From Aquamicrobium sp. (GTDB taxonomy: Bacteria > Pseudomonadota > Alphaproteobacteria > Rhizobiales > Rhizobiaceae), in assembly GCA_019739225.1 (NCBI GenBank), contig JAHHDT010000005.1:124001-188000 (forward strand): DNA of 64,000 nt. The letters run 5' to 3'. Shown here one piece after another: positions 1 through 64,000 of this stretch (position 1 is its first letter; the number at the start of each line of letters is the position of its first letter). The position numbers were made by a program, and so were the translations under genes. The notes under the pieces were generated by a model. That model was not told the origin of the DNA. It saw only the letters and a program-made list of their open reading frames with translations, and searched no databases.

Positions 1-338
1 CCAACTTCTTCGGCGGCGACGTGATGATGACCAATCGCACCGATGCGGTGAAGAAATTGCCTAAGTGGGAGCATGCCTTCGCCGTGCCCAATCAGCAGCA
101 CGCGCAGGGCATGATGGCGAACTACCGCGCGTCGGGTCTCGCCGACATGGCGCTGGGCATTCTGGAGGACCGGCCGCATCGCTGCTCGCTGGAGCTTTCG
201 CTGCACGTCATCGACGTGATGACCGGCATCCTGCGTTCGGGCGAGACCGGCAGGTTTGTTGCCATGCGCACGACCTGCGAGCGGCCGGAAGCGCTTTCGC
301 CCGCGCAGGCCAAGGCTATGCTAGCGCGGAAGAAATAG
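1..338 (+). CDS. Gfo/Idh/MocA-family oxidoreductase, 3' end only
   Basis: The gene enters from outside the window; its reading frame begins at base 3 and ends at TAG 336-338, leaving about 111 residues of the C-terminus. The visible part contains GLADMALGILEDRPHRCSLE followed by a 'VIDVMTGILRSGETGRFV' helix, which is typical of the end of the C-terminal alpha/beta domain of NAD(P)-dependent Gfo/Idh/MocA sugar oxidoreductases. The Rossmann domain is not in the window, so the substrate cannot be judged. A perfect 12-bp hairpin separates it from the aldo/keto reductase gene, which lies on the same strand and probably in the same operon. The family call is fairly safe; the specific function is unknown. 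Confidence 0.7.
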   Translation, partial: NFFGGDVMMTNRTDAVKKLPKWEHAFAVPNQQHAQGMMANYRASGLADMALGILEDRPHRCSLELSLHVIDVMTGILRSGETGRFVAMRTTCERPEALSPAQAKAMLARKK

Positions 339-345
339 TTACGAC

Positions 346-374
346 GGGGCCGGCGCGTTTTCCGCGCCGGCCCC
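346..374 (+). terminator. Perfect 12-bp intercistronic hairpin
   Basis: Arms GGGGCCGGCGCG (346-357) and CGCGCCGGCCCC (363-374) enclose loop TTTTC. No T-run follows and the next gene starts 17 bases later, so it is more likely an RNA-processing or attenuating hairpin than a full intrinsic terminator. Confidence 0.6.
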
Positions 375-391
375 TCGTGAAAGGAACCGAC

Positions 392-1438
392 ATGACCTGG
401 CAGCCAGCCGATACCCGCTACGACACCATGACCTACAACCGCTGCGGTCGGTCCGGTCTCAAGCTGCCTGCCATCTCGCTGGGACTTTGGCACAATTTCG
501 GTGGCGACACGCCGCATGAGACCAAGCGGGCCATCTGCCGCAAGGCCTTCGATCTCGGCATCACCCATTTCGATCTCGCCAACAATTACGGCCCGCCTCC
601 GGGCTCTGCCGAAGTCGCCTTTGGCGAGATGCTGCGCGATGATTTCGCCGGCTATCGCGACGAGATGATCATCTCGACGAAGGCCGGCTACAATATGTGG
701 CCCGGCCCTTATGGCGAATGGGGCAGCCGCAAATACGTGCTCGCCTCGCTCGACCAGAGCCTCAAGCGGATGGGGCTAGACTATGTCGACATCTTCTACT
801 CGCATCGCTTCGATCCCGAGACGCCGCTTGAAGAGACGATGACTGCGCTCGACCATGCCGTGCGCTCCGGCAAGGCGCTCTATGTCGGCCTTTCCTCCTA
901 CAATTCGAAGCGCACGCGCGAGGCGGTGGCGATCCTCAAGGAACTCGGCACGCCGTGCCTGATCCATCAGCCCTCCTATTCGATGATCAATCGCTGGGTT
1001 GAGGAGGACGGCCTGCTCGACACGCTCGACGATCTCGGCGTGGGCTCGATCGTCTTCTCGCCGCTCGCGCAGGGCATGCTGACCGGCAAATATCTCGGCG
1101 GCATCCCCGACGACGCGCGCGCGGCGCAGGGCAAATCACTGCGTCCCGGCTTCCTCAACGAGAAGAACCTGGAAAACATCCGCGCCCTCAACGAGATCGC
1201 TTCGCGGCGCGGCCAGACGCTTGCCCAGATGGCGCTGGCCTGGGTGCTGCGTGGCGGCCGCGTAACCACGGCGCTGATCGGCGCCAGCCGTCCGGAGCAG
1301 GTGGAAGATTGCGTCGGCGCGCTCGCGAATCCGAGTTTCACGCCCGAGGAGCTCGCCGAGATCGATCAGTTCGCCAAGGATGCCGACATCAACCTGTGGG
1401 CGGCATCCGCCGAACGCGAAGGGCCGCAGAGGAAGTAG
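392..1438 (+). CDS. Aldo/keto reductase, YghZ / L-glyceraldehyde-3-phosphate reductase type
   Basis: This is a 348-residue cytosolic NADPH-dependent aldo/keto reductase with a TIM-barrel fold. The catalytic tetrad is visible as D61, Y66 (in FDLANNYG), K97 (in STKAGYN) and H138 (in YSHRFDP). The cofactor-binding end is also present (GVGSIVFSPLAQGML and ALIGASRPEQVED). The early motif RCGRSGLKLPAISLGLWHNF is characteristic of the E. coli YghZ/Gpr group, which reduces L-glyceraldehyde 3-phosphate and methylglyoxal-like aldehydes. Start ATG 392 is preceded by AAAGGA; a long in-frame extension upstream has no support. The next gene begins directly after its stop, so the two are co-translated. A role in detoxifying or using an aldehyde from sugar breakdown is inferred. 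Confidence 0.85.
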   Translation: MTWQPADTRYDTMTYNRCGRSGLKLPAISLGLWHNFGGDTPHETKRAICRKAFDLGITHFDLANNYGPPPGSAEVAFGEMLRDDFAGYRDEMIISTKAGYNMWPGPYGEWGSRKYVLASLDQSLKRMGLDYVDIFYSHRFDPETPLEETMTALDHAVRSGKALYVGLSSYNSKRTREAVAILKELGTPCLIHQPSYSMINRWVEEDGLLDTLDDLGVGSIVFSPLAQGMLTGKYLGGIPDDARAAQGKSLRPGFLNEKNLENIRALNEIASRRGQTLAQMALAWVLRGGRVTTALIGASRPEQVEDCVGALANPSFTPEELAEIDQFAKDADINLWAASAEREGPQRK

Positions 1439-3046
1439 ATGATCCGCAACCCGATCCTGCCCGGCTTCAATCCGGATCCCTCGATCTGCAGGGTCGGTGA
1501 CGACTACTATATCGCGACCTCAACCTTCGAGTGGTATCCGGGCGTGCAGCTCCATCACTCGAAGGATCTCGTCAACTGGCGGCTGGTCGGGCGGCCGCTC
1601 GATCGCGCGAGCCAGCTCGACATGCGCGGCAATCCGGACTCCGGCGGCATCTGGGCGCCGTGCCTGTCCTATGCCGACGGGCTGTTCTGGCTAATCTACA
1701 CCGACGTCAAACGCATCGACGGGGCCTTCAAGGATACCCACAACTACATCGTCACCGCGCCGTCCATCGAGGGGCCGTGGTCCGACCCGGTCTATGTCAA
1801 TTCGTCCGGCTTCGACCCGTCGCTTTTTCACGACGACGATGGCCGCAAATGGTTCCTCAACATGGTCTGGAACCATGTTTCGTCGGGCGTGGGCGGGCAA
1901 CCCAAGCATCCCTCCTTTGCCGGCATTCTGTTGCAGGAGTGGGATGCGAAGGCGAAGACGCTGGTTGGCGAGGCGCGCAACATCTTCGCCGGGAGCCCGC
2001 ACGGGCTCGTCGAGGGGCCGCATCTCTTCAAGCGTGCCGGATGGTATTATCTGACGACTGCGGAGGGCGGCACCGGCTACGACCATGCCGTCACCATGGC
2101 ACGCTCCCGGGCCATCGACGGACCCTACGAGCTGCATCCGCGCACCCATCTCATCACTTCGAAGGACGATCCTGACGCAGTTCTCCAACGGGCAGGGCAC
2201 GGCCAGCTTGTGGAGACGCCGAACGGCGAAATTTACCACACGCATCTGACCTCGCGGCCGCTGCCCGGCTCGCGGCGCTCGCCGCTCGGAAGGGAAACGG
2301 CGATCCAGAAATGTGTCTGGAAGGAGGATGGCTGGCTCTATCTGGAGCAAGGCGGCCAGGTGCCGGCGGTCGAGGTCCCCGGGCCGCTGGATGTGCATCC
2401 TGTTGATGCACCAGCCGTCGAGCGATACGATTTCGACGACAGGAAGCTGCCACTCGAATTCCAATGGCTGCGCACGCCGGATTGGCAGCGGCTGTTCTCG
2501 TTGAGCGACCGCCCGGGCTTCCTGCGGCTGTTCGGCCGCGAGTCGATCGGGAGCTGGTATGAACAGGCGCTCGTCGCACGGCGGCAGGACGTCTTTTCCT
2601 TCCGCGCCGAGACTCGGCTCGACTATGAGCCCAAAACGTTCCAGCAGGCCGCCGGCCTCGTCCACTACTACAATCGGCACAAGTTCCATTTTCTCGCCGT
2701 CACTCACGACGCGTACCACGGCCGCGTGCTGACCGTAATGAGCTGTCCCGGAGACTGGCCCGACGGCAGGCTCACCTTTCCGCTTGGCCAACCGATCCCG
2801 CTGCCGGGCGATGCTCCCGTCACCCTGGCAGCCGAGGTTCGTGGCGCGACCCTGGCCTTCAGCTACCAGCGCGACGGCCAGTGGATTCAGGTCGGGCCGA
2901 CGCTCGACGCGAGCGTGATCTCGGACGAAGGCGGCCGCGGCGAACACGGCTCCTTTACCGGGGCCTTTGTCGGCATGGCCGCGTTCGATACCAGCGGCAG
3001 CGGCCTTCATGCCGATTTCGACTGGTTCAGCTACGAGCGCGGGTGA
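1439..3046 (+). CDS. Glycoside hydrolase family 43 beta-xylosidase / alpha-L-arabinofuranosidase
   Basis: This 535-residue protein starts at the base after the preceding stop codon. The N-terminal five-bladed propeller of family GH43 carries the three catalytic carboxylates: D13 in FNPDPS (base), D126 in GFDPSLF (pKa modulator) and E192 in LVEGPHL (acid). Residues from about 315 to the end form the beta-sandwich seen in GH43 subfamily 11 xylosidases, whose usual length is 530-550. No signal peptide is visible, so it should act in the cytoplasm on imported xylo- or arabino-oligosaccharides. Its position between an aldo/keto reductase and a sugar isomerase/epimerase fits a pentose-polymer utilisation operon. 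Xylosidase versus arabinofuranosidase activity cannot be separated by eye. Confidence 0.9.
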   Translation: MIRNPILPGFNPDPSICRVGDDYYIATSTFEWYPGVQLHHSKDLVNWRLVGRPLDRASQLDMRGNPDSGGIWAPCLSYADGLFWLIYTDVKRIDGAFKDTHNYIVTAPSIEGPWSDPVYVNSSGFDPSLFHDDDGRKWFLNMVWNHVSSGVGGQPKHPSFAGILLQEWDAKAKTLVGEARNIFAGSPHGLVEGPHLFKRAGWYYLTTAEGGTGYDHAVTMARSRAIDGPYELHPRTHLITSKDDPDAVLQRAGHGQLVETPNGEIYHTHLTSRPLPGSRRSPLGRETAIQKCVWKEDGWLYLEQGGQVPAVEVPGPLDVHPVDAPAVERYDFDDRKLPLEFQWLRTPDWQRLFSLSDRPGFLRLFGRESIGSWYEQALVARRQDVFSFRAETRLDYEPKTFQQAAGLVHYYNRHKFHFLAVTHDAYHGRVLTVMSCPGDWPDGRLTFPLGQPIPLPGDAPVTLAAEVRGATLAFSYQRDGQWIQVGPTLDASVISDEGGRGEHGSFTGAFVGMAAFDTSGSGLHADFDWFSYERG

Positions 3047-3873
3047 TGAAGAGCGAAATCGTCATCCACGAACCCGCGACGGGTGGCGTACGCGTGGTCT
3101 ACGCCACCGACGCATTGATAGAGGCGCCAAACTGGTCGCCCGACGGGACGTTTCTCGTGTTCAATGGCGATGGTCTGATCTGGCGGCTCGATCTCGCAGA
3201 CGGCGCGAAACCGCAACGCATCGATACCCGCTTCGCCACGGCCTGCAACAACGATCACGGCATCTCGCCGGACGGCACCACGCTCGTCATCAGCGACAAG
3301 ACCGAAACCGGGCAGTCCTGCATCTACACGCTGCCCATCGATGGTGGCGTGCCGAGGCGGATCACGGACAACGTACCGTCGTGGTGGCATGGCTGGTCGC
3401 CCGACGGCAGGACGTTGGCCTACGCGGCGGCGCGCGATGACGGCATGGACATCTACACTGTCGGGTCCTCCGGCGGCGAAGAGACCCGGATCACCGATGG
3501 TGGCGGTCATTATGACGGGCCGGACTACACACCGGACGGGAAATGGATATGGTTCAATTCCGACCGGGGCGGAACGATGCAGCTATGGCGCGTTCGGACC
3601 GACGGCAGCGGCATCGAGCAGATGTCGAATGACGACCGCGTGAACTGGTTCCCGCACCCTTCGCCCGATGGAAATGCGGTGCTCTATCTGGCTTACGAGG
3701 CGGGCACGGAAGGCCATCCGCGCGACAGAGACGTGGAGCTGCGCCTGATGAACCCCGAGGGCGGCGGCATCCGCACCGCCGTCTCGCTGTTTGGCGGGCA
3801 GGGGTCGATCAATGTGCCCTGCTGGGCACCGGACTCGACTGCCTTCGCTTACGTGCGCTACGCGCGCCCGTGA
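3046..3873 (+). CDS. TolB-like six-bladed beta-propeller protein, cytoplasmic
   Basis: The protein has 275 residues and its start overlaps the GH43 stop (TGATG). It is built of repeated PD40/WD40-like blades of the form 'P.WSPDGT.L.F..', seen five to six times (APNWSPDGTFLVFNGDG, HGISPDGTTLVISD, HGWSPDGRTLAYA, PDYTPDGKWIWFNSD, PHPSPDGNAVLYLAY, PCWAPDSTAFAYV). No signal peptide or lipobox is present, unlike true TolB, so it is not the Tol-Pal component. Small propellers of this kind recur in rhizobial sugar clusters, where they may be lyases (oligogalacturonate-lyase fold) or accessory proteins. The function remains unassigned; the operon suggests a carbohydrate ligand. Confidence 0.75.
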   Translation: MKSEIVIHEPATGGVRVVYATDALIEAPNWSPDGTFLVFNGDGLIWRLDLADGAKPQRIDTRFATACNNDHGISPDGTTLVISDKTETGQSCIYTLPIDGGVPRRITDNVPSWWHGWSPDGRTLAYAAARDDGMDIYTVGSSGGEETRITDGGGHYDGPDYTPDGKWIWFNSDRGGTMQLWRVRTDGSGIEQMSNDDRVNWFPHPSPDGNAVLYLAYEAGTEGHPRDRDVELRLMNPEGGGIRTAVSLFGGQGSINVPCWAPDSTAFAYVRYARP

Positions 3874-3898
3874 AATCGACACAGGAAAGGAACATGAC

Positions 3899-4957
3899 AT
3901 GCCGGCTACGATGAAGGGCCCTGCGATCTTTCTGGCGCAATTCGCTGGTGACGAGGCGCCGTTCAACACGCTGCCATCGATCGCCAGGTGGGCAGCGGGA
4001 CACGGCTACAAGGGCATTCAGGTGCCGAGCAATGACGGGCGCCTCTTCGACCTGGAAAAGGCGGCGTCTTCGAAGGACTACTGCGACGAGGTCAAGGGCG
4101 TCTGCGCCGAGGCGGGCGTGGAGATCACCGAATTGTCCACCCACATCCAGGGCCAGCTCGTTGCGGTCCACCCGGCCTACGACGCTCAGTTCGACGGATT
4201 CGCGCCGGAGAAGGTGCGCGGCAATCCCAAGGCGCGGCAGGCATGGGCCGTCGAGCAGATGAAGCTTGCGGCGAAGGCGTCGCAGAACCTCGGGCTCAAG
4301 GCGAGCGTGTCCTTCACCGGTTCGCTGGCCTTCCCCTATCTCTATCCCTGGCCGCAGCGCCCGGCCGGCCTCGTCGAGGAGGCATTCGGCGAACTCGGCA
4401 AGCGCTGGAAACCGATCCTCGACGCCTATGAGGATGCCGACTGCGATCTCGGTTTCGAAATCCATCCGGGCGAGGACGTTTTCGACGGCGCGACTTTCGA
4501 GATGTTCCTCGACGCCGTCGGCGGCCACAAGCGCTGCACGATCAACTACGACCCGTCGCACTTCCTGCTGCAGCAGCTCGACTACCTCGCCTTCATCGAC
4601 ATCTATCACGAGCGCATTTCGGCATTCCACGTGAAGGATGCCGAGTTCAATCCGACCGGCCGGCAGGGCGTCTATTCGGGCTATCAGGGCTGGACCGAGC
4701 GGGCCGGCCGCTTTCGTTCGCTGGGTGACGGCCAGGTCGATTTCGGCGGCATCTTCTCGAAGCTGGCGCAGTATGGTTACGACCGCTGGGCGGTGCTCGA
4801 ATGGGAATGCTGCCTCAAGCACCCCGAGGACGGGGCGGCAGAAGGCGCGCCCTTCATTAAACGTCACATTATCCGCGTCACCGAGAAGGCATTCGACGAT
4901 TTCGCCGATTCGGGCGTCGACCGCGCCGCGCTGCGCAGGATGATGGGCATAGGATAA
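3899..4957 (+). CDS. Sugar phosphate isomerase/epimerase, xylose-isomerase-like TIM barrel
   Basis: This 352-residue protein belongs to the AP-endonuclease-2 / xylose-isomerase-like TIM-barrel superfamily. Metal-binding segments are recognisable: [14 protein letters not shown] (Glu and His), NYDPSHFLL (Asp and His), FHVKDAEF (His and Asp) and [15 protein letters not shown] (Glu). Similar proteins in sugar operons act as keto-sugar or sugar-phosphate isomerases, epimerases or 3-keto-sugar-processing enzymes. Start ATG 3899 sits behind AGGAAAGG; an ATG at 3894 is out of frame. It follows the propeller gene by 25 bases and precedes rpe. A Gfo/Idh dehydrogenase upstream plus this family is a common pairing in inositol and 3-keto-glycoside metabolism. 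Confidence 0.8.
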
Positions 4958-4996
4958 GGACTTCGGCCTCTCGACAACAGCGAACGCACACGCTAG

Positions 4997-5026
4997 GCGG
5001 ACGGCAGATCAACGGGAGCCGTCCGC
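4997..5026 (+). promoter_or_regulatory. Hairpin in the rpe leader abutting the start codon
   Basis: Arms GCGGACGGC (4997-5005) and GCCGTCCGC (5018-5026) enclose a 12-base loop ending in GGGA. The only Shine-Dalgarno-like sequence, GGGAG at 5014-5018, spans the loop and the base of the 3' arm, and the ATG begins two bases after the stem. It may be the tail of an upstream terminator or a structure that limits rpe translation. Confidence 0.5.
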
Positions 5027-5027
5027 A

Positions 5028-5711
5028 ATGACCGGAACCATCATCGCACCGTCCGTGCTTTCGGCCGACTTTTCCCGGCTCGGTGACGAGGTCGAGGCGG
5101 TGGTTGCCGCAGGCGCCGACTGGATTCATCTCGATGTCATGGACGGACATTTCGTACCGAACATCACCTTCGGCCCGCCCATCATCAAGGCGATCCGCAA
5201 CCGCACCGACAAGGTGTTCGACTGCCATCTCATGATTGCGCCGACGGACGCCTATCTGGCCGCCTTCGCGGATGCCGGTTGCGACATCATCACCGTCCAT
5301 GCCGAGGCCGGCCCCCACCTCGACCGCTCGCTGCAGGCGATCAAGGCGCTCGGCAAGAAGGCTGGTGTGTCGCTAAACCCGTCGACGCCGGAAAACGTCA
5401 TCGAATACGTGCTCGACCGGCTCGACCTCGTGCTTCTGATGACCGTCAATCCCGGCTTCGGCGGGCAGGCTTTCATTCCCTCGGTCGTGGAAAAAGTGCG
5501 CCGCGTTAAGGCGCTGATCGGCGACCGGCCGATCGACATAGAGATCGATGGCGGCGTGACGCCGGAAACGGCTCCGCTGGTCACGAAGGCCGGTGCGAAC
5601 GTGCTTGTCGCAGGCTCGGCGGTGTTCAAGGGCGGATCGAAAGACGCCTATGCCACGAACATCTCCGCCATCCGTTCCGCGGCGGATACAGCCGTGGGGC
5701 GGATGGTTTAG
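5028..5711 (+). CDS. rpe: Ribulose-phosphate 3-epimerase
   Basis: This 227-residue enzyme interconverts D-ribulose 5-phosphate and D-xylulose 5-phosphate in the pentose phosphate pathway. The family signature is complete: [10 protein letters not shown] at the N-terminus, metal ligands and acid/base residues H34 and D36 in [13 protein letters not shown]67 in DCHLMI and D174 in IEIDGGV, plus the flexible loop [10 protein letters not shown] and the phosphate-binding segment VAGSAVFKG. Length and sequence match bacterial Rpe. It lies 70 bases after the isomerase/epimerase gene on the same strand, so pentose released by the GH43 enzyme could enter central metabolism here. It may be either the sole housekeeping copy or an operon-linked paralogue. 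Confidence 0.96.
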
Positions 5712-5728
5712 GAAACGTCGGCATCCTT

Positions 5729-6358
5729 TCAGCGGGCGGTGGTCCACCCGAACCAGACCGCGACGAGCGCCAGCAGGGCTGAAAGTGAGCGTCGCGCAAT
5801 CCGTTCCCGGCGCGGGTCATTCAGCAGCGGTTCGAGCGCACCGGCTAGGACGACGATGCCCGCGTGAATGAGTGTTGCGACCAACACATAGACGACGGTC
5901 AGCGTCACGGTCTGCGCCAGGAGGGCCCCGGCAGCGTCGATGAATGTCGGCAGCACGGCGACGTAGAACATCGCGGCCTTCGGGTTGAGCAGGTTGGTGA
6001 CGAGCCCGCGCAGGAAGTAACGGCCTCCGACCCTGGCATCCGATGCCACGACATCGCCGCCGCCGCGCCATCCGTCCCAGGCGAGATAGAGCATGAAGGC
6101 CACGCCGGCCCAGCGCAGGATTTCGTATGCAAGCGGCGAAGCGCTGATGAGCTCCGCGACGCCGAAAGCTGCCGCGAACCCGATCACGGCCAGACCAAGC
6201 GCGACGCCGGCAACGGTAGCGAAGCCGACGCGTCGTCCCTCCGACGCCGAAACCAGCGCCAGATAGGTCATGTTAGGGCCGGGTGTCAGCTCGATGATCG
6301 TCGAGGCGAGCGCGAAGGAGAGCAGTGTGGTCGGGGGAACGGCTAGAAATTGATCCAT
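5729..6358 (-). CDS. LysE/RhtB-family amino-acid exporter
   Basis: This is a 209-residue inner-membrane protein with about six hydrophobic helices. The family hallmark TPGPNMTYLAL follows the first helix, and LRGLVTNLLNPKAAMFYVAVLP matches the conserved NPK region of LysE/RhtB exporters. Such proteins export basic amino acids, homoserine, threonine or related metabolites in exchange for protons. The start MDQFLAVPP (6358) is chosen because the longer in-frame start adds a low-complexity Ser/Arg stretch not seen in the family. It is the last gene of a leftward series after polA and the macro-domain gene, and converges on rpe with 17 bases between. The substrate is unknown. Confidence 0.85.
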   Translation of the reverse strand: MDQFLAVPPTTLLSFALASTIIELTPGPNMTYLALVSASEGRRVGFATVAGVALGLAVIGFAAAFGVAELISASPLAYEILRWAGVAFMLYLAWDGWRGGGDVVASDARVGGRYFLRGLVTNLLNPKAAMFYVAVLPTFIDAAGALLAQTVTLTVVYVLVATLIHAGIVVLAGALEPLLNDPRRERIARRSLSALLALVAVWFGWTTAR

Positions 6359-6395
6359 GCACGACTGCCTTCGGCCAACGGCTCTCCGTCCCAGA

Positions 6396-6866
6396 CTACT
6401 CCCGCTCGAACTCGTCGCGGAAGATTTCGTAGACGACAAACCTCGTCAAGCCGTCCGACAGATGTTCGATGAGTATTGGACGCACATCTTCGCGCCACGA
6501 GAGTTTGCCAAGCCCGGCACCGATCTTGGGAAGCGCCACCGATCCGACTCCATGTTCGGCGGCCCATTTGGCCAACGCTCGGACCGATCTGCGCAGATAG
6601 ACAAGTTTCGCATGATACATGTCAGGCTGGGTGGCGAGATAAACGAAGCCGGGGCGCGCAGGAGCAGGGTCGATCACCCAGATGTCGCCACCGGCAAATT
6701 TTCGCGTCCGTGCATGTTTTTTGAAAGCGGCCTGCACCTCGGGCCAGCGTCGGCTTATCTTGAGCGCCAAGCCGGTTCCAAGGCCCTCCTGATTTCCCTC
6801 GGCTACACCTTGCGCAATATATTGCTCGGGCGCGTCGAGAAGGCTTCCGGCGACGAATTCGATCAT
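6396..6866 (-). CDS. Macro-domain (Appr-1''-p processing) protein
   Basis: This 156-residue single-domain protein resembles the macro fold that binds ADP-ribose. The N-terminus FVAGSLLDAPEQYIAQGVAE and GTGLALKI match the first ADP-ribose-binding loop, and VALPKIGAGLGKLSW matches the phosphate-binding loop of the Poa1p/TARG1 branch. At the positions of TARG1's catalytic Lys (after the 'YL.T' strand) and Asp (GLDRL), this protein has Q and G, so TARG1-like deacylation is doubtful. It may hydrolyse ADP-ribose-1''-phosphate or simply bind ADP-ribose. The gene follows polA by 31 bases, which invites a DNA-damage link, but co-transcription is only inferred. Confidence 0.75.
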   Translation of the reverse strand: MIEFVAGSLLDAPEQYIAQGVAEGNQEGLGTGLALKISRRWPEVQAAFKKHARTRKFAGGDIWVIDPAPARPGFVYLATQPDMYHAKLVYLRRSVRALAKWAAEHGVGSVALPKIGAGLGKLSWREDVRPILIEHLSDGLTRFVVYEIFRDEFERE

Positions 6867-6897
6867 GGCAAGAGGGCAAGGATGCTATCGGCAGGCC

Positions 6898-9828
6898 TCA
6901 ATGCGCCTCGTCCCAGTTCTTCGCGGCGCGGGCGTCGACGTGGAGCGGCACTTTCATGGCGAGCGCCGGCATGGCGGCATTCTCCATGACGTCGCGGATC
7001 ACCGGCATGGCCGCCTCGATCTCGCCTTCCGGCGCTTCGAAGATCAGTTCGTCGTGCACCTGCAGCAGCATCTGCGTGTTGTGCAGCCCCGCTTTCTCCA
7101 GCGCGGCCTCCATCCGCACCATGGCGCGGCGGATTATGTCGGCGGCCGAGCCCTGGATCGGGGCGTTGATCGAGGCGCGCTCGTTGAACGCCCGCACGGA
7201 GGGATTAGGCGAGCGTATCTCGGGGAAGTGGATGCGGCGTCCGAAGATCGTCTCGACGTAGCCGTTGTCGCGCGAATGCGCCTTGGCCGCGTCCATATAG
7301 TCGCGGATGCCCGGAAAGCGCTCGAAATATTTCTTGATGTAAGCGCTGGCCTCCTCGCGCGGAATCGTAAGCTGGTTGGCCAGCCCGAATGCCGAGATGC
7401 CGTAGATGATGCCGAAATTGATCGCCTTGGCGCGCCGGCGCACCTCGCCCGGCATGCCCTCGACCGGCGCGCCGAACATCTCGGATGCCGTCATCGCGTG
7501 AATGTCGATGCCATCGGCGAAGGCCTGGCGAAGCTGGGGAATGTCGGCGACGTGGGCGAGCACGCGAAGCTCGATCTGGCTGTAATCGGCCGAGATCAGC
7601 AGGTTGCCGGGCTCGGCGATGAAGGCGGTGCGGATCTTGCGGCCTTCCGCGGTGCGGATCGGGATGTTCTGCAGGTTGGGGTCCGACGACGACAGGCGGC
7701 CGGTGGTGGTCGATGCGAGCGCATAGGACGTGTGCACGCGCTTCGTCTGCGGGTTGATAAAGCCGGGCAGCGCGTCGGTATAGGTCGATTTCAGCTTGGT
7801 GAGCTGGCGCCAGTCGACGATCTTGCGCGGCAGCTCGTGCCCGGCGGCTGCAAGGTCTTCGAGTTCGCGCGCGGTGGTCGACCACTGTCCGGTCTTGGTC
7901 TTCGAGCCGCCCGGAAGTCCCATCTTGCCGAACAGGATGTCGCCGAGCTGTTTCGGCGAGCCGACGGTGAAGCGCTCGCCGGCAAGCTGGTAGATTTCAT
8001 CCTCCAGTGCCGCTGCGCCCTGCGCGAAGTCGCCCGACAACCGCGACAGAATCTGGCGGTCGACCGAAATGCCGCGCTGCTCCATCCGGCCGAGCACCGG
8101 AACCAGCGGGCGTTCAAGCCGCTCATAGACGGAGACGAGGCCCTTTTCGGCAAGCCGTGGCTTGAGGACCCGCCACAGCCGCAGCGTCACGTCGGCATCC
8201 TCTGCGGCATAGCAGGTGGCCCTGTCGAGATCGACGAAGTCGAAGGTGACCATCGCCTTGCCGGAACCGCACACGTCCTTGAAGGCGATCGGCGTATGGC
8301 CCAGCCAGCGCTCGGACAGCGCATCCATGCCGTGACTGCCGTTGGAGCCGCCGTCGAGCACGTAGGAGAGAAGCATCGTGTCGTCATAGGGCGCAACGTC
8401 GATGCCGTGGCGTTGCATGATGACGAGGTCGTATTTCAGGTTCTGCGCGACCTTGAGCACGCTGCGGTCTTCCATCAGCGGCTTCAGCTCGGCAAGCGCT
8501 TCGCGCGCAGGAATCTGGCCTTCCACCAGCCCGCCGCCCAGCAGGTCGCCGGCGCCCGACTTGTGGATCAGCGGCACATAGGCAGCGCGTCCTGGGCGGG
8601 TGGCAAGGCTGAAGCCGCACAGCTCCGCCTGCATCGGGTCGAGGGATGTCGTCTCCGTATCGAAGGCGACGACACCTGCCTCGCGCGCCTCTGCGATCCA
8701 TTCGCGCAGCGTGGCGATATCCCGGATGCAGTCATACGCGGTGTTGTCGACCTTCTGCGCGACCGCCTCGGCGGCGCGGGCCGCAGCGAGCGCGCCCGGC
8801 GTGTCTCCAGCCGCCGTCGCAGGCGATGCGACATCCCCCTCGGCAGTTGCGTCAGCAGGCTTTGAGCCGACATCCGGACCGTGCGCTGCCTCGCCCCATT
8901 CGACGTCCACCTGCGCCGACTCGATCTCGGCGGCCTCGGCGCCGGACGCCTCGGCGACGCGCCGCGTCAGCGTGGTGAATTCCATCGCCTTGAGGAAGGA
9001 AATCAGCTTCGGGCCGTTCGGCGGCTGCAGAACGAAATCGTCCAGCGGCTCGACGCCGGGAACGTCGTTCCTGAGCCGCACCAGTTCACGCGACATGAGC
9101 GCCTTGTCGCGATTCTCGATCAGCGTCTCGCGCCGTTTCTGCTGCTTGATTTCGCCCGCCCGCTCCAGCAGCGTATCGAGGTCGCCATATTCCTCCAGAA
9201 GCTGCGCCGCCGTCTTCTGGCCGATGCCGGGAACGCCGGGAATGTTGTCGACAGAGTCGCCCATCAGAGCCTGCAGATCGATCATCTTCTCGGGCGGCAC
9301 GCCCCACTTCTCGATCACCTCGGGAATGTTTATTTCCTTGTCCTTCATCGGGTCGTACATCGACACCGTGGGCCCCACGAGCTGCATCAGGTCCTTGTCG
9401 GAGGAGATGATGGTGGTGTCGCCGCCGGCCTCGCAGGCCAGCCGCGCATAGGTGGCGATCAGGTCGTCCGCCTCGAACCCTTCCATTTCCAGGCATGGCA
9501 GGTCGAAGGCGCGCGTCGCCTCGCGGATCAGGCCGAACTGGGGGATCAGGTCCTCCGGCGGCGCCGAGCGGTTTGCCTTGTATTCCGGGTAGAGTTCGTT
9601 GCGGAACGTCTTCGACGAATAGTCGAAGATGACCGCGAAATGTGTCGGCGTGACCCCTACATCGGTGTCGCGCGCGTTCTGCATCAGCTTCCACAGCATG
9701 TTGCAGAAGCCGGAGACCGCGCCGACAGGAAGGCCGTCGGATTTTCGCGTCAGCGGCGGCAGTGCGTGATAGGCGCGGAAGATGTAGCCGGAGCCGTCGA
9801 CGAGGAAGAGATGATCGCCCTTTTTCAT
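6898..9828 (-). CDS. polA: DNA polymerase I
   Basis: This 976-residue three-domain polymerase acts in Okazaki-fragment maturation and excision repair. Residues 1-290 are the 5'-3' exonuclease/flap domain (LVDGSGYIFRAYHAL, GFEADDLIATYA, GDSVDNIPGVPGIGQKTA). A 60-residue Ala/Glu-rich linker follows. The 3'-5' exonuclease is intact, with D390-T-E392 (FDTETTSLD), NLKYDLVIM and YAAEDADVTLRLW, so proofreading is expected. The polymerase domain has DYSQIELRV (748-756), the O-helix RRRAKAINFGIIYG (797-810) and QVHDELIFEA with catalytic D925. The start MKKGDHLFLVDG is chosen over a longer Arg-rich extension; its ribosome site is weak. Expression is presumably constitutive. Confidence 0.97.
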   Translation of the reverse strand: MKKGDHLFLVDGSGYIFRAYHALPPLTRKSDGLPVGAVSGFCNMLWKLMQNARDTDVGVTPTHFAVIFDYSSKTFRNELYPEYKANRSAPPEDLIPQFGLIREATRAFDLPCLEMEGFEADDLIATYARLACEAGGDTTIISSDKDLMQLVGPTVSMYDPMKDKEINIPEVIEKWGVPPEKMIDLQALMGDSVDNIPGVPGIGQKTAAQLLEEYGDLDTLLERAGEIKQQKRRETLIENRDKALMSRELVRLRNDVPGVEPLDDFVLQPPNGPKLISFLKAMEFTTLTRRVAEASGAEAAEIESAQVDVEWGEAAHGPDVGSKPADATAEGDVASPATAAGDTPGALAAARAAEAVAQKVDNTAYDCIRDIATLREWIAEAREAGVVAFDTETTSLDPMQAELCGFSLATRPGRAAYVPLIHKSGAGDLLGGGLVEGQIPAREALAELKPLMEDRSVLKVAQNLKYDLVIMQRHGIDVAPYDDTMLLSYVLDGGSNGSHGMDALSERWLGHTPIAFKDVCGSGKAMVTFDFVDLDRATCYAAEDADVTLRLWRVLKPRLAEKGLVSVYERLERPLVPVLGRMEQRGISVDRQILSRLSGDFAQGAAALEDEIYQLAGERFTVGSPKQLGDILFGKMGLPGGSKTKTGQWSTTARELEDLAAAGHELPRKIVDWRQLTKLKSTYTDALPGFINPQTKRVHTSYALASTTTGRLSSSDPNLQNIPIRTAEGRKIRTAFIAEPGNLLISADYSQIELRVLAHVADIPQLRQAFADGIDIHAMTASEMFGAPVEGMPGEVRRRAKAINFGIIYGISAFGLANQLTIPREEASAYIKKYFERFPGIRDYMDAAKAHSRDNGYVETIFGRRIHFPEIRSPNPSVRAFNERASINAPIQGSAADIIRRAMVRMEAALEKAGLHNTQMLLQVHDELIFEAPEGEIEAAMPVIRDVMENAAMPALAMKVPLHVDARAAKNWDEAH

Positions 9829-9931
9829 GGACAAACGCCTAGCGCGGGGCATCCGTGGTGTCCATCGCAAACCGCTTCAGAGCCCCTTGTTCCTGCCACG
9901 TCGTCAGGGCAGGCCGCCCATCACGGCCATG

Positions 9932-9945
9932 TTACAGAGATGTAA
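9932..9945. promoter_or_regulatory. Short palindrome between polA and the candidate sRNA
   Basis: TTACA (9932-9936) and TGTAA (9941-9945) form a perfect inverted repeat with spacer GAGA. It lies about 105 bases upstream of polA on one side and about 50 bases before the sRNA hairpins on the other. A regulator site for either transcript is possible; nothing identifies the protein. Confidence 0.3.
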
Positions 9946-9984
9946 TGTTGACGCCCTTGAATCGCCATTTTCAAAGACCCAAAT

Positions 9985-10135
9985 GCAGGTCATCGGCAAT
10001 TTTCGCCGAGTCCGGGAAATAGGCCCGTCCCCCGCCTGAACCGGACATTGCGGGAGCCTCATCCCCCTCTCCGGGCTCCCGCATCGTTTCGAGTAAGGCC
10101 GCCGTGGTTCCCCTCCACCACGGCGGCACTTTTTT
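9985..10135 (+). ncRNA. Candidate small RNA with anti-Shine-Dalgarno loops, AbcR/alpha-r15-like
   Basis: The 390-base gap between polA and the peptidase gene holds no convincing protein gene but encodes consecutive hairpins ending in a strong intrinsic terminator. CGGC/GCCG lies at 9994-10008 and GTCCGG/CCGGAC at 10010-10046. TGCGGGAGCC/GGCTCCCGCA (10049-10083) has loop TCATCCCCCTCTCCG. GCCGCCGTGGT/ACCACGGCGGC (10098-10127) has loop TCCCCTCC and is followed by TTTTTT. Both large loops expose C-rich anti-Shine-Dalgarno sequence. From memory, the AbcR (alpha-r15) sRNAs of Sinorhizobium meliloti sit in the intergenic region beside polA and pair with ABC-transporter leaders. The 5' end given is approximate and no clear -10 box was found. 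Confidence 0.6.
10098..10135 (+). terminator. Intrinsic terminator of the candidate sRNA
   Basis: An 11-bp perfect GC-rich stem with an 8-base loop is followed by AC and six T residues (10130-10135). It points rightward, and no rightward protein gene lies upstream within the gap, which is the main argument for an RNA gene here. Confidence 0.85.
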
Positions 10136-10218
10136 GTGCTGCTGGCACAAGGAAGCAGGGCTTTTCGAGCGGTGCGCCGGACGATAGGGTCGCGGCCGCA
10201 GAATCGAAAGGTCCAACC

Positions 10219-11598
10219 ATGTCCGCTCTCGCTCCCGTCCTCGACCGTATTGATGCAGACCTCGAAGCAAGCCTCGAACGACTGTTCTCGCTGCTGCGCA
10301 TACCCTCCATCTCCACAGACCCGGCCTTCGCGAAGGATTGCCGCCGCGCCGCCGAATGGCTGGTCGATGATCTGAAGGGCATCGGCTTCGACGCGAGCGT
10401 ACGCGACACGCCGGGCCATCCGATGGTCGTTGCTCACCATGACGGGCCGGAGGGCTCGCCTCATGTCCTGTTTTATGGCCATTACGACGTCCAGCCGGTC
10501 GACCCGCTGGATCTGTGGGATGCGGATCCGTTCGACCCGAGGATCAAGGATCTGGAGCCCGGCAGAAAGGTCATCACCGGCCGCGGTTCCTCCGACGACA
10601 AGGGGCAGCTCATGCTGTTCGTGGAGGCTTGCCGCGCCTGGAAACAGGTGCATGGCAGCCTGCCGTGCAAGATCACCTTGCTGTTCGAGGGCGAGGAAGA
10701 ATCCGGCTCGCCCTCGGTCAAGCCGTTCCTCGACGCCAATTCGGAAGAGCTGAAGGCTGATTTCGCCATGGTGTGCGATACCGGCATGTGGAACCGCGAT
10801 ACGCCCTGCATCACCGTCGGTCTGCGCGGGCTCGTCGGCGAGGAGGTGACGATCCACGCCGCCAACCGAGACCTCCACTCCGGCGTCTATGGCGGTGCGG
10901 CGGCCAATCCCATCCGCATCCTTTCCAGAATCCTCGCGGACATGCACGACGAGACGGGGCGCATCACGATCCCCGACTTCTATGAAGGCGTTGAAGAGAC
11001 GCCGAGCCAGATCAAGGCATCTTGGGACAAGCTCGACATAAGCCCTCTTCTCGGCGACATCGGCCTCTCGGTCCCGTCGGGCGAAAAGGGACGGTCGATC
11101 CCGGAAATGGTGTGGGCGCGCCCGACCGCGGAATTCAACGGCATCTCCGGCGGATACGAGGGCGAGGGCTTCAAGACGGTGATCGCCGCTCAGGCGTCGG
11201 CGAAAGTGTCCTTCCGCCTTGTCGGCAATCAGGACCCAGAGGCGATCCGCACGGCATTTCGCAAGTTCGTCGAGGATCGGGTTCCAGCCGACTGCTCGGT
11301 GACCTTTCACAAGCATGGCGGTTCGCCGGCGCTGCAGCTCGCCTATGATTCCCCGATGGTGACAAAGGCCGCTTCGGCGCTGACGGACGAGTGGCCGAAC
11401 AAGGCCCTCGTGCTTGCCATGGGCGGCTCGATCCCGATCGTCGGCGATTTCAAGCGCCGACTCGGCATGGACACCCTCCTCGTGGGCTTCGGCCTCGACG
11501 ACGACCGCATCCATTCGCCCAATGAGAAATACGACCTCACCTCGTTCCACAAGGGCCAGAGAAGCTGGGCGCGCATCCTCGCCGCACTGACCGCCTGA
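10219..11598 (+). CDS. M20/M28-superfamily dipeptidase (PepV/CNDP-like)
   Basis: This 459-residue cytosolic zinc peptidase belongs to family M20. The metal-binding elements are in order: H88 and D90 in YGHYDVQPVD, the bridging Asp in GRGSSDDKGQ, catalytic Glu-Glu in FEGEEESGSP, the Asp in VCDTGMW, and the C-terminal His in DDDRIHSPNEKYD. The dimerisation domain inserts at about residues 200-350 (AANRDLHSGVYGG). The family hydrolyses dipeptides or N-acyl amino acids, and this subgroup is usually annotated as dipeptidase. Start ATG 10219 follows GAAAGGTCC. It sits just past the candidate sRNA terminator and is followed 17 bases later by RNase D, so the two may be co-transcribed. Confidence 0.88.
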   Translation: MSALAPVLDRIDADLEASLERLFSLLRIPSISTDPAFAKDCRRAAEWLVDDLKGIGFDASVRDTPGHPMVVAHHDGPEGSPHVLFYGHYDVQPVDPLDLWDADPFDPRIKDLEPGRKVITGRGSSDDKGQLMLFVEACRAWKQVHGSLPCKITLLFEGEEESGSPSVKPFLDANSEELKADFAMVCDTGMWNRDTPCITVGLRGLVGEEVTIHAANRDLHSGVYGGAAANPIRILSRILADMHDETGRITIPDFYEGVEETPSQIKASWDKLDISPLLGDIGLSVPSGEKGRSIPEMVWARPTAEFNGISGGYEGEGFKTVIAAQASAKVSFRLVGNQDPEAIRTAFRKFVEDRVPADCSVTFHKHGGSPALQLAYDSPMVTKAASALTDEWPNKALVLAMGGSIPIVGDFKRRLGMDTLLVGFGLDDDRIHSPNEKYDLTSFHKGQRSWARILAALTA

Positions 11599-11615
11599 AC
11601 CCGAAAGGCCGCTCG

Positions 11616-12236
11616 ATGACCACCATCCGATTTCACAAGGGCGACCTGCCCGATCTTGCCAATTATGACGTCGATGCGATTGCGATCGACACCGAGACGC
11701 TTGGGCTGAACCCGCATCGCGACCGGCTCTGCGTGGTGCAGCTTTCGCCAGGCGACGGCACCGCCGACGTGATCCAGATCGCGCCCCGCCAGAAGCGTGC
11801 GCCGAATCTCGTTTCGCTGCTGCGCAACCGCAAGATCACAAAGCTCTTCCACTTCGGGCGCTTCGATCTTGCGGTGCTTTACCACGCATTCGGCGTGATG
11901 CCGGAACCGGTCTTCTGCTCCAAGATCGCCTCGCGGCTGACCCGGACCTATACCGATCGCCATGGTCTCAAGGACATCTGCAACGAGTTGCTGGGTGTCA
12001 GCCTGTCCAAGGTGCAGCAATCGTCCGACTGGGCAGCCGAGACGCTGACGCCGGAGCAACTCGAATATGCCGCTTCCGACGTTCTTTACCTGCACCAGCT
12101 TCGCGAAAAGCTGCTGTTCAGGCTGGAGCGCGACGGACGGACGAAAGAGGCCGAAGCCTGCTTCCGATTCCTACCCACCCGCGCAAGGCTCGATCTGATG
12201 GGCTGGGACGAGCAGGACATCTTCGCCCACTCGTGA
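11616..12236 (+). CDS. Ribonuclease D-like 3'-5' exonuclease (short, no HRDC domain)
   Basis: This 206-residue DEDDy exonuclease has motif I AIDTETLGLNP (D25, E27), motif II FHFGRFDLAVLYH and motif III EYAASDVLYLHQL with the Tyr and Asp ligands. At about 200 residues it consists of the catalytic domain only and lacks the HRDC domains of E. coli Rnd. Such short forms are the common RNase D in alphaproteobacteria and probably trim tRNA or other structured RNA 3' ends in the cytosol. It follows the M20 peptidase by 17 bases. Nothing in the sequence indicates special regulation. Confidence 0.9.
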   Translation: MTTIRFHKGDLPDLANYDVDAIAIDTETLGLNPHRDRLCVVQLSPGDGTADVIQIAPRQKRAPNLVSLLRNRKITKLFHFGRFDLAVLYHAFGVMPEPVFCSKIASRLTRTYTDRHGLKDICNELLGVSLSKVQQSSDWAAETLTPEQLEYAASDVLYLHQLREKLLFRLERDGRTKEAEACFRFLPTRARLDLMGWDEQDIFAHS

Positions 12237-12251
12237 GGGGTTTTGCCCTGC

Positions 12252-13346
12252 CTATTCGGCCGGCAGCGCGGCACGTTGCGGCTTTGCGGGGCGATCGATG
12301 ATCGCCCAGTCAGGCCGCTCGAACAGGAACTTGCCCCAGCCGGTCCACTGGATCAGCCCGTAGAGCATGACCGGGCCGATCACGCCTGCGATGGTCACGA
12401 GCAGCGAGATCGTGCCGATATCGGTGATGATGCCGGTGCGGATGAGGATCACGCGCGATACGGCCATGGGCAGGAAGAAGGCGAGGTAGATCACGATCGA
12501 GTGCGCGCCGAGCCACGACAGCCATTGCATCCATGAAACCTGTGCGACGAGGGCCGAGACGGTCACGATCGCCATCGCGCCGGCGACGCCAAGCGCCAGC
12601 GAAATGAACGGCAGCACTGCCAGTCCAGCGGCACCGGCGGCATCGCCTCCCGGCTGGTGGAAGATGGCGAAGGAGGCCGGCGCGGGTGTGAAGACGAAGA
12701 TGCCGTTGATGAGCGCCCACAGCGCAAGCAGGCCGAGCGCCTTGGCGCGGTTCGCAGCAACCCACTCCGCAAGGTCGAAAATCCGCGTTGCGAAGGCATA
12801 GCCGGCGAAGAAGTAGACATAACGCGAGCAGAACTCGTCGAAGAGCACCCAGCCGGTGTGGATCGGCAGCATCTCGAGCACGGCGGCGAACCCCAGCACC
12901 AGCCAGACCGGCAGCGTCTTCACCAGCCGCGTGAAGATGAAGAAGATCGGCAGCATATAGACGAACCACAGCGTGCCGAAGGGCTGTATGAACGACCAGA
13001 GATAGGCTGTCAGCGGCGCGGCGGGCCCGCCTTCGGCCACCATGCCGGGCGCCTTGAAGACGAACTGGATCGTCAGCCACAACACGTAGAAATACAGGAA
13101 GTGCACGACCTTCCGGTCGATGTAGCGCAGCCAGGGCCTGTCGATGACGAGCCCGAGGAAGAGGCCGGAAATCAGGAAGAAGTCGGGCATTCGGAAGGGG
13201 CGCGCAAACGCCACGACATAGTGCATGAACCCTTCGCCGCCCATGGTGCTGCCGACGCCGAGCGTCGAATGCATCATCACTACGAAGATGATGCAGATGC
13301 CCTTGGCGATGTCGACCCAGCCGATGCGCGTCGCGGTTTCAGCCAT
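12252..13346 (-). CDS. Acyltransferase family 3 integral membrane protein
   Basis: This 364-residue protein has about ten hydrophobic helices. It opens with RIGWVDIAKGICIIFVVMMH, the N-terminal signature of acyltransferase family 3 (OpgC, OafA, NodX), including the conserved 'D.aKgi.i..Vv..H'. The family transfers acetyl, succinyl or other acyl groups from cytoplasmic donors to periplasmic glycans. The start at 13346 is chosen because a GGGA site lies a few bases upstream; a longer in-frame start adds an Arg-rich stretch. No glycan-synthesis genes are nearby, so the acceptor is unknown. It is convergent with the RNase D gene and divergent from the peptide transporter operon. Confidence 0.82.
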   Translation of the reverse strand: MAETATRIGWVDIAKGICIIFVVMMHSTLGVGSTMGGEGFMHYVVAFARPFRMPDFFLISGLFLGLVIDRPWLRYIDRKVVHFLYFYVLWLTIQFVFKAPGMVAEGGPAAPLTAYLWSFIQPFGTLWFVYMLPIFFIFTRLVKTLPVWLVLGFAAVLEMLPIHTGWVLFDEFCSRYVYFFAGYAFATRIFDLAEWVAANRAKALGLLALWALINGIFVFTPAPASFAIFHQPGGDAAGAAGLAVLPFISLALGVAGAMAIVTVSALVAQVSWMQWLSWLGAHSIVIYLAFFLPMAVSRVILIRTGIITDIGTISLLVTIAGVIGPVMLYGLIQWTGWGKFLFERPDWAIIDRPAKPQRAALPAE

Positions 13347-13672
13347 TTCGTGCTCCCTGCGCTTGCGGAATGCGCTTTTGATTGGGCGCAAACGTAGCAC
13401 GCCGAGGCCAGCGAACCATTAACCCGCCACCGGAACGGCGGGCATCTTGCTGGCTTGGTGAAGACTTTCTTGCATGCACCGGCAAGCAAGATTCCGTCAA
13501 TTTCACCTTTTTGATGTGGGTCTTCGTGCGAAAATTATGCCTTCAGGCTAATCGCATTGCGGAAAGGACGCCTGGTCGGCCTCGGGTCCGATTCATGCTT
13601 GCTCTCGGATTAGGCTTGTCCATAATCTGCCTCACCCGGCGGCGGGGACCGGTTCCAGAGGAGGAAGTACCG
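13347..13672. other. 326-base intergenic region upstream of oppA
   Basis: No protein gene or known RNA is supported. A small hairpin, CCCGCC (13423-13428) with GGCGGG (13437-13442), lies near the acyltransferase side. The oppA-proximal part contains a plausible promoter, annotated separately, and the strong ribosome site AGAGGAGGAAG just before the oppA start. The rest is AT-richer than the genes and shows no long repeat. Confidence 0.6.
13599..13626 (+). promoter_or_regulatory. Candidate sigma-70 promoter for the opp operon
   Basis: TTGCTC (13599-13604) and CATAAT (13621-13626) are separated by 16 bases and end 46 bases before the oppA ATG. The fit is moderate (-35 poor, -10 good) and rests on inspection only. 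Confidence 0.4.
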
Positions 13673-15268
13673 ATGCTACGTCAATTGATGAATGCGGCCA
13701 TGCTTTCGGCTGCGATGGTTGTGCCCGGCGGCCTCGTCGCAACCCAGGCTTTCGCCGAGGTGGTCTACAACCGCGGCAACGACACCGATCCGACGACCCT
13801 TGATCACCACAAGACGACGACAGTCGCGGAAGGCCATCTGATGCGCGACCTCTACGAAGGTCTCGTGGTTCAGAACAACAAGGCCGAAGTGGTTCCGGGC
13901 GTCGCGGAGAGCTGGGAAATCTCCGATGACGGCCTCGTCTACACCTTCAAGCTGCGGCAGGATGCGAAGTGGTCGAACGGAGACCCGGTGAAGGCAAGCG
14001 ACTTCGTCTTCACCTATCAGCGCATCCAGAACCCGGAAACGGCGGCGCCCTACGCCAACATGCAGTATCCGATCCTCAACGCCGAGGCGATCAACAAGGG
14101 CGAGAAGGAGCTTGCGGAACTCGGCGCCAAGGCGCTGGACGACAACACGCTCGAGATCACGCTGAACGCGCCGACCCCCTATTTTCTCGAGCTGCTGACC
14201 CATCAGACCGGCCTGCCGCTTCATCAGGCTTCCGTCGAAGAGCACGGCACCGAGTTCACCCGCCCCGGCAACATGGTGACCAACGGCGCCTACATGCTGG
14301 AGAACTTCACACCCAACGACAAGATCACGATGCGCAAGAACCCGCATTTCCACGATGCGGATAACGTCAAGATCGACGTCGTCAACTTCATCCCGTTCGA
14401 GGATCGCGCCACCTGCCTGCGTCGCTTCGAGGCGGGCGAAGTCCACTCCTGCTCGGATCTCGACAACCAGCAGATGGACTACATGAAGGCGAACCTCGGC
14501 GAGCAGCTCCGCGTCGCGCCCTATCTCGGCGTCTACTATCTGCCGGTGAAGGTGAAGAAGGAAAAGCTTTCCGATCAGCGCGTGCGCCAGGCGATCTCGA
14601 TGGCCATCGACCGAGAGTTCCTGGCTGACGAGATCTGGCGCGGCACCATGATCCCGGCATGGTCCTTCGTGCCGCCAGGCATCGGAAATTACGGTGAGAA
14701 CGCCACTCTGCCCTATGCCGAGGACGACATCCTCGACCGCGAGGATGCCGCCAAGGCGCTGCTCGAGGAAGCCGGCGTGGCCGAGGGTTCGCTCAGCATC
14801 GAGCTGCGCCACAACACGGGCGAGAACCACAAGAACACCATGACGGCACTGAGCGACATGCTGAAGAACATCGGCATCAACTCGACCATCGTCGAAATGG
14901 AGGGCACCGGCTATTTCGACTACATGAAGCAGGACGGCGACTTCGACATGACGCGCGCCGGCTGGATCGGCGACTACTCCGATCCGCAGAACTTCCTGTT
15001 CCTGTTCGAGAGCGAGAATCTCGGCTTCAACTATCCCCGCTGGGAGAATGCCGACTACGACGCCCTGATGGACAAGGCCGCGCAAACCATCGACATCGAC
15101 GCGCGCGCCGAAATCCTGCGCGAGGCCGAGGCTCTGCTTCTGGAAGAAATGCCGATCATCCCGATCATGTACTATTCGTCCGGCTCGCTCGTCTCCGACA
15201 AGCTGAACGGCTGGGAAGACAACGTGATGAACGTCCACGGCACCCGCTGGATGTCGATCGAGCAGTAA
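13673..15268 (+). CDS. oppA: Oligopeptide ABC transporter substrate-binding protein (OppA family)
   Basis: This 531-residue periplasmic protein has a Sec signal of about 28 residues ending VATQAFA|EVVYN. It belongs to the SBP_bac_5 cluster-C family: GLVYTFKLRQDAKWSNGDPV, VRQAISMAIDREFLADEIW and DMTRAGWIGDYSDPQNFL are the usual peptide-binding-protein blocks. It would capture peptides and deliver them to the OppB/OppC permease. The ATG follows a near-ideal AGAGGAGGAAG site. A stable 12-bp hairpin lies just after the stop, before oppB, and could stabilise the oppA transcript relative to the membrane genes. The ligand could be peptides or other oligomers, as in MppA. Confidence 0.9.
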   Translation: MLRQLMNAAMLSAAMVVPGGLVATQAFAEVVYNRGNDTDPTTLDHHKTTTVAEGHLMRDLYEGLVVQNNKAEVVPGVAESWEISDDGLVYTFKLRQDAKWSNGDPVKASDFVFTYQRIQNPETAAPYANMQYPILNAEAINKGEKELAELGAKALDDNTLEITLNAPTPYFLELLTHQTGLPLHQASVEEHGTEFTRPGNMVTNGAYMLENFTPNDKITMRKNPHFHDADNVKIDVVNFIPFEDRATCLRRFEAGEVHSCSDLDNQQMDYMKANLGEQLRVAPYLGVYYLPVKVKKEKLSDQRVRQAISMAIDREFLADEIWRGTMIPAWSFVPPGIGNYGENATLPYAEDDILDREDAAKALLEEAGVAEGSLSIELRHNTGENHKNTMTALSDMLKNIGINSTIVEMEGTGYFDYMKQDGDFDMTRAGWIGDYSDPQNFLFLFESENLGFNYPRWENADYDALMDKAAQTIDIDARAEILREAEALLLEEMPIIPIMYYSSGSLVSDKLNGWEDNVMNVHGTRWMSIEQ

Positions 15269-15283
15269 TCCCAGACACGACTT

Positions 15284-15313
15284 GCCCATGCGCGGCCACC
15301 GCCGCGCATGGGC
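15284..15313 (+). terminator. Perfect 12-bp hairpin between oppA and oppB
   Basis: Arms GCCCATGCGCGG (15284-15295) and CCGCGCATGGGC (15302-15313) enclose loop CCACCG. There is no T-run. Its place directly after the binding-protein gene suggests partial termination or 3'-end protection that raises oppA over oppBC. Confidence 0.65.
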
Positions 15314-15333
15314 GACCTTGACCGGAGCAGGCC

Positions 15334-16251
15334 ATGTTTGCCTACGTGCTCAGGCGTTTTGCCGGAGCGGTGCCGACGCTGTTCATCATCGTCACCATCG
15401 CCTTCTTCATGATCCGGCTCGCGCCGGGCGGCCCGTTCGATCTCGAACGCCCGCTCGACCCTTTGATCATGAAGAACCTCGAACGCGCCTACAATTTCGA
15501 CAAGCCGCTTTGGCAGCAATACCTGATCTATCTCGGCAATCTGGCGCAGGGCGACCTCGGGCCCTCGTTCACGCGCCGTGACTTCTCGGTCGTAGACCTG
15601 TTCAGGACCGGCCTGCCGGTGTCGATCCAGCTCGGTGGTATCGCGCTGTCGATCGCGCTTGTCGTCGGCGTGTTCCTTGGTGCGCTGGCGGCACTGCGCC
15701 AGAACACCTGGGTCGACTACATGGTGGTCGGCACGGCGACCTTCGGCATCACCATCCCGACCTTCGTGATCGCGCCGGTTTTCTCACTCTTTTTCGGCGT
15801 CATGATGGGCTGGCTGCCGGCCGGTGGCTGGGGCACCTGGCAGCACATGGTGTTGCCCATCGCCACGCTGGCCCTGCCACAGATCGCGATCATCGCGCGC
15901 CTGACACGTGGCGCCACCATCGAGGCATTGCGCTCCAATCATGTGCGCACCGCGCGCGCCTATGGCCTGCCGTCCTACGTCGTGGTGGGTGTTCACGCGC
16001 TGCGAGCTGCGATCCTGCCGGTGGTGTCCTATCTCGGACCGACGGCCGCGGCGCTGCTGACCGGTTCGGTGGTCGTGGAAACCATTTTCGGCATCCCCGG
16101 CATCGGCCGCTATTTCGTGCAGGGCGCGCTCGGGCGCGACTATACGCTGGTGATGGGCACGGTGGTGGTGATCGCCTGCTTCGTCATCGTCTTCAACCTC
16201 ATCGTTGACGTGCTCTATGCGTGGCTCGACCCGCGCGTGCGCTACGACTGA
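15334..16251 (+). CDS. oppB: Oligopeptide ABC transporter permease OppB
   Basis: This 305-residue inner-membrane permease opens with MFAYVLRRFAGAVPTLFIIV and RLAPGGPFD, which align closely with E. coli OppB. The cytoplasmic EAA loop appears as EALRSNHVRTARAYGLP, the contact site for the ATPase. Six transmembrane helices and the family's QNTWVDY...GITIPTFV region are present. It pairs with OppC to form the transport channel. The gene begins 21 bases after the hairpin downstream of oppA and ends 10 bases before oppC, so it is in the same operon. It is intact, in contrast to the two genes that follow. Confidence 0.94.
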   Translation: MFAYVLRRFAGAVPTLFIIVTIAFFMIRLAPGGPFDLERPLDPLIMKNLERAYNFDKPLWQQYLIYLGNLAQGDLGPSFTRRDFSVVDLFRTGLPVSIQLGGIALSIALVVGVFLGALAALRQNTWVDYMVVGTATFGITIPTFVIAPVFSLFFGVMMGWLPAGGWGTWQHMVLPIATLALPQIAIIARLTRGATIEALRSNHVRTARAYGLPSYVVVGVHALRAAILPVVSYLGPTAAALLTGSVVVETIFGIPGIGRYFVQGALGRDYTLVMGTVVVIACFVIVFNLIVDVLYAWLDPRVRYD

Positions 16252-16261
16252 GGAGGCGTCA

Positions 16262-17417
16262 ATGAGCAACACCACGCTTGAACAAGCATCCGGTCCTCGG
16301 GAGCCCCTGGTCGCTGGGCGGTCCCTCGGCCAGGATGCCTGGCTTCGCCTGAGACGCAATCGCGCGGCTGTCGCTAGCGCCGTTGTCCTGCTGTTGTTGG
16401 CGCTTGCCGGCATCGTGGGTCCCTGGATCCATGCGCATCCTTACGACCGCATCTATCCGCAATATGTGCGTGCGCCGGCGAGCCTGGAGGCATATCCGAA
16501 GGAGGACGCCATCGTGCCGGCCTTCGAAAGCGCGCTTGAGCGGGCGCGGGTGGAGATCGGTGAGATCGAGCTTTCCGGCTCCACCGTTCGCGCCCCGGTC
16601 TCCGACGACGAAGCGCTCGATCCGCGTATCGTGCGCTACATCGACCGTTCCGACCTTTTCTCCAATGCCCGCCTCGAGGACGAAGAAGGCAACGAGATGA
16701 TGGAAGGCGCGACAAGCGCCTTCATGGTGGCCGACGTTCAGCGGCTGCGCTTCGTCTTTGGCACGGATGCCAACGGGCGTGACCTGCTCTCGCGCATCCT
16801 CATCGGCATCCGCATCTCGCTGGCGATCGGCGTGCTGGCATCGATGATGGCACTGCTGCTCGGCGTCACCTACGGCGCCATTGCGGGCTATCTCGGCGGT
16901 CGCGTCGACAATCTGATGATGCGCGTGGTCGACGTCCTCTATTCGCTGCCTTTCATCTTCTTCGTCATCCTGCTGGTGGTCTTTTTCGGACGAAACTTCG
17001 TTCTGATCTTCATCGCGATCGGCTGTACCGAATGGCTCGACATGGCGCGCATCGTGCGCGGCCAGACACTCACCATCAAACGCCAGGAATATGTGCAGGC
17101 GGCGGAAGCGCTTGGCGTGAGCGATGCCGGCATCGTGCGTCGCCACATCATTCCCAACGCGCTCGGCCCGGTGGTCGTCTTCGTCACCCTGCTGGTTCCG
17201 AAGGCGATCCTGCTTGAAAGCCTGTTGTCCTTCCTCGGTCTCGGGGTGCAGGAGCCGCTCACCAGTCTCGGCCTGCTGATCGCCGAAGGTGCGGCCAACA
17301 TGCGCGGCGCAGCATGGCTGTCTGATCTATCCGGCGGTGACGCTGACGGCGATCCTGTTCGCGCTCAACTTCCTGGGCGATGGATTGCGCGACGCCCTCG
17401 ACCCGAAGGATCGCTGA
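16262..17417 (+). CDS. oppC: Oligopeptide ABC transporter permease OppC, +1 frameshift near the 3' end
   Basis: The permease reads intact to GAANMRGAAWL, then breaks. Removing one surplus base at about 17321 restores the standard OppC ending (LIYPAVTLTAILFALNFLGD then GLRDALDPKDR) and a stop at 17415-17417, one base before the next start codon. The repaired protein is about 384 residues, longer than E. coli OppC (302), because helix 1 is followed by a roughly 110-residue periplasmic segment before FGTDANGRDLLSR. The EAA loop is QEYVQAAEALGVSD. Without repair the last 50 residues are nonsense. A consensus error is more likely than decay because the downstream frame is perfectly preserved. Confidence 0.85.
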
Positions 17418-17418
17418 C

Positions 17419-19066
<1,648 letters not shown>

Positions 19067-19151
19067 TTGGAATATTTTTCGCCGATTATCGCAAATTTCC
19101 CGCTACGCGCGGCAAGGAAGCGGTGAATAGGGGAAAATTTTCAGTCGACAA

Positions 19152-19172
19152 AGTCTACTGATTTTATAGACT
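19152..19172. promoter_or_regulatory. Inverted repeat upstream of the small membrane protein gene
   Basis: AGTCTA (19152-19157) and TAGACT (19167-19172) are separated by nine AT-rich bases and end 21 bases before the ATG at 19194. The arrangement suits a dimeric repressor or activator. The convergent Rrf2 regulator gene is the nearest candidate, but this is inference. Confidence 0.45.
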
Positions 19173-19193
19173 AATGGCATGGATGGAGGAACC

Positions 19194-19349
19194 ATGTCTT
19201 ACGGGAACATCAATCGATCCAGCCGGCAGGCACAGCAAGGCACGGCGGAACGGGCCATCGTTCGCCCACGCGGCAGCGCATTCACCTACCTCATCTTCAC
19301 GGTTTCGGTGATTTTCACTGCAGCCTTCGTTCTCGGCCTCGTGGCCTAG
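19194..19349 (+). CDS. Small single-pass membrane protein, 51 residues
   Basis: This short gene has a good ribosome site (GGAGG, 8 bases before ATG 19194). Residues 1-28 are polar (MSYGNINRSSRQAQQG onward) with basic residues, and residues 29-51 form one hydrophobic segment (FTYLIFTVSVIFTAAFVLGL) ending at the C-terminus. The expected topology is N-in with a C-terminal membrane anchor. An inverted repeat lies just upstream, and the Rrf2 regulator and sulfate importer follow on the opposite strand. No family is recognised. A role tied to sulfur uptake is suggested only by position. Confidence 0.65.
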   Translation: MSYGNINRSSRQAQQGTAERAIVRPRGSAFTYLIFTVSVIFTAAFVLGLVA

Positions 19350-19357
19350 ATAGCGCC

Positions 19358-19807
19358 TCAGGCGCGTGCCTCGCGAAGACCGGCAACCTCGTCATTGTCG
19401 GCATCGCGCATCTGGGCAAGGCTCTGGCCGTCGAGCACTTCGGCAATGGCGCGACGAACATTTAGCATCATATGCCGGACCTCGCAGGTCGCTTCGTCGC
19501 AGTCCTCGCAGCGCTGGTAGCGCGTCTGGCTGGCGCAGGAGATCGGCGCGAGCGGCCCGTCCAGCACCCGCACGACATGGCCGATCCTGATGTCGCCGGC
19601 AGGCTTTGCCAGCCGATAGCCGCCGTCCTTACCTTTCCGGCTCTCGACGAAGCCGGCATTCCGCAGCTCTCCCAGTATCGCGTCGAGGAATTTCTTCGGA
19701 ATGTTCCGGGCAACGGCGATATCGTTGACGAAGGCGAGTTGGCCGGGCGGCAGGTGAGCCAGATAAACGAGAGCCTTCAGGCCGTATTTGCCCTTCTTGG
19801 TGAGCAT
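19358..19807 (-). CDS. Rrf2-family transcriptional regulator with four cysteines
   Basis: This 149-residue regulator has the Rrf2 winged helix (MLTKKGKYGLKALVYLAHLP, recognition region FVNDIAVARNIPKKFLDAIL, wing KGKDGGYRLAKP). The effector region has C91, C100, C103 and C108 in SCASQTRYQRCEDCDEATCE, a pattern close to the Fe-S-binding cysteines of IscR/NsrR/RirA and to metabolite-sensing CymR-like proteins. It lies downstream of the sulfate importer genes on the same strand, separated from cysA by 157 bases, and converges on the 51-residue protein gene. Control of the neighbouring sulfate genes is plausible but unproven. Confidence 0.88.
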   Translation of the reverse strand: MLTKKGKYGLKALVYLAHLPPGQLAFVNDIAVARNIPKKFLDAILGELRNAGFVESRKGKDGGYRLAKPAGDIRIGHVVRVLDGPLAPISCASQTRYQRCEDCDEATCEVRHMMLNVRRAIAEVLDGQSLAQMRDADNDEVAGLREARA

Positions 19808-19964
19808 GTCCGCATCATTCTCCGACCACCGCGCCTACGCAAGAGCGATGCAACGGCCAGGCAATCCAGCTTTACCTTGTCGCGGCGAGGCACCCATTCC
19901 TCATAGGATCGCGCGGCGGCACATACAAGCCGCAAGGCTCCGACATCGGCAGTGCCGGCGATGA

Positions 19965-20987
19965 TCAGGACACCGGGAACACGTTGCCGCGCAGGATACT
20001 AACATAGCCATGGTCGCTGGCTGCGACCTGCATGTCGGCCGGGACATCCAGTTCGACAGCTTCGCCGGTCTCGATGCGGGCCAGGATGCGCCGACCTTGG
20101 GGCTGGTCGATCACACGGGCCACCTGCGCCGGAATGCCGTCGCCCGCCGTCGCCCAGCCGAGGTCTACCGGCCGCGCCAGTATCTCGACCGGCCCGTCAC
20201 CGACACCTGGAGCGGGAACGGTCGCGCCCGAGACCCGTGCAATGCCGCCCGTCGCCGTTCCGGCCAGGCGGTTGGTGTCGCCCAGGAACTTCATGACGAA
20301 CGCCGATCCCGGCCGCCGGCACACATCTTCCGGCGTGCCCTGCTGCACGATCCGCCCCTCATTGAGGATGACGACGCGGTCGGCGAGGTCCAGCGCCTCT
20401 TCCTGGTCATGGGTCACGAACAGTGTCGTGATGCCGAGCTCGTCGTGGATTTCGCGCAGCCAGCGCCGCAGGTCACGCCGCACATTGGCGTCCAGTGCGC
20501 CGAACGGTTCGTCGAGCAGCAGCACCTTGGGGTCGACCGCCAGCGCCCGCGCCAACGCCACGCGCTGCCTCTGCCCACCGGAGATCTGCGTCGGGAAACG
20601 GTTGCCCAGCCCTTCCAGCCTCACGAGCCGCAACAGATCCTCGACGCGCCGCGCGATCTCGTCCTTCGACCGGCGCACCTTTGACACCTTCATGCCGAAG
20701 GCCACGTTCTCGCCCACCGTCATATGCGGAAACAGCGCATAGTGCTGGAAGACGAAGCCGACGCCGCGCTCGCGCACGGGGATGTTCGTGGCGTCTTCGT
20801 CACCGAAATGGATTGATCCGGCATCCGCATATTCTAGGCCCGCCACCATGCGCAGGATCGTCGTCTTGCCCGAGCCGGAAGGCCCGAGCAGCGCGACAAG
20901 TTCGCCACTCTCGATTTCCAGAGAGACGCCATGCACGGCGCGGAACGTGTCGAAGGTCTTCACGACCTGGTCGAGGGTGATCTTCAT
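19965..20987 (-). CDS. cysA: Sulfate/thiosulfate ABC transporter ATP-binding protein
   Basis: This 340-residue ATPase has Walker A LLGPSGSGKTT, the Q-loop FQHYALFPHMTV, signature [15 protein letters not shown], Walker B VLLLDEPFGALD and switch His in LFVTHDQEEA. Residues from about 240 form the TOBE/CysA-type regulatory region, with 'ARPVDLGWA' typical of CysA. It powers sulfate uptake with CysT and CysW at the inner membrane. Its ATG overlaps the cysW stop by four bases. The operon order leftward is sbp, cysT, cysW, cysA. The usual length for CysA is 340-365 residues. Confidence 0.94.
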   Translation of the reverse strand: MKITLDQVVKTFDTFRAVHGVSLEIESGELVALLGPSGSGKTTILRMVAGLEYADAGSIHFGDEDATNIPVRERGVGFVFQHYALFPHMTVGENVAFGMKVSKVRRSKDEIARRVEDLLRLVRLEGLGNRFPTQISGGQRQRVALARALAVDPKVLLLDEPFGALDANVRRDLRRWLREIHDELGITTLFVTHDQEEALDLADRVVILNEGRIVQQGTPEDVCRRPGSAFVMKFLGDTNRLAGTATGGIARVSGATVPAPGVGDGPVEILARPVDLGWATAGDGIPAQVARVIDQPQGRRILARIETGEAVELDVPADMQVAASDHGYVSILRGNVFPVS

Positions 20988-21880
20988 GACGTCTTTTCCT
21001 GGATGGCGACTGTTGGGCTGGCCAGCGCCGGACGGCCTGCGCGTCCCGCGCCGCGGCGCTCCAGCGCGAGCTTGGCGACAATGGTGACGAGCGCAAGCAC
21101 AGCGAGTATCGAGGCGGCCGCGAATGCGCCGACGGTGTTGTAGTCGTGATAGAGCAGCTCGATGTGCAGCGGCAGCGTGTTGGTCTGGCCGCGGATCTTT
21201 CCGGACACCACCGAGACCGCGCCGAACTCGCCCATCACGCGCGCGTTGCAAAGCACCACGCCATAGAGCAGCGCCCAGCGGATATTGGGCAGCGTCACTG
21301 TGAGGAACGTACGCCAGCCGGATGCGCCCAGCGAGGTCGCCGCCTCTTCGAGGTCCCGCCCCTGCGCCTGCATCAATGGGATCAGCTCGCGCGCAACGAA
21401 CGGCGCGGTCACGAACATCGAGGCGAGCACGATACCGGGCAGGGCGAACAGGATCTGTATCTCGGCCGATTGCAGCGCCGGGCCGAACAGGCCCTGAAGC
21501 CCGTAGACGAAGAGATAGGCAACGCCCGCGACCACCGGCGAGATCGAGAACGGGATTTCGATCACGATCAGCAGAAAACGCCGCCCCCAGAACTCGAATT
21601 TTGTGATCGCCCAGGCGGCCGCGATGCCGAAGATCGTGTTGAGCGGCACGGCGATCAGTGCCGTCAGTACGGTCAGGAAGATCGCGTGTCGCGTGTCCGG
21701 AAGCGCAATGGTTTCCGCGAAATGGCCGATGCCGAGCGCGAAAGCCTGCGTGAAGATCACCAGCAGCGGTGCCAGCACGAGCAGTGAGCCGAAGAAAACG
21801 ACGAAGGCGATCAGTGTCCAGCGAATGGCGGGCTTATCGCCGACCCGTGGCGGTTTGGCGGGGTGCTGCGCCATAGTCAT
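20984..21880 (-). CDS. cysW: Sulfate ABC transporter permease CysW
   Basis: This 298-residue inner-membrane permease has six predicted helices. The cytoplasmic EAA loop is DLEEAATSLGASGWRTF, and FGAVSVVSGKIRGQTNTLP is the CysW-specific segment. It dimerises with CysT and contacts CysA. The start at 21880 overlaps the cysT stop as ATGA; a second in-frame ATG lies at 21874. The gene is intact and of usual length (about 290). Confidence 0.94.
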   Translation of the reverse strand: MTMAQHPAKPPRVGDKPAIRWTLIAFVVFFGSLLVLAPLLVIFTQAFALGIGHFAETIALPDTRHAIFLTVLTALIAVPLNTIFGIAAAWAITKFEFWGRRFLLIVIEIPFSISPVVAGVAYLFVYGLQGLFGPALQSAEIQILFALPGIVLASMFVTAPFVARELIPLMQAQGRDLEEAATSLGASGWRTFLTVTLPNIRWALLYGVVLCNARVMGEFGAVSVVSGKIRGQTNTLPLHIELLYHDYNTVGAFAAASILAVLALVTIVAKLALERRGAGRAGRPALASPTVAIQEKTS

Positions 21881-22724
21881 GCCCTCGCCATGTAGCGCAA
21901 GGCGCGCGCCTGCAGGTAGTTCGTCACGGCAAGCATGACGAAGGCTGTGAACAGCAGCACCGATGCAATCGCCGCGGCGGCGCTGTAGTTGAATTCCTCG
22001 AGACGGATGAAGGCCAGGAGTGCGGTGATCTCGGTCGAAGAGGGCCGGTTGCCGGCAATGAAGATGACGGCGCCGAACTCGCCGAGGCTGCGCGCGAATG
22101 AAAGCGACAGGCCGGCCAGAAGCGCCGGCGTCAGCAGCGGCAGGATCACGCGCAGGAAGATCGTGCCATCCGAACCGCCGAGCGACTGCGCGGCTTCTTC
22201 GAGCGCCGGATCGAGGTCTTCCAGCACAGGCTGCACCGTGCGCACCACGAAGGGCAGGCTGGTGAAGAACATGGCCACCATGATGCCCAGCGGCGTGTAG
22301 ACGACCTGAATGCCGACCGAGGCGAGGATCGAGCCGAGCCAGCCATTCTGCGCGAATAGCGAGGTCAGGGCGATGCCGGCAACCGCCGTCGGCAGCGCGA
22401 AAGGGCAGGTCGACGAGCGCGTCGATGAGCCGTTTGCCGGGAAATTCGTAGCGAACCAGGACCCAGGCCAGCGCCAGCCCGAAGACGAGGCCGAACGCCG
22501 TCGCGGCGAGCGCGGACAAGGCTGTGACGCGGTAGCTGGCTATGGCGCGGGAGGACGAGACGATGCGCCAGTACTCCTCGGGGCCGAGGCTGGCGGCCTT
22601 GAAGATGAGCGCGCCGAGCGGCAACGCCACGATCAGCGCCACGTAGAACAGCGTGATGCCGAGCGACAGCGGCAGAGCCGGGCAGAATTCGACGTCTCAA
22701 GATCGCTTGGACCTTTCGGTGCAA
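21877..22724 (-). CDS. cysT: Sulfate ABC transporter permease CysT, two +1 frameshifts
   Basis: With two single-base corrections the gene encodes about 281 residues very like E. coli CysT (277). The N-terminus HRKVQAILRRRILPGSA is in one frame. A surplus base at about 22671 moves it to LSLGITLFYVALIVALPLGA, and a second at about 22401 moves ALVDLPF into the frame that continues LPTAVAGIALTSLFAQNGWL. The remaining 134 residues, including EDLDPALEEAAQSLGG (EAA loop) and FIAGNRPSSTEI, are intact to the stop at 21877. The start is uncertain: TTG 22724 is the best in-frame candidate. As sequenced the gene is broken; consensus error is the preferred explanation. Confidence 0.85.
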
Positions 22725-22730
22725 TGTGAG

Positions 22731-22758
22731 CGGCCGACAGGCTGACGCCCGTCGGCCG
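22731..22758 (-). terminator. Hairpin between sbp and cysT
   Basis: Arms CGGCCGAC (22731-22738) and GTCGGCCG (22751-22758) enclose a 12-base loop. It lies between the binding-protein stop and the first permease gene, the same placement as the hairpins after the other ABC binding-protein genes in this window. Confidence 0.55.
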
Positions 22759-22778
22759 TGTGTAGGCGAATTGACGGA

Positions 22779-23780
22779 TCAGCGGTCGCCGAAGATCTGG
22801 TCGAGCTTGGCGTCGGACGCGAAGTGCTCCTCCTGGATGCGGTCCCAGCCGCCGAAGACGTCTTCGGCCGTCACCAAGCGCACCTCGGGAAACTGGTCGG
22901 CAAACTCGGCCGTCACCTTTTCATCGTGGACGCGATTGCCGAACGTTGCGGCGATGCGCTGTCCCTCTTCCGAATAGAGGAAATCCAGATAATCCTTCGC
23001 CAGTTCCTGGCTGCCGCGCCGCTCGGCAACGCGGTCGACAATGGCCACCGGGAACTCGGCCAGCAGGCTGACCGACGGCACGACGCTGTCGTAGCTGTCT
23101 TCGCCATATTCGCGGGCGATCGATCGCGTCTCGGCCTCGAATGTGATGATCACGTCGCCTATGCCGCGCTCGATGAACGTCGTGGTCGCGCCGCGTCCGC
23201 CGGTATCGAACACCGGGACATTGTCGAAGATCTTGCCGACGAATTCCGCGATCTTCTCCTCGTCGTCCCCGAAGGCCTCTTTGGCGTAGGCGACCGCGGC
23301 GAGATAGGTATAGCGCGCGTTGCCGGAGGTCTTCGGGTTGGGGAAGATCACTTCCACATCGTCGCGGGCGAGATCGTCCCAGTCGGTGATGTTTTTCGGG
23401 TTGCCTTCGCGGACGAGAAACGACGGGAAGGAATAGTAGGGCGAGGCGTTGTTGGGGAACTCGCTCTGCCAATCGTCGGAAACGAAGCCCTGCTGCACGA
23501 GGAAGTCGATGTCCGTCGTCTGGTTGAAGGTCACCACATCCGCCTCGAGGCCTTCGGCGATGGAGCGCGCCTGGGCCGAAGTGCCGCCATGGGACTGGTC
23601 CACCGTAACGTCGCGTCCGGTCTGCGCCTTATAGGCGGGCACGAAGGCCTCGTTGATTGCGGCGAAAAGCTCGCGGGCGATGTCGTAGGAGGAGTTGAGG
23701 ATCTTGTCCGGCGACTGCGCCTGCGCGGGCGCGGCGAAGAGGAGCGCGGCGGCGGCGCCGGCGAGAAGAAGGCGTTTCAT
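22779..23780 (-). CDS. Sulfate/thiosulfate-binding periplasmic protein
   Basis: This 333-residue protein has a Sec signal of about 21 residues (MKRLLLAGAAAALLFAAPAQ). Family blocks are clear: ILNSSYDIARELFAAINEAF, DQSHGGTSAQARSIAEGLEA, VIFPNPKTSGNARYTYLAA and VTFEAE-like ITFEAETRS. These match the Sbp/CysP fold, in which sulfate is held by main-chain amides. The start at 23780 has GGAG about eight bases upstream; a longer in-frame start lacks support. It heads the leftward sulfate operon and is followed by a hairpin, which would favour its expression over the permeases. Sulfate and thiosulfate preference cannot be separated by eye. Confidence 0.92.
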   Translation of the reverse strand: MKRLLLAGAAAALLFAAPAQAQSPDKILNSSYDIARELFAAINEAFVPAYKAQTGRDVTVDQSHGGTSAQARSIAEGLEADVVTFNQTTDIDFLVQQGFVSDDWQSEFPNNASPYYSFPSFLVREGNPKNITDWDDLARDDVEVIFPNPKTSGNARYTYLAAVAYAKEAFGDDEEKIAEFVGKIFDNVPVFDTGGRGATTTFIERGIGDVIITFEAETRSIAREYGEDSYDSVVPSVSLLAEFPVAIVDRVAERRGSQELAKDYLDFLYSEEGQRIAATFGNRVHDEKVTAEFADQFPEVRLVTAEDVFGGWDRIQEEHFASDAKLDQIFGDR

Positions 23781-23878
23781 GAGGAACTCCGTGAGAAAGG
23801 ACATGCGTCCAGTTCACGCAGAATATCCGTCTTCGCAGGTGCGGGAGAGGCACGTTTACGGGGACGCCCGCCCGGGAA

Positions 23879-23891
23879 ATAGAAATTCTAT
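23879..23891. promoter_or_regulatory. Palindrome upstream of the sulfate operon
   Basis: ATAGAA and TTCTAT flank a single central A at 23879-23891, about 100 bases upstream of the sbp start. It is an AT-rich island in GC-rich surroundings and could be an operator for sulfur control; the binding protein is unknown. Confidence 0.35.
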
Positions 23892-23951
23892 CCTGTGGTG
23901 CGTCTGGTTTGGGATTTTCCGTCTCCGTATGTGGGAAACAGCGCAGTGATG

Positions 23952-23988
23952 TTGCCCGCGTCGGCGACCAAACGCACGACGCGGGCAA
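23952..23988 (-). terminator. Hairpin downstream of the aldolase/dehydrogenase gene
   Basis: Arms TTGCCCGCGTCG (23952-23963) and CGACGCGGGCAA (23977-23988) form a perfect 12-bp stem with a 13-base loop, 12 bases past the stop of the leftward aldolase gene. It probably ends the importer-aldolase operon. No T-run is visible. Confidence 0.6.
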
Positions 23989-24000
23989 ATGTGGGTTCGT

Positions 24001-26058
24001 TCAGCGCAGCGTCGCCGCGATGTTCCCGCCATCGACGGTGGTGACGTCGGCTGTTGTGCGCTCTGCCAGCGCATGGTGCAGGAAGGCCTGCGCCACGTGT
24101 TCGGCCGTCACCTCCAGCCCGAGCAGGTTGCCGGACATGTAGTCCTTCTCGGAAAGCCCGCGCGCCTTCGAGCGGCTGGCGATCATCTCGTCGGTAAGCA
24201 GGCCGGAGCGGATGCGGTCGGCGTTGACGGCATTGGCGCGCACGCCGATGTCGCCATATTCCAGGGCATACTGCCGCGACAGGAACAGCGTTGCTGCTTT
24301 CGGTATGCCGTAGGCGCCGAATTTCGGACCCGGATTGACCGCCTGCTTGGAGGTGTTGAACAGCAGTGCGCCGCCGGTGCCCTGCTGCTTGAAAATGCGC
24401 ACGGCCGCTTGCGCGACATTCTGGTGCGAGAAGAAATTGAGCTCGAAGCTCTTGCGCAGCAGCGCGTCGTCCAGCTCGCCGATTCCGCCTTCAAAGGCGG
24501 CTCCCGCGTTCGAGACCACGATGTCGACGCCACCGTAATTGCGCACGGCCTGTTCGAAGGCGGCGGCGATATCTTCCGGCTTCGTCACGTCGGCACCGAC
24601 GCCGATCGAGCCGTTGCCTGCAGCCTTGGCCGCTTCTTTTGCCTTCTCAGCGTCGAGGTCGACGACCACCACATGCGCGCCCTGGCTGGCGAACAGCTTT
24701 GCCGTTGCGGCCCCAATGGCGCCGGCGCCGCCGGTTACAAGCGCGACCTGCCCCGTCAGCGGCTTCGGCTTGTTGCCGGCGAGCTTGGCCTGCTCCAGCG
24801 ACCAGTATTCGAGCTCGAAAAGGTCGGACTTGGCAAGCGGGCGGAAATCGCCGATCGCTTCGGCACCGCGCACGGCCTCGATCCACATCTCGCCGACGTC
24901 GGAGGCGATCTTCGCGTCCTTCAGCGTGCGGCCGAAACCGAACATGCCCAGCCCCGGCACGAGCAGAAGCCGCGGCATCGGGTCGAGCATGGTACGCTTC
25001 ACGTCGTCGCGCGCGTCGTTCTCCTCGAAGTAGCGGGTGTATTCGGCGACATAGTCGGCAACATGCGTCTTCACCGTCTCGGCGTAGGCGTCCAGATTGT
25101 CGGCGTCGGGCGCAGGCAGCGCCATTGGACCCGTCTTGATGCGGATCGAAAGGTCGGGCGTGGAAACGCCTCGGGCGGCGCGACGCTCCAGCCTTTCCGC
25201 GTTCAGGAATTCCAGGATCGTGGGCGATGTACGGAAGTCGCTGACCATCCGGTCGAAGCGGCCTTCGCCGTGGCGCATCGCGACCGCGCCGCGCAGCAGG
25301 GGGGCTATCTGCGCCGGGTCCGGCAGGCGCTTGGGTAGCGTGACCGGCACCAGCGGGTTCGCGGTGTTCTGCGCCACATAGTCTTCCGCCACGGTGACGT
25401 AGCGGATCATCAGATCGTAGGCATCCTTCGCCGTCTCGGCGAATGTGAAAATACCGTGCTTGTCGAGGATGAGCCCCTCGACCGAAGGATCCTGATCGTA
25501 GATTTCAGCCGCGGCCTTGGCGAGGTCGAAACCGGGCTTGATATAAGGCACGTAGCCCATCTTCGGCCCGAACACCTTGCGGATCAGCGCTTCGCTGTCG
25601 TCGCCTTGGTCGACGATGGCGAGCACGGCTGTCGAATGGGTGTGGTCGACGAACTTGTGCGGCAGGAAGGCGTGCAGCAGCGTTTCGACAGACGGGTTCG
25701 GCGAGCCGGGATCGATCAGGTTGGCGCGCTGCAGTGCCACCATGTCCTCGTCGGAAAGGCTCTCCAACGCGCGCGCCTTGAGAAGCGGCGCGAGCTTCAC
25801 TGCCGGCAGGCCCTGCGGTTCGATCACGCCCATGTCCCACCCGCTGCCCTTCACGCACAGAACCGGCCAGTGGTCGCCGACAAGGTCTGTCGCCTCGAGC
25901 TTGACGGAGGTGTTGCCGCCGCCATGCAGCACGAGGCGCGGCTCTCCGCCCAGCAGGCGGGTGGTGTAGACGCGCAGCGCGAGGTCGCGTTCGACGCCCT
26001 TTTCCGCATAGGCGGCGACCAGGGCTTCGGCGTCGTTGTCGTTCCAGAGGTTCTTCAT
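24001..26058 (-). CDS. Bifunctional class II aldolase / short-chain dehydrogenase (RhaD-like fusion)
   Basis: The protein has 685 residues. Residues 1-400 are a zinc-dependent class II aldolase (LVLHGGGNTSVK at 42-53, metal ligands in DHTHSTA with H139 and H141, and H201 in DKHGIF). Residues 430-685 are a short-chain dehydrogenase with cofactor loop TGGAGAIG (442-449), NAG, and catalytic S570, Y583 and K587 (AYGIPK). Such fusions are known as rhizobial rhamnulose-1-phosphate aldolase/dehydrogenase. Here no rhamnose isomerase or kinase is present. The gene shares a regulon with mtnK and mtnA, so a likely substrate is 5-methylthioribulose-1-phosphate, cleaved to DHAP plus methylthioacetaldehyde that the second domain would reduce or oxidise. 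That substrate is inference. Confidence 0.85.
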   Translation of the reverse strand: MKNLWNDNDAEALVAAYAEKGVERDLALRVYTTRLLGGEPRLVLHGGGNTSVKLEATDLVGDHWPVLCVKGSGWDMGVIEPQGLPAVKLAPLLKARALESLSDEDMVALQRANLIDPGSPNPSVETLLHAFLPHKFVDHTHSTAVLAIVDQGDDSEALIRKVFGPKMGYVPYIKPGFDLAKAAAEIYDQDPSVEGLILDKHGIFTFAETAKDAYDLMIRYVTVAEDYVAQNTANPLVPVTLPKRLPDPAQIAPLLRGAVAMRHGEGRFDRMVSDFRTSPTILEFLNAERLERRAARGVSTPDLSIRIKTGPMALPAPDADNLDAYAETVKTHVADYVAEYTRYFEENDARDDVKRTMLDPMPRLLLVPGLGMFGFGRTLKDAKIASDVGEMWIEAVRGAEAIGDFRPLAKSDLFELEYWSLEQAKLAGNKPKPLTGQVALVTGGAGAIGAATAKLFASQGAHVVVVDLDAEKAKEAAKAAGNGSIGVGADVTKPEDIAAAFEQAVRNYGGVDIVVSNAGAAFEGGIGELDDALLRKSFELNFFSHQNVAQAAVRIFKQQGTGGALLFNTSKQAVNPGPKFGAYGIPKAATLFLSRQYALEYGDIGVRANAVNADRIRSGLLTDEMIASRSKARGLSEKDYMSGNLLGLEVTAEHVAQAFLHHALAERTTADVTTVDGGNIAATLR

Positions 26059-26094
26059 GTCTTGTCCGTCAGTGGCGTTGGGAGGATACGAATG

Positions 26095-27051
26095 TCAGGC
26101 GGCGGAACTGGCCGCCTCGGCGAGAAGGCGTTCGGCCATGCTTTGCGAAAGCACGAGATGGGTTGCGAATTTGCCGGCAAGGGCGGCCTTGAGCGGGTCT
26201 AGCTTGGCGCTTTCCTGCACGACCATCATCCGCTTCGGGATATGCCGGAAAGACGCGAAGTCGGCGGAGATGACCCGCCGGTTGTAGTCGCAGTCGAGGA
26301 GCTCGCCCGTGGCGTCGATCATCTGTCCGGCGATCACGCCCGCCGCTCCGCGATCGCGCAGGGCGTGCACCTCGTCGGCGGTCATCGCACCGCATTTGAC
26401 CACGTGGGCGTCCTCGTCGACCATGCCGACCGAAAACAGCGCCAGATCGCAATCCGACACACCCGCGAGCTGCTCTCGGATCACCGGTTCGTCGCGCAGT
26501 TCGCGCGCCAGACGCTCGCTCGATAGCACCAGCGGTGCGTAGAAATTGAGGCCCTTGGCGTTGAGCCGGCGGGCGATTTCCATCGTGCACTGGTCCGGCC
26601 GGTAGGAGTAGGGCGCGCCGAGATTGCCGCAAAGCTGCACGACGGTAACGTCCTGCAGGTCCGCATAGGACATGACGTCGGCGATCGAATAGACCGTTCG
26701 GCCCCAGGCGATGCCTATCTTCTGGCCGCTGGCCGCCAGCGAAAGGAAGACGCTTGCCGCCAGTGCTGGGATTTCGACGGCGGGCTCGAAGACCGGTCCG
26801 GTTTCCGGGGCCACCCAAACTCCGGCGAGCCCGTAGGTGTCCTCCACGCGCCGCGCCAGCACGTCGCTGGCAAAGAGATGCGTCGACGTGGCGATGGTGA
26901 CGATGCCGCTTTCTCGCGCCTTGCGCAGGTAGAGCGCCACGGACGCGCGCGAGATGTCGAGACGCCGCGCGACCTCGTCCTGCCGCAGGCCATGCGTGTA
27001 GTAGAGCCACGCGGCCTTGTGCACGATCTGGTCGCCGGGGCGGGTTGGCAT
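26095..27051 (-). CDS. SorC/DeoR-type sugar-binding transcriptional regulator
   Basis: This 318-residue regulator has an N-terminal helix-turn-helix (HKAAWLYYTHGLRQDEVARR followed by LDISRASVALYLRKAR) and the C-terminal sugar-phosphate-binding domain of the SorC/LsrR family (GIAWGRTVYSIADVMSY, VVQLCGNLGAPYSYRPDQ, GVIAGQMIDATGELLDCDYN). Members usually bind a phosphorylated sugar that releases them from palindromic operators. Start 27051 has AAGGAAGGGA eight bases upstream; a start 27 bases earlier has no site. It lies between the binding-protein and aldolase genes. The perfect palindrome at 30803-30831 is the obvious operator, with MTR-1-phosphate or a product as likely inducer. Confidence 0.88.
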   Translation of the reverse strand: MPTRPGDQIVHKAAWLYYTHGLRQDEVARRLDISRASVALYLRKARESGIVTIATSTHLFASDVLARRVEDTYGLAGVWVAPETGPVFEPAVEIPALAASVFLSLAASGQKIGIAWGRTVYSIADVMSYADLQDVTVVQLCGNLGAPYSYRPDQCTMEIARRLNAKGLNFYAPLVLSSERLARELRDEPVIREQLAGVSDCDLALFSVGMVDEDAHVVKCGAMTADEVHALRDRGAAGVIAGQMIDATGELLDCDYNRRVISADFASFRHIPKRMMVVQESAKLDPLKAALAGKFATHLVLSQSMAERLLAEAASSAA

Positions 27052-27122
27052 GGCTCTGTCCCTTCCTTTCGTCGTCATGACAAAAGTACGTACTGCGCGC
27101 GAGCGAGACCGGTAAGGTGAAA

Positions 27123-27157
27123 CGGGCGGGACGGTCCGTTGCGAACCGCCCCGCCCG
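27123..27157 (-). terminator. Hairpin after the sugar-type binding-protein gene
   Basis: Arms CGGGCGGGACGG (27123-27134) and CCGCCCCGCCCG (27146-27157) pair with one A-C mismatch around an 11-base loop. It lies 15 bases past the binding-protein stop on the leftward transcript, before the SorC gene, and may attenuate or process the message. Confidence 0.6.
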
Positions 27158-27171
27158 AAGCTTGAAACCGC

Positions 27172-28218
27172 CTACTCGTTCGGGTTCGGCATCCACGCAG
27201 GCATGGCGACATCGGCATGGTTGAACTGGGGCATCTTGGCCGACAATTCCTCCATGTTCTTGATGTCGCTGTCGTTGAGTTCGGCCTGCGTGATCAGCGT
27301 CGGCGGCACGATGACGCTGGCGCCCGGCTCCTCGCCGGCGAGCATCATGGCGAGCGCGCGCACCGAAACCTGGCCGACGACGGCCGGGTTGGTGGCGGCC
27401 GTCGCGACCCATGCACTGCCGGGCTCGCGCATCGCCGAGATGTCGGCGGTGGAGATGTCGGCCGAATAGATCTTGATGTCCGAGGAAAGCCCGGCTTCGT
27501 CCACCGCGATCTTCACGCCTTTCGCGAACTCGTCATAGGGTGCGAAGACGACCTGGATGCCGGGATTGGCGGTCAGCACCGAACGCGCCTGATTGGCGAC
27601 GGAGTTGGCGATCGGGTTGTCGAGCGTGCCGAACATGGCAACTTCCTCGATGCCCGAATAGCGCTCCTTGAATTCCCGCCAGGTCTCGTCGCGCCGGTCG
27701 AGCGGTGCGATGCCGGCAACGTAGACATAGGCTGCCTTCCAGGCCTCTCCATTGTCCTCGATAGCCTGTTCCAGCGCGAGCCTTGCGAGGTCGCGGTCGG
27801 ACTGCTCGATCTGCGGGATCGCCTCGTTCTCGACATTCACGTCGAAGGCGACGACCTTGATGCCGGCATCGACTGCACGCTGTGCGGCCTCCTTCATTGA
27901 TTCGGTCAGGCCGTGCTGGATGATGATGCCGTCGACGCCGAGCGCGATCGCCTGGTCGACCATGTCGGCCTGCAGCGCCGCATCCTGACGGCTGTCCAGC
28001 ACGCGCAGGTCGACGCCCAGCGCCTTGGCCTGCGATTCGACGCCGGCCAGATAGGCCTGGAAGAAGTCGCCGGTGGACAGGTATCGCACCAGCGCGATCT
28101 GGACGTCGGCGGCATTGTCGAACGGCGCCGGCCGGTCCTGTGCCAGCGCCGGCAAGGCGAAGATGCCCGTGGCCGCGGCCAGTCCAAGGGCGCTGAATGT
28201 CCTGCGGGTAATGCTCAT
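27172..28218 (-). CDS. Sugar-type ABC substrate-binding protein (RbsB/LsrB fold), predicted methylthioribose binder
   Basis: This 348-residue periplasmic protein has a signal that includes a twin-arginine-like start (SITRRTFSALGL) and cleavage after PALAQ. The Peripla_BP_4 fold is recognisable from VQIALVRYLSTGDFFQAYLAG, DMVDQAIALGVDGIIIQHGL, VVAFDVNVENEAIPQI and VVFAPYDEFAKGVKIAVDE. These resemble ribose- and AI-2-binding proteins. GGAGG precedes ATG 28218. It is third in the leftward operon after the ATPase and permease. Because mtnK and mtnA are divergently transcribed from the same control region, 5-methylthioribose or 5-deoxyribose is the predicted ligand. This is inference from context. 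Confidence 0.88.
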   Translation of the reverse strand: MSITRRTFSALGLAAATGIFALPALAQDRPAPFDNAADVQIALVRYLSTGDFFQAYLAGVESQAKALGVDLRVLDSRQDAALQADMVDQAIALGVDGIIIQHGLTESMKEAAQRAVDAGIKVVAFDVNVENEAIPQIEQSDRDLARLALEQAIEDNGEAWKAAYVYVAGIAPLDRRDETWREFKERYSGIEEVAMFGTLDNPIANSVANQARSVLTANPGIQVVFAPYDEFAKGVKIAVDEAGLSSDIKIYSADISTADISAMREPGSAWVATAATNPAVVGQVSVRALAMMLAGEEPGASVIVPPTLITQAELNDSDIKNMEELSAKMPQFNHADVAMPAWMPNPNE

Positions 28219-28264
28219 GCTCGTTTCCTCCACTCTGTGGCTTGTTGCAGCCTTGTTGAACCCG

Positions 28265-29252
28265 TCATCTCGCCCTGTTGGAGAGCGCGAATGTGAAGAC
28301 GAGGGCGACGACGAGAACCGCGCCCTTGACGAAATCCTGCGTGTAGTAGGGCGCGTTCATCATCGTCAGCCCCTGCAGCAGGACGCCCACGAAGAGAGCG
28401 CCGATTGCGGTGCCGAAGGCGTTCGGCTTGGCGGCACCCAGCACCGCGAAGCCGATCAGCGCCGCGGCCACCGAATCGAGCAGCAGATTGTTGCCGGAGG
28501 CGATGTCGCCCCGGCCCAGTCGCGCGGCGAGCAGGATGCCGCCGATCGAGGCGAAGACGCCGGAGATGACATAGGCCCAGATCTTGTAAACCTTGACTGG
28601 CGCGCCTGCGAGTTCAGCCGCCTTTTCGTTGCTGCCGACCGCATACATCATCCGCCCGAACCGCGTGAATTCGAGGAAGAACCAGATCAGGACCGCCAGC
28701 ACCAGCAACACCACGACCGACACCGGAAGCAGATTGTCGATGAAGAAAGTCGAGCCGGTGTCGCCCGAGCGCCAGGAACGTCGGGCTGAACGTGCCGGTC
28801 GCCGTCGAGCCGTCGGGCATGGTCATGCCGGTGGCGATGGAGCGGCCTTCCGTGGGGATGCGTTGGAGCCCGACCAGCAGGAACATCATGCCGAGCGTGG
28901 CAAGCAGGTCGGGCACGCGCATATAGACGATGATGATGCCGTTGACGAGGCCGACCAGGGCGCCGATTGCCAGGCAGAAGAGCACCGCGACAAGCGCGTT
29001 CTGCTCCAGCACGACCATGGCGTAGGCCGCGGCCATCATTGCGCTGGTGGCGACCGAGCCGATGGACAGGTCGAAGCCGCCGACGACAAGGGTTGCCGTG
29101 ACGCCCAGCGCCAGGATGCCGGTGATGGCAACCGACTGGAAGATGAAGACCGCGCTCTGCGGCGAGGCGAAGCCGGGTGCGGCGAACGCGAAGAACACGA
29201 TCAGTGCGGCCAGAAGGGCCAGGAATCCGTAGCGGATGACGGTGTCGGCCAT
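28265..29252 (-). CDS. Sugar ABC transporter permease (RbsC-like), one +1 frameshift
   Basis: After removing one surplus base near 28765 the gene encodes about 328 residues with 8-10 helices of the BPD_transp_2 family. The N-terminal part has GVTATLVVGGFDLSIGSVAT, the family hallmark, and RVPDLLATLGMMF. The frame breaks after PTFLALG and resumes as DTGSTFFIDNLLPVSVVVLL, continuing through FTRFGRMMYAVGSNEKAAEL and KIWAYVISGVFASIGG to the stop at 28265. Its ATG overlaps the stop of the ATPase gene (TGATG). The sequence after the break is perfectly conserved, so an error in the consensus is likelier than decay. Confidence 0.85.
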
Positions 29253-30758
29253 CAGGCGGCGCCTCGTATATCTTCGCCGGCGACCTGCGCCAGCAGTCTG
29301 TCCATGTCCAGGCCGGCGTTGCGGTGCTCGCCGACGATGGTGTGTTCCGACATCACCAGGATGCGGTCGGCGGTCTCGAGCGCCTCGTCGAGCTCGGTCA
29401 GGAACAGGAGCGTCGCCCTGCCCGCCGCGCCGGCGCGCAGCTTCGCCGCGATGTCGCGCCTTGCGGCGATGTCGACGCCCTGGAACGGCTCGTCGAGGAT
29501 CAGCAGCGAGGAAGGCTGCGACGGTCCAGCGCGCCACCATCACCTTCTGCTGGTTGCCGCCGGAAAGGGTCTGCATCCGGTCGCGCTCGCCACGGCAGAC
29601 GATGCCGAGTTCCTCGATCTGCCGGCGGGCGATTGCGCGCTCGGCGCGCGGCTGCGACACGCCCAACCGGGCAAGGCGACGCAGGAACGGCAGGCTTACG
29701 TTCTTGTAGAGATTGAAATCGGCGACGATGCCGCTTTCCGCACGATCCTTGGCGACGAGAAAGACGCCTCCTTCTATCGCGTCGGCCGGCGAACGAGGGC
29801 GATACTCGCGCCCCTCCAGCGTCATCGTTCCGCCGAGCGGGCGGCGCACCCCGAACAGCGTCTCGGCAAGCGCCGTCTTGCCGACGCCGACAAGCCCGGT
29901 GATCGCGACCACCTCGCCGTCGCCGAGCGCAAGCGAAAAGGGTCTTGCCTGGCTTGCGATGCGCAGGCCCTTGGCTTCGAAGACCGTTCGCGTCGCGTCC
30001 TTCACCGATACCGTCGATAGATCCATAGCCCGGCCGAGCATCGCGTCGACCGCGCCCTCGTAGTCGAGCGGCTTGTCGGCGAAGACGCCCGCGATGACGC
30101 CGTCCCGCAATGCGACGATCCGGTCCGCGATGCGGCGGATGTCGGACATGCGGTGCGAGATGTAGAGGATGGCGACGCCGTGCTCGCGCAGCCGCTCGAC
30201 CACCGCGAACAGCCGGTTGGCTTCCGCGCTCGACAGCGACGATGTCGGCTCGTCGAGGATCATAACCTTGGGCTCGTGCGCCATGGCGCGCGCGATGGCC
30301 ACCATCTGCCGGTCGGCGAGCGAAAGCTCGGATATGCTGGCGGAAAGGTTGACCTGCAGCCCAAGCCGGTCGGCGACCGCCCGCGCCTCGCGCCTGACGC
30401 GGCGCGGATTGAAAAGCAGAGGCGCGCCCTTGCCGGTGAGCCTGTCCATGGTCAGGTTCGTGGCGACGTCGAGGGCGGCCACCACGCCGTCATTGATGTT
30501 CTGGTGAACCGTCACCACCCCGGCGCGGATCGCCTCGGCGGGTGAGGCGGGGTCGAATGGCTCGCCCGAAAGGTGCATCGTGCCGCGGTCGCGCGCATGC
30601 ACGCCGCTGATCACCTTCACCAGCGTCGACTTGCCGGCGCCGTTGGCTCCCATCAGTACGGTGACTTCGCCTGCGCGCAACTCGAGATCGACGTCGCTCA
30701 GCACCCGAATGGGGCCAAACGCCTTCTCCAGACCCGCAATGCGGAACATGGCTTCCAT
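29252..30758 (-). CDS. Sugar ABC transporter ATP-binding protein (RbsA-like, two domains), one +1 frameshift
   Basis: The repaired protein has about 501 residues with two ATPase domains. Domain 1 has Walker A MGANGAGKS, signature-like ELSLADRQMV and Walker B VMILDEPTSSL. Domain 2 has the degenerate Walker A GLVGVGKT usual for RbsA and signature LSGGNQQK. A surplus base near 29516, just after VMVARWTVA, shifts the frame; correcting it gives PSSLLILDEPFQGVDIA and an ending GEDIRGAA with the stop overlapping the permease start. ATG 30758 is chosen because GGGAGGAG lies nine bases upstream. It heads the leftward operon controlled by the 30.8-kb palindrome. Confidence 0.86.
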
Positions 30759-30784
30759 GGCCGCCAACTCCTCCCTGGCACCGG

Positions 30785-30848
30785 ACGCTACGGCACTGTA
30801 TCGGCAATTGTCAACATGATTGACAATTGCCAGTCTCGTCTCTAGCGT
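30785..30848. promoter_or_regulatory. Divergent promoters overlapping a perfect 12+12 palindrome
   Basis: GGCAATTGTCAA (30803-30814) and TTGACAATTGCC (30820-30831) are exact reverse complements around spacer CATGA. Each arm supplies a TTGACA -35 box. Rightward, TTGACA (30820-30825) is 17 bases from TAGCGT (30843-30848), leading to mtnK. Leftward, TTGACA (30814-30809) is 18 bases from another TAGCGT (30790-30785), leading to the importer genes. A dimer or tetramer bound here would block both promoters. The SorC-family protein encoded in the leftward operon is the expected ligand. Confidence 0.75.
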
Positions 30849-30920
30849 TTTCCTTCAGAGGCGGAGAACCGGCGTATCAAGACCGTATCCGCAACCATGC
30901 GCAGTGACGGGAGGAGTTGC

Positions 30921-32189
30921 ATGGACGCCGCATCTTTCGAGGCGCTGAATGCCGAAACGCTGGGCCCGAGGCTGGGTGGGCTGGAGGCGCTGCGCGCCCG
31001 TCTCGGAGACGATCCGTCAGCATGGCGCGTCCGCGAGGTCGGCGATGGCAACCTCAACCTGGTGTTCATCGTCGACGGCGACAAAGGCAGCGTGATCGTC
31101 AAGCAGGCGCTGCCCTATGTGCGCCTTGTAGGCGAGAGCTGGCCGCTGCCGCTTAAGCGCTCCTTCTTCGAATACCACACGCTGACGCGCCAGGCTGCCC
31201 GCGCGCCCGGCCAAGTGCCGGAGATCTTCCATTTCGACGAGCAGCAGGCGCTGATCGTCATGGAGTTTCTATCGCCGCACGTGATCCTGCGCCGCGCGCT
31301 GATCGACGGCCGGATGCTGCCGCGCATCGCCGACGACCTAGCGCTGTTCATGGCGCGCACGCTTTTCCGCGGGTCGGACCTTTCCATGCAGACACGGGAG
31401 CGCAAGGCCGATCTGGCGCTCTTCGCCGACAATGTCGAACTCTGTGACATCACCGAGAACCTGGTTTTCTCCGACCCTTATTTCGACGCGGAGATGAACT
31501 CGCACACCTCACCGCAGCTCGACGGTCTGGTGGCGCAGTTGCGTGCCGATCGCGACCTCAAGGTTGCCGCGCAGCGCATGAAACACATCTTTGCCGCGCG
31601 GGCGGAGACGCTCGTGCATGGCGACCTGCATACCGGCTCGATCATGGTAACCGAGACGGAAACCAGGGTCATCGATCCCGAATTCGCCTTCTATGGCCCG
31701 ATGGCCTTCGATGTCGGCATGCTCTTCGCCAATTTCTGGATGTCTTATTTCTCCCAGTCGGGTCATGAGCAGGAGGGCAATCGCGACGCGATGCGCGCCT
31801 ACCTTCTGGATGTGCAGGAGCGCTGCTGGAACGGCTTCGTGGCCGAGTTTTCGCGCCTGTGGCGCACCGAGCGGAACGGCATCCTCTACCAGAAGAGCCT
31901 GTTCGAGGCGCAGGGCGATCATCTCGGCGCGGAGCAGGCGCTGGGCGAGCTGCTGCGCGAGATGTGGGTCGACCTGCTCGGTTTCGCCGGCATCGAGATT
32001 CACCGCCGCATCCTCGGTCTCGCGCACAACGCCGACTTCGAGACGATCGAGGATCCTGACATGCGGGCGCGATGTGAGGCGAAAGCGCTCAAGTTCGGGC
32101 GGCAGATCGCCGTCAACCGTGCCCACCTGAACGGTATGAAGGAAGCCAATGCGCTTGCAGCGCTGATCGAGACGGGAGCGGTGGCGTGA
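30921..32189 (+). CDS. mtnK: 5-methylthioribose kinase
   Basis: This 422-residue cytosolic kinase phosphorylates 5-methylthioribose at C1 using ATP. It shows the choline-kinase-like fold with [15 protein letters not shown] (nucleotide loop), Lys in [11 protein letters not shown], catalytic loop HGDLHTGS (233-240) and the metal-binding [14 protein letters not shown] (251-264), all diagnostic of MtnK. Start ATG 30921 is preceded by GGAGG. Its stop overlaps the mtnA GTG start, so the two are translationally coupled. The product is the substrate of MtnA. MtnK may also accept 5-deoxyribose. Confidence 0.95.
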
Positions 32190-33277
32190 GAGTTGGCGAC
32201 AGGCATTTCCGTACCATCTGGCTGAACGACGATGGCAGAGCGGTCGACATAATCGACCAGCGCTGGCTGCCGCACGATTTCCGGATCGTCACACTGTCGA
32301 CCGTAGAGGATGTCGCGACCGCGATCCGCGACATGTGGGTGCGTGGCGCGCCGCTGATCGGGGTCACTGCGGCCTACGGCGTTGCCATCGCCATGCATGC
32401 CGATCCGTCCGACGAAGCGCTGGAAGCGGTATGGCGTACGCTTCACGAGACGCGTCCGACGGCGATCAACCTGCGCTGGGCGCTCGACGAGATGACGCGG
32501 CTCCTGAAGCCGCTGCCCGCGGCCGAGCGCGCCGACGCCGCCTATGCGCGCGCTGCCGAGATCGCCGACGAGGACGTCGAACTCAACCGGTCGATCGGCT
32601 CGCACGGCCTGACGCTGATCCGCCAGATCGCCGCGTCGAAGAAGCCGGGCGAAAGCGTCAACATCCTCACCCACTGCAATGCCGGCTGGCTGGCGACCGT
32701 CGACTATGGCACCGCCACCGCGCCGATCTACATGGCCACGGAAGAGGGCATTCCCGTCCACGTCTACGTTGACGAAACACGGCCGCGAAATCAGGGCGCG
32801 CAGCTCACCGCATGGGAAATGGCCGGCCACGGCGTGTCGCACACGCTGGTCGTGGACAATGCCGGCGGTCACCTCATGCAGCGCGGCCAGGTCGACATGG
32901 TGATCGTCGGGACCGACCGCACCACGGCCAATGGCGATGTCTGCAACAAGATAGGCACCTATCTGAAGGCACTTGCTGCCCGCGACAACGGCGTGCCGTT
33001 CTACGTCGCCCTGCCGTCGCCCACCATCGACTGGACGGTGAAGGATGGCCTCGCCGAAATCCCGATCGAGGAGCGCTCGGGCGACGAGGTGTCTCTGGTC
33101 TGGGGCCGCGCGCCCTCCGGCGAGGTGGTGCAGGTGCGCATATCGCCGGACGAGACCGAGGCGGCAAATCCCGCCTTCGACGTGACGCCGGCGCGGCTCG
33201 TGACCGGCCTCATCACAGAGCGCGGTATCGCCGAAGCCTCAGCCGAAGGGCTGAAGGGGCTGTTTCCCGAAAGCTGA
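32186..33277 (+). CDS. mtnA: S-methyl-5-thioribose-1-phosphate isomerase
   Basis: This 363-residue enzyme of the eIF2B-like family converts 5-methylthioribose-1-phosphate to 5-methylthioribulose-1-phosphate. Key features are RGAPLIG (53-59), catalytic C164 in [11 protein letters not shown]244 in [13 protein letters not shown] and KIGTY. The start codon is GTG 32186 inside a GTGA overlap with mtnK. Downstream methionine-salvage genes (mtnB, mtnC/W/X, mtnD) are absent from the window; instead a class II aldolase sits in the same regulon. This enzyme would generate that aldolase's substrate. Confidence 0.95.
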
Positions 33278-33358
33278 TCCGCCGGCTGTCCCTTTTGCAG
33301 TTGCGGGGTGCGTCCGCCGGCGCGAAGATGGTCTTCCTGTCGTCGGGGGAAGAACTGC

Positions 33359-34579
33359 ATGAGCGTGAAATATGACGGGACGCCCGCAACGGCCCCGCGC
33401 CGGTTGCGCAACATTCTGGCGCTCGACGATTTCGAGGTGGCGGCGCGCCGGCATCTCCCGAGGCCGGTCTTCGGTTACGTCTCGGGTGCCGCCGAAACCA
33501 ACGCGTCGCTCCATGACAACCGCGCGGCCTTTGCCGAGTTCGGTTTCCTGCCCCGCGCGCTGATCGACGTTTCCAAACGCTCGCAGAAGCGGGAGCTTTT
33601 CGGCACGACCTATGCCGCACCCTTCGGCATCGCGCCCGTCGGGCTGAGCGCGCTTTCCGCCTATCGCGGCGATCTGGTTTTGGCGCAGGCTGCCGCCGCC
33701 AGTGGCATCCCGATGATCATGAGCGGCACGTCGCTGATCCGGCTGGAGGAGATCGCCGCCGCCAATCCTCAGGCCTGGTTTCAGGCCTACGTGCCCGGCG
33801 AGGAGCGCTGGATGCTGGCGCTCGTCGATCGTGTCGCCCAGGCGGGGTTCGGGACGCTCGTGCTGACGGTGGACACGCCGGTCATGGCCAATCGCGAGAA
33901 CAACATCCGCAACGGCTTCTCGACGCCCATGCGCCCCACCCCGCGCCTGTTCTGGGATGGCATGGTGCGGCCGCGCTGGAGCCTTGGAACCTTCCTGCGG
34001 ACGATCGTCAGGCATGGCATGCCGCATTTCGAGAACGCCTCGGTCGAGCGCGGATCGGCGATCCTGTCGCGCAATGTCGTGCGCCAGTTCGGCCCCAAGG
34101 ACAGGCTGAGCTGGGCGCATTTCGACCTCATCCGCAAGCGATGGAAGGGGCGTTTCGTCGTCAAGGGCATCATGACGCGTGAGGATGCACGCATCGCGCT
34201 CGATCGCGGCGCCGACGGCGTGATCCTGTCCAATCATGGCGGCCGGCAGCTCGACGGTACGGCATCTCCGCTGCGTGTCCTGCCTGCCGTCGCCGAGGAG
34301 ATCGGCGGCCGTATCCCGGTGATGATCGACGGCGGATTCCGGCGCGGAACGGACGTTCTGAAGGCGCTGGCGCTCGGCGCATCGTTCGTTTTTCTCGGAC
34401 GGCCTTTCATCTATGCCGCAGCCATCGGCGGCGAGCCCGGCGTGCGCCACGCCTTTTCGATTCTTCACGAGGAGATCGACCGGAACATGGCACTTCTGGG
34501 CATCAACACACTGGACGAGTTGCATCCCCGCATGCTGATCCGGCTTGCGCGATCGGCGGAATCAGACGCTTCGGCATAG
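33359..34579 (+). CDS. FMN-dependent alpha-hydroxy-acid dehydrogenase/oxidase (LldD family), copy 1
   Basis: This 406-residue TIM-barrel flavoprotein has RPVFGYVSGAAETNASL at the N-terminus, FMN-site residues in GIAPVGLSAL and MSGTSLIRLEE, Tyr in WFQAYVPGEE, VVKGIMTREDA with the conserved Lys, and the catalytic His and Arg in LSNHGGRQLDG. MIDGGFRRGTDVLKALALGA binds the FMN phosphate. The family oxidises L-lactate, glycolate, mandelate or related 2-hydroxy acids to 2-oxo acids. It begins 81 bases after mtnA on the same strand and could be an extension of that operon. The substrate is unknown. Confidence 0.88.
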   Translation: MSVKYDGTPATAPRRLRNILALDDFEVAARRHLPRPVFGYVSGAAETNASLHDNRAAFAEFGFLPRALIDVSKRSQKRELFGTTYAAPFGIAPVGLSALSAYRGDLVLAQAAAASGIPMIMSGTSLIRLEEIAAANPQAWFQAYVPGEERWMLALVDRVAQAGFGTLVLTVDTPVMANRENNIRNGFSTPMRPTPRLFWDGMVRPRWSLGTFLRTIVRHGMPHFENASVERGSAILSRNVVRQFGPKDRLSWAHFDLIRKRWKGRFVVKGIMTREDARIALDRGADGVILSNHGGRQLDGTASPLRVLPAVAEEIGGRIPVMIDGGFRRGTDVLKALALGASFVFLGRPFIYAAAIGGEPGVRHAFSILHEEIDRNMALLGINTLDELHPRMLIRLARSAESDASA

Positions 34580-34700
34580 AGAAGACTTGCAGAGCGGGGC
34601 ATCCGCAGGCATTTGGTTTCCTTGCCGGGGGCAAAAATTCCGGCATCCGAAATGCCAGCCGGCCGCAAGGCCAGATGTTCATCCGCATGCAGGCCACGCA

Positions 34701-35837
34701 ATGTCCCATCTCCTCACCATCGCCGACCTGAAGGAACTCGCCAGGCGTCGCGTGCCTACCATGTTCTTCGACTACGCCGATTCCGGCGCCTGGACCGAAG
34801 GCACCTATCGCGCCAACGAGGAGGACTTCGCCAACATCAAGCTGCGCCAGCGCGTGCTGGTGGACATGACCGACCGGTCGCTCGAAACGACGATGATCGG
34901 CGAGAAGGTATCGATGCCCGTGGCTTTGGCGCCCACCGGACTTACCGGCATGCAGCACGCCGACGGCGAGATGCTGGCCGCGCAGGCGGCCGAAGCGGCC
35001 GGCGTTCCTTTCACGCTGTCGACGATGAGCATCTGCTCGATCGAGGATGTAGCGTCGGTGACGACGAAGTCGTTCTGGTTCCAGCTCTACGTGATGCGCG
35101 ACCGCGACTTCGTGCGCAATCTGATCGACCGGGCCAAGGCCGCGAAATGCTCGGCCCTCGTGCTCACCGCCGACCTGCAAATCCTCGGCCAGCGCCACAA
35201 GGATGTACGCAACGGCCTTTCGGCCCCGCCAAAGCTGACGCTTGCCAACCTGTTCGACATGGCGCTGCGCCCGCGCTGGTGTGCTGCGATGCTGGGCACG
35301 CAGCGGCGCACTTTCCGTAACATCGTCGGCCACGCCAAGGGCGTGGGCGACCTGTCGTCCCTGTCGTCCTGGACTGCCGAGCAATTCGACCCGAAGCTTT
35401 CGTGGGATGACGTCGCCTGGATCAAGGAGCATTGGGGCGGCAAGCTCATCATCAAGGGTATTCTGGACGAGGAGGATGCCCGTATGGCGGCGAAGACGGG
35501 CGCCGACGCGATCATCGTCTCCAATCACGGCGGCCGCCAGCTTGATGGCGCAAGGTCGTCGATCTCGATGCTGCCGCGTATCGTGGAGGCCGTCGACGGA
35601 CGGATCGAGGTTCATGTCGACGGTGGCATCCGCTCCGGTCAGGATGTGCTGAAAGCCGTGGCATTGGGGGCACAGGGCACTTATATCGGCCGCCCGTTCC
35701 TCTACGGGCTCGGTGCAATGGGTCGCGAAGGCGTGACGCTGGCGCTAGAAATCATCCGCAAGGAGCTGGACATCACCATGGCACTGTGCGGCAAGCGACG
35801 CATCACCGACGTCGACGGCTCGATACTGGCGCGCTAG
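34701..35837 (+). CDS. FMN-dependent alpha-hydroxy-acid dehydrogenase (L-lactate dehydrogenase type), copy 2
   Basis: This 378-residue relative of the preceding gene is closer to respiratory L-lactate dehydrogenase LldD in length and motifs: TMFFDYADSGAWTEGTYR, APTGLTGMQHADGE, WFQLYVMRDRDF, IIKGILDEEDA, catalytic VSNHGGRQLDGA and HVDGGIRSGQDVLKAVALGA. LldD feeds electrons to the quinone pool while producing pyruvate. The gene is 121 bases after copy 1, with no clear promoter seen between them. The two proteins differ along their whole length, so they are not a recent duplication and probably have different substrates. Confidence 0.88.
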   Translation: MSHLLTIADLKELARRRVPTMFFDYADSGAWTEGTYRANEEDFANIKLRQRVLVDMTDRSLETTMIGEKVSMPVALAPTGLTGMQHADGEMLAAQAAEAAGVPFTLSTMSICSIEDVASVTTKSFWFQLYVMRDRDFVRNLIDRAKAAKCSALVLTADLQILGQRHKDVRNGLSAPPKLTLANLFDMALRPRWCAAMLGTQRRTFRNIVGHAKGVGDLSSLSSWTAEQFDPKLSWDDVAWIKEHWGGKLIIKGILDEEDARMAAKTGADAIIVSNHGGRQLDGARSSISMLPRIVEAVDGRIEVHVDGGIRSGQDVLKAVALGAQGTYIGRPFLYGLGAMGREGVTLALEIIRKELDITMALCGKRRITDVDGSILAR

Positions 35838-35853
35838 GAAACGCTTCATAAGC

Positions 35854-35887
35854 TGACCTTGATATTCATGTTTTAGCGTGAGATATA
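35854..35887 (+). promoter_or_regulatory. Promoter with RirA-type iron box for the imelysin operon
   Basis: TTGATA (35859-35864) and GATATA (35882-35887) are 17 bases apart and precede the imelysin ATG by 26 bases. The -35 box lies inside TGA-N9-TCA (35854-35868), the IRO-box form bound by the rhizobial iron repressor RirA. Iron-repressed expression is therefore predicted. Confidence 0.55.
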
Positions 35888-35913
35888 GCGGGCAACCACG
35901 GAGGATTACCGCC

Positions 35914-37176
35914 ATGTCGATCGCCCGCATTCTGCTTCTGACTGCTGCTCCGCTGGCGCTATGCGCGCAGGCGCAGGCTGCCGAGCCTGCCGCCATTCTG
36001 GATACCTATGCCGACATCGCGCTGGCCGGCTACGAGGACAGTCTGAAAACGGCGCAGCAGCTAGATGGCGCGATCGAGGCGCTTGCCGCCGACCCGACCG
36101 AAGGCAATCTGACGGCCGCGCGCGAAGCCTGGCTTGCGGCCCGCGTGCCTTACCAGCAGACCGAGGCTTTCCGCTTCGGCAATCCGATCGTCGACGAGTG
36201 GGAGGGCCGCGTGAATGCCTGGCCGCTCGATGAAGGCCTCATCGACTATGTCGACCCAAGCTACGGCATGGAGAGCGACACCAACCAGTTCTACGCCGTC
36301 AATATCATTGCCAACGCCTCCGTCAGCGCCGCCGGACAGGCGGTCGACGCCTCGGAGATCACGCCCGAGCTGATCCAGTCGCTTCAGGAGATCGGCGGCA
36401 TCGAGGCGAATGTCGCGACGGGTTATCACGCGATCGAGTTCCTGCTCTGGGGGCAGGACCTCAACGGCACGGATGCCGGCGCCGGCGCACGCCCGGCGAC
36501 TGACTTCGACACAGCCAATTGCAGCAACGGCAATTGCGACCGTCGCGCCGCCTATCTCGCGGCTGCATCGGATCTTCTGATCGCCGATCTCAAGGAAATG
36601 GTCGCCAACTGGCGAGCTGATGGCACAGCGCGTGCGGCCTTGACCGAGGAGTCGCCCGAGGCCGGGCTTTCGGCCATCCTCACCGGTCTCGGCTCCCTGT
36701 CCTACGGCGAACTGGCGGGCGAACGCATGAAGCTTGGTCTGCTGTTGCATGATCCGGAGGAAGAGCATGACTGCTTCTCCGACAACACTCACAATTCGCA
36801 CTACTACGACGTGCTGGGCATCTCGAACGTCTATCACGGCAGCTACCAGCGCGTTGACGGATCCACTGTGTCGGGTGCCTCTCTGGCCGAATTCGTGCGC
36901 GAGAAGGATGCGGCGGTCGCCGACGAGATCGAGGCCGATCTTGCAGCGACCGTGGAAGCGGCAACCGCGCTCAAGGCGCGCGCGGAAGCCGGCGAGGCTT
37001 ATGACCAGATGATCGGCGAGGGCAACGATGAGGGCAATGCGGTGGTGCAGGCCGTCATCGACGGGCTGGTCAAGCAGACCCGCTCGCTCGAACGCGTGAT
37101 CGCAGCGCTTGACCTTGGCGGTGTCACCATCGAAGGTTCCGACAGCCTCGACAATCCCGACGCCGTCTTCGAATAG
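35914..37176 (+). CDS. Imelysin-family periplasmic iron-uptake protein (IrpA/EfeO-M75 type)
   Basis: This 420-residue secreted protein has a signal of about 22 residues ending QAQA|AEP. The imelysin/peptidase M75 fold is two four-helix bundles; the conserved GxHxxE motif is G170-Y-H172-A-I-E175 in ATGYHAIEFLLWGQD, thought to bind metal. DEWEGRVNAWPLDEGLIDYV and HDCFSDNTHNSHYYD are further family blocks. GGAGG lies eight bases before the ATG. It leads a four-gene operon with a di-heme protein, a second imelysin and DUF1513, a set known from iron-regulated loci. An iron-box promoter precedes it. The transport mechanism of this set is not settled. Confidence 0.9.
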   Translation: MSIARILLLTAAPLALCAQAQAAEPAAILDTYADIALAGYEDSLKTAQQLDGAIEALAADPTEGNLTAAREAWLAARVPYQQTEAFRFGNPIVDEWEGRVNAWPLDEGLIDYVDPSYGMESDTNQFYAVNIIANASVSAAGQAVDASEITPELIQSLQEIGGIEANVATGYHAIEFLLWGQDLNGTDAGAGARPATDFDTANCSNGNCDRRAAYLAAASDLLIADLKEMVANWRADGTARAALTEESPEAGLSAILTGLGSLSYGELAGERMKLGLLLHDPEEEHDCFSDNTHNSHYYDVLGISNVYHGSYQRVDGSTVSGASLAEFVREKDAAVADEIEADLAATVEAATALKARAEAGEAYDQMIGEGNDEGNAVVQAVIDGLVKQTRSLERVIAALDLGGVTIEGSDSLDNPDAVFE

Positions 37177-37200
37177 GGCGCGGTTCGTAACCGCGGGACC

Positions 37201-38709
37201 ATGCCAAGCTTTTCCGCCAGGCTCCTGACCGTCGCACTGCTGCTTATGCCAGCAACCGTCGCGGCGGCGCAGTCGTCACGCGAAGACCTTTCCGAGGCCG
37301 ATCGTGCCCGCGTCGAGGCCGTGACGCGTCCTGCGACGGATTTCTCCCGGCCGGAGCCATTCGAGCTGATGCAGGGCGGGGCAGGCACCACCAAACGCGT
37401 CTCCGACGCCAACGCGCTTTCTCATCCCGGTGAGAGTCTCGTTTTCGAGGACGAGCAGCGTTTTCTGGTCGGCAACGGGCTTTTCCGCAAGGACTGGGTC
37501 ACCGCGCCGTCGTCGACGATCGCTTCGGACGGGCTGGGCCCGCTTTTCAATGCACGCGCCTGCCAGGCCTGCCACATCAAGGACGGTCGGGGCCACGCAC
37601 CGTTGGAGCCGGAAGGCAATGCGACATCGCTGCTCGTTCGGCTGTCGGTGGAGCCTGACGCCGGACAGCGGGAGCGGATAGAAAAGGGACTGCTGCCGGC
37701 CGCGCCGCATCCGGTGCTGGGTTTCCAGCTTCAGGACAATGCCGCCGCGGGACTGAACCCGGAGGGCAGGATTCGCATCGACTACAGCGACGAGCCAGTC
37801 GAGCTAGCAGGCGGCGAGATCGTGGCGCTGCGCCGCCCCCGGCTTTCGATAGTGGACACGTCTCCCGACGCCGATCTGGACGGGCTCAGGATGTCGGCGC
37901 GCGTATCGCCTCCGATGAGCGGCATGGGACTGCTGGAGGCGATCCACGACGCCGATATTCTGGCTCTTGCCGATCCGGACGACAGCGATGGCGACGGTAT
38001 CTCCGGGCGCCCCAACATGGTCGGCGACGGCAAGGGCGGGCTGGTGCTTGGCCGTTTCGGCTGGAAGGCCGTCGAGCCGACTGTCGAGCGCCAGACCGCG
38101 CATGCCTTTGCCGGCGACATGGGACTTTCGACGCCGGTCGCGCCCGACCATTGGGGCGACTGCACGGAACGTCAGCCCGAGTGCCGGTCGCTGCCACACG
38201 GGGCGCAATCGCAATTCGGCGACGAGGAGGTGCCTCGGGACCTGCTCGATCTCGTCGTGTTCTATTCCCGCAATCTGGCCGTGCCCGTTAGACGCCAGAT
38301 CGACTCGCCGCAGGTTCTGGCCGGCAAGAAGGCCTTTTACGAAGCCGGCTGCGCGAGCTGTCACGTGCCGAAATTCGTGACGAGCCGCAACGCCGGGCAC
38401 GAGGCGCACCGCTTCCAGCTCATATGGCCCTATACGGATCTTTTGCTGCACGACATGGGTGAAGGGCTGGCCGACAACCGCGAGGAAGGTTTGGCGGACG
38501 GACGCGAATGGCGCACGCCACCGCTTTGGGGCATCGGGCTCGCGCATCAGGTGAGCGCCGAAGCGGGCTTTCTCCACGATGGGCGCGCCCGATCGCTGGT
38601 GGAGGCAATCTTGTGGCATGGTGGCGAGGCCCAGGCTTCCCGCGATGCTTTCGCAAAGATGGAGAAGGCTGAGCGCGACGCCCTGATCGCCTTCCTGGAG
38701 TCGCTATGA
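37201..38709 (+). CDS. Di-heme oxidoreductase-family protein (periplasmic, two CxxCH)
   Basis: This 502-residue secreted protein has a signal ending ATVAAAQ. Two covalent heme sites are visible, C121-Q-A-C124-H125 and C384-A-S-C387-H388. A DPDDSDGDGISGR loop at about 258-270 looks like a calcium site. It matches the 'di-heme oxidoredictase' family (COG3488), distantly related to cytochrome-c peroxidase MauG proteins, which in bacteria is repeatedly found between two imelysin genes. A role in oxidising or reducing iron at the periplasmic face is plausible. It starts 24 bases after the first imelysin, and its stop overlaps the next start. Confidence 0.9.
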   Translation: MPSFSARLLTVALLLMPATVAAAQSSREDLSEADRARVEAVTRPATDFSRPEPFELMQGGAGTTKRVSDANALSHPGESLVFEDEQRFLVGNGLFRKDWVTAPSSTIASDGLGPLFNARACQACHIKDGRGHAPLEPEGNATSLLVRLSVEPDAGQRERIEKGLLPAAPHPVLGFQLQDNAAAGLNPEGRIRIDYSDEPVELAGGEIVALRRPRLSIVDTSPDADLDGLRMSARVSPPMSGMGLLEAIHDADILALADPDDSDGDGISGRPNMVGDGKGGLVLGRFGWKAVEPTVERQTAHAFAGDMGLSTPVAPDHWGDCTERQPECRSLPHGAQSQFGDEEVPRDLLDLVVFYSRNLAVPVRRQIDSPQVLAGKKAFYEAGCASCHVPKFVTSRNAGHEAHRFQLIWPYTDLLLHDMGEGLADNREEGLADGREWRTPPLWGIGLAHQVSAEAGFLHDGRARSLVEAILWHGGEAQASRDAFAKMEKAERDALIAFLESL

Positions 38710-39764
38710 AACGCGTTATTCTCCTGATGTTCCTGCTGTTGCCCGGTTTCGCCGCGCAGGCTGCCGATGGCGCAGGGACGCGGATCGCCGATCAGTTCGC
38801 GCGACCGACCTTGAAGGCGCTGGTGGATGCGGCCGAACGCAACGGCATCGCTGTCGATGCCCTGTGCGCCGGGCCCGACACGGAGAGGCTGGAGGCTGCA
38901 CGGAAGTCTTTCGGCACGCTCGTCACCGGTTTCGGCCGCGCGAGCGTCCTGCGCTTCGGCCCCTTGGCCGCCGAAAGCCGGATCGAGCGCCTGTTCTTCT
39001 GGCCGGACCCGCGCGGCATCGCGCTCAGGCAGGTGCAGGGCGTTCTGGCCAAGGCGGATGACACCGCTGCCCGTCAGGAAACGCTTGCCGAAAAGAGCGC
39101 TGCTTTGCAGGGTATTCCGGCGCTCGAGTTCGTGCTGTTCGGCAGTGGCTCAGAGCAGCTTGCGAGCAGCGACGGAGCGTTCCGGTGTGCCTATGCCGCC
39201 GCTATTTCCCGCAATATCGGCGTGATCGCAGAGAAAACACTGAAAGGCTGGTCAACGGATACCGCCTTCGCCCGGTCTTTCACCACTCCGTCCGCCGACG
39301 CGGAAATCTACCGATCACCAAGGGAAGTGGACGGCGAAATCGTGAAGGCGATGTCGACGGCATTGCAGTTTCTTGGCGCGGCGGAATTGCGCCCGCCGCT
39401 TGGCGAAACGCCGGAAAAGGTCAATGGCCGCCGCGCCCCGCTGTGGCGCAGTGACCTGACCTTTGCGCTGGCACAGGCACGACTCGGAGGGGTGCAGGCG
39501 CTGGTCGACGCGAGCGGCTATGCCGAAACCGTTCCGTCGGACCAGGCCTATGCGATCGACTCGCTGCGCTTCGAGCTGAACACGGCTTCGACGCAGCTTG
39601 GCGAGATCGATGTGCCGGCGGAAGCCGCCTTCGCCGACGAGGCGGCGCGCGGCCACCTGGCTGTCGCGCTGCTGGCGCTCGATCACGCGCGGGACATTGT
39701 CTCCGAGGACCTTTCGGCCGCACTCGGCCTGACCATGGGGTTCAATGCGCTCGATGGAGATTGA
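38706..39764 (+). CDS. Second imelysin-family protein
   Basis: This 352-residue protein has a signal MKRVILLMFLLLPGFAAQAA. It is shorter and more divergent than the first imelysin; ALEFVLFGSG stands where the first protein has 'AIEFLLWGQD', and the GxHxxE histidine is not obvious (GIPALEFVLFG), so metal binding may be altered. EIVKAMSTALQFLGAAELRPP and the C-terminal helices fit the family. Its ATG overlaps the stop of the di-heme gene (ATGA), showing tight co-translation. In known loci this second copy is usually described as an insulin-cleaving-metalloproteinase-like protein without proven protease activity. Confidence 0.85.
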   Translation: MKRVILLMFLLLPGFAAQAADGAGTRIADQFARPTLKALVDAAERNGIAVDALCAGPDTERLEAARKSFGTLVTGFGRASVLRFGPLAAESRIERLFFWPDPRGIALRQVQGVLAKADDTAARQETLAEKSAALQGIPALEFVLFGSGSEQLASSDGAFRCAYAAAISRNIGVIAEKTLKGWSTDTAFARSFTTPSADAEIYRSPREVDGEIVKAMSTALQFLGAAELRPPLGETPEKVNGRRAPLWRSDLTFALAQARLGGVQALVDASGYAETVPSDQAYAIDSLRFELNTASTQLGEIDVPAEAAFADEAARGHLAVALLALDHARDIVSEDLSAALGLTMGFNALDGD

Positions 39765-40851
39765 CCGCAGACGATTGATGGCGCTGTTCGGCGGACTTCT
39801 GGTTGCGCCGCCGAAAGTGCTTGCCGCTCCAGACAGCGAGCCGCTTTTCCTCGCCGCCCGCACCGAAGCCGGCCGCCACGCCATCGCGATATTTGACAGT
39901 GGCGGCTCGGAGCTTTTCTCCATCCCCGTCGATGCGCGCGGTCATTCCTTCGCGATCGATGCGCGCAACCGGATGGCGGTCGCGTTCGACCGCGCGCCCG
40001 GCACCCACGCCGTGCTCTTCGATGTCGATAATCGCAAGGACCCGCTACCTCTGATCGCTGCGCCCGGGCGCCATTTCTTCGGACACGGCATCTTCTCCAG
40101 CGACGGCAAGCTGCTGCTCGCCTCGGAGAACGACTATGATGAAGGTCGCGGGGTGTTGGGCGTCTACGATGTTGCGGCCGGCTGCCGCCGCATCGGCGAG
40201 TTCGCAAGCGGTGGCGTCGGCCCGCACGATTTGGTGCTGATGCCGGACGGGCGCACGCTGTGCGTCGCCAATGGCGGCATCCTTACCCATCCGGATTATG
40301 ACGGCATCAAGCTCAATCTGGACGAGATGGCGCCGAGCCTCGCCTATGTCGACCTGTACATCGGCGAATTGGTCGAAGAGGTTCGGCTGGCGCCCGAGCT
40401 GCACCGTCTTTCGATCCGCCACCTCGTCGTTGACGCCTTCGGTGCCGTCTGGTTCGGCTGCCAGTATGAGGGCGAAGCTGCCGACAGGCCGCCTCTGGTC
40501 GGGCGTCACCGGCGCGGCGAGGAGCCCGTGCTGTTTGCAGGCCCGGTCGAAACCCTGCGCGCGCTCGACAACTATGTCGGCTCGGTGGCCGTGGATCTCT
40601 CGGGCGAGATCGTCGCGACGTCGTCGCCGCTAGGCGGACTAATCACCTATTGGGACGCCGCCACTGGCCGAAATCTCGGCCAGACGCCGCTTGCCGATGG
40701 CTGTGGCGTCGCGCCATTGCAAGACGGCGGCATCCTTGCCACCAGCGGGCGCGGCACGATTGCAGCGGTCGACATTGCGAAAAGCCGGCTTCGATCCGTC
40801 GCGGAGCAGCCTGCCGCCGGCTGGGACAATCACCTGCGCCGCATCGGCTAG
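39745..40851 (+). CDS. DUF1513 beta-propeller protein of the imelysin operon, Tat-type signal
   Basis: This protein of up to 368 residues has a predicted beta-propeller fold (GHSFAIDARNRMAVAFDRAP, FFGHGIFSSDGKLLLASEND, GPHDLVLMPDGRTLCVANGG). The N-terminus MEIDRRRLMALFGGLLVAPP has a twin-arginine-like motif, so export in folded form is possible. Two starts compete: ATG 39745, overlapping the previous gene by 20 bases with GGGG upstream, and ATG 39754. DUF1513 (COG3490) is almost always the last gene of the imelysin / di-heme / imelysin set. Function is unknown. It converges on the ornithine cyclodeaminase gene; both stop codons share the bases CTAG at 40848-40851. Confidence 0.85.
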   Translation: MRSMEIDRRRLMALFGGLLVAPPKVLAAPDSEPLFLAARTEAGRHAIAIFDSGGSELFSIPVDARGHSFAIDARNRMAVAFDRAPGTHAVLFDVDNRKDPLPLIAAPGRHFFGHGIFSSDGKLLLASENDYDEGRGVLGVYDVAAGCRRIGEFASGGVGPHDLVLMPDGRTLCVANGGILTHPDYDGIKLNLDEMAPSLAYVDLYIGELVEEVRLAPELHRLSIRHLVVDAFGAVWFGCQYEGEAADRPPLVGRHRRGEEPVLFAGPVETLRALDNYVGSVAVDLSGEIVATSSPLGGLITYWDAATGRNLGQTPLADGCGVAPLQDGGILATSGRGTIAAVDIAKSRLRSVAEQPAAGWDNHLRRIG

Positions 40852-41906
40852 AGGCGCGCAGCGGCTCGCTGAAGCATGCCGAAAAGGTCGCGCGGATCGT
40901 CGGGGTCGGCGAGCATGTCGAGTTCTTCGTAGAGCCCGGTTGGCCCAACGAGGTCGCGCACGTAACGCAGGCTCGAGAAATCCTCGATGGCGAAGCCGAC
41001 GGAATCGAACAGCGTGATGTCGCGATCGTCGCGCCGGCCGTCGGCGGTGCCGGCAAGGACCTGCCAGAACTCGGTGACCGGATAGTCCGCGTCGAGCTGC
41101 TGTATCTCGCCTTCGATCCGCGTCTGCGGTGTGAACTCGGTGAAGATGCTGGACCGGAGAAGAATGTCGCGGTGCAGCTCGGTCTTGCCGGGGCAGTCGC
41201 CACCCACGGCGTTGATGTGCACGCCCGGCCCGACCATGTTGTCGGTCAGGATCGTGGCGTTGCGCTTGTCGGCCGTGGCGGTGGTGATGATGTCCGCTCC
41301 TTCCACCGCCTCTTCGCCGCTCCGGAAGATTTCGATCTCGAAGCCGAGCGGGGCCAGATTGGCCTTGCACTTCTCGCTTGCCGCCGGATCGGTGTCGTAG
41401 AGCCGCAACCGCTCGATGCCGAGCAGGGACCGGAAGGCCAGCGCCTGGAATTCCGACTGGGCGCCGTTGCCGATCAGCGCCATCGTATGCGATCCCTTTG
41501 GCGCCAGATGGCTTGCAACCAGCGCAGAGGTCGCGGCCGTGCGCAATGCGGTCAGCAGCGTCATTTCGGTAATCAGCATGGGGTAGCCGTTGCCGAGATC
41601 GGCAAGCACCCCGAACGCCGTCACGGTCTGGCGGCCGTCACGCGTGTTCTTCGGATGGCCGTTGACATATTTGAAGCCGTAGAGCTCGCCGTCGCTCGTA
41701 GGCATCAACTCGATGACGCCTTCATGGCCGTAGGATCCGACACGCGGCGTCTTGTCGAACTTCTCCCAGCGCGCAAAGTCGTCCCGGATATAACCGGCGA
41801 GCTCCTGGATGAAACGCTCCGTCCCGGTCTTCAGCACCAGCTTCATCATGTCCTCGACACTGACGAAGGGCACCATGTTCAGGTTTCTGGCGACAAGCCC
41901 GCTCAT
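40848..41906 (-). CDS. Ornithine cyclodeaminase / mu-crystallin family enzyme
   Basis: This 352-residue NAD-dependent enzyme has the substrate domain at the N-terminus (GTERFIQELAGYI, FKYVNGHPKNTRDGRQTV) and a Rossmann domain (MALIGNGAQSEFQALAF with the GxGxxS/Q cofactor loop, RLRLYDTDP). GVHINAVGGDCPGKTELH is a conserved family block with the catalytic Asp. True ornithine cyclodeaminase converts ornithine to proline and ammonia; relatives are ketimine reductases and alanine dehydrogenases. It is third in a leftward operon after RpiR and the glutamine-synthetase-like gene, 32 bases downstream of the latter. The exact substrate is open. Confidence 0.88.
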   Translation of the reverse strand: MSGLVARNLNMVPFVSVEDMMKLVLKTGTERFIQELAGYIRDDFARWEKFDKTPRVGSYGHEGVIELMPTSDGELYGFKYVNGHPKNTRDGRQTVTAFGVLADLGNGYPMLITEMTLLTALRTAATSALVASHLAPKGSHTMALIGNGAQSEFQALAFRSLLGIERLRLYDTDPAASEKCKANLAPLGFEIEIFRSGEEAVEGADIITTATADKRNATILTDNMVGPGVHINAVGGDCPGKTELHRDILLRSSIFTEFTPQTRIEGEIQQLDADYPVTEFWQVLAGTADGRRDDRDITLFDSVGFAIEDFSSLRYVRDLVGPTGLYEELDMLADPDDPRDLFGMLQRAAARL

Positions 41907-41938
41907 GCTTCACCTCAGTTTCGAATGCAGTTCAAGGC

Positions 41939-43252
41939 TCAGTAGACCGTCTCGTAGGCGGCGCAGATCTCCGCCTCGCTCTTGTCGTCCAGAAAGGCCA
42001 TCTCGCTGCGCTTGTGCTTGGTGTAGACGTCGACGAAGCGCGGCGTGAACCAGCCCTTGACCACGTCGTTTCCAGCAAAGCGATCGAGTGCCTCCTGCAG
42101 CGTGGTCGGCAGCCGGCTCAGTCCGCGCGCCGCGAGCTCGCTTGCCGGCAGAAGGGACAGGTCTTCCTCCGTCGCGTCCGGCACGTCGAGCTCTTCCTCG
42201 ATGCCCTGCGCGCCGGCATTGACGATTGCTGCGAGTTGCAGATGCGGACTTGCGGTGGCGTCGGCCGCGCGGAATTCGAAGTTGAACTGTCGCGCCTTGT
42301 CGATGTCGCTCATCGCCGAGACCGGGCAAATGCGCACCGATGCCTCGCGGTCCTGGAGGCCAAGATTGTTGTAGGCCGCACTCCAGCGATGCGGGGTGAG
42401 GCGGCCATACGAGATGACGCTCGGCGCGACCAGCGCCAGATAGCTGTCGAGATATTTCAGCAGGCCCGCGACGAACTGGCCAGCCGGCTTGCTCAGCCTG
42501 TGGCGCCCCGACGGGTCGTAAGTGGCCGGCTTGCCGTCGGCGTCGAGAAAGCTCATGTGGATGTGCACACCATTGCCAACGCCCGCAGGGTCTCGCAGCG
42601 GCGTGAACGTCACCTCTTCGCCGGCCTCGGCCGCTACCGCCTGGATCAGCTCGCGGAGCGTTGCCGAATGGTCCGCGCTGGTGACGCCGCGCTGCGGGCC
42701 CATCGTGACCTCATATTGGTCCGCGCCGTATTCCTTCATGATCGTGTCGGGGTCGAGGCCCGCCGCGCGCATGGCGGCGATGAGCTTTTCCGCGAAGGCG
42801 CGCCGCTGACGGAAGCCAGACATCGTATAGGCAGTGCCCATCGGCATCGCCTTGCCCTTGAACTGGAATTCATGCTCGAAGGCGCTGACCAGCGTCAGCC
42901 CGGCAGCCTTTTCCAGTCGCGCCAGGGCGGCCTTGAGGATCGAGCGCGTGCAACAATCCCATGGCGTGCCGTCGGTATGGCGGATGTCGCCGAACACGAA
43001 GTCTTCCGAAAGACCGCTTTCTTCCGACCGCACGCTGACGCGCGTGGCGGCATCGGGGATGAGCACCATGTCGCCGAGCGAGCCGAAGGGGCTTTCCGCG
43101 ATGGCGTCGAAGCAGGTTATCTGAACGTTGGTCGGCGCCCAGCCGATGCCGCGCTTCAGCCGTTTCTCGAACTCCGCGGCGGGAAACCCCTTGCCGCGCA
43201 CCTTGCCCGCGATATCGGTCGCGCAGGCGTAGATCACATGCTCATTCTGCAT
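41939..43252 (-). CDS. Glutamine-synthetase-family ligase (GlnA-like, gamma-glutamyl-amine type)
   Basis: This 437-residue protein has glutamine synthetase motifs: VSAFEHEFQF (metal Glu), EYGADQYEVTMGPQ (Glu ligands), VGNGVHIHMSF (His ligand), HRWSAAYNNLGLQDREASVR and the C-terminal NFEFRAADATASPH. The adenylylation segment near the C-terminus of true GlnA (NLYDLP type) is absent. Members without it ligate glutamate to amines such as putrescine, ethanolamine or methylamine, or act on other acids. Its start overlaps the RpiR stop by 11 bases. The operon suggests a catabolic role and not ammonia assimilation. Confidence 0.85.
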   Translation of the reverse strand: MQNEHVIYACATDIAGKVRGKGFPAAEFEKRLKRGIGWAPTNVQITCFDAIAESPFGSLGDMVLIPDAATRVSVRSEESGLSEDFVFGDIRHTDGTPWDCCTRSILKAALARLEKAAGLTLVSAFEHEFQFKGKAMPMGTAYTMSGFRQRRAFAEKLIAAMRAAGLDPDTIMKEYGADQYEVTMGPQRGVTSADHSATLRELIQAVAAEAGEEVTFTPLRDPAGVGNGVHIHMSFLDADGKPATYDPSGRHRLSKPAGQFVAGLLKYLDSYLALVAPSVISYGRLTPHRWSAAYNNLGLQDREASVRICPVSAMSDIDKARQFNFEFRAADATASPHLQLAAIVNAGAQGIEEELDVPDATEEDLSLLPASELAARGLSRLPTTLQEALDRFAGNDVVKGWFTPRFVDVYTKHKRSEMAFLDDKSEAEICAAYETVY

Positions 43253-44144
43253 CGGGTTCCGTACCTCCCCCTTCTTTCAGTGCATCCTGCAGCGAGAAGC
43301 GGATGCGGTCCCAGGATTCGATGCGCTTGCGGGTTGCCGTCCAGTCCATCTCGGAGACGCGAACGATGATCGCCTCGACGAGAGTGACGAGGCACACCTG
43401 CGTGTCCCATGCTGTTTCAAGTTCGATCGGCACGGCGAAGACGTGCCGCGCATAGCTCGCAACCGGCGACATCCACTTGTCGGTGATGGCGACGATGGTG
43501 GATTGCCGCTGCTCCGAAATGAGATGGGCGAGTTGCGCGAGTTGCGGCTGGTAGCGGCGTACGTCGAAGACGATGACGATGTCCTGCTTTCGCATGCGCA
43601 GCACATATTCAGGCCAGAGCTCGGGGTTTCCTGGCATATGGTAGATGCGGCTGCGCATCTGGCGCAGATGGATCGACAGGAGCTGGGCGATGCTGTCTGT
43701 GACGCGGCCACCGATAATGAAAACGTTGCGGCTCGGGTCGGCGATGAGCTCGCAGACCTCGTCGAACTGCCGCTGGGGCATATTCTCCGCCATGTAGGTC
43801 ATCTGCCGTATCAGGCGGCGGGTATAGTCGGTCAGGAGGTGCGCGCCTTCGGGCGGGGCCTCCGTGATCTTCAATTCGATGGGCGAAAGTTCGCGCTGCT
43901 TGAGCTCGCTGATGAGCTGGCGCTGGAAATCCTGGTAGCCGGCACAGCCGATCTTTGCGATGAAGCGGGTAATCGACGGTGCGCTGACGCGGGTTCGCCG
44001 CGCAAGCTCCTGAATGGTTTCGAGCCCCCCATACGGGTAGTCGGCCAGGACGACGTTGGCGATCTTGCGCTCACTTGCCGTGAGCTGCTCCATCTCCGCG
44101 TTGATCCTGTCCTTCAGGCTGCCTGTTCCGGTGCCCTCGGTCAT
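43242..44144 (-). CDS. RpiR/MurR-family transcriptional regulator
   Basis: This 300-residue regulator has an N-terminal HTH_6 domain (ASERKIANVVLADYPYGGLE, ELARRTRVSAPSITRFIAKI) and a C-terminal SIS domain (NVFIIGGRVTDSIAQLLSIH, QDIVIVFDVRRYQPQLAQLA, IVAITDKWMSPV). RpiR proteins usually sense a phosphosugar or similar ligand through the SIS domain; several in rhizobia control amino-acid or amine catabolism. It heads a leftward operon and is divergent from the N-formylglutamate amidohydrolase operon. An AT-rich region with an inverted repeat lies between them and is a likely operator. Confidence 0.92.
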   Translation of the reverse strand: MTEGTGTGSLKDRINAEMEQLTASERKIANVVLADYPYGGLETIQELARRTRVSAPSITRFIAKIGCAGYQDFQRQLISELKQRELSPIELKITEAPPEGAHLLTDYTRRLIRQMTYMAENMPQRQFDEVCELIADPSRNVFIIGGRVTDSIAQLLSIHLRQMRSRIYHMPGNPELWPEYVLRMRKQDIVIVFDVRRYQPQLAQLAHLISEQRQSTIVAITDKWMSPVASYARHVFAVPIELETAWDTQVCLVTLVEAIIVRVSEMDWTATRKRIESWDRIRFSLQDALKEGGGTEPDAE

Positions 44145-44191
44145 CGGCCCTCCTCATGGCCCCTCTGTCGCCGACTATAGGCATCTCGAAA

Positions 44192-44215
44192 ATAATTTAT
44201 CAATCCGAAAATTAT
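44192..44215. promoter_or_regulatory. Inverted repeat in the RpiR / amidohydrolase intergenic region
   Basis: ATAATTT (44192-44198) and AAATTAT (44209-44215) form an inverted repeat with a 10-base spacer. CGAAAAT also occurs twice (44187 and 44206) and once inverted at about 44234-44240. The segment is strikingly AT-rich against its flanks. It starts 48 bases upstream of the RpiR gene and is the best candidate for its operator. Confidence 0.5.
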
Positions 44216-44351
44216 GATTGACTTTGACGAACTATTTTCGTTCCAATCCCGGTCATGTGATGCCCCGACCCATGCGTGGCGGCGGCCGGGAACTTGTCGT
44301 CCCGGCCGAGGGCGAAGCCTTGGTCGAAGTGACGGGATTGAACGGAAGCGC

Positions 44352-45173
44352 ATGCTGCAGACTGGAAATACGGATGCCGGGGCGGATGGGAAATTGCTGG
44401 GTCCAGACGATCCAGCTCCCTTTGAGATCGCCAATGGCGAAGGCGCCAGCCGTGTCGTGTTGTTGTGCGAGCATGCGGGACGACAGGTTCCTGGCAAGCT
44501 CGGCGACCTTGGCATTTCCCAGAACGAGTTCGAGCGGCATATCGCCTACGACATCGGCGCCGAGGGGGTCGCAAGAGGTCTATCGGTGGCTCTCGACGCG
44601 CCGCTTGTCCTGCAGCGCTACAGCCGGCTGGTCGTGGATTGCAATCGAGCCTTCGACTCAGTGGACTGCATGCCGTCCACGAGCGATACGACCCTAATCC
44701 CCGGCAATCGGGCTCTTTCGAAGGCTGAGAGGCTGGCCCGGTACGAGGAAATCCACGTTCCTTTCCATAGAGAAGTTAGCCGGCTTCTGGATCGGCATGG
44801 GTGCCGGCATAGAACCGCCCTGGTGTCCGTACACAGCTTTACGCCTCGGTTGATGAAAGACGGCATAGAGCGCCCGTGGCAGATCGGCCTGCTCTACAAT
44901 CGAGACGACCGTCTGGCCCGCAAGCTGATGACCGCGATTGTCGGTCTGGACGACACCGTCAACGCGGCGTTCAACGAGCCTTACACCGGCAACGACCTGA
45001 CCGACTACGCCATCCCTGTGCATGGCGAGAAGCGCGGCATCGAGCATGTTCTGATCGAGATACGCAACGATCTGATCGCCGATGTGGCCGGGCAGGCGCG
45101 ATGGGCGGAATTTCTGGCGGTCGCCATTCGCGCTGCCGTGTCGATCAAGGGAGAGGCTGGAAATGCAGGATAA
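44352..45173 (+). CDS. N-formylglutamate amidohydrolase-family protein
   Basis: This 273-residue protein of the FGase family (PF05013) has RVVLLCEHAGRQVP, HIAYDIGAEGVARGLSVALD, LVVDCNRAFD, VSVHSFTPRLMKDG and GIEHVLIEIRNDLI, the usual blocks with metal-binding His, Glu and Asp. The reference enzyme hydrolyses N-formyl-L-glutamate to formate and glutamate in histidine degradation, but no hut genes are nearby. Start ATG 44352 is preceded by GGAAG. The end overlaps the next gene by 11 bases. With the M20 deacylase and the cysteine hydrolase it suggests removal of N-acyl or amide groups from an amino-acid derivative. Confidence 0.88.
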   Translation: MLQTGNTDAGADGKLLGPDDPAPFEIANGEGASRVVLLCEHAGRQVPGKLGDLGISQNEFERHIAYDIGAEGVARGLSVALDAPLVLQRYSRLVVDCNRAFDSVDCMPSTSDTTLIPGNRALSKAERLARYEEIHVPFHREVSRLLDRHGCRHRTALVSVHSFTPRLMKDGIERPWQIGLLYNRDDRLARKLMTAIVGLDDTVNAAFNEPYTGNDLTDYAIPVHGEKRGIEHVLIEIRNDLIADVAGQARWAEFLAVAIRAAVSIKGEAGNAG

Positions 45174-45807
45174 TCTGACCCGCGAGGTGCCACTTGTGCC
45201 GGCACAGTCGGCCATCCTCTTCATCGACGTTCAGAATTTTTCCGCGCGCCGCGACGGCGGCGAGTTCAGCGACGTGCCCGCCGAGGAGATGGAAGCCCGG
45301 TACGGCTACTATTTCGACCGGCTGGACAAGATCGCGATGCCCAACATGCGCAAGCTTCAGGCGGGCTTTCGCGCCGCCGGCATCGAGGTCATGTACACGA
45401 CGATCGAAAGCCTGACGCTCGACGGTCGCGACCGCAGCCTCGACTACAAGATCACCGGGTTCAACGTTCCGCGCGGATCTTGGGACGGCAAGGTGGTTGA
45501 CGAGCTTGCGCCGGGCGCGGACGAGATCGTGCTGCCCAAGAGTTCGTCCAGCGTCTTCGTCTCCACGCATATCGATTACATCCTGCGCAATCTGGGGGTC
45601 CGTCAGCTCGTGCTTTGCGGGCTTTTGACCGACCAGTGCGTGGAGTCGGCGGTTCGGGACGCCTGCGACCTCGGCTACCTGGTCACGCTCGTTCCCGACG
45701 CATGCGGGACCTACACGCAGGAACGGCACGATTTTTCGCTGCGCGCCATCAAGGGCTACTGCCGCCAGATCAGCACGGACGAACTGATCGCGGAGATCGC
45801 TGGCTGA
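45163..45807 (+). CDS. Isochorismatase-like cysteine hydrolase
   Basis: This 214-residue cytosolic hydrolase shows the catalytic triad: Asp in ILFIDVQNF, Lys in IVLPKSSSSVF and Cys in LLTDQCVESAVRDA, with VPDACGTYT after it. This family includes N-carbamoylsarcosine amidase, ureidoacrylate and biuret amidohydrolases, nicotinamidase and isochorismatase. The Cys in the 'TDQCVE' context points to an amidase and not an isochorismatase. It overlaps the amidohydrolase gene by 11 bases and is followed 64 bases later by the M20 gene. A role in splitting a carbamoyl or amide bond is inferred. Confidence 0.87.
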   Translation: MQDNLTREVPLVPAQSAILFIDVQNFSARRDGGEFSDVPAEEMEARYGYYFDRLDKIAMPNMRKLQAGFRAAGIEVMYTTIESLTLDGRDRSLDYKITGFNVPRGSWDGKVVDELAPGADEIVLPKSSSSVFVSTHIDYILRNLGVRQLVLCGLLTDQCVESAVRDACDLGYLVTLVPDACGTYTQERHDFSLRAIKGYCRQISTDELIAEIAG

Positions 45808-45871
45808 ACCAATCACCATGCCCGGAGGAAGTGCCGGACCCGTCGCCGAACGAAACAAGAAGGGGAATAGG

Positions 45872-47188
45872 ATGGCCGACAAGGAAACCGCAATTGAGAA
45901 AGTCTGGAAGCTCCTGGACGAGGAAGCCGACTATGTCGTCAAACTCACCCAGGACATCGTCCGCATTCCCTCGGTAAACCCGCGCTTCGTGACGGATGCC
46001 GAGCAGAACCGCGAAGCAGCCGTCCAGGATCGGCTCCAGCAGGAAACCGAAGCACTCGGCTTCAAGTCCGACCGTTGGGATGTGTTTCCCGACCGCCCGA
46101 ACCTCGTCGCCGACCTTCCCGGCGACGAAGACAAGAGCCTCATCCTTTGCGGCCATGTCGATGTCGTGCCGATCGGCGAGCGGTCGGAGTGGACCGTCGA
46201 GCCCTTCGGCGGGCAGATCGCCGACGGCAAGCTTTACGGCCGTGGCGCCGTCGACATGAAGAGCGGCGTCGCAGCCTGCATCGCGGCGGCGCGCGCCCTG
46301 AACAAGGCGGGCGTCGATCTTCAGGGCCGGTTGTCGATCCACACCGTCGTGGACGAAGAGGCTGGCGGCTTCGGCGCAATGGACGCGGTCGCCAAGGGCA
46401 AGCTTGCCAAGGCGGCAATCGTTGCGGAGCCGACCTGGGGCGACGTCATCCCTTCAGAGGGCGGGCTTTTCTGGACCCGCGTCACGATCAAGGGCCGGCA
46501 GGGTCACGCGGGCCTGCGTTTCAACGAGGTATGGCCGCAGCGCGATCTTCCCGGCCGCACGCTTCCGGGCGTCAACGCGGTGGAGCTCTCGACGCGCTTC
46601 CTCGCCGCACTGCGCGAGTTTGAAAGTATCCGCTGCCGCACCAGCTATCATCCGCTGGTGCCGCCCGGCCTCAACACCATCAATCCGGGTGTCATTCGTG
46701 GCGGCGCGGGCCTCGGCGAAGACGGACTTCCGATCATCCTGACCAACCCGGCCATCATACCGGACGTGGTCGTCATCGATCTCGACTACAAGTTCCTGCC
46801 GAACGAAGACCCGGCCGAGGTGAAGAAGGAATTCGAGAGCTTCGTGCATCATTTCTGCCAGCAGGATCGCTGGCTGCGCGAGCACCCGATCACCGTCGAC
46901 TGGGACTATTCGGGCCTCTACTTCCCGCCGATGGATACCGACGCGAACCATCCGGTCATCCAGTCGCTCGTCACCCGCAAGACGAGGCTCGGCAAGGCCC
47001 CGGTTATCAAGGGGTTCGAAGCGGTCACAGATGCCGCCCACTATGCGGGCGCCGGCGTCGCGAGCGTCATCTTCGGCCCCAGCGGCGATGGCTTCCACGG
47101 CTACGACGAATACGTGGACATCGCTTCGCTGCAGGAGGCCACCAAGACCATCGCGGCCGCCATCATCGACTGGTGCGACGTCCGCTGA
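45872..47188 (+). CDS. M20-family deacylase (ArgE/DapE/acetylornithine deacetylase type)
   Basis: This 438-residue metallohydrolase has the M20 ligands in LILCGHVDVVPIG (His, Asp), GRGAVDMKSGVA (bridging Asp), HTVVDEEAGGFGA (catalytic Glu-Glu), VAEPTWG and the C-terminal His in GDGFHGYDEYVD. The dimerisation domain includes IKGRQGHAGLRFNE. ArgE-like enzymes remove N-acyl groups from amino acids. Start ATG 45872 is preceded by AAGGGGAATAGG. It lies in the rightward operon before the branched-chain-type importer, so the imported compound is probably an N-acyl amino acid or peptide-like molecule. Confidence 0.88.
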   Translation: MADKETAIEKVWKLLDEEADYVVKLTQDIVRIPSVNPRFVTDAEQNREAAVQDRLQQETEALGFKSDRWDVFPDRPNLVADLPGDEDKSLILCGHVDVVPIGERSEWTVEPFGGQIADGKLYGRGAVDMKSGVAACIAAARALNKAGVDLQGRLSIHTVVDEEAGGFGAMDAVAKGKLAKAAIVAEPTWGDVIPSEGGLFWTRVTIKGRQGHAGLRFNEVWPQRDLPGRTLPGVNAVELSTRFLAALREFESIRCRTSYHPLVPPGLNTINPGVIRGGAGLGEDGLPIILTNPAIIPDVVVIDLDYKFLPNEDPAEVKKEFESFVHHFCQQDRWLREHPITVDWDYSGLYFPPMDTDANHPVIQSLVTRKTRLGKAPVIKGFEAVTDAAHYAGAGVASVIFGPSGDGFHGYDEYVDIASLQEATKTIAAAIIDWCDVR

Positions 47189-47223
47189 TTACACAACGAC
47201 AACACCACACAGGGGAAATGGAC

Positions 47224-48459
47224 ATGAACACGATACGCAAGTTGGGTCTGGCATTACTGGCCGCCTCCGCGCTTTCGGTGGCGTCGGCCCAGGCGCAGGA
47301 CAAGGTGGCGAAGATCGGCGTTCTCGCGCCGATGACGGGAGGCGCGGCTGCCGACGGCAACGAGATGGTCAACGGCGCACGCCTTGCCGTCGAGGAGATC
47401 AACGCGGCCGGCGGCATTGCCGGCTACACCTTCGAGGTCGTTGTCGGCGACACGCAGGACCAGGCTGCGGACACGGTGACGAGCGCATTCGAGCGCCTTG
47501 CGGGCGACCGCGATGTCAACGTGATGATGACCGGCTACGCGAGCGGCAGCAATTTCGAGATCGAGCTGATGGCCGAGCAGGAGATGCCCTACATCATCTC
47601 GGCGAACGCCGCGCAGACGCGCGACATCATCGCGCCGAGCCCGGACGACTTCCCGACCGTCTGGTCGATCTCGCCGTCCTACGATGCCTACGAGACGGCG
47701 ATGGTGCCGGTCATCCAGCAACTGCTCGATGGCGGCGCACTGGAGCTGCCGAACAAGAAGGTCGCGCTGATCTCGTCCGACAATCCTTATTCCAAGACGA
47801 TCATGGAAGGGCTGCAGAAGAACTTCGAGGAAGCCGGCTGGGAAGTCACGTCCGCCGACCTTCTACCCTTCGGCGAAATCAACGACTGGCGCGCCTTTCT
47901 CGCCGGCGTACGCCAGGCCGCCCCTTCGGTCATCATCAACACCGACTACCTGCCGGGCAATGCGGCGACGTTCATGACGCAGTTCCTGGAACAGCCGACC
48001 GACAGCCTCGTCTTCATCCAGTATGCGCCGTCGGTCCCCGAGTTCCTCGACCTGACAAAGGACCGCGCTACGGGCGTCGTCTACAACATGCTGGGCGGCG
48101 TGCTGGATACGCCGCAGAACCCGCGTGCTGCGGAAGTGGTCGGCAAGTACGAGGCCAAGTATGGCGCCGCACCCGGCGTCTATGGTCCCGCACTCTACGA
48201 GCAGGTCTACCTATACGCCGATGCGCTCGCCAAGGTCGGCGATCCGACCGACCGGCTGGCGATCGGCCAGGCAATCGGCGAAACGGAAAAGCAGATCGCG
48301 GCCGGCATGCTGCGCTTCGATCCGGAGACCCACTTGGCCGTGCAGGGCGAAGACGCGATCCCGATCCAGTTCTTCCAGATATGGGACGGCAAGCGCGAGC
48401 TCTTCTACCCGGCTCGCTACGCCACCGAGGAATTCCAGACCCCGCCCTGGATGAAGTAG
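47224..48459 (+). CDS. Branched-chain amino-acid-type ABC substrate-binding protein (LivK/HAAT)
   Basis: This 411-residue periplasmic protein has a Sec signal ending SVASAQAQ. The Peripla_BP_6 fold is recognisable: KIGVLAPMTGGAAADGNEMV, NGARLAVEEINAAGGIAG, YASGSNFEIELMAEQEMPYI and VYGPALYEQVYLYADAL. Start ATG 47224 is placed about eight bases behind AGGGG; an ATG two codons earlier is possible. It begins 35 bases after the M20 gene. A 12-bp hairpin follows the stop. HAAT-family proteins bind leucine, amides, urea or aromatic acids; the neighbouring hydrolases point to an amide or N-acyl amino acid. Confidence 0.9.
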   Translation: MNTIRKLGLALLAASALSVASAQAQDKVAKIGVLAPMTGGAAADGNEMVNGARLAVEEINAAGGIAGYTFEVVVGDTQDQAADTVTSAFERLAGDRDVNVMMTGYASGSNFEIELMAEQEMPYIISANAAQTRDIIAPSPDDFPTVWSISPSYDAYETAMVPVIQQLLDGGALELPNKKVALISSDNPYSKTIMEGLQKNFEEAGWEVTSADLLPFGEINDWRAFLAGVRQAAPSVIINTDYLPGNAATFMTQFLEQPTDSLVFIQYAPSVPEFLDLTKDRATGVVYNMLGGVLDTPQNPRAAEVVGKYEAKYGAAPGVYGPALYEQVYLYADALAKVGDPTDRLAIGQAIGETEKQIAAGMLRFDPETHLAVQGEDAIPIQFFQIWDGKRELFYPARYATEEFQTPPWMK

Positions 48460-48470
48460 TCCATTCGGAT

Positions 48471-48500
48471 GCGGCCGCGCGGGAAAAACCGCGCGGCCGC
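48471..48500 (+). terminator. Perfect 12-bp hairpin after the HAAT binding-protein gene
   Basis: Arms GCGGCCGCGCGG (48471-48482) and CCGCGCGGCCGC (48489-48500) enclose loop GAAAAA, 11 bases past the stop codon and 31 bases before the next start. No T-run follows. It probably acts as an attenuator or 3'-end stabiliser for the binding-protein message. Confidence 0.7.
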
Positions 48501-48530
48501 GGCGCTGAATTCCCCGGGAAGGAGGAACAG

Positions 48531-49286
48531 GTGGCTCAATCCACGCACGAGGCCCCCTTGCTCGAAGTGCGCAATGTCGAACGGCGCTTCGGCGCGCTGG
48601 TGGCCGTCAACGATGTGTCCTTTAGCGTGCCTGCGGGGCAGGTCTTCGGCATCGCCGGCCCGAACGGCAGCGGCAAGAGCACGCTCTTCAACGTCATGAC
48701 CGGCATTCCGTTCGGACCAAGCGGCGGCAAGGTGCTGCTCGAAGGCCGCGAGATCCAGCATCTGCGGGCGCACGAGATCAGCCGGGCGGGCATCGCGCGC
48801 ACCTTCCAGAAGGACGCCGAGTTCGCGACGCTGAGCGCTTTCGAGAACGCCTATGCCAGCGCTGTCTATTGCGCGGGCCTTTCGGGCGCTCAGGCGCGCG
48901 ACGAGGCAGCCAAGGCGCTCGACGATGTCGGCCTGGGCGAGGAACGGCGCGACAAGACAGCCGGAGATCTGACGGTCTTTGAACGCAAGCAGCTCATGAT
49001 CGCTTCGGCGATCGCGGGGCGGCCGCGCATCCTGCTGCTGGACGAGCCGGCTGCCGGCCTCACCCGGCCGGAGGTCAGTGCGCTGGCCGAGCTGATCCGC
49101 ACCGTTAACGGCCGCGGCGTCACAGTTCTTCTGATCGAGCATGTGCTGCCGCTGCTTCTTTCGGTGTCGCAGCATCTCATGATCCTCAACCACGGATCGG
49201 TGATCGCCTCGGGCAAACCGGCCGAGGTGGTGCGCGACCCGCAGGTCGTCGAGGCCTATCTGGGCAAGAGGGAGGCAGCACTTTGA
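48531..49286 (+). CDS. HAAT ABC transporter ATP-binding protein (LivG-like)
   Basis: This 251-residue ATPase has Walker A GPNGSGKS, Q-loop ARTFQKDAEF, Walker B ILLLDEPAAGLTRPE and switch His in LIEHVLP. The signature motif is degenerate: LTVFERKQL replaces LSGGQ, a variant I associate with one LivG subgroup. The start is GTG 48531 behind a strong GGAGGAACAG site. It pairs with the LivF-like ATPase, whose start overlaps this stop. Because only one ATPase carries a full signature motif, the pair may have one canonical and one weak ATP site. Confidence 0.9.
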   Translation: MAQSTHEAPLLEVRNVERRFGALVAVNDVSFSVPAGQVFGIAGPNGSGKSTLFNVMTGIPFGPSGGKVLLEGREIQHLRAHEISRAGIARTFQKDAEFATLSAFENAYASAVYCAGLSGAQARDEAAKALDDVGLGEERRDKTAGDLTVFERKQLMIASAIAGRPRILLLDEPAAGLTRPEVSALAELIRTVNGRGVTVLLIEHVLPLLLSVSQHLMILNHGSVIASGKPAEVVRDPQVVEAYLGKREAAL

Positions 49287-50017
49287 CGAACATTCAAAGA
49301 GCCCTCGAGGTCGAGAACCTGCGCGCCGGCTACGATGCCTTTGACGTGTTGCAGGGCATGAGCCTGCATGTCGGCGTCGGCGAGCGCGTCGGGCTGTTCG
49401 GCCCCAATGGTCACGGCAAGACGACGCTTCTCAATGCCGTTTCGAAACTCATCCAGCCGCGGTCCGGTTCGGTGCGTTTCATGGGCGAGTCGCTGGAGGC
49501 GCGCTCCGCACAGGAGATCGTTGCCATGGGCCTCGTCCACGTGTCGCAGGCCAACCGCATGTTTCCGGATATGGAGATCATGGAGACGCTGGAGCTCGCG
49601 GCCTACACGCCGCGCGCCCGGAAGGACCGCAAGGCCAACCTGGAGCATGTTCTTGAGCTTTTCCCGCGCCTTGCGGAGCGGCGGCGCCAGGAGGCGAAGA
49701 CGCTTTCCGGCGGCGAGCGCCAGATGCTCTCGATCGGCGTTGGCCTGATGTGTGCGCCGCGCATGTTGATGCTGGACGAGCCGACGCTTGGCCTGTCGCC
49801 GAAGCTCAAGGACGAACTGGCCGAGGCGATCGGCAAGATTTCGGCCGAAGGCATTCCGCTGCTGTTGATCGAACAGGACATCGCCTTCGTGCTCTCGCTG
49901 GTCGACCGGATGTACCTGATCGACCACGGCGAGATCACGCGTGAGGTCGCGCGCGGCGGCGACGTCAACCATGACGAGATCATGGACATGTATTTCGGGG
50001 GGCACGTGTCGTCATGA
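49283..50017 (+). CDS. HAAT ABC transporter ATP-binding protein (LivF-like)
   Basis: This 244-residue ATPase has Walker A GPNGHGKTT, Q-loop VSQANRMFPDM, a canonical signature LSGGERQML, Walker B LMLDEPTLGLSPK and switch Gln/Glu in LLIEQD, as usual for LivF. The start codon is TTG 49283, overlapping the previous stop, with GGAGG about eight bases upstream. It ends in a four-base overlap with the livH-type permease gene. It completes the ATPase pair of the importer. Confidence 0.91.
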   Translation: MTNIQRALEVENLRAGYDAFDVLQGMSLHVGVGERVGLFGPNGHGKTTLLNAVSKLIQPRSGSVRFMGESLEARSAQEIVAMGLVHVSQANRMFPDMEIMETLELAAYTPRARKDRKANLEHVLELFPRLAERRRQEAKTLSGGERQMLSIGVGLMCAPRMLMLDEPTLGLSPKLKDELAEAIGKISAEGIPLLLIEQDIAFVLSLVDRMYLIDHGEITREVARGGDVNHDEIMDMYFGGHVSS

Positions 50018-50895
50018 CGATGGATATGATCAGCGCAATTCTTGTCAGCGGGCTGGTGCTGGGGTCGGTCTATGCCCTCATGGCCAGCGGCCTGTCACTG
50101 GTGTGGACGACGCTCGGCATCTTCAATTTCGCCCATGGCAGCCTGATGGCGCTGGGCGCCTATTTCGCCTGGACGATGACAGACGCTGCCGGCCTGAATC
50201 TTTGGCTCGGCGCTGGCGTCGCCATCGCCGTCGCCGGCATGGTCGGCGTCGGCATCCTGATCGAGCGGACGGTCATCCGTCCCTTCTACGATGACAAGGA
50301 CATCCTCCTCATCACCGTTATGACCACGCTTGCGGTGATGATCTTCCTGGAGAAGGGCATCCAGTTCATGTGGGGCGCGCGGCTGAAGCAGCTCGAACCG
50401 CTGGTGCCGGGGCAGGTGAACCTGATCGGCACGACCATTTCGGCGCAGGAGGCGTTGATCATCGTGCTGGCGCCGCTGCTGCTGGGTGCGCTCTGGGCCT
50501 TCCTGCGCTATTCGAACACCGGTCGCGGCATCCGCGCGGTCGGCCAGAACCCGGCCGCAGCGAAGCTGATCGGCGTGGACGTTTCGAAGCTTTTCATCCT
50601 GACCTTCGCCCTGTCTGCCGCACTTGCCGGCCTCACCGGCATATTGCTTGGCTCGGTGCGTTTCATCACGCCCACCTTCGGCGCGGAGCCGCTGGTCAAG
50701 GCGCTGATCATCGTCATCTTCGGTGGGCTCGGTTCGCTCAGCGGTACCATCGCCGCCGCCTATATCATCGGCGTCGTCGAGGCTGCCTTGATCTTCTTCG
50801 TCGGCATCTACTGGGCGCCCTCCATGCTCTTCGCGCTCCTGATCGCCGTGTTGATGCTGCGGCCGCAGGGCCTCTTCGGAAAAACGGTGCGCTGA
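50014..50895 (+). CDS. HAAT ABC transporter permease (LivH-like)
   Basis: This 293-residue inner-membrane permease of the BPD_transp_2 family has about eight helices. LVLGSVYALMASGLSLVWTT, FNFAHGSLMALGAYFAW and GRGIRAVGQNPAAAKLIGVD are standard LivH features, the last being the cytoplasmic loop that contacts the ATPase. The ATG overlaps the livF-type stop and the stop overlaps the livM-type start, so the four membrane and ATPase genes are translationally coupled. Confidence 0.92.
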   Translation: MTMDMISAILVSGLVLGSVYALMASGLSLVWTTLGIFNFAHGSLMALGAYFAWTMTDAAGLNLWLGAGVAIAVAGMVGVGILIERTVIRPFYDDKDILLITVMTTLAVMIFLEKGIQFMWGARLKQLEPLVPGQVNLIGTTISAQEALIIVLAPLLLGALWAFLRYSNTGRGIRAVGQNPAAAKLIGVDVSKLFILTFALSAALAGLTGILLGSVRFITPTFGAEPLVKALIIVIFGGLGSLSGTIAAAYIIGVVEAALIFFVGIYWAPSMLFALLIAVLMLRPQGLFGKTVR

Positions 50896-51857
50896 TGCCT
50901 GTCGCCCTCAACCTGAAAACGTTCGCGATCGCCGCTGTCATGATCCTTGGCCTTCTGGTGCCTGTATTTGTCGAAGACACCTATGTCCGCCACCTGTTCA
51001 TCATCGCGTTCATCTACGCGATCGTGGCCGCGAGCTGGGATCTAAGCCTCGGCTATGCCGGCATCTTCAACTTCGGCCACGTCGCCTTCTTCGGCATCGG
51101 CGTCTACGCGACAGGCCTGTGCGCCAAACTGCTCGGCATCGATCCGTGGATCGCGATGCTGATTGGCGGAGTGGTGGCGTCGGTGGCTGCTGCCATCGTT
51201 GCCCTGCCGGTCGTGCGGCTGCAGGGCATCTATGTCGTGCTCGTCACCTTCGCCTTCAGCCAGCTCGTGCTCCAGTTCGTCATCAGCCAGTCGCAGATCA
51301 CCGGCGGAACGCAGGGTCTGGTCCGCGTGCCGACGATCGAGCTGTTCGGCTATAATTTCCTGCGCGACTACAAGTTCGGCTACTATTACGTCGCCTTTGC
51401 GCTACTTGTGATTTCGACCCTGTGCCTGCGCTTCATCACCAGGACGGATTTCGGTCTGTCGATCCGTGCGCTGCGCGACAATGAGGATTACGGGCTGGCG
51501 CGCGGCATTCCGATCGGGCTGCAACGTCTGAAGGTGCTGGTGGCGAGCGCGTTTTTCGCTGGCATCGCGGGCGGCTTCTTCGCCATATACCTGCGCGTCG
51601 CCTCGCCGGAAGTCTTCAACTTCTCGACCATGGCCCTCATCCTGAGCATGGTTCTGGTCGGCGGCACGTCGAGCATATACGGCCCCGTCATCGCCGCTCT
51701 GGCGTTGACCTTCATTTCCGAAGGGCTCGCCAATGTCGATGGCCTCGCGGAAGGCCGTTTCATGCTGGTCGCCATTGCCATGGTGCTGGTGTTGCTGTTC
51801 TTCCCGAAGGGGCTCGTTTCGGTCTTCGGGAAACGGGCCGGAAAGTCCGGCGCCTGA
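50895..51857 (+). CDS. HAAT ABC transporter permease (LivM-like)
   Basis: This 320-residue permease has about nine helices. SWDLSLGYAGIFNFGHVAFF and FGLSIRALRDNEDYGLARGI are the LivM hallmarks, and LVGGTSSIYGPVIAALALTF is conserved near the C-terminus. The start shares one base with the preceding stop (TGATG). It ends the rightward RpiR-regulon operon; an 11-bp hairpin follows after 34 bases. Confidence 0.92.
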   Translation: MPVALNLKTFAIAAVMILGLLVPVFVEDTYVRHLFIIAFIYAIVAASWDLSLGYAGIFNFGHVAFFGIGVYATGLCAKLLGIDPWIAMLIGGVVASVAAAIVALPVVRLQGIYVVLVTFAFSQLVLQFVISQSQITGGTQGLVRVPTIELFGYNFLRDYKFGYYYVAFALLVISTLCLRFITRTDFGLSIRALRDNEDYGLARGIPIGLQRLKVLVASAFFAGIAGGFFAIYLRVASPEVFNFSTMALILSMVLVGGTSSIYGPVIAALALTFISEGLANVDGLAEGRFMLVAIAMVLVLLFFPKGLVSVFGKRAGKSGA

Positions 51858-51891
51858 AGACCGGAATTTCCGACATCCTCTGACGACAGAG

Positions 51892-51920
51892 CCGCCGGGC
51901 GGTCGATTTCCGCCCGGCGG
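51892..51920 (+). terminator. Hairpin ending the HAAT importer operon
   Basis: Arms CCGCCGGGCGG (51892-51902) and CCGCCCGGCGG (51910-51920) enclose loop TCGATTT. It lies between the last permease gene and the TetR promoter. No T-run follows, so termination efficiency is uncertain. Confidence 0.6.
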
Positions 51921-51997
51921 GGCGCGTGTTTCTGCGATCCCGCGGCCTCCTTTTCGGCATACGACGCTGTTTCTCGCCTTCGCGGACACGAAGGCCG

Positions 51998-52031
51998 TTG
52001 ACTCGCGTCAAAATTCAAACGTATGTTTGAA
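51998..52031 (+). promoter_or_regulatory. TetR promoter and overlapping operator
   Basis: TTGACT (51998-52003) and TATGTT (52022-52027) are 18 bases apart. The perfect palindrome TTCAAAC-GTAT-GTTTGAA (52014-52031) covers the -10 box. Transcription would start close to the ATG at 52034, which lacks any Shine-Dalgarno sequence, so a leaderless and autorepressed message is predicted. Confidence 0.6.
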
Positions 52032-52033
52032 AC

Positions 52034-52762
52034 ATGGAATTGAAACAGTCGTTGGGCAAATCCGAAAACACGCGCTCCCGCATCCTCGATGCGGCAGCCT
52101 CGATGTTCGCAAAGAACGGCGTGGCCAACACCACGCTGCGCGAGATCACCCGCGCAGCCAAGGTCAACATGGCAGCGGTCAACTACCACTTCGGCAGCAA
52201 GGAAGCGCTTGCCAACGCGGTGTTCCGCGACCTGGCCGAGCGCGTCAACACCAAGCGGCGCGAGGAAATCGCAAGGTGTATCGAAGCTGCTGAGGCGGCG
52301 GGCAGTTTGCCGGGCGTCGACGATCTCGTCGACATTTTCCTGGAGCCCTATGTCGGCAGGGAAGAGCCGTGGACATCCATGCTGCTCGTTCACCTGGTCA
52401 TGCTGCATCGGGTGGAGCCGACGCAGTGGACGCGCGAGATCATCGCCAGCCAGTTCGATCCGCTCGCGCGCGAATTCGTCGACGCGCTGCATCTGGCGCT
52501 GCCGGACCGCGACAAGTCGGAGCTTTACTGGCGCTACTATTTCATGCCGGGAACGGTGATCTTCGCACTCTCGGATGCACCGCGGTCGAAGCGCCTGCTC
52601 AGCCTGTCGCAGGGCGAATGCGACACGGCCCAGGCCGACGTTCTGGCCGTGCAATTGCGCCGGGTGCTCATCAACATGCTGTCGGGGCCGCCGGGCGAGC
52701 CGGTCGCGCCGGACCTGCGGGAGGCAGGTTCGGTCCGCGTGGGAGAGGCCGACCGCAACTGA
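52034..52762 (+). CDS. TetR-family transcriptional regulator
   Basis: This 242-residue regulator has the TetR helix-turn-helix at about 13-60 (RSRILDAAASMFAKNGVANT, LREITRAAKVNMAAVNYHFG, SKEALANAVF). The C-terminal ligand-binding half is all-helical and unlike characterised members, although the CerR-like C-terminal region is suggested by its length. A perfect palindrome overlaps its own promoter, indicating autorepression. It is followed after 30 bases by the TRAP importer genes on the same strand, which are its probable targets. The ligand may be the imported carboxylate or a CoA-like intermediate; this is not shown. Confidence 0.9.
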   Translation: MELKQSLGKSENTRSRILDAAASMFAKNGVANTTLREITRAAKVNMAAVNYHFGSKEALANAVFRDLAERVNTKRREEIARCIEAAEAAGSLPGVDDLVDIFLEPYVGREEPWTSMLLVHLVMLHRVEPTQWTREIIASQFDPLAREFVDALHLALPDRDKSELYWRYYFMPGTVIFALSDAPRSKRLLSLSQGECDTAQADVLAVQLRRVLINMLSGPPGEPVAPDLREAGSVRVGEADRN

Positions 52763-52792
52763 AATCACGAACCAACTCTACGGGAGGAAGAC

Positions 52793-53863
52793 ATGAGAAC
52801 TATTGCTGCCGTTTCGGCAGCCGCTGTCATGGCGGCTGCAGCGTCGTGGCCACAGGGCGCGGCCGCTGATGACTTTTCGTTCACCGTCGTGGCGGGTCAC
52901 CCGCCGATCACGGCCGGCGTCGCCGCAATCCGCGACTTCTTCATCCCCGAGGTGAACCGTCGTCTCGAGGAAGCTGGCGGCAACCACACGATCACCTGGA
53001 ACGAAGCCTACGCCGGCGCGCTTGCCGACGTGCAGGGCGTTCTGGAAGCTGTCGAAGGCGGTGTCGGTGATTTCGGTTACGTTCCGCACCTTTTCGAAGC
53101 CGACAAGCTTCCGCTCGAGCAGATCACCTATGTCACGCCGTTCGGCTCGGCGGACCTGAAGACCATGATGCGCCTCGTTCGCGACCTGCACGACGAGGTT
53201 CCCGAGATGGCGCAGGCCTGGCGGGACAACAACCAGCTCATGCTCGCCGCCGTCGGCGTCGACACCTATCACCTGGCCACGACCTTTCCGGTCGAGTCCG
53301 TCGCCGACATCAGCGGACGCAAGCTGTCGACCGCGGGGCTGCAGACCAACTGGCTGCGCGGTACGGGCGCCGTGCCGGTCGCCGGCGCGCTGCCGGACTA
53401 CTACAACGCCATCCAGACCGGCTTGACCGAAGGAACCGTGACGTTCGGATCGGCGATGGCGCCCTACAAGTTCTTTGAGGTCGCACCGCACATCACCAAG
53501 GTGAATTTCGGCGCCCAGTCGGCATCGGCGCTCACCGTCAATCTCGATGTCTGGGAGAGCCTGCCCGACGACATCAAGGAGATCATCCAGCAGGTTGCGA
53601 TCGAGTATCAGGACTACGCCGCAGACAACTACACCAACAGCGCCGAAAAGAGCCTGACAATCGCCGCCGAGGGCGGTGCCGAGATCAAGGAAGCGTCCGA
53701 CGAGATGCGCGCCGGTTTCGCCAATGCCATGCCGAACATCGCGCTGGAATGGGCGAAGTCGCTGGACGATCGCGGCGTTCCCGGCACCAAGGCGCTTGAA
53801 GCCTATCTGCGCCTGTCGGAGGAAGCCGGCGTCAGCTTCTCCCGCAACTGGCTGGCTGAATAG
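52793..53863 (+). CDS. TRAP transporter substrate-binding protein (DctP family)
   Basis: This 356-residue periplasmic protein has a Sec signal ending QGAAA|DDF. Family features include GGVGDFGYVPHLFEADKLPL, SGRKLSTAGLQTNWLRGTGA (with the region holding the carboxylate-binding Arg) and VNLDVWESLPDDIKEIIQ, the highly conserved DctP end block. It delivers a carboxylate to the DctQM membrane unit using a sodium gradient. GGGAGGAAG precedes the ATG. It begins 30 bases after the TetR gene and ends eight bases before dctQ. The ligand is unknown. Confidence 0.9.
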   Translation: MRTIAAVSAAAVMAAAASWPQGAAADDFSFTVVAGHPPITAGVAAIRDFFIPEVNRRLEEAGGNHTITWNEAYAGALADVQGVLEAVEGGVGDFGYVPHLFEADKLPLEQITYVTPFGSADLKTMMRLVRDLHDEVPEMAQAWRDNNQLMLAAVGVDTYHLATTFPVESVADISGRKLSTAGLQTNWLRGTGAVPVAGALPDYYNAIQTGLTEGTVTFGSAMAPYKFFEVAPHITKVNFGAQSASALTVNLDVWESLPDDIKEIIQQVAIEYQDYAADNYTNSAEKSLTIAAEGGAEIKEASDEMRAGFANAMPNIALEWAKSLDDRGVPGTKALEAYLRLSEEAGVSFSRNWLAE

Positions 53864-53871
53864 GCATCGAC

Positions 53872-54444
53872 ATGAGCAAGGATCTGTTCGCGGGGGAACC
53901 CTCCGCGACAGGTTCGCCGTTGCGGCGAACCTCACCTTTAGGTCGGGTAACCGAGGCGTTTTCGGCAGTCGGAACATTGATGATCGTGGGCATCATGGTC
54001 CTCATCAATTCCGACGTGGCGATGCGCTATCTCTTCAACCAGCCGATACCCGGCGTGGCCGAGATCGTTTCGGCCTCGATCGTCACCATCATCTTCCTGC
54101 AGCTCCCCGACTGCATCCGCAGTGATCGCATGATCCGTTCCGATATGTGGATCGAGCGGCTGACCCGCCAGCGTCCCGGTGTGGCCATGGCGATGGAGAC
54201 GCTCTTCAACGCCGCCGGAACGCTGATGCTCGCCCTGCTTGTCTATTACGTCTACCCCAAGGTCGCACGCGCCTACACGGCCGGCCACACGATCGGCGTC
54301 TACGGCGTCTTCCTCGCGCCGATCTGGCCATTCTACGCGGGTGTGCTGTTCGGGGCGGCCCTGGCGACCGTGGAATATGCCGTGAAGACCATCCATTGCA
54401 TGCGGCGGCTGATCTCCGGTCCGGCCTCGGGAGGCGCAGCATGA
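53872..54444 (+). CDS. TRAP transporter small permease (DctQ family)
   Basis: This 190-residue inner-membrane protein has four helices, as DctQ proteins do. IPGVAEIVSASIVTIIFLQL and the segment NSDVAMRYLFNQPI ahead of it ('..D...RY.fn.p..g..E') are the family hallmarks. The N-terminal 30 residues are polar and probably cytoplasmic. It partners DctM. The stop overlaps the dctM ATG by four bases. Confidence 0.88.
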   Translation: MSKDLFAGEPSATGSPLRRTSPLGRVTEAFSAVGTLMIVGIMVLINSDVAMRYLFNQPIPGVAEIVSASIVTIIFLQLPDCIRSDRMIRSDMWIERLTRQRPGVAMAMETLFNAAGTLMLALLVYYVYPKVARAYTAGHTIGVYGVFLAPIWPFYAGVLFGAALATVEYAVKTIHCMRRLISGPASGGAA

Positions 54445-55760
54445 GCAATCTTCAGATCGGCCTGATGTCGATCGTCCTCATCCTCGTCCTGATCCAATCC
54501 GGCCTGCATGTGGCGATCGCGCTGGCGGCAGTCTCCTTTTTCAGTGTCGCCCTGATCCGTGGGAATTTCGACGTTGCAGGGACGTTCCTGTCACTGGCCG
54601 CGCTCGAAAGCGTCGCGCGCTACTCGTTCGGGGTCATTCCGCTCTTCGTTCTGATGGGGCTTCTGGTCGGCATTTCTGGGCTGGGCCGCGATGTCTTCGA
54701 GGTCGCCGGACAACTGTTCCGGAGGCTGACGGGCGGGCTCGGCATTGCCACCGTTTTCGCCAATGCCGTCTTTGCCGCGGTCAACGGGACCAGCATCGCG
54801 TCGGCTTCCGTATTCACGCGCATCGCCGTGCCGGAACTTCTGCGGTCGGGTTACACGCGCCGCTTCTCCGTCGGCGTGGTTGCCGGGTCGTCGGTGCTTG
54901 GCATGCTGATCCCGCCGAGCCTGCTGCTGATCCTCTACGGCATCATCGCGGAGGTCTCGATCGGCGATCTCTTCACCGCCGGCATCCTGCCGGGCATCGT
55001 CCTCTCCCTGCTCTTCGTGGCGACGATCCTGCTTCTGGCGAAGTTCAGGCCCGGCTTCGTACTGGCCAAGCCTGAGGAAGGCGCCAGAAGCCTCGTCGCC
55101 GACGATCTTTCGCCATCGCAGATGATCGGCAAATCGGCGCCGGTCGTGCTTCTGATCGTCATCGTGCTCGGCGGCATCTATGGCGGGGTCTTCACGCCGA
55201 CGGAGGCGGGCGCGGTCGGCGCGCTGGCGGCACTCGTCATCAGCATCACGCGTCGCAGCCTGGGCTGGCGGCAGTTCTGGGGCCTTCTCGTCGAAACGGG
55301 CAGGGTAACGGCGGCAATCACCTTCCTGATCGTCGCGGCTCACATGTATGCCAGGCTGCTGGCGCTTTCCGGCCTGCCCAGCCAGATGAACGCGCTGATC
55401 CAGCATTACGAGTTGGGCCTGTTCGCGGTGATGGCTTTGTACCTGTTGGCCATCATAGCGCTTGGCACCATCCTCGATTCGTCGTCGATCATGCTGATCG
55501 TGCTGCCGCTAATCCTGCCGATCATGGCCAGCTTTCAGGTCGATCTGATCTGGTTCGGCATCCTGACCATCATAGCCGTCGAGGTCGGCCTGCTGACGCC
55601 GCCGCTTGGCATCGCCTGCTTCGTCATCAAGGCCAATCTGGAAAAGCTCGACATCCCTCTCAACGTCATCTTCGCCGGCGCGTTTCCGTTCGTCGTCGCG
55701 ATGCTCGTCATGATCGGTCTGGTGCTGCTGATACCGCAGCTTGCGACCGCTCTTCTGTAA
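54441..55760 (+). CDS. TRAP transporter large permease (DctM family)
   Basis: This 439-residue membrane protein has about 12 helices. FGVIPLFVLMGLLVGISGLG, FAAVNGTSIASASVFTRIAV, SSVLGMLIPPSLLLILYG, YGGVFTPTEAGAVGALAAL and EVGLLTPPLGIACFVIK are the expected DctM blocks. It forms the sodium-driven translocation pathway. It overlaps dctQ and is followed after 21 bases by the metallo-hydrolase gene, so import and first-step catabolism are in one operon. Confidence 0.93.
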   Translation: MSNLQIGLMSIVLILVLIQSGLHVAIALAAVSFFSVALIRGNFDVAGTFLSLAALESVARYSFGVIPLFVLMGLLVGISGLGRDVFEVAGQLFRRLTGGLGIATVFANAVFAAVNGTSIASASVFTRIAVPELLRSGYTRRFSVGVVAGSSVLGMLIPPSLLLILYGIIAEVSIGDLFTAGILPGIVLSLLFVATILLLAKFRPGFVLAKPEEGARSLVADDLSPSQMIGKSAPVVLLIVIVLGGIYGGVFTPTEAGAVGALAALVISITRRSLGWRQFWGLLVETGRVTAAITFLIVAAHMYARLLALSGLPSQMNALIQHYELGLFAVMALYLLAIIALGTILDSSSIMLIVLPLILPIMASFQVDLIWFGILTIIAVEVGLLTPPLGIACFVIKANLEKLDIPLNVIFAGAFPFVVAMLVMIGLVLLIPQLATALL

Positions 55761-55781
55761 AAATACGAAAAGGCAATTCGC

Positions 55782-56780
55782 ATGTCGCAACGCGCATTTC
55801 GCAAGGGTGTGGAGGATCTCGGCAACGGCCTCCTCGCCTATGTCCAGCCCGATGGTTCGTGGGGCTGGAGCAACGCCGGCCTCATAACCGACGGCGACCG
55901 CAGTCTGCTGGTGGATACGCTGTTCACGCTCGATCTCACGCGGGAGATGCTCGGCGCCTTCCGCGACGCCACGCCGGCAGCCAGGCATATCGACACGCTG
56001 GTCAACACCCACGCCAATGGCGATCACACCTTCGGCAACCAGCTTGTCGAGGGCGCGCGCATCGTCGCGTCGGCCGCTTGCCTCGAAGAGATGCGGGAGC
56101 GTCCGCCGGAGCAGTTTCGCGACACCATGCAACGGTGGCGCGAGAACGGCGAGGCCGGCCGCTTCATGCATGAGGTGATGGGCGCCCATTTCGATTTCTC
56201 CGGCATCGTCTTCACGCCGCCGGACACGACCTTCAGTGGCCGCACGGACGTGATGGTCGGCGACACGCAGGTGGAACTGCACGAATTCGGCCCCGCCCAC
56301 ACGCGTGGCGATATCGTCGCCTATGTTCCGTCGGCGAAGACCGTCTTCACCGGCGATCTTTTGTTCTCCGAGGGGCACCCCATCCTCTGGGCAGGACCGG
56401 TCGGCAACTGGATCGATGCGTGCGAGGCGATACTCGGCTGGGATGTTGATATCGTCGTGCCGGGCCACGGGCCTGTCGGCGACAAGCAGGCGCTGCGCGC
56501 GATGCGCGACTACCTCGTCTACACCCGCGACGCGGCCAAGGCGCGTTACGAAGCGGGCATGAACTATGCCGACGCGGCCTGGGACATCGCCTTCGATGCG
56601 TATGATAGCTGGCTCGACCGCGAACGTGTCGTGGTCAATGTCGCGCAGATCTATCGCGAGCTCTCCGGCGGCCGCATCGCGCCGGAACGAACCGAGCTGC
56701 AGAAACTGATGGGACGGTATCGCGCCGGCGCTCGGTCCCCGAACGAGGCCCCCGCCTGCAACTGCGGCCACGACCACTAG
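55782..56780 (+). CDS. Metallo-beta-lactamase-fold hydrolase with HxNxDH motif
   Basis: This 332-residue MBL-fold protein has the core motif NTHANGDHTFGNQL: H77, D81 and H82 are present, but the second His of the usual HxHxDH is N79. Further ligands are in FGPAHTRGDI, VFTGDLLFSEG and VVPGHGPVG. The 'HANGDH' form is a recognised MBL subgroup with unclear substrates. The C-terminus ends CNCGHDH, a Cys/His-rich tail that may bind an extra metal. It lies 21 bases after dctM and eight bases before the GST gene. It probably hydrolyses an ester, lactone or thioester of the imported carboxylate; the substrate is unknown. Confidence 0.85.
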   Translation: MSQRAFRKGVEDLGNGLLAYVQPDGSWGWSNAGLITDGDRSLLVDTLFTLDLTREMLGAFRDATPAARHIDTLVNTHANGDHTFGNQLVEGARIVASAACLEEMRERPPEQFRDTMQRWRENGEAGRFMHEVMGAHFDFSGIVFTPPDTTFSGRTDVMVGDTQVELHEFGPAHTRGDIVAYVPSAKTVFTGDLLFSEGHPILWAGPVGNWIDACEAILGWDVDIVVPGHGPVGDKQALRAMRDYLVYTRDAAKARYEAGMNYADAAWDIAFDAYDSWLDRERVVVNVAQIYRELSGGRIAPERTELQKLMGRYRAGARSPNEAPACNCGHDH

Positions 56781-56788
56781 GTGCATCG

Positions 56789-57538
56789 ATGATCGAGCTT
56801 CTCAACAACGCCTATTCGACCTGCAGCCAGAAGGTGCGCCTGTGCCTTCATGAGAAGGGCCTGCCCTTCACGGATACGCAGATCGACTTCCGCAAGAACG
56901 AGCACCTTGCGCCGGACTATCTCGCACTCAACCCGAACGGCGTCGTGCCGACCCTCGTCCATGACGGGCAGCCCATCCTCGATTCATCGGTCATCATGGA
57001 GTATCTCGATGAGGTGTTTCCGCAGGTGCCGCTGTCGCCGGACAGTCCGGTCGGTCGTGCCGACATGCGGGCATGGCTGCGCTATTTCGAGGAAGTGCCG
57101 ACAGCGGCGATCCGCGTGCCGTCGTTCTCGCAGGTTTTCGTGCGCCACTTCGCCGATCTGACGGACGAGCAGTTTGGTGCCGAAGCCAAGGCGCGGCCGT
57201 TGCGCACTCACTTCTACCAGAAGATGGGACGCACCGGTTTCTCGAATGATGAGGTCGAGGCGTCCTTCAATGCGCTCGCGCAGACGATCGCGCGCATGCA
57301 GAAGCGGCTCGCCGGCGATGTCTGGCTTTGCGGCGACGCTCTGACGCTTGCCGACATCTGCGTCTATCCGACCTTCGATCGTATGGCCGATCTAGGCCAC
57401 GCGGCGATGTGGTCGGAAGCGCCCGACGTTGGTCGCTGGTTCGCCGCCATGCGCGCGCGTCCCGCCAATGCGGCAACTTACTACCAAGGAAGCCGCCTCT
57501 CGCACCGTTATCCCGAACTGCAGGAAGTCGCGCTATGA
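56789..57538 (+). CDS. Glutathione S-transferase family protein
   Basis: This 249-residue protein has an N-terminal thioredoxin fold (IELLNNAYSTCSQKVRLCLH with the active-site STCS region, NPNGVVPTLV with the cis-proline, and ILDSSVIMEYLDE binding the gamma-glutamyl group). The all-helical C-terminal domain contains LAGDVWLCGDALTLADICVY. The STCSQKVRL start resembles zeta, maleylacetoacetate isomerase or beta-etherase-type GSTs, not detoxifying classes. Being followed by a fumarylacetoacetase-family gene (four-base overlap) favours an isomerase or cleavage role in a ring- or acid-degradation pathway. Confidence 0.88.
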   Translation: MIELLNNAYSTCSQKVRLCLHEKGLPFTDTQIDFRKNEHLAPDYLALNPNGVVPTLVHDGQPILDSSVIMEYLDEVFPQVPLSPDSPVGRADMRAWLRYFEEVPTAAIRVPSFSQVFVRHFADLTDEQFGAEAKARPLRTHFYQKMGRTGFSNDEVEASFNALAQTIARMQKRLAGDVWLCGDALTLADICVYPTFDRMADLGHAAMWSEAPDVGRWFAAMRARPANAATYYQGSRLSHRYPELQEVAL

Positions 57539-58482
57539 AGCTGGTCACGTTCAGTCTCCAGGGTGAAGAACGCCAGCGCATCGGCGCGGTGCTCGATGAA
57601 AGCGGAGCCGTCTGCGAATTTGCCGCGTCCGCTGCTCCTCATTTCGGCTCCATGCTTGCGCTGATCGACGCTGGCGAGCGCGGGCTCGAGGAAGCTCGCG
57701 GGGTACTTTCGAAGCGGGAAAACGTTCACGAAGCCGGGGGAGTGCGCCTGCTCGCACCCGTCCCCGAACCTCGCCAGATGCGCGACGCCTTGTGCTTTGA
57801 AAAGCACCTCCGGCAGGCGCGCGCCAACCGCCATCTCTTCGGCTTCGAAGGGTTTCCGCGCGATCCGGCCAAGGTCGACGTGCCGGCGGTCTGGTACGAG
57901 CAGCCGATCTACTACAAGGCAAACCGCTTCTCGGTCGTGGGGCCGGACGTGGACGTGATCGTGCCCCGCGGCGAGACGCGCTTCGACTACGAACTCGAAC
58001 TCGGCGTATTCCTGTCGCAAAAGGGCAAGGACATCCGCCCGGAGGACGCGTACGACCACATTTTCGGCTACTGCATCTTCAATGACTTCACCGCCCGTAC
58101 CGCGCAGCTTCGCGAAATGACGGGCCAGCTCGGCCCGGCGAAGGGCAAGGATTTCGATACCGGCAACGCGATGGGTCCTTGGCTCGTCACGGCCGACGAG
58201 ATCGACGACCCGCACAATCTGACGATGACGGCGCGGATCAACGGCGAGGAGTGGTCGCGCGGCAACTCCGGCGAAATGCACCACAAGTTTCCGGCGGTTT
58301 TGGCACACATATCAAGCGACGAGACCCTCCATGCCGGCGAATTCATCGGTTCAGGAACCGTCGGCAGCGGCTGCGGGCTGGAACTCGGCCGGTTCCTGAA
58401 GCATGGAGACCTGGTCGAGCTGGAAATCGAGGGTCTGGGCACCCTCAGAAACAGGGTGGTCGATCGCAGCGCCAGCGTTTGA
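57535..58482 (+). CDS. Fumarylacetoacetate hydrolase (FAH)-family protein
   Basis: This 315-residue enzyme has the FAH C-terminal domain: QPIYYKANRFSVVGPDVDVI, metal-binding Glu residues in FDYELELGVFL, ENDFTAR-like FNDFTARTAQ, GKDFDTGNAMGPWLVTADEI and IGSGTVGSGCGLELGRFL. Members hydrolyse C-C bonds of fumarylacetoacetate or acylpyruvates, or decarboxylate or tautomerise oxaloacetate-like acids. The start overlaps the GST stop, so GST and FAH are co-made, as in gentisate and homogentisate routes; no ring-cleaving dioxygenase is present here. It ends the TetR-TRAP operon and converges on the Gfo/Idh gene after 22 bases. Confidence 0.88.
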   Translation: MKLVTFSLQGEERQRIGAVLDESGAVCEFAASAAPHFGSMLALIDAGERGLEEARGVLSKRENVHEAGGVRLLAPVPEPRQMRDALCFEKHLRQARANRHLFGFEGFPRDPAKVDVPAVWYEQPIYYKANRFSVVGPDVDVIVPRGETRFDYELELGVFLSQKGKDIRPEDAYDHIFGYCIFNDFTARTAQLREMTGQLGPAKGKDFDTGNAMGPWLVTADEIDDPHNLTMTARINGEEWSRGNSGEMHHKFPAVLAHISSDETLHAGEFIGSGTVGSGCGLELGRFLKHGDLVELEIEGLGTLRNRVVDRSASV

Positions 58483-58504
58483 CGTCTGCCGGTCTGCAAG
58501 GTAA

Positions 58505-59617
58505 TCAGGACAACCTCTGGGCCATCGGATCGGCTATCGCGATGCCCTCGCGGGCCGAGCGCTGCGCAGCCATGCCCATGGCGACGGCGCGCCAGCCGTC
58601 ATCCAGCGTCACCTCGACACGACCCTTGCCCCGCAGCGCCGCGCAGAAACGCTGGTGCTGGTAGAAGGTCGAGCCGTTGTGGTCGCCTGCTTCCAGAAGA
58701 GTAGGGTCGACTGGCAATTCGAACGTGTAGGGCGTGTCAGGCCGGCGGGGGCTCACCGTAACCAGCGGCACAGGGGCAGGCCCGGCCTGCGGCGGCCAGA
58801 AGCGGGTTGGTCCGGGTACCAGGCATTCGATCTTGCCTCCCGCGCCCACCGCGCAAATCTCCTCCTGATAGCGGCTGCCGTCAGCGAACATGCACAGTTC
58901 CAGCATCGCACGTGCGCCGCTCGCGAAGTCGACCAGCACATAGCCGTTGTCCCATATGTCCGGCACCTCGCCGCCATAGCGCTCGTCGAGATGGTTCACC
59001 GCCTGCCCGGCGGACGCCATTACCCGCACCGGTTCGGAGCGCAGGATGAGGCGCATCAGATCGAAGAAGTGACAGCACTTTTCGACGAAGGTTCCGCCCG
59101 AGGTCCGGTTGAAGCGGTTCCAGGCGCCCACTTTCTCCAGGAAAGGATAGCGGTGTTCGCGGATCGTCAGCATGCGGATGCCGCCGGTCGAGGCTTCCGC
59201 CTCGGCGATGAACTTAGCCACCGGCGGCATGTAGCGATATTCCATCGCGACCCACACGGGCGCCGGATAGCCGGCGGCGAAAGCCCGCATGGCTTCGGCC
59301 TCGTCCTGATCGATGAAGAGCGGCTTTTCGACCATCAGCGGCAGCGCTCTCGTTGCGGCGATCTCACGCAACTGTGCCGAATGCAAATGGTTGGGGCTTG
59401 CGATGAGCACGCAGTCGAGCTCGGGACGAGCGAGCAGTTCCGACAGCGAGCTGACAAGCACCGCCTTGGGTGCGAGCGAGGCTGCGATGGCGCGCATCGC
59501 CGGATCCGGCTCGAAGATCGCGACCACGTCGGCATCCGGCAGCAGCGCAATGTTGCGCAGATGCTCCTGCCCCATCATGCCGCATCCGACGACGCCGTAG
59601 GAGATATGCCGGCCCAT
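58505..59617 (-). CDS. Gfo/Idh/MocA-family NAD(P)-dependent oxidoreductase
   Basis: This 370-residue enzyme has an N-terminal Rossmann fold (YGVVGCGMMGQEHLRNIALL, IASPNHLHSAQLREIA), the conserved MVEKPLFIDQDEA with the catalytic EKP Lys, and a C-terminal domain with GGTFVEKCCHFFDLMRLIL carrying the substrate His/Asp. Members oxidise or reduce sugars, inositols or sugar acids. It is the second gene of a leftward pair, eight bases after GntR, and is divergent from the monooxygenase operon. It may oxidise the sugar product of that operon, but this is inference. Confidence 0.9.
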   Translation of the reverse strand: MGRHISYGVVGCGMMGQEHLRNIALLPDADVVAIFEPDPAMRAIAASLAPKAVLVSSLSELLARPELDCVLIASPNHLHSAQLREIAATRALPLMVEKPLFIDQDEAEAMRAFAAGYPAPVWVAMEYRYMPPVAKFIAEAEASTGGIRMLTIREHRYPFLEKVGAWNRFNRTSGGTFVEKCCHFFDLMRLILRSEPVRVMASAGQAVNHLDERYGGEVPDIWDNGYVLVDFASGARAMLELCMFADGSRYQEEICAVGAGGKIECLVPGPTRFWPPQAGPAPVPLVTVSPRRPDTPYTFELPVDPTLLEAGDHNGSTFYQHQRFCAALRGKGRVEVTLDDGWRAVAMGMAAQRSAREGIAIADPMAQRLS

Positions 59618-59625
59618 GCTTGTTC

Positions 59626-60327
59626 CTATCGCAGCCGCGCGACATAGCGCGCGTTGGTGTGGTCGAACCAGGTTCGTGAAAACTCCGCGCTCGCGCCGTC
59701 CTGTGTCCAGCCGATGCGTTCAATGAAGCCAGCCGGCGCCCCGGCGGCCAGCCCGAACTCCGCCGGAGCCCATGGCGGCACGGCATAGACGCCGACGCGA
59801 TCTTCCGCCCGCGAAATCCAGATGCCCAGTGCCTGCCGGTAGAACAGGTAGAGTGAATCGGAGAGGTCTTCCGCCGCGATCGTCTCGGCGTAGTCGCCAT
59901 CGAGCCAGATTTCCTCGACCGCCGCCGGCCTGCCGCCGAGGCTCCGTAGCCGGCGGATGCGATGGGCCTCATTGCTTGTGCCGAAACGCGGCATGTCGGC
60001 GGTCTTCGCCAGTCGCGCAACGGAAAGAACGCGCGCTGTCGGCAGCCCGCCGCCTTCGGTCAGTTCGAGACGAAACATCGCATAGATGCTGTCGACGTCT
60101 GGCCGCGAGCGGACATAGTTGCCCGAACCCTGCACGCGCTCCAGAAGACCCTTGGCATGCAGGTCGGCGAGCGCCTTGCGCAGCGTTCCGACCGCGACGT
60201 TGAGGTTTGCGGCCATTTCGCGCTCGGGTGCGAGCTTTTCGCCGTCGATCATGCGCCCGGCCGCGATCTCGCGGATCAGCATTTCGCTGATCTGCTGGTG
60301 AAGCGGCAAGGCGTAGCGGTCGGACAT
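59626..60327 (-). CDS. GntR-family (HutC/UTRA subfamily) transcriptional regulator
   Basis: This 233-residue repressor-type protein has the GntR winged helix (LHQQISEMLIREIAAGRMID, LAPEREMAANLNVAVGTLRK, ALADLHAKGLLERVQGSGNY) and a C-terminal UTRA ligand domain (RIRRLRSLGGRPAAVEEIWL). UTRA regulators bind sugars, amino-sugar phosphates or imidazoles. It is transcribed away from the monooxygenase operon; the 127-base gap holds a palindrome ATTGAT-CTAC-ATCAAT suitable as a shared operator. The likely targets are its own operon and the divergent enzymes. Confidence 0.92.
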   Translation of the reverse strand: MSDRYALPLHQQISEMLIREIAAGRMIDGEKLAPEREMAANLNVAVGTLRKALADLHAKGLLERVQGSGNYVRSRPDVDSIYAMFRLELTEGGGLPTARVLSVARLAKTADMPRFGTSNEAHRIRRLRSLGGRPAAVEEIWLDGDYAETIAAEDLSDSLYLFYRQALGIWISRAEDRVGVYAVPPWAPAEFGLAAGAPAGFIERIGWTQDGASAEFSRTWFDHTNARYVARLR

Positions 60328-60353
60328 GGCAGCACAGCAAGAATTGATACACT

Positions 60354-60369
60354 ATTGATCTACATCAAT
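60354..60369. promoter_or_regulatory. Palindrome in the GntR / monooxygenase intergenic region
   Basis: ATTGAT (60354-60359) and ATCAAT (60364-60369) flank spacer CTAC, 27 bases upstream of the GntR start and about 85 bases before the monooxygenase ATG. A further TTGAT half-site lies just to the left at about 60343-60347. It is the best operator candidate for the GntR protein. Confidence 0.45.
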
Positions 60370-60454
60370 GTGAGTGTTACGCAATAGGAAATTGCAGCCG
60401 ATCGCAAAGCAGCCCGACGGGCTCGGTCCTTCGCTGCGGGAAAGGGATGAAACG

Positions 60455-61612
60455 ATGACCGTCGTGCCGGTGACATCCGCCGATCTCGAAGCTTCCGAAG
60501 TCTCCTGGTTCTCGGCGCTCTGTTCGGACGATTATCGCTATCTGGGCGTTCCCGACGGCAGCCTGCGGTCGAGCTGGGAACATTGTTCCGCAATCGTCAC
60601 CCGTGCCGAGGCGCTGGGTTTCCGCAACATTCTGTGTCCCTCGTCCTATCAGGTGGGGCAGGACACGCTTTCCTTCGTCGCCGGCTGCGCGCCCATCACC
60701 TCGAAGATCAACCTGCTTGCGGCCATCCGCTGCGGCGAGATGCAGCCGATCATGCTGGCGCGTACGGTGGCGACGCTCGACCACATGCTGAAAGGCAGGC
60801 TGACGCTGAACATCATCTCGTCGGATTTCCCCGGTGAGACCGCTGACAGCAGCTTCCGCTACCAGCGTTCGCGCGAGGTTGTGCAGATTCTCAAGCAGGC
60901 TTGGACGCGCGACGAGATCGACCATCAGGGCGAAGTCTACGATCTGGCCAAGGTTTCAGCCGATCCCGCCAGGCCCTACCAGCAGAACGGCGGGCCGCTG
61001 CTCTATTTCGGCGGCTATTCACCCGACGCCCTCGAGCTCTGCGCCGAGCACTGCGATGTCTATCTGATGTGGCCGGAAACGAAGGAGCAGCTTGCCGGGC
61101 GCATGCGCGCCGTCAACGAGCGTGCCGCAGCGCATGGCCGTACGCTCGATTACGGGCTGCGTGTCCACATGATCGTGCGCGATACCGAGGCCGAGGCACG
61201 GGAATACGCCCGCGACCTGGTCTCTAAACTTGACGACGAACAGGGAACCGTCATCCGCTCGCGCGCGCTCGACGCGAAGTCGCTGGGCGTGGCGCATCAG
61301 GCGAAGAACCGCGATGCGGCAGATGCGGAGGGTTTCATCGAGCCGCACCTTTGGACCGGCGTCGGTCGGGCCCGCTCGGGCTGTGGTGCCGCACTTGTGG
61401 GCTCGGCTGATCAGGTGCTCTCGGAAATCGAGGCCTATCGCAAGATGGGCATCCGTGCGTTCATCTTCTCCGGCTATCCGCATCTCGACGAATGCGAGGC
61501 GTTCGGCAGGCTGGTTCTGCCGCATCTGGAAACCTGCTCGCTGCCGCATGTCTACGACCGCGTGCCTGCCGACGTGCCGGCAACACCGCTTGGAAACGGG
61601 GAGCGCCGCTGA
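60455..61612 (+). CDS. SsuD-like flavin-dependent monooxygenase, candidate sulfoquinovose monooxygenase
   Basis: This 385-residue enzyme belongs to the bacterial-luciferase-like family near alkanesulfonate monooxygenase SsuD: TRAEALGFRNILCPSSYQVG, AAIRCGEMQPIMLARTVATL, GRLTLNIISSDFPGE, LLYFGGYSPDALELCAEHCD and VGRARSGCGAALVGSADQVL. These proteins use reduced FMN and oxygen to split C-S bonds of sulfonates. ATG 60455 follows AAAGGGATG; a longer in-frame start has no site. It is translationally coupled to an aldo/keto reductase and a flavin reductase, the same trio as in the sulfo-SMO sulfoquinovose pathway of Agrobacterium. Other sulfonates remain possible. Confidence 0.85.
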   Translation: MTVVPVTSADLEASEVSWFSALCSDDYRYLGVPDGSLRSSWEHCSAIVTRAEALGFRNILCPSSYQVGQDTLSFVAGCAPITSKINLLAAIRCGEMQPIMLARTVATLDHMLKGRLTLNIISSDFPGETADSSFRYQRSREVVQILKQAWTRDEIDHQGEVYDLAKVSADPARPYQQNGGPLLYFGGYSPDALELCAEHCDVYLMWPETKEQLAGRMRAVNERAAAHGRTLDYGLRVHMIVRDTEAEAREYARDLVSKLDDEQGTVIRSRALDAKSLGVAHQAKNRDAADAEGFIEPHLWTGVGRARSGCGAALVGSADQVLSEIEAYRKMGIRAFIFSGYPHLDECEAFGRLVLPHLETCSLPHVYDRVPADVPATPLGNGERR

Positions 61613-62505
61613 TGGAACGGGTGAAACTTGGCGAAGGGCTGGAACTGTCGCGCATCGTCTACGGCATGTGGCGGCTGGGCGACGACCGCGATACGTCGCC
61701 GGCGCGCGTTCGGGCCAAGATAGAAGCCTGCCTGGAGCAGGGCATCACCACCATCGACCAGGCCGACATCTATGGCGGCTATGCCGCAGAAGGCCTGCTG
61801 GGTGCCTGCCTGAAAGCGGCGCCCGCGCTGCGGGATCGGCTGGAGATCGTCACCAAATGCGGCATCGTCGCGCCGATGGGGCGCTACGCCGACAAGCGCG
61901 TGAAGCATTACGATACGTCGGCTAATCATATTCGTGCCTCGATCGAAGAATCGCTGCGTGCAATGGGCATAGAGCGCATCGATCTGCTGCTGATCCACCG
62001 GCCGGATCCGTTTATGGACCATCATGAGACGGGGCCCGCGCTCGACGAGGCCGTTCGCTCCGGCAAGGTTCGTGCGGTCGGCGTGTCGAACTTCCGCCCG
62101 CACGACTGGACGCTGTTCCAGTCGGCGATGAAGGTGCCGCTGGTCACCAACCAGATCGAACTGTCGCTCCTCGCGCATGAGGCCTTCGTCAACGGCGAAG
62201 TGGCGTTCCTGCAGGAGCGGGGCATCGCGCCGATGGCATGGTCGCCTCTCGGCGGCGGCCGGCTGGTGCGGGAGACCCAGGGTCCGCTTGCGGAGTTGCT
62301 GGCCAGGCTCGGCAAAAAATTCGGCGTCGATCCGGGGGCGGTCGCGGTTGCCTGGCTGCTCGCCCATCCGGCGCGGGTCCTTCCGGTGCTCGGCACCAAC
62401 GATCCCGCCCGCATCGCGCGGCTTGCCGATGCCCTCACGGTTCCGATGGACCGCGAAACCTGGTTCGAACTCTACACCGCCGCGCTCGGCAGGGAGGTTG
62501 CCTGA
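61612..62505 (+). CDS. Aldo/keto reductase, YdhF-like, candidate 6-oxo-glucose reductase
   Basis: This 297-residue enzyme starts in the stop codon of the monooxygenase gene (TGATG). The catalytic residues are D52 and Y54 (QADIYGGY), K82 (VTKCGIV) and H129 (LLIHRPDPF). VSNFRPHDW, NQIELSLLAHEAF and PMAWSPLGGG are typical of the YdhF branch. In the sulfo-SMO pathway an aldo/keto reductase reduces 6-oxo-glucose, made by oxidative desulfonation of sulfoquinovose, to glucose; gene order here matches that module. The stop in turn overlaps the flavin reductase start. Substrate assignment is inference. Confidence 0.85.
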   Translation: MERVKLGEGLELSRIVYGMWRLGDDRDTSPARVRAKIEACLEQGITTIDQADIYGGYAAEGLLGACLKAAPALRDRLEIVTKCGIVAPMGRYADKRVKHYDTSANHIRASIEESLRAMGIERIDLLLIHRPDPFMDHHETGPALDEAVRSGKVRAVGVSNFRPHDWTLFQSAMKVPLVTNQIELSLLAHEAFVNGEVAFLQERGIAPMAWSPLGGGRLVRETQGPLAELLARLGKKFGVDPGAVAVAWLLAHPARVLPVLGTNDPARIARLADALTVPMDRETWFELYTAALGREVA

Positions 62506-63035
62506 TGTATCACTTCGCCGACAGCGATCACGGCCGACCGATGAAAAGCTTCGTCCCCGGCCCGGAACGGCAGCGTGATTTCAGGGATGCGCTTGGCCGC
62601 TTCGCGACCGGCGTGACCGTGGTAACGACGGACACGCCGGAGGGTCCGGTCGGCATCACCGCCAACAGTTTCTCGTCGGTGTCGCTCGATCCGCCGATCG
62701 TGTTGTGGTCGATCGGTCGCCATTCGCGGCGCTTCCCGGCCTTCGCCCAGTGCCGCGACTTCGCCGTTCACGTACTGGGCGCGGACCAGCTTGAGCTCAG
62801 CCGCCGCTTCGCGCGTGCTGGCGAGGCGTTTGCCGGGCTCGACCACGACCGCAGCGAGGCGGGCGTGCCGTTGTTGAAAGGGTGCCTCTCCCGCTTCGAA
62901 TGCGCGCGGCTGGCAACGCATGACGGAGGCGACCATGCGATCGTTGTGGCGCGGGTCGTTGCCGCCAGCTTCGCGGAGGGCGAACCGCTTCTGTTTGCAG
63001 GCGGTGGCTACGGCCGGTTCGACAGGTTCGCGTGA
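62505..63035 (+). CDS. Flavin reductase domain protein (FMN reductase partner)
   Basis: This 176-residue protein has the flavin_reduct split-barrel fold: DFRDALGRFATGVTVVTTDT, VGITANSFSSVSLDPPIVLW, HVLGADQLELSRRFA and a C-terminal GGYGRF. Such proteins supply reduced FMN to two-component monooxygenases, so it should serve the SsuD-like enzyme two genes upstream. The start overlaps the aldo/keto reductase stop (TGATG). The last 28 bases overlap the convergent LacI gene. Length and motifs are normal for the family. Confidence 0.9.
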   Translation: MYHFADSDHGRPMKSFVPGPERQRDFRDALGRFATGVTVVTTDTPEGPVGITANSFSSVSLDPPIVLWSIGRHSRRFPAFAQCRDFAVHVLGADQLELSRRFARAGEAFAGLDHDRSEAGVPLLKGCLSRFECARLATHDGGDHAIVVARVVAASFAEGEPLLFAGGGYGRFDRFA

Positions 63036-64000
63036 TGTTTCGCGCCGCCCCAAGTGTCGGCACCGGCAGGGGCAGGCCCCGTCGACTGGCGCTCGACGAT
63101 GTGGCAGGCGAATTCGATGCGGCGGGGTGGCATGCGCTGGCTGCCGAGGTCGTCAAGCAGCAGGTCCAGCGCCGCAGCGCCGATCTCACGCATGGGAATG
63201 TGCATCGTCGACAATGGCGGGTTGTGAAATGCGGCTTGTGGCAGGTCGTCCATGCCCATCACCGAGACATCGCCCGGCACGCCCAGGCCCGCACTTTCAA
63301 GCCCCATCATCGCCCCGACCGCGAGGCTGTCGCCGGCGGCAAGGATCGCGGTGAAGTCGCGTCCGCCGCCCGCGATGCGTTGCGTGATCGCCTCGGCCGC
63401 GAGTTCCGGCAGCCAGTCGGGCACATCGACGACGAGATCGGCGAAAGCCTCCAGTCCGTGCGCGCGCAGCGCGTCCTGCCATCCCTCGTATCGCCGTTCG
63501 ATCGTGCGACGGCCGCGCCGCATCAGAAACAGGATACGCTCATGCCCCTGGGCAATCAGGTGTTCCGTCGCCAGCCGCGCAGCCGACCTGTTGCAGGGCG
63601 TGACGCTCGAGCGTCGCATCTCGGGATCGTCGCCGTTGACCAGCACGATGGGTTTGTCGAAATCGCTGGCGAGCGTCAGGACGGATTCGTCGTCAAGCGT
63701 CAGGAACAGGCAGCCGACCACCCCGTCATCCGCCCTGGCATCGGCGAGCAGGGCGGCTTCCTCCGCCGTGTTGGCGATGGCCCGCGAGATCACTTCCACG
63801 CCCAGGGATCTGGCCCGCTCGGCGAGGCCCTCCAGCACATAGAAGGTGAACTGGTTGCGCACATAGTCGAGCATGGCCGCGCTGGAGGCCGCGAGAATGA
63901 CCTTGCGGCCGGCAATCGAGGTCGGAACCGTGTAGTTGAGCCGGCGCGCCGTCTCAAGGATGGTCGCGCGCAGGTCCGGCCGGACGCCCTTGGCATTCGC
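63008..64000 (-). CDS. LacI-family transcriptional regulator, 5' end outside the window
   Basis: About 330 residues are visible, lacking the first helix-turn-helix. The window edge begins within the DNA-binding domain (NAKGVRPDLRATILETARRL then NYTVP), followed by the Peripla_BP ligand domain (FTFYVLEGLAERARSLGVEV, VVGCLFLTLDDESVL, FTAILAAGDSLAVGAMMGLE, VSVMGMDDLPQAAFHNPPLS and TMHIPMREIGAAALDLLLDD). LacI regulators of this type sense sugars. It converges with the flavin reductase gene, overlapping it by 28 bases. It probably controls a sugar operon beyond the right edge, possibly the rest of the sulfonated-sugar locus. Confidence 0.9.
   Translation of the reverse strand, partial: ANAKGVRPDLRATILETARRLNYTVPTSIAGRKVILAASSAAMLDYVRNQFTFYVLEGLAERARSLGVEVISRAIANTAEEAALLADARADDGVVGCLFLTLDDESVLTLASDFDKPIVLVNGDDPEMRRSSVTPCNRSAARLATEHLIAQGHERILFLMRRGRRTIERRYEGWQDALRAHGLEAFADLVVDVPDWLPELAAEAITQRIAGGGRDFTAILAAGDSLAVGAMMGLESAGLGVPGDVSVMGMDDLPQAAFHNPPLSTMHIPMREIGAAALDLLLDDLGSQRMPPRRIEFACHIVERQSTGPAPAGADTWGGAKHHANLSNRP

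Follow-up and report, generated by a model that had tools for sequence, protein, structure and literature searches.

The cluster at positions 24001–33277 of the window, the 64,000-nucleotide stretch of Aquamicrobium sp. DNA analysed here, most likely serves the import of 5-methylthioribose (MTR), a sulfur-bearing sugar left over from methionine metabolism, and its breakdown for carbon along a DHAP shunt made oxidative by a fused aldolase/dehydrogenase. On the comparative evidence we give this reading a probability of roughly 0.85. The shunt for MTR or 5-deoxyribose put forward in the initial annotation is supported by results computed here on gene content, conservation, co-occurrence, gene exchange and the importer: the binding protein resembles 4RY8, the fusion is tied to MtnA and to MtnK or MtnP, a FucA-like aldolase beside mtnA can stand in the place of the fusion and, with the caveats given below, a palindromic operator is common to the divergent genes.

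What follows on the reactions, the preferred substrate, an oxidative rather than reductive dehydrogenase step and repression is inferred. The genes would constitute an inducible carbon-scavenging operon pair for MTR, and probably also for 5-deoxyribose. A CUT2-type ABC importer with its 4RY8-like binding protein would take up MTR, MtnK would convert it to MTR-1-phosphate and MtnA would isomerize this to MTRu-1-phosphate, which the aldolase half of the fusion would cleave, giving DHAP and 2-(methylthio)acetaldehyde, or acetaldehyde when the sugar is 5-deoxyribose. With NAD, the dehydrogenase half would turn the aldehyde into (methylthio)acetate, or acetate, so that the aldehyde need not be released. 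One fused enzyme would replace Ald2 or DrdA together with a separate alcohol dehydrogenase. The SorC protein would repress both divergent transcripts through TTGAC-N4-GTCAA until a pathway intermediate accumulates.

Organization of the cluster

Open reading frames and family matches bear out the genes, coordinates and divergent arrangement of the initial annotation: one operon encodes an ABC importer, a SorC regulator and a class II aldolase fused to a short-chain dehydrogenase (685 residues), and mtnK–mtnA diverge from it. The fusion gene (24001–26058, minus strand; 685 aa) matches NCBIfam NF006192 from residue 1 to 685 of 685 with 1117.6 bits (cut-off 639). Its aldolase part (24769–26058, minus) is assigned by NF006192 and Pfam Aldolase_II (residues 31–227), and its short-chain dehydrogenase part (residues 434–685; 24001–24759, minus) by Pfam adh_short (437–618). 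Also on the minus strand are the SorC/DeoR-type sugar-binding regulator (26095–27078; Pfam Sugar-bind, 163 bits), the periplasmic binding protein (27172–28233; Peripla_BP_4), the permease (28265–29252) and an ATPase with two ABC domains (29254–30767). The plus strand carries mtnK, for 5-methylthioribose kinase (30897–32189; TIGR01767, 494.1 bits, cut-off 275), and mtnA, for 5-methylthioribose-1-phosphate isomerase (32186–33277; TIGR00512, 439.2 bits, cut-off 279). Of the enzymes that define the DHAP shunt, MtnK, which supplies the sugar-1-phosphate where other versions have MtnP, and MtnA are represented here by profile scores over the cut-offs; the cluster has no single-domain aldolase of the Ald2/DrdA type and has the long aldolase–dehydrogenase fusion instead.

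The ATPase and permease frames are disrupted in the window, where the open reading frames are 28614–30767 and 28265–28723. Intact frames for both (504 and 328 aa, respectively) are found on another contig of the same assembly, C2, and the upper bound of the permease and the lower bound of the ATPase given above were estimated from the alignment to it. C2 runs parallel to the contig of the window (C5), with ~95–100% identity over the stretches compared; for this reason a true duplication of the cluster was dismissed. The broken frames reflect either sequencing error or strain variation.

Two flanking gene groups were considered as parts of the system and rejected. The first protein of an LldD pair (33308–35837) and the CysP-like protein of a sulfate/thiosulfate importer (19965–23804) each lacked a match above 300 bits in any of the loci of the best 80 of 542 relatives.

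Conservation and distribution

Among these best 80 of 542 relatives, a SorC gene lies less than 500 bases from the fusion in all 80 loci (L081 being partial, at a contig end), mtnK and mtnA are each present in 75, and the binding protein, permease and ATPase together in 72. Of the five loci that lack mtnK, L022, L052 and L086 are cut by contig ends, and L032 and L054 are full length. The cluster arrangement is kept beyond chance across the related loci.

A scan of 151 genomes of the family found the fusion over its cut-off in 49 and MtnK in 55, with both in 42, neither in 89, the fusion alone in seven and MtnK alone in 13; these tests of association ignore phylogeny. The two genes are at most 10 kb apart in 37 of the 42 genomes and are not within that distance in five, in two of which they lie on different contigs.

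Exchange of parts was seen at both ends of the pathway. A FucA-like single-domain aldolase is found in the mtnK/mtnA cluster of five genomes (G042, G095, G102, G124 and G048), and in all but the last it adjoins mtnA; those of G042 and G102, for which families were scored, fall below the FucA cut-offs. In eight of the 13 MtnK genomes without the fusion over its cut-off, the stretch fetched yielded no class II aldolase. At the entry end, the fusion and mtnA of G049, G055 and G062 are accompanied by an ABC importer of the BMP type, a deaminase of the TRZ/ATZ type and a purine-nucleoside phosphorylase; MtnK is missing from these genomes and this set takes its place. The fusion family as a whole is heterogeneous: a ~50%-identical fusion stands in other loci in G003, G015, G094, G112 and G119, genomes that have no MtnA, and accompanies the MtnK-linked one as an additional copy in G075 and G084.

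Across the class, 289 genomes were scanned at E ≤ 1e-180 for the fusion, 1e-60 for MtnA and 1e-55 for MtnP. The fusion was found in 50 (including our own), together with MtnA in 46 and MtnP in 44 of these. Within 5 kb of it lay mtnA in 26 of the 50, mtnP in 19 and either gene in 31; the 19 fusions farther than this from both are explained in part by genes that fall on different contigs of fragmented assemblies. The order mtnP–apt–mtnA–fusion recurs in four of the 12 class loci fetched. MtnK showed no association with the fusion at this level (4/50; Fisher p = 0.07, phylogeny ignored), so it was rejected as a universal partner, the partners in the class being MtnA and MtnP.

A broader picture, to which we give about even odds, is that the fusion may be a widespread alphaproteobacterial partner of MtnA in a shunt that is oxidative and NAD-coupled, the aldehyde being handed to the dehydrogenase and leaving as (methylthio)acetate or acetate. 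Rhizobia without MTA nucleosidase and phosphorylase might then follow a purely external route, taking in through the dedicated importer MTR excreted by other organisms, with the nucleoside-type importer, deaminase and phosphorylase set as an interchangeable front end.

Regulator and predicted operator

The regulator is 30.5% identical to E. coli YjhU/MtnR. We dropped this likeness as specific evidence: all 15 SorC proteins compared are 30–40% identical to YjhU, including three encoded in the same loci as the ~50%-identical paralogue, and the likeness therefore shows the superfamily only.

Between the ATPase gene and mtnK, the divergent promoter region contains a predicted operator (30801–30833, no strand) of two facing sites, TCGGCAATTGTCAA (30801–30814) and TTGACAATTGCCAG (30820–30833), each with two mismatches to TTGACNNNNGTCAA. 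The palindrome, TTGAC-N4-GTCAA, is present in 78 of 78 sorC upstream regions of related loci, and a site with at most two mismatches in 72 of 72 related ATPase/mtnK regions (only 5/72 at one mismatch or fewer). This support is weaker than shuffles suggest, as the loci scanned are related and AT-richer control stretches of the same loci match often (34% at up to two mismatches, 10% at up to one). Nor is the palindrome test independent, because the palindrome was spotted in the output of the initial shared-word motif search (mean 13.9 of 18 against 13.4 in shuffles, barely higher) and then tested on the same loci. The window's own sorC site has four mismatches, and one perfect match lies elsewhere in the window at 51998. 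In the BMP-importer regions of G055 and G062, TTGACAAATG halves were noted by eye only; the scan at one mismatch or fewer returned a single site in G055 (3927) and none in G062. The fusion gene belongs to the ATPase operon, whose divergent promoter region is common with mtnKA, in keeping with the co-regulation on which the initial annotation relied.

Importer and substrate

By sequence search the closest solved relative of the binding protein is 4RY8 (E = 3.3e-65), which is also ranked first by Foldseek (38% identity over 314 aligned columns). The next, 5ULB, follows at 2e-37 and ribose-binding proteins at 4e-14 or weaker, so that the protein stands nearer to 4RY8 than to RbsB. Entry 4RY8, from Thermotoga lettingae (Tlet_1677), is titled as a 5-methylthioribose transporter solute binding protein; our literature search found no paper on it. 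On this likeness the binding protein of the cluster is predicted to bind MTR. The initial claim of an importer dedicated to the pathway gains from the match, but the title of 4RY8 means that the importer type is not unprecedented.

The physiological substrate could instead be 5-deoxyribose, derived from 5'-deoxyadenosine, with the cluster acting as a drd-type disposal route. This is conceivable, DrdK and the E. coli shunt both being reported to accept either sugar (PMC6079011; PMC10986504), but we judge it unlikely given the title of the closest solved binding protein. The company of MtnP that the fusion keeps elsewhere in the class also speaks for MTR, although this link is not decisive since MtnP is described as promiscuous (PMC8102628).

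The fusion protein

Invariant among 17 orthologues are, in the dehydrogenase half, TGGAGAIG, Asp467, NAG517–519, Ser570, Tyr583 and Lys587, which we take to have functional roles in this SDR half, and, in the aldolase half, HGGGNTS, Glu125, His139, His141 and His201. By analogy with RhaD/FucA the latter would be phosphate-binding, catalytic and metal residues (PMC3870299). The dehydrogenase half is predicted to carry out NAD-dependent oxidation of the aldehyde released, as the Chloroflexus paralogue RhaEW has been shown to oxidise with NAD (PMC3870299). The AlphaFold model of the fusion (pLDDT 62.7) was too poor for use.

Were the same shunt to end in reduction, the dehydrogenase half would use NADH to form 2-(methylthio)ethanol or ethanol. 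Asp467, presumably an indicator of NAD, argues against this outcome, which we think quite improbable. There is precedent for it in E. coli and Rhodopseudomonas/Rhodospirillum, which reduce the aldehyde with separate alcohol dehydrogenases, 2-(methylthio)ethanol being the product described for R. palustris and E. coli (PMC5893883; PMC10986504). The fused Chloroflexus RhaEW, however, oxidises; the cited part of that report describes it as inactive with NADH (data not shown there) and as forming no DHAP without NAD (PMC3870299).

The resemblance to RhaD that had been pointed out initially holds at the level of the RhaEW superfamily (TIGR02632, RhaD_aldol-ADH, 498.5 bits), but the score lies under the RhaD cut-off of 567.75 and the protein is related to the RhaD/RhaEW fusion as a paralogue rather than as an orthologue. 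That it is a rhamnulose-1-phosphate (or other ketose) aldolase placed here by chance might be argued from this kinship and from the ~50%-identical copies in other loci of other rhizobia; we regard it as very improbable. The genome has a separate RhaEW (TIGR02632, 1082.5 bits), ~35% identical to the fusion, with aspartate at the catalytic position where the fusion has glutamate. This RhaEW belongs to a different sugar locus, which encodes an ABC importer of its own and a protein with weak likeness to FGGY kinases. It is therefore the better rhamnose candidate and such a role for the fusion was rejected; no rhamnose isomerase or FGGY kinase was found among the neighbouring window proteins scored, and linkage of the fusion to mtnA, mtnK and mtnP is conserved.

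It is scarcely credible that the aldolase half is an MtnB-like dehydratase in a methionine salvage finished by unknown enzymes, as, for all the shared superfamily of MtnB (PMC6302742) and the cross-activity of DEP1 (PMC6079011), the genome has no match to MtnD (ARD, PF03079) and no MtnB over the cut-off (best 62.3 bits against 137.05). Full methionine salvage was rejected on the same grounds, and the absence of classical salvage genes (mtnB/C/D/W/X) from the window, noted initially, extends genome-wide for the two of them that the search covered, MtnD and MtnB. MtnP and MtnN are likewise not found over their cut-offs in the genome. Among the 151 family genomes, eight have partial ARD matches, one of which (G054, 27.8 bits) is just over the cut-off of 27.

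Comparison with known systems

An oxidative MTR shunt with a fused enzyme would give a function to part of NF006192, which NCBIfam names by its domains alone, and a candidate aldolase to alphaproteobacteria in which mtnP and mtnA adjoin the fusion gene. (Methylthio)acetate is predicted among the products of this aldehyde-oxidising shunt. The proposal also suggests that MTR, described as being released by E. coli and some other bacteria (PMC6302742), may be food for soil and rhizosphere bacteria. The initial annotation knew of no system that combines these parts; the combination is indeed unreported in the literature searched, but the parts are individually known. No fused aldolase/dehydrogenase is described for the breakdown of MTR, MTA or 5-deoxyribose in the portions of that literature consulted.

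The nearest known system is the DHAP shunt (mtnK/mtnP, mtnA, ald2) of Rhodospirillum rubrum, R. palustris and some E. coli (PMC10986504, PMC5893883, PMC12632272). As described in the cited portions, it shares with the cluster a kinase or phosphorylase, an isomerase and a class II aldolase that splits the ketose phosphate into DHAP and an aldehyde and, in E. coli, a repressor encoded close by, YjhU/MtnR, whose superfamily is that of the regulator here. The cluster differs in its long aldolase fused to a dehydrogenase, in the ABC importer within its regulon and in its product, predicted to be an acid where that of the known shunt is an alcohol. The drd cluster for 5-deoxyribose disposal in Bacillus thuringiensis and others offers a similar trio (drdK, drdI, drdA), in some cases with putative sugar transporter genes; DrdA is a single-domain FucA-type enzyme, and the cited part of the report describes no aldolase/dehydrogenase fusion or SorC regulator (PMC6079011). 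RhaEW, a bifunctional L-rhamnulose-phosphate aldolase/L-lactaldehyde dehydrogenase (PMC3870299), resembles the fusion in two-domain build, superfamily and products (DHAP and an oxidised aldehyde, predicted for the cluster), and the RhaEW of the same genome is set apart by the identity, catalytic residue and separate sugar locus given above. For the importer, the likeness is to 4RY8, a binding protein from another phylum.

Organization and assembly of the cluster

The ABC ATPase, permease, periplasmic binding protein, SorC-type regulator and 685-residue aldolase/dehydrogenase fusion form one operon on the minus strand, running from 30767 down to 24001. Divergent from it on the plus strand are mtnK (30897–32189) and mtnA (32186–33277), which exceed the cut-offs of the MtnK (494.1 bits) and MtnA (439.2 bits) families. 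The fusion, composed of the Pfam domains Aldolase_II and adh_short, scores over the cut-off of the curated family NF006192 (1117.6 bits), and the regulator and binding protein carry Sugar-bind and Peripla_BP_4, respectively. Gene layout and curated family matches agree with the divergent arrangement in the initial annotation. The importer that it placed in the operon is there as genes, but in the window copy the reading frames of its ATPase and permease are broken. Both are intact on contig C2 of the same assembly (166,639 bases), which parallels the start of the window's contig, C5; where the two were compared (L003, L004 and L005 against the window and L006) they are about 95–100% identical, with small indels. 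Contamination of the assembly is reported as 4.66%, and frame breaks affect some genes of the window. In our view, the parallel looks like a redundant or mixed-strain assembly and not a true duplication of the cluster.

We note that a sulfate/thiosulfate-type ABC importer with a CysP-like binding protein (19965–23804) adjoins the fusion gene; by eye, its permease region also looks frame-broken. Two neighbouring FMN-dependent L-lactate-dehydrogenase-type genes follow mtnA (33308–35837), the first of which finds no counterpart above 300 bits among the 80 related loci described below.

The best solved relative of the binding protein is 4RY8 from Thermotoga lettingae (E 3.3e-65), followed by 5ULB (2e-37); ribose-binding proteins match at 4e-14 or weaker, with E. 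coli RbsB at 1.6e-11. 4RY8 also ranks first in a Foldseek comparison with the binding-protein model (pLDDT 82.6), at 38% identity. Its entry title reads 5-methylthioribose transporter solute binding protein; a literature search found no paper on it.

Conservation in related loci

Conservation was surveyed in the best 80 of 542 relatives from a named-genome scan, mostly from Mesorhizobium and allied genera. A SorC gene lies within 500 bases of the fusion in all 80 loci (partial at a contig end in L081), mtnK and mtnA are each found in 75, and the binding protein, permease and ATPase in 72. Two loci (L024 and L072) have sorC-fusion-mtnK-mtnA on a single strand without the importer. On these grounds the core consists of mtnK, mtnA, the fusion and the regulator, with the importer usual but not constant.

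Downstream of mtnA, L154 (19820–22883) encodes a RuBisCO-like protein and a split transketolase, both absent from the window; the pair recurs in L065, L081, L083 and L087, within the mtnA locus in L126, and partially in L133 and L090. The RuBisCO-like protein is closest to MtnW models, well under their cut-off, and the regulon of such clusters may serve a second fate of 5-methylthioribulose-1-phosphate as well. Plasmid 2 of Gemmatirosa kalamazoonensis (Gemmatimonadota; L155) carries a 58%-identical fusion, with a gene of 39% identity to mtnK close by.

Predicted operator and regulator

In the test loci, which are mutually related and in which the motif was first spotted, TTGACNNNNGTCAA occurs with at most two mismatches upstream of sorC in 78 of 78 regions (at most one in 76) and in 72 of 72 ATPase/mtnK regions (at most one in 5). 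About 6% of block shuffles reach two mismatches or fewer, as do 9% of random stretches and 34% of AT-richer stretches from the same loci (10% of the latter at one or fewer). Since the AT-richer controls reach 34%, the ATPase/mtnK regions alone give a moderate result; that upstream of sorC is stronger. In the window, the predicted operator of the ATPase/mtnK region comprises two facing sites (30801–30814 and 30820–30833). Across the whole 64 kb there is a single perfect match, which falls outside the cluster at 51998, along with 19 sites that have two mismatches. The window's own sorC site has four mismatches, in keeping with a decayed operator, and this fits the position of sorC inside the ATPase operon. 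The regulator is 30.5% identical to YjhU/MtnR, which, in the portion of PMC12632272 consulted, represses the E. coli shunt; the SorC proteins compared generally show a similar degree of resemblance, and we do not regard it as specific evidence.

Distribution in the family

The survey of mtnK and fusion co-occurrence proposed in the initial annotation was made on 151 genomes sampled from the family to which the window belongs. In 49 of them the fusion exceeds its cut-off, and MtnK does so in 55; 42 genomes have both, 7 the fusion only, 13 MtnK only and 89 neither (Fisher p 1.2e-18, uncorrected for relatedness). In 37 of the 42 genomes with both, the two genes lie within 10 kb.

Five of the seven fusion-only genomes (G003, G015, G094, G112 and G119) have an approximately 50%-identical fusion at a different locus, and no MtnA was found in them. 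This sister group comprises L094–L100 (from these five, G084 and G075) and L156 from Rhizobium etli p42a. Its surroundings include CUT1-type ABC parts with glycerol-phosphate-dehydrogenase-like genes (L095), an acyl-CoA-ligase-like gene (L094), and an FGGY kinase and iron alcohol dehydrogenase (L156).

In the remaining two, G049 and G062, and in G055, whose fusion is truncated at the end of a contig, mtnA is clustered without MtnK alongside a deaminase, a phosphorylase and parts of a BMP-type ABC importer. A purine-nucleoside phosphorylase model is matched above its cut-off by the phosphorylases of G055 and G049. The best family models for the importer are of a putative B6 transporter, far under cut-off, and 5'-deoxyadenosine deaminase is among the matches of the G062 deaminase, also under cut-off; because of these sub-threshold matches we would only suggest that this front end (the genes predicted to supply sugar 1-phosphate to MtnA) imports and splits a 5'-deoxynucleoside. 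Both front ends occur within one locus in G136.

A single-domain class II aldolase lies directly beside mtnA in four of the 13 MtnK-only genomes (G042, G095, G102 and G124) and within the mtnK cluster of G048, which has its fusion elsewhere; all of these clusters except that of G095 (4/5) include a window-type importer. The aldolases of G042 and G102 best match L-fuculose-phosphate aldolase models, just under the subfamily cut-off, and the solved relatives of the former include 6BTD/6BTG, which we take to be DrdA. A further single-domain aldolase is about 5 kb from mtnK in G078, and none was found in the fetched stretches of the other 8 of the 13. Given its placement in five genomes, the single-domain aldolase takes the same slot as the fusion, as expected if the fusion performs the aldolase step.

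Distribution in the class

When 289 class genomes were searched with a profile built from 17 window-type fusions, 50, the window's own genome included, had the fusion at E<=1e-180. Among these 50, MtnA (E<=1e-60) is found in 46 (127 of 289 overall), MtnP (E<=1e-55) in 44 (140 overall) and MtnK in only 4 (10 overall), which speaks against MtnK as the general partner of the fusion outside the family. Within 5 kb of the fusion, mtnA occurs in 26/50, mtnP in 19/50 and either in 31/50. Four of 12 fetched loci read mtnP-apt-mtnA-fusion (L141, L142, L149 and L150; apt families were scored for L141, L149 and L150), one mtnP-mtnA-fusion (L144), two mtnA-fusion and two mtnP-fusion, with neither gene in three. 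Plasmid pTM3 of Tistrella mobilis also has mtnP-mtnA-fusion. From these neighbourhoods, therefore, MtnA and the fusion make up a wider unit, for which the kinase-plus-importer form of the window is one type of front end.

Salvage genes and the second fusion

The absence of mtnB and mtnD noted in the window holds for the genome: the best MtnB match is 62.3 bits (cut-off 137.05) and there is no PF03079 match for acireductone dioxygenase. The genome has no match to MtnN, which is over cut-off in 6 of the 151 family genomes, and a single MtnP match of 99.7 bits (cut-off 274.85), a level common in the family, where 133 of 151 genomes have some match and 3 exceed the cut-off.

The initial annotation likened the aldolase to the rhizobial RhaD fusion. 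The two-part build is indeed shared, but the window fusion scores 498.5 against TIGR02632, under the cut-off of 567.75, and a separate RhaEW (rhamnulose-phosphate aldolase/lactaldehyde dehydrogenase) lies on contig C6, over the cut-offs of NF006189, the rhamnulose-1-phosphate model (1227 bits), and TIGR02632 (1082.5). Near the C6 gene are a sugar ABC importer, a weak FGGY-kinase relative and a glycerol-3-phosphate dehydrogenase. The two fusions are about 35% identical, and the window fusion has Glu (PSVETLLHAF) where RhaEW has Asp (SIDTPLHAF). In RhaE, according to the part of PMC3870299 consulted, Asp replaces the catalytic Glu of RhaD.

Proposed pathway and comparison with known systems

In the proposed pathway, methylthioribose (MTR) would be imported and acted on by MtnK and then MtnA, aldol cleavage would yield DHAP and an aldehyde, and the fused dehydrogenase would oxidize the aldehyde. 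We infer oxidation because the SDR residues are intact in the alignment of 17 window-type fusions and because of a precedent in Chloroflexus RhaEW, which, in the same part of PMC3870299, required NAD, formed DHAP and lactate, and gave nothing with NADH. As neither MtnN nor MtnP is over cut-off in its genome, the organism probably depends on outside MTR, though other enzymes could make it internally; E. coli is reported as an MTR excreter in the section of PMC6302742 consulted.

The literature searched, in which few subscription papers are included, gave no report of the fusion in an MTR or DHAP-shunt pathway and no system combining these parts, in line with the initial annotation. Each part has a known precedent on its own: the DHAP shunt, the RhaEW fusion and an MTR-binding protein. 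The E. coli shunt differs from the pathway proposed here in that, as far as the consulted part of PMC10986504 describes it, the methylthio part goes to 2-methylthioethanol.
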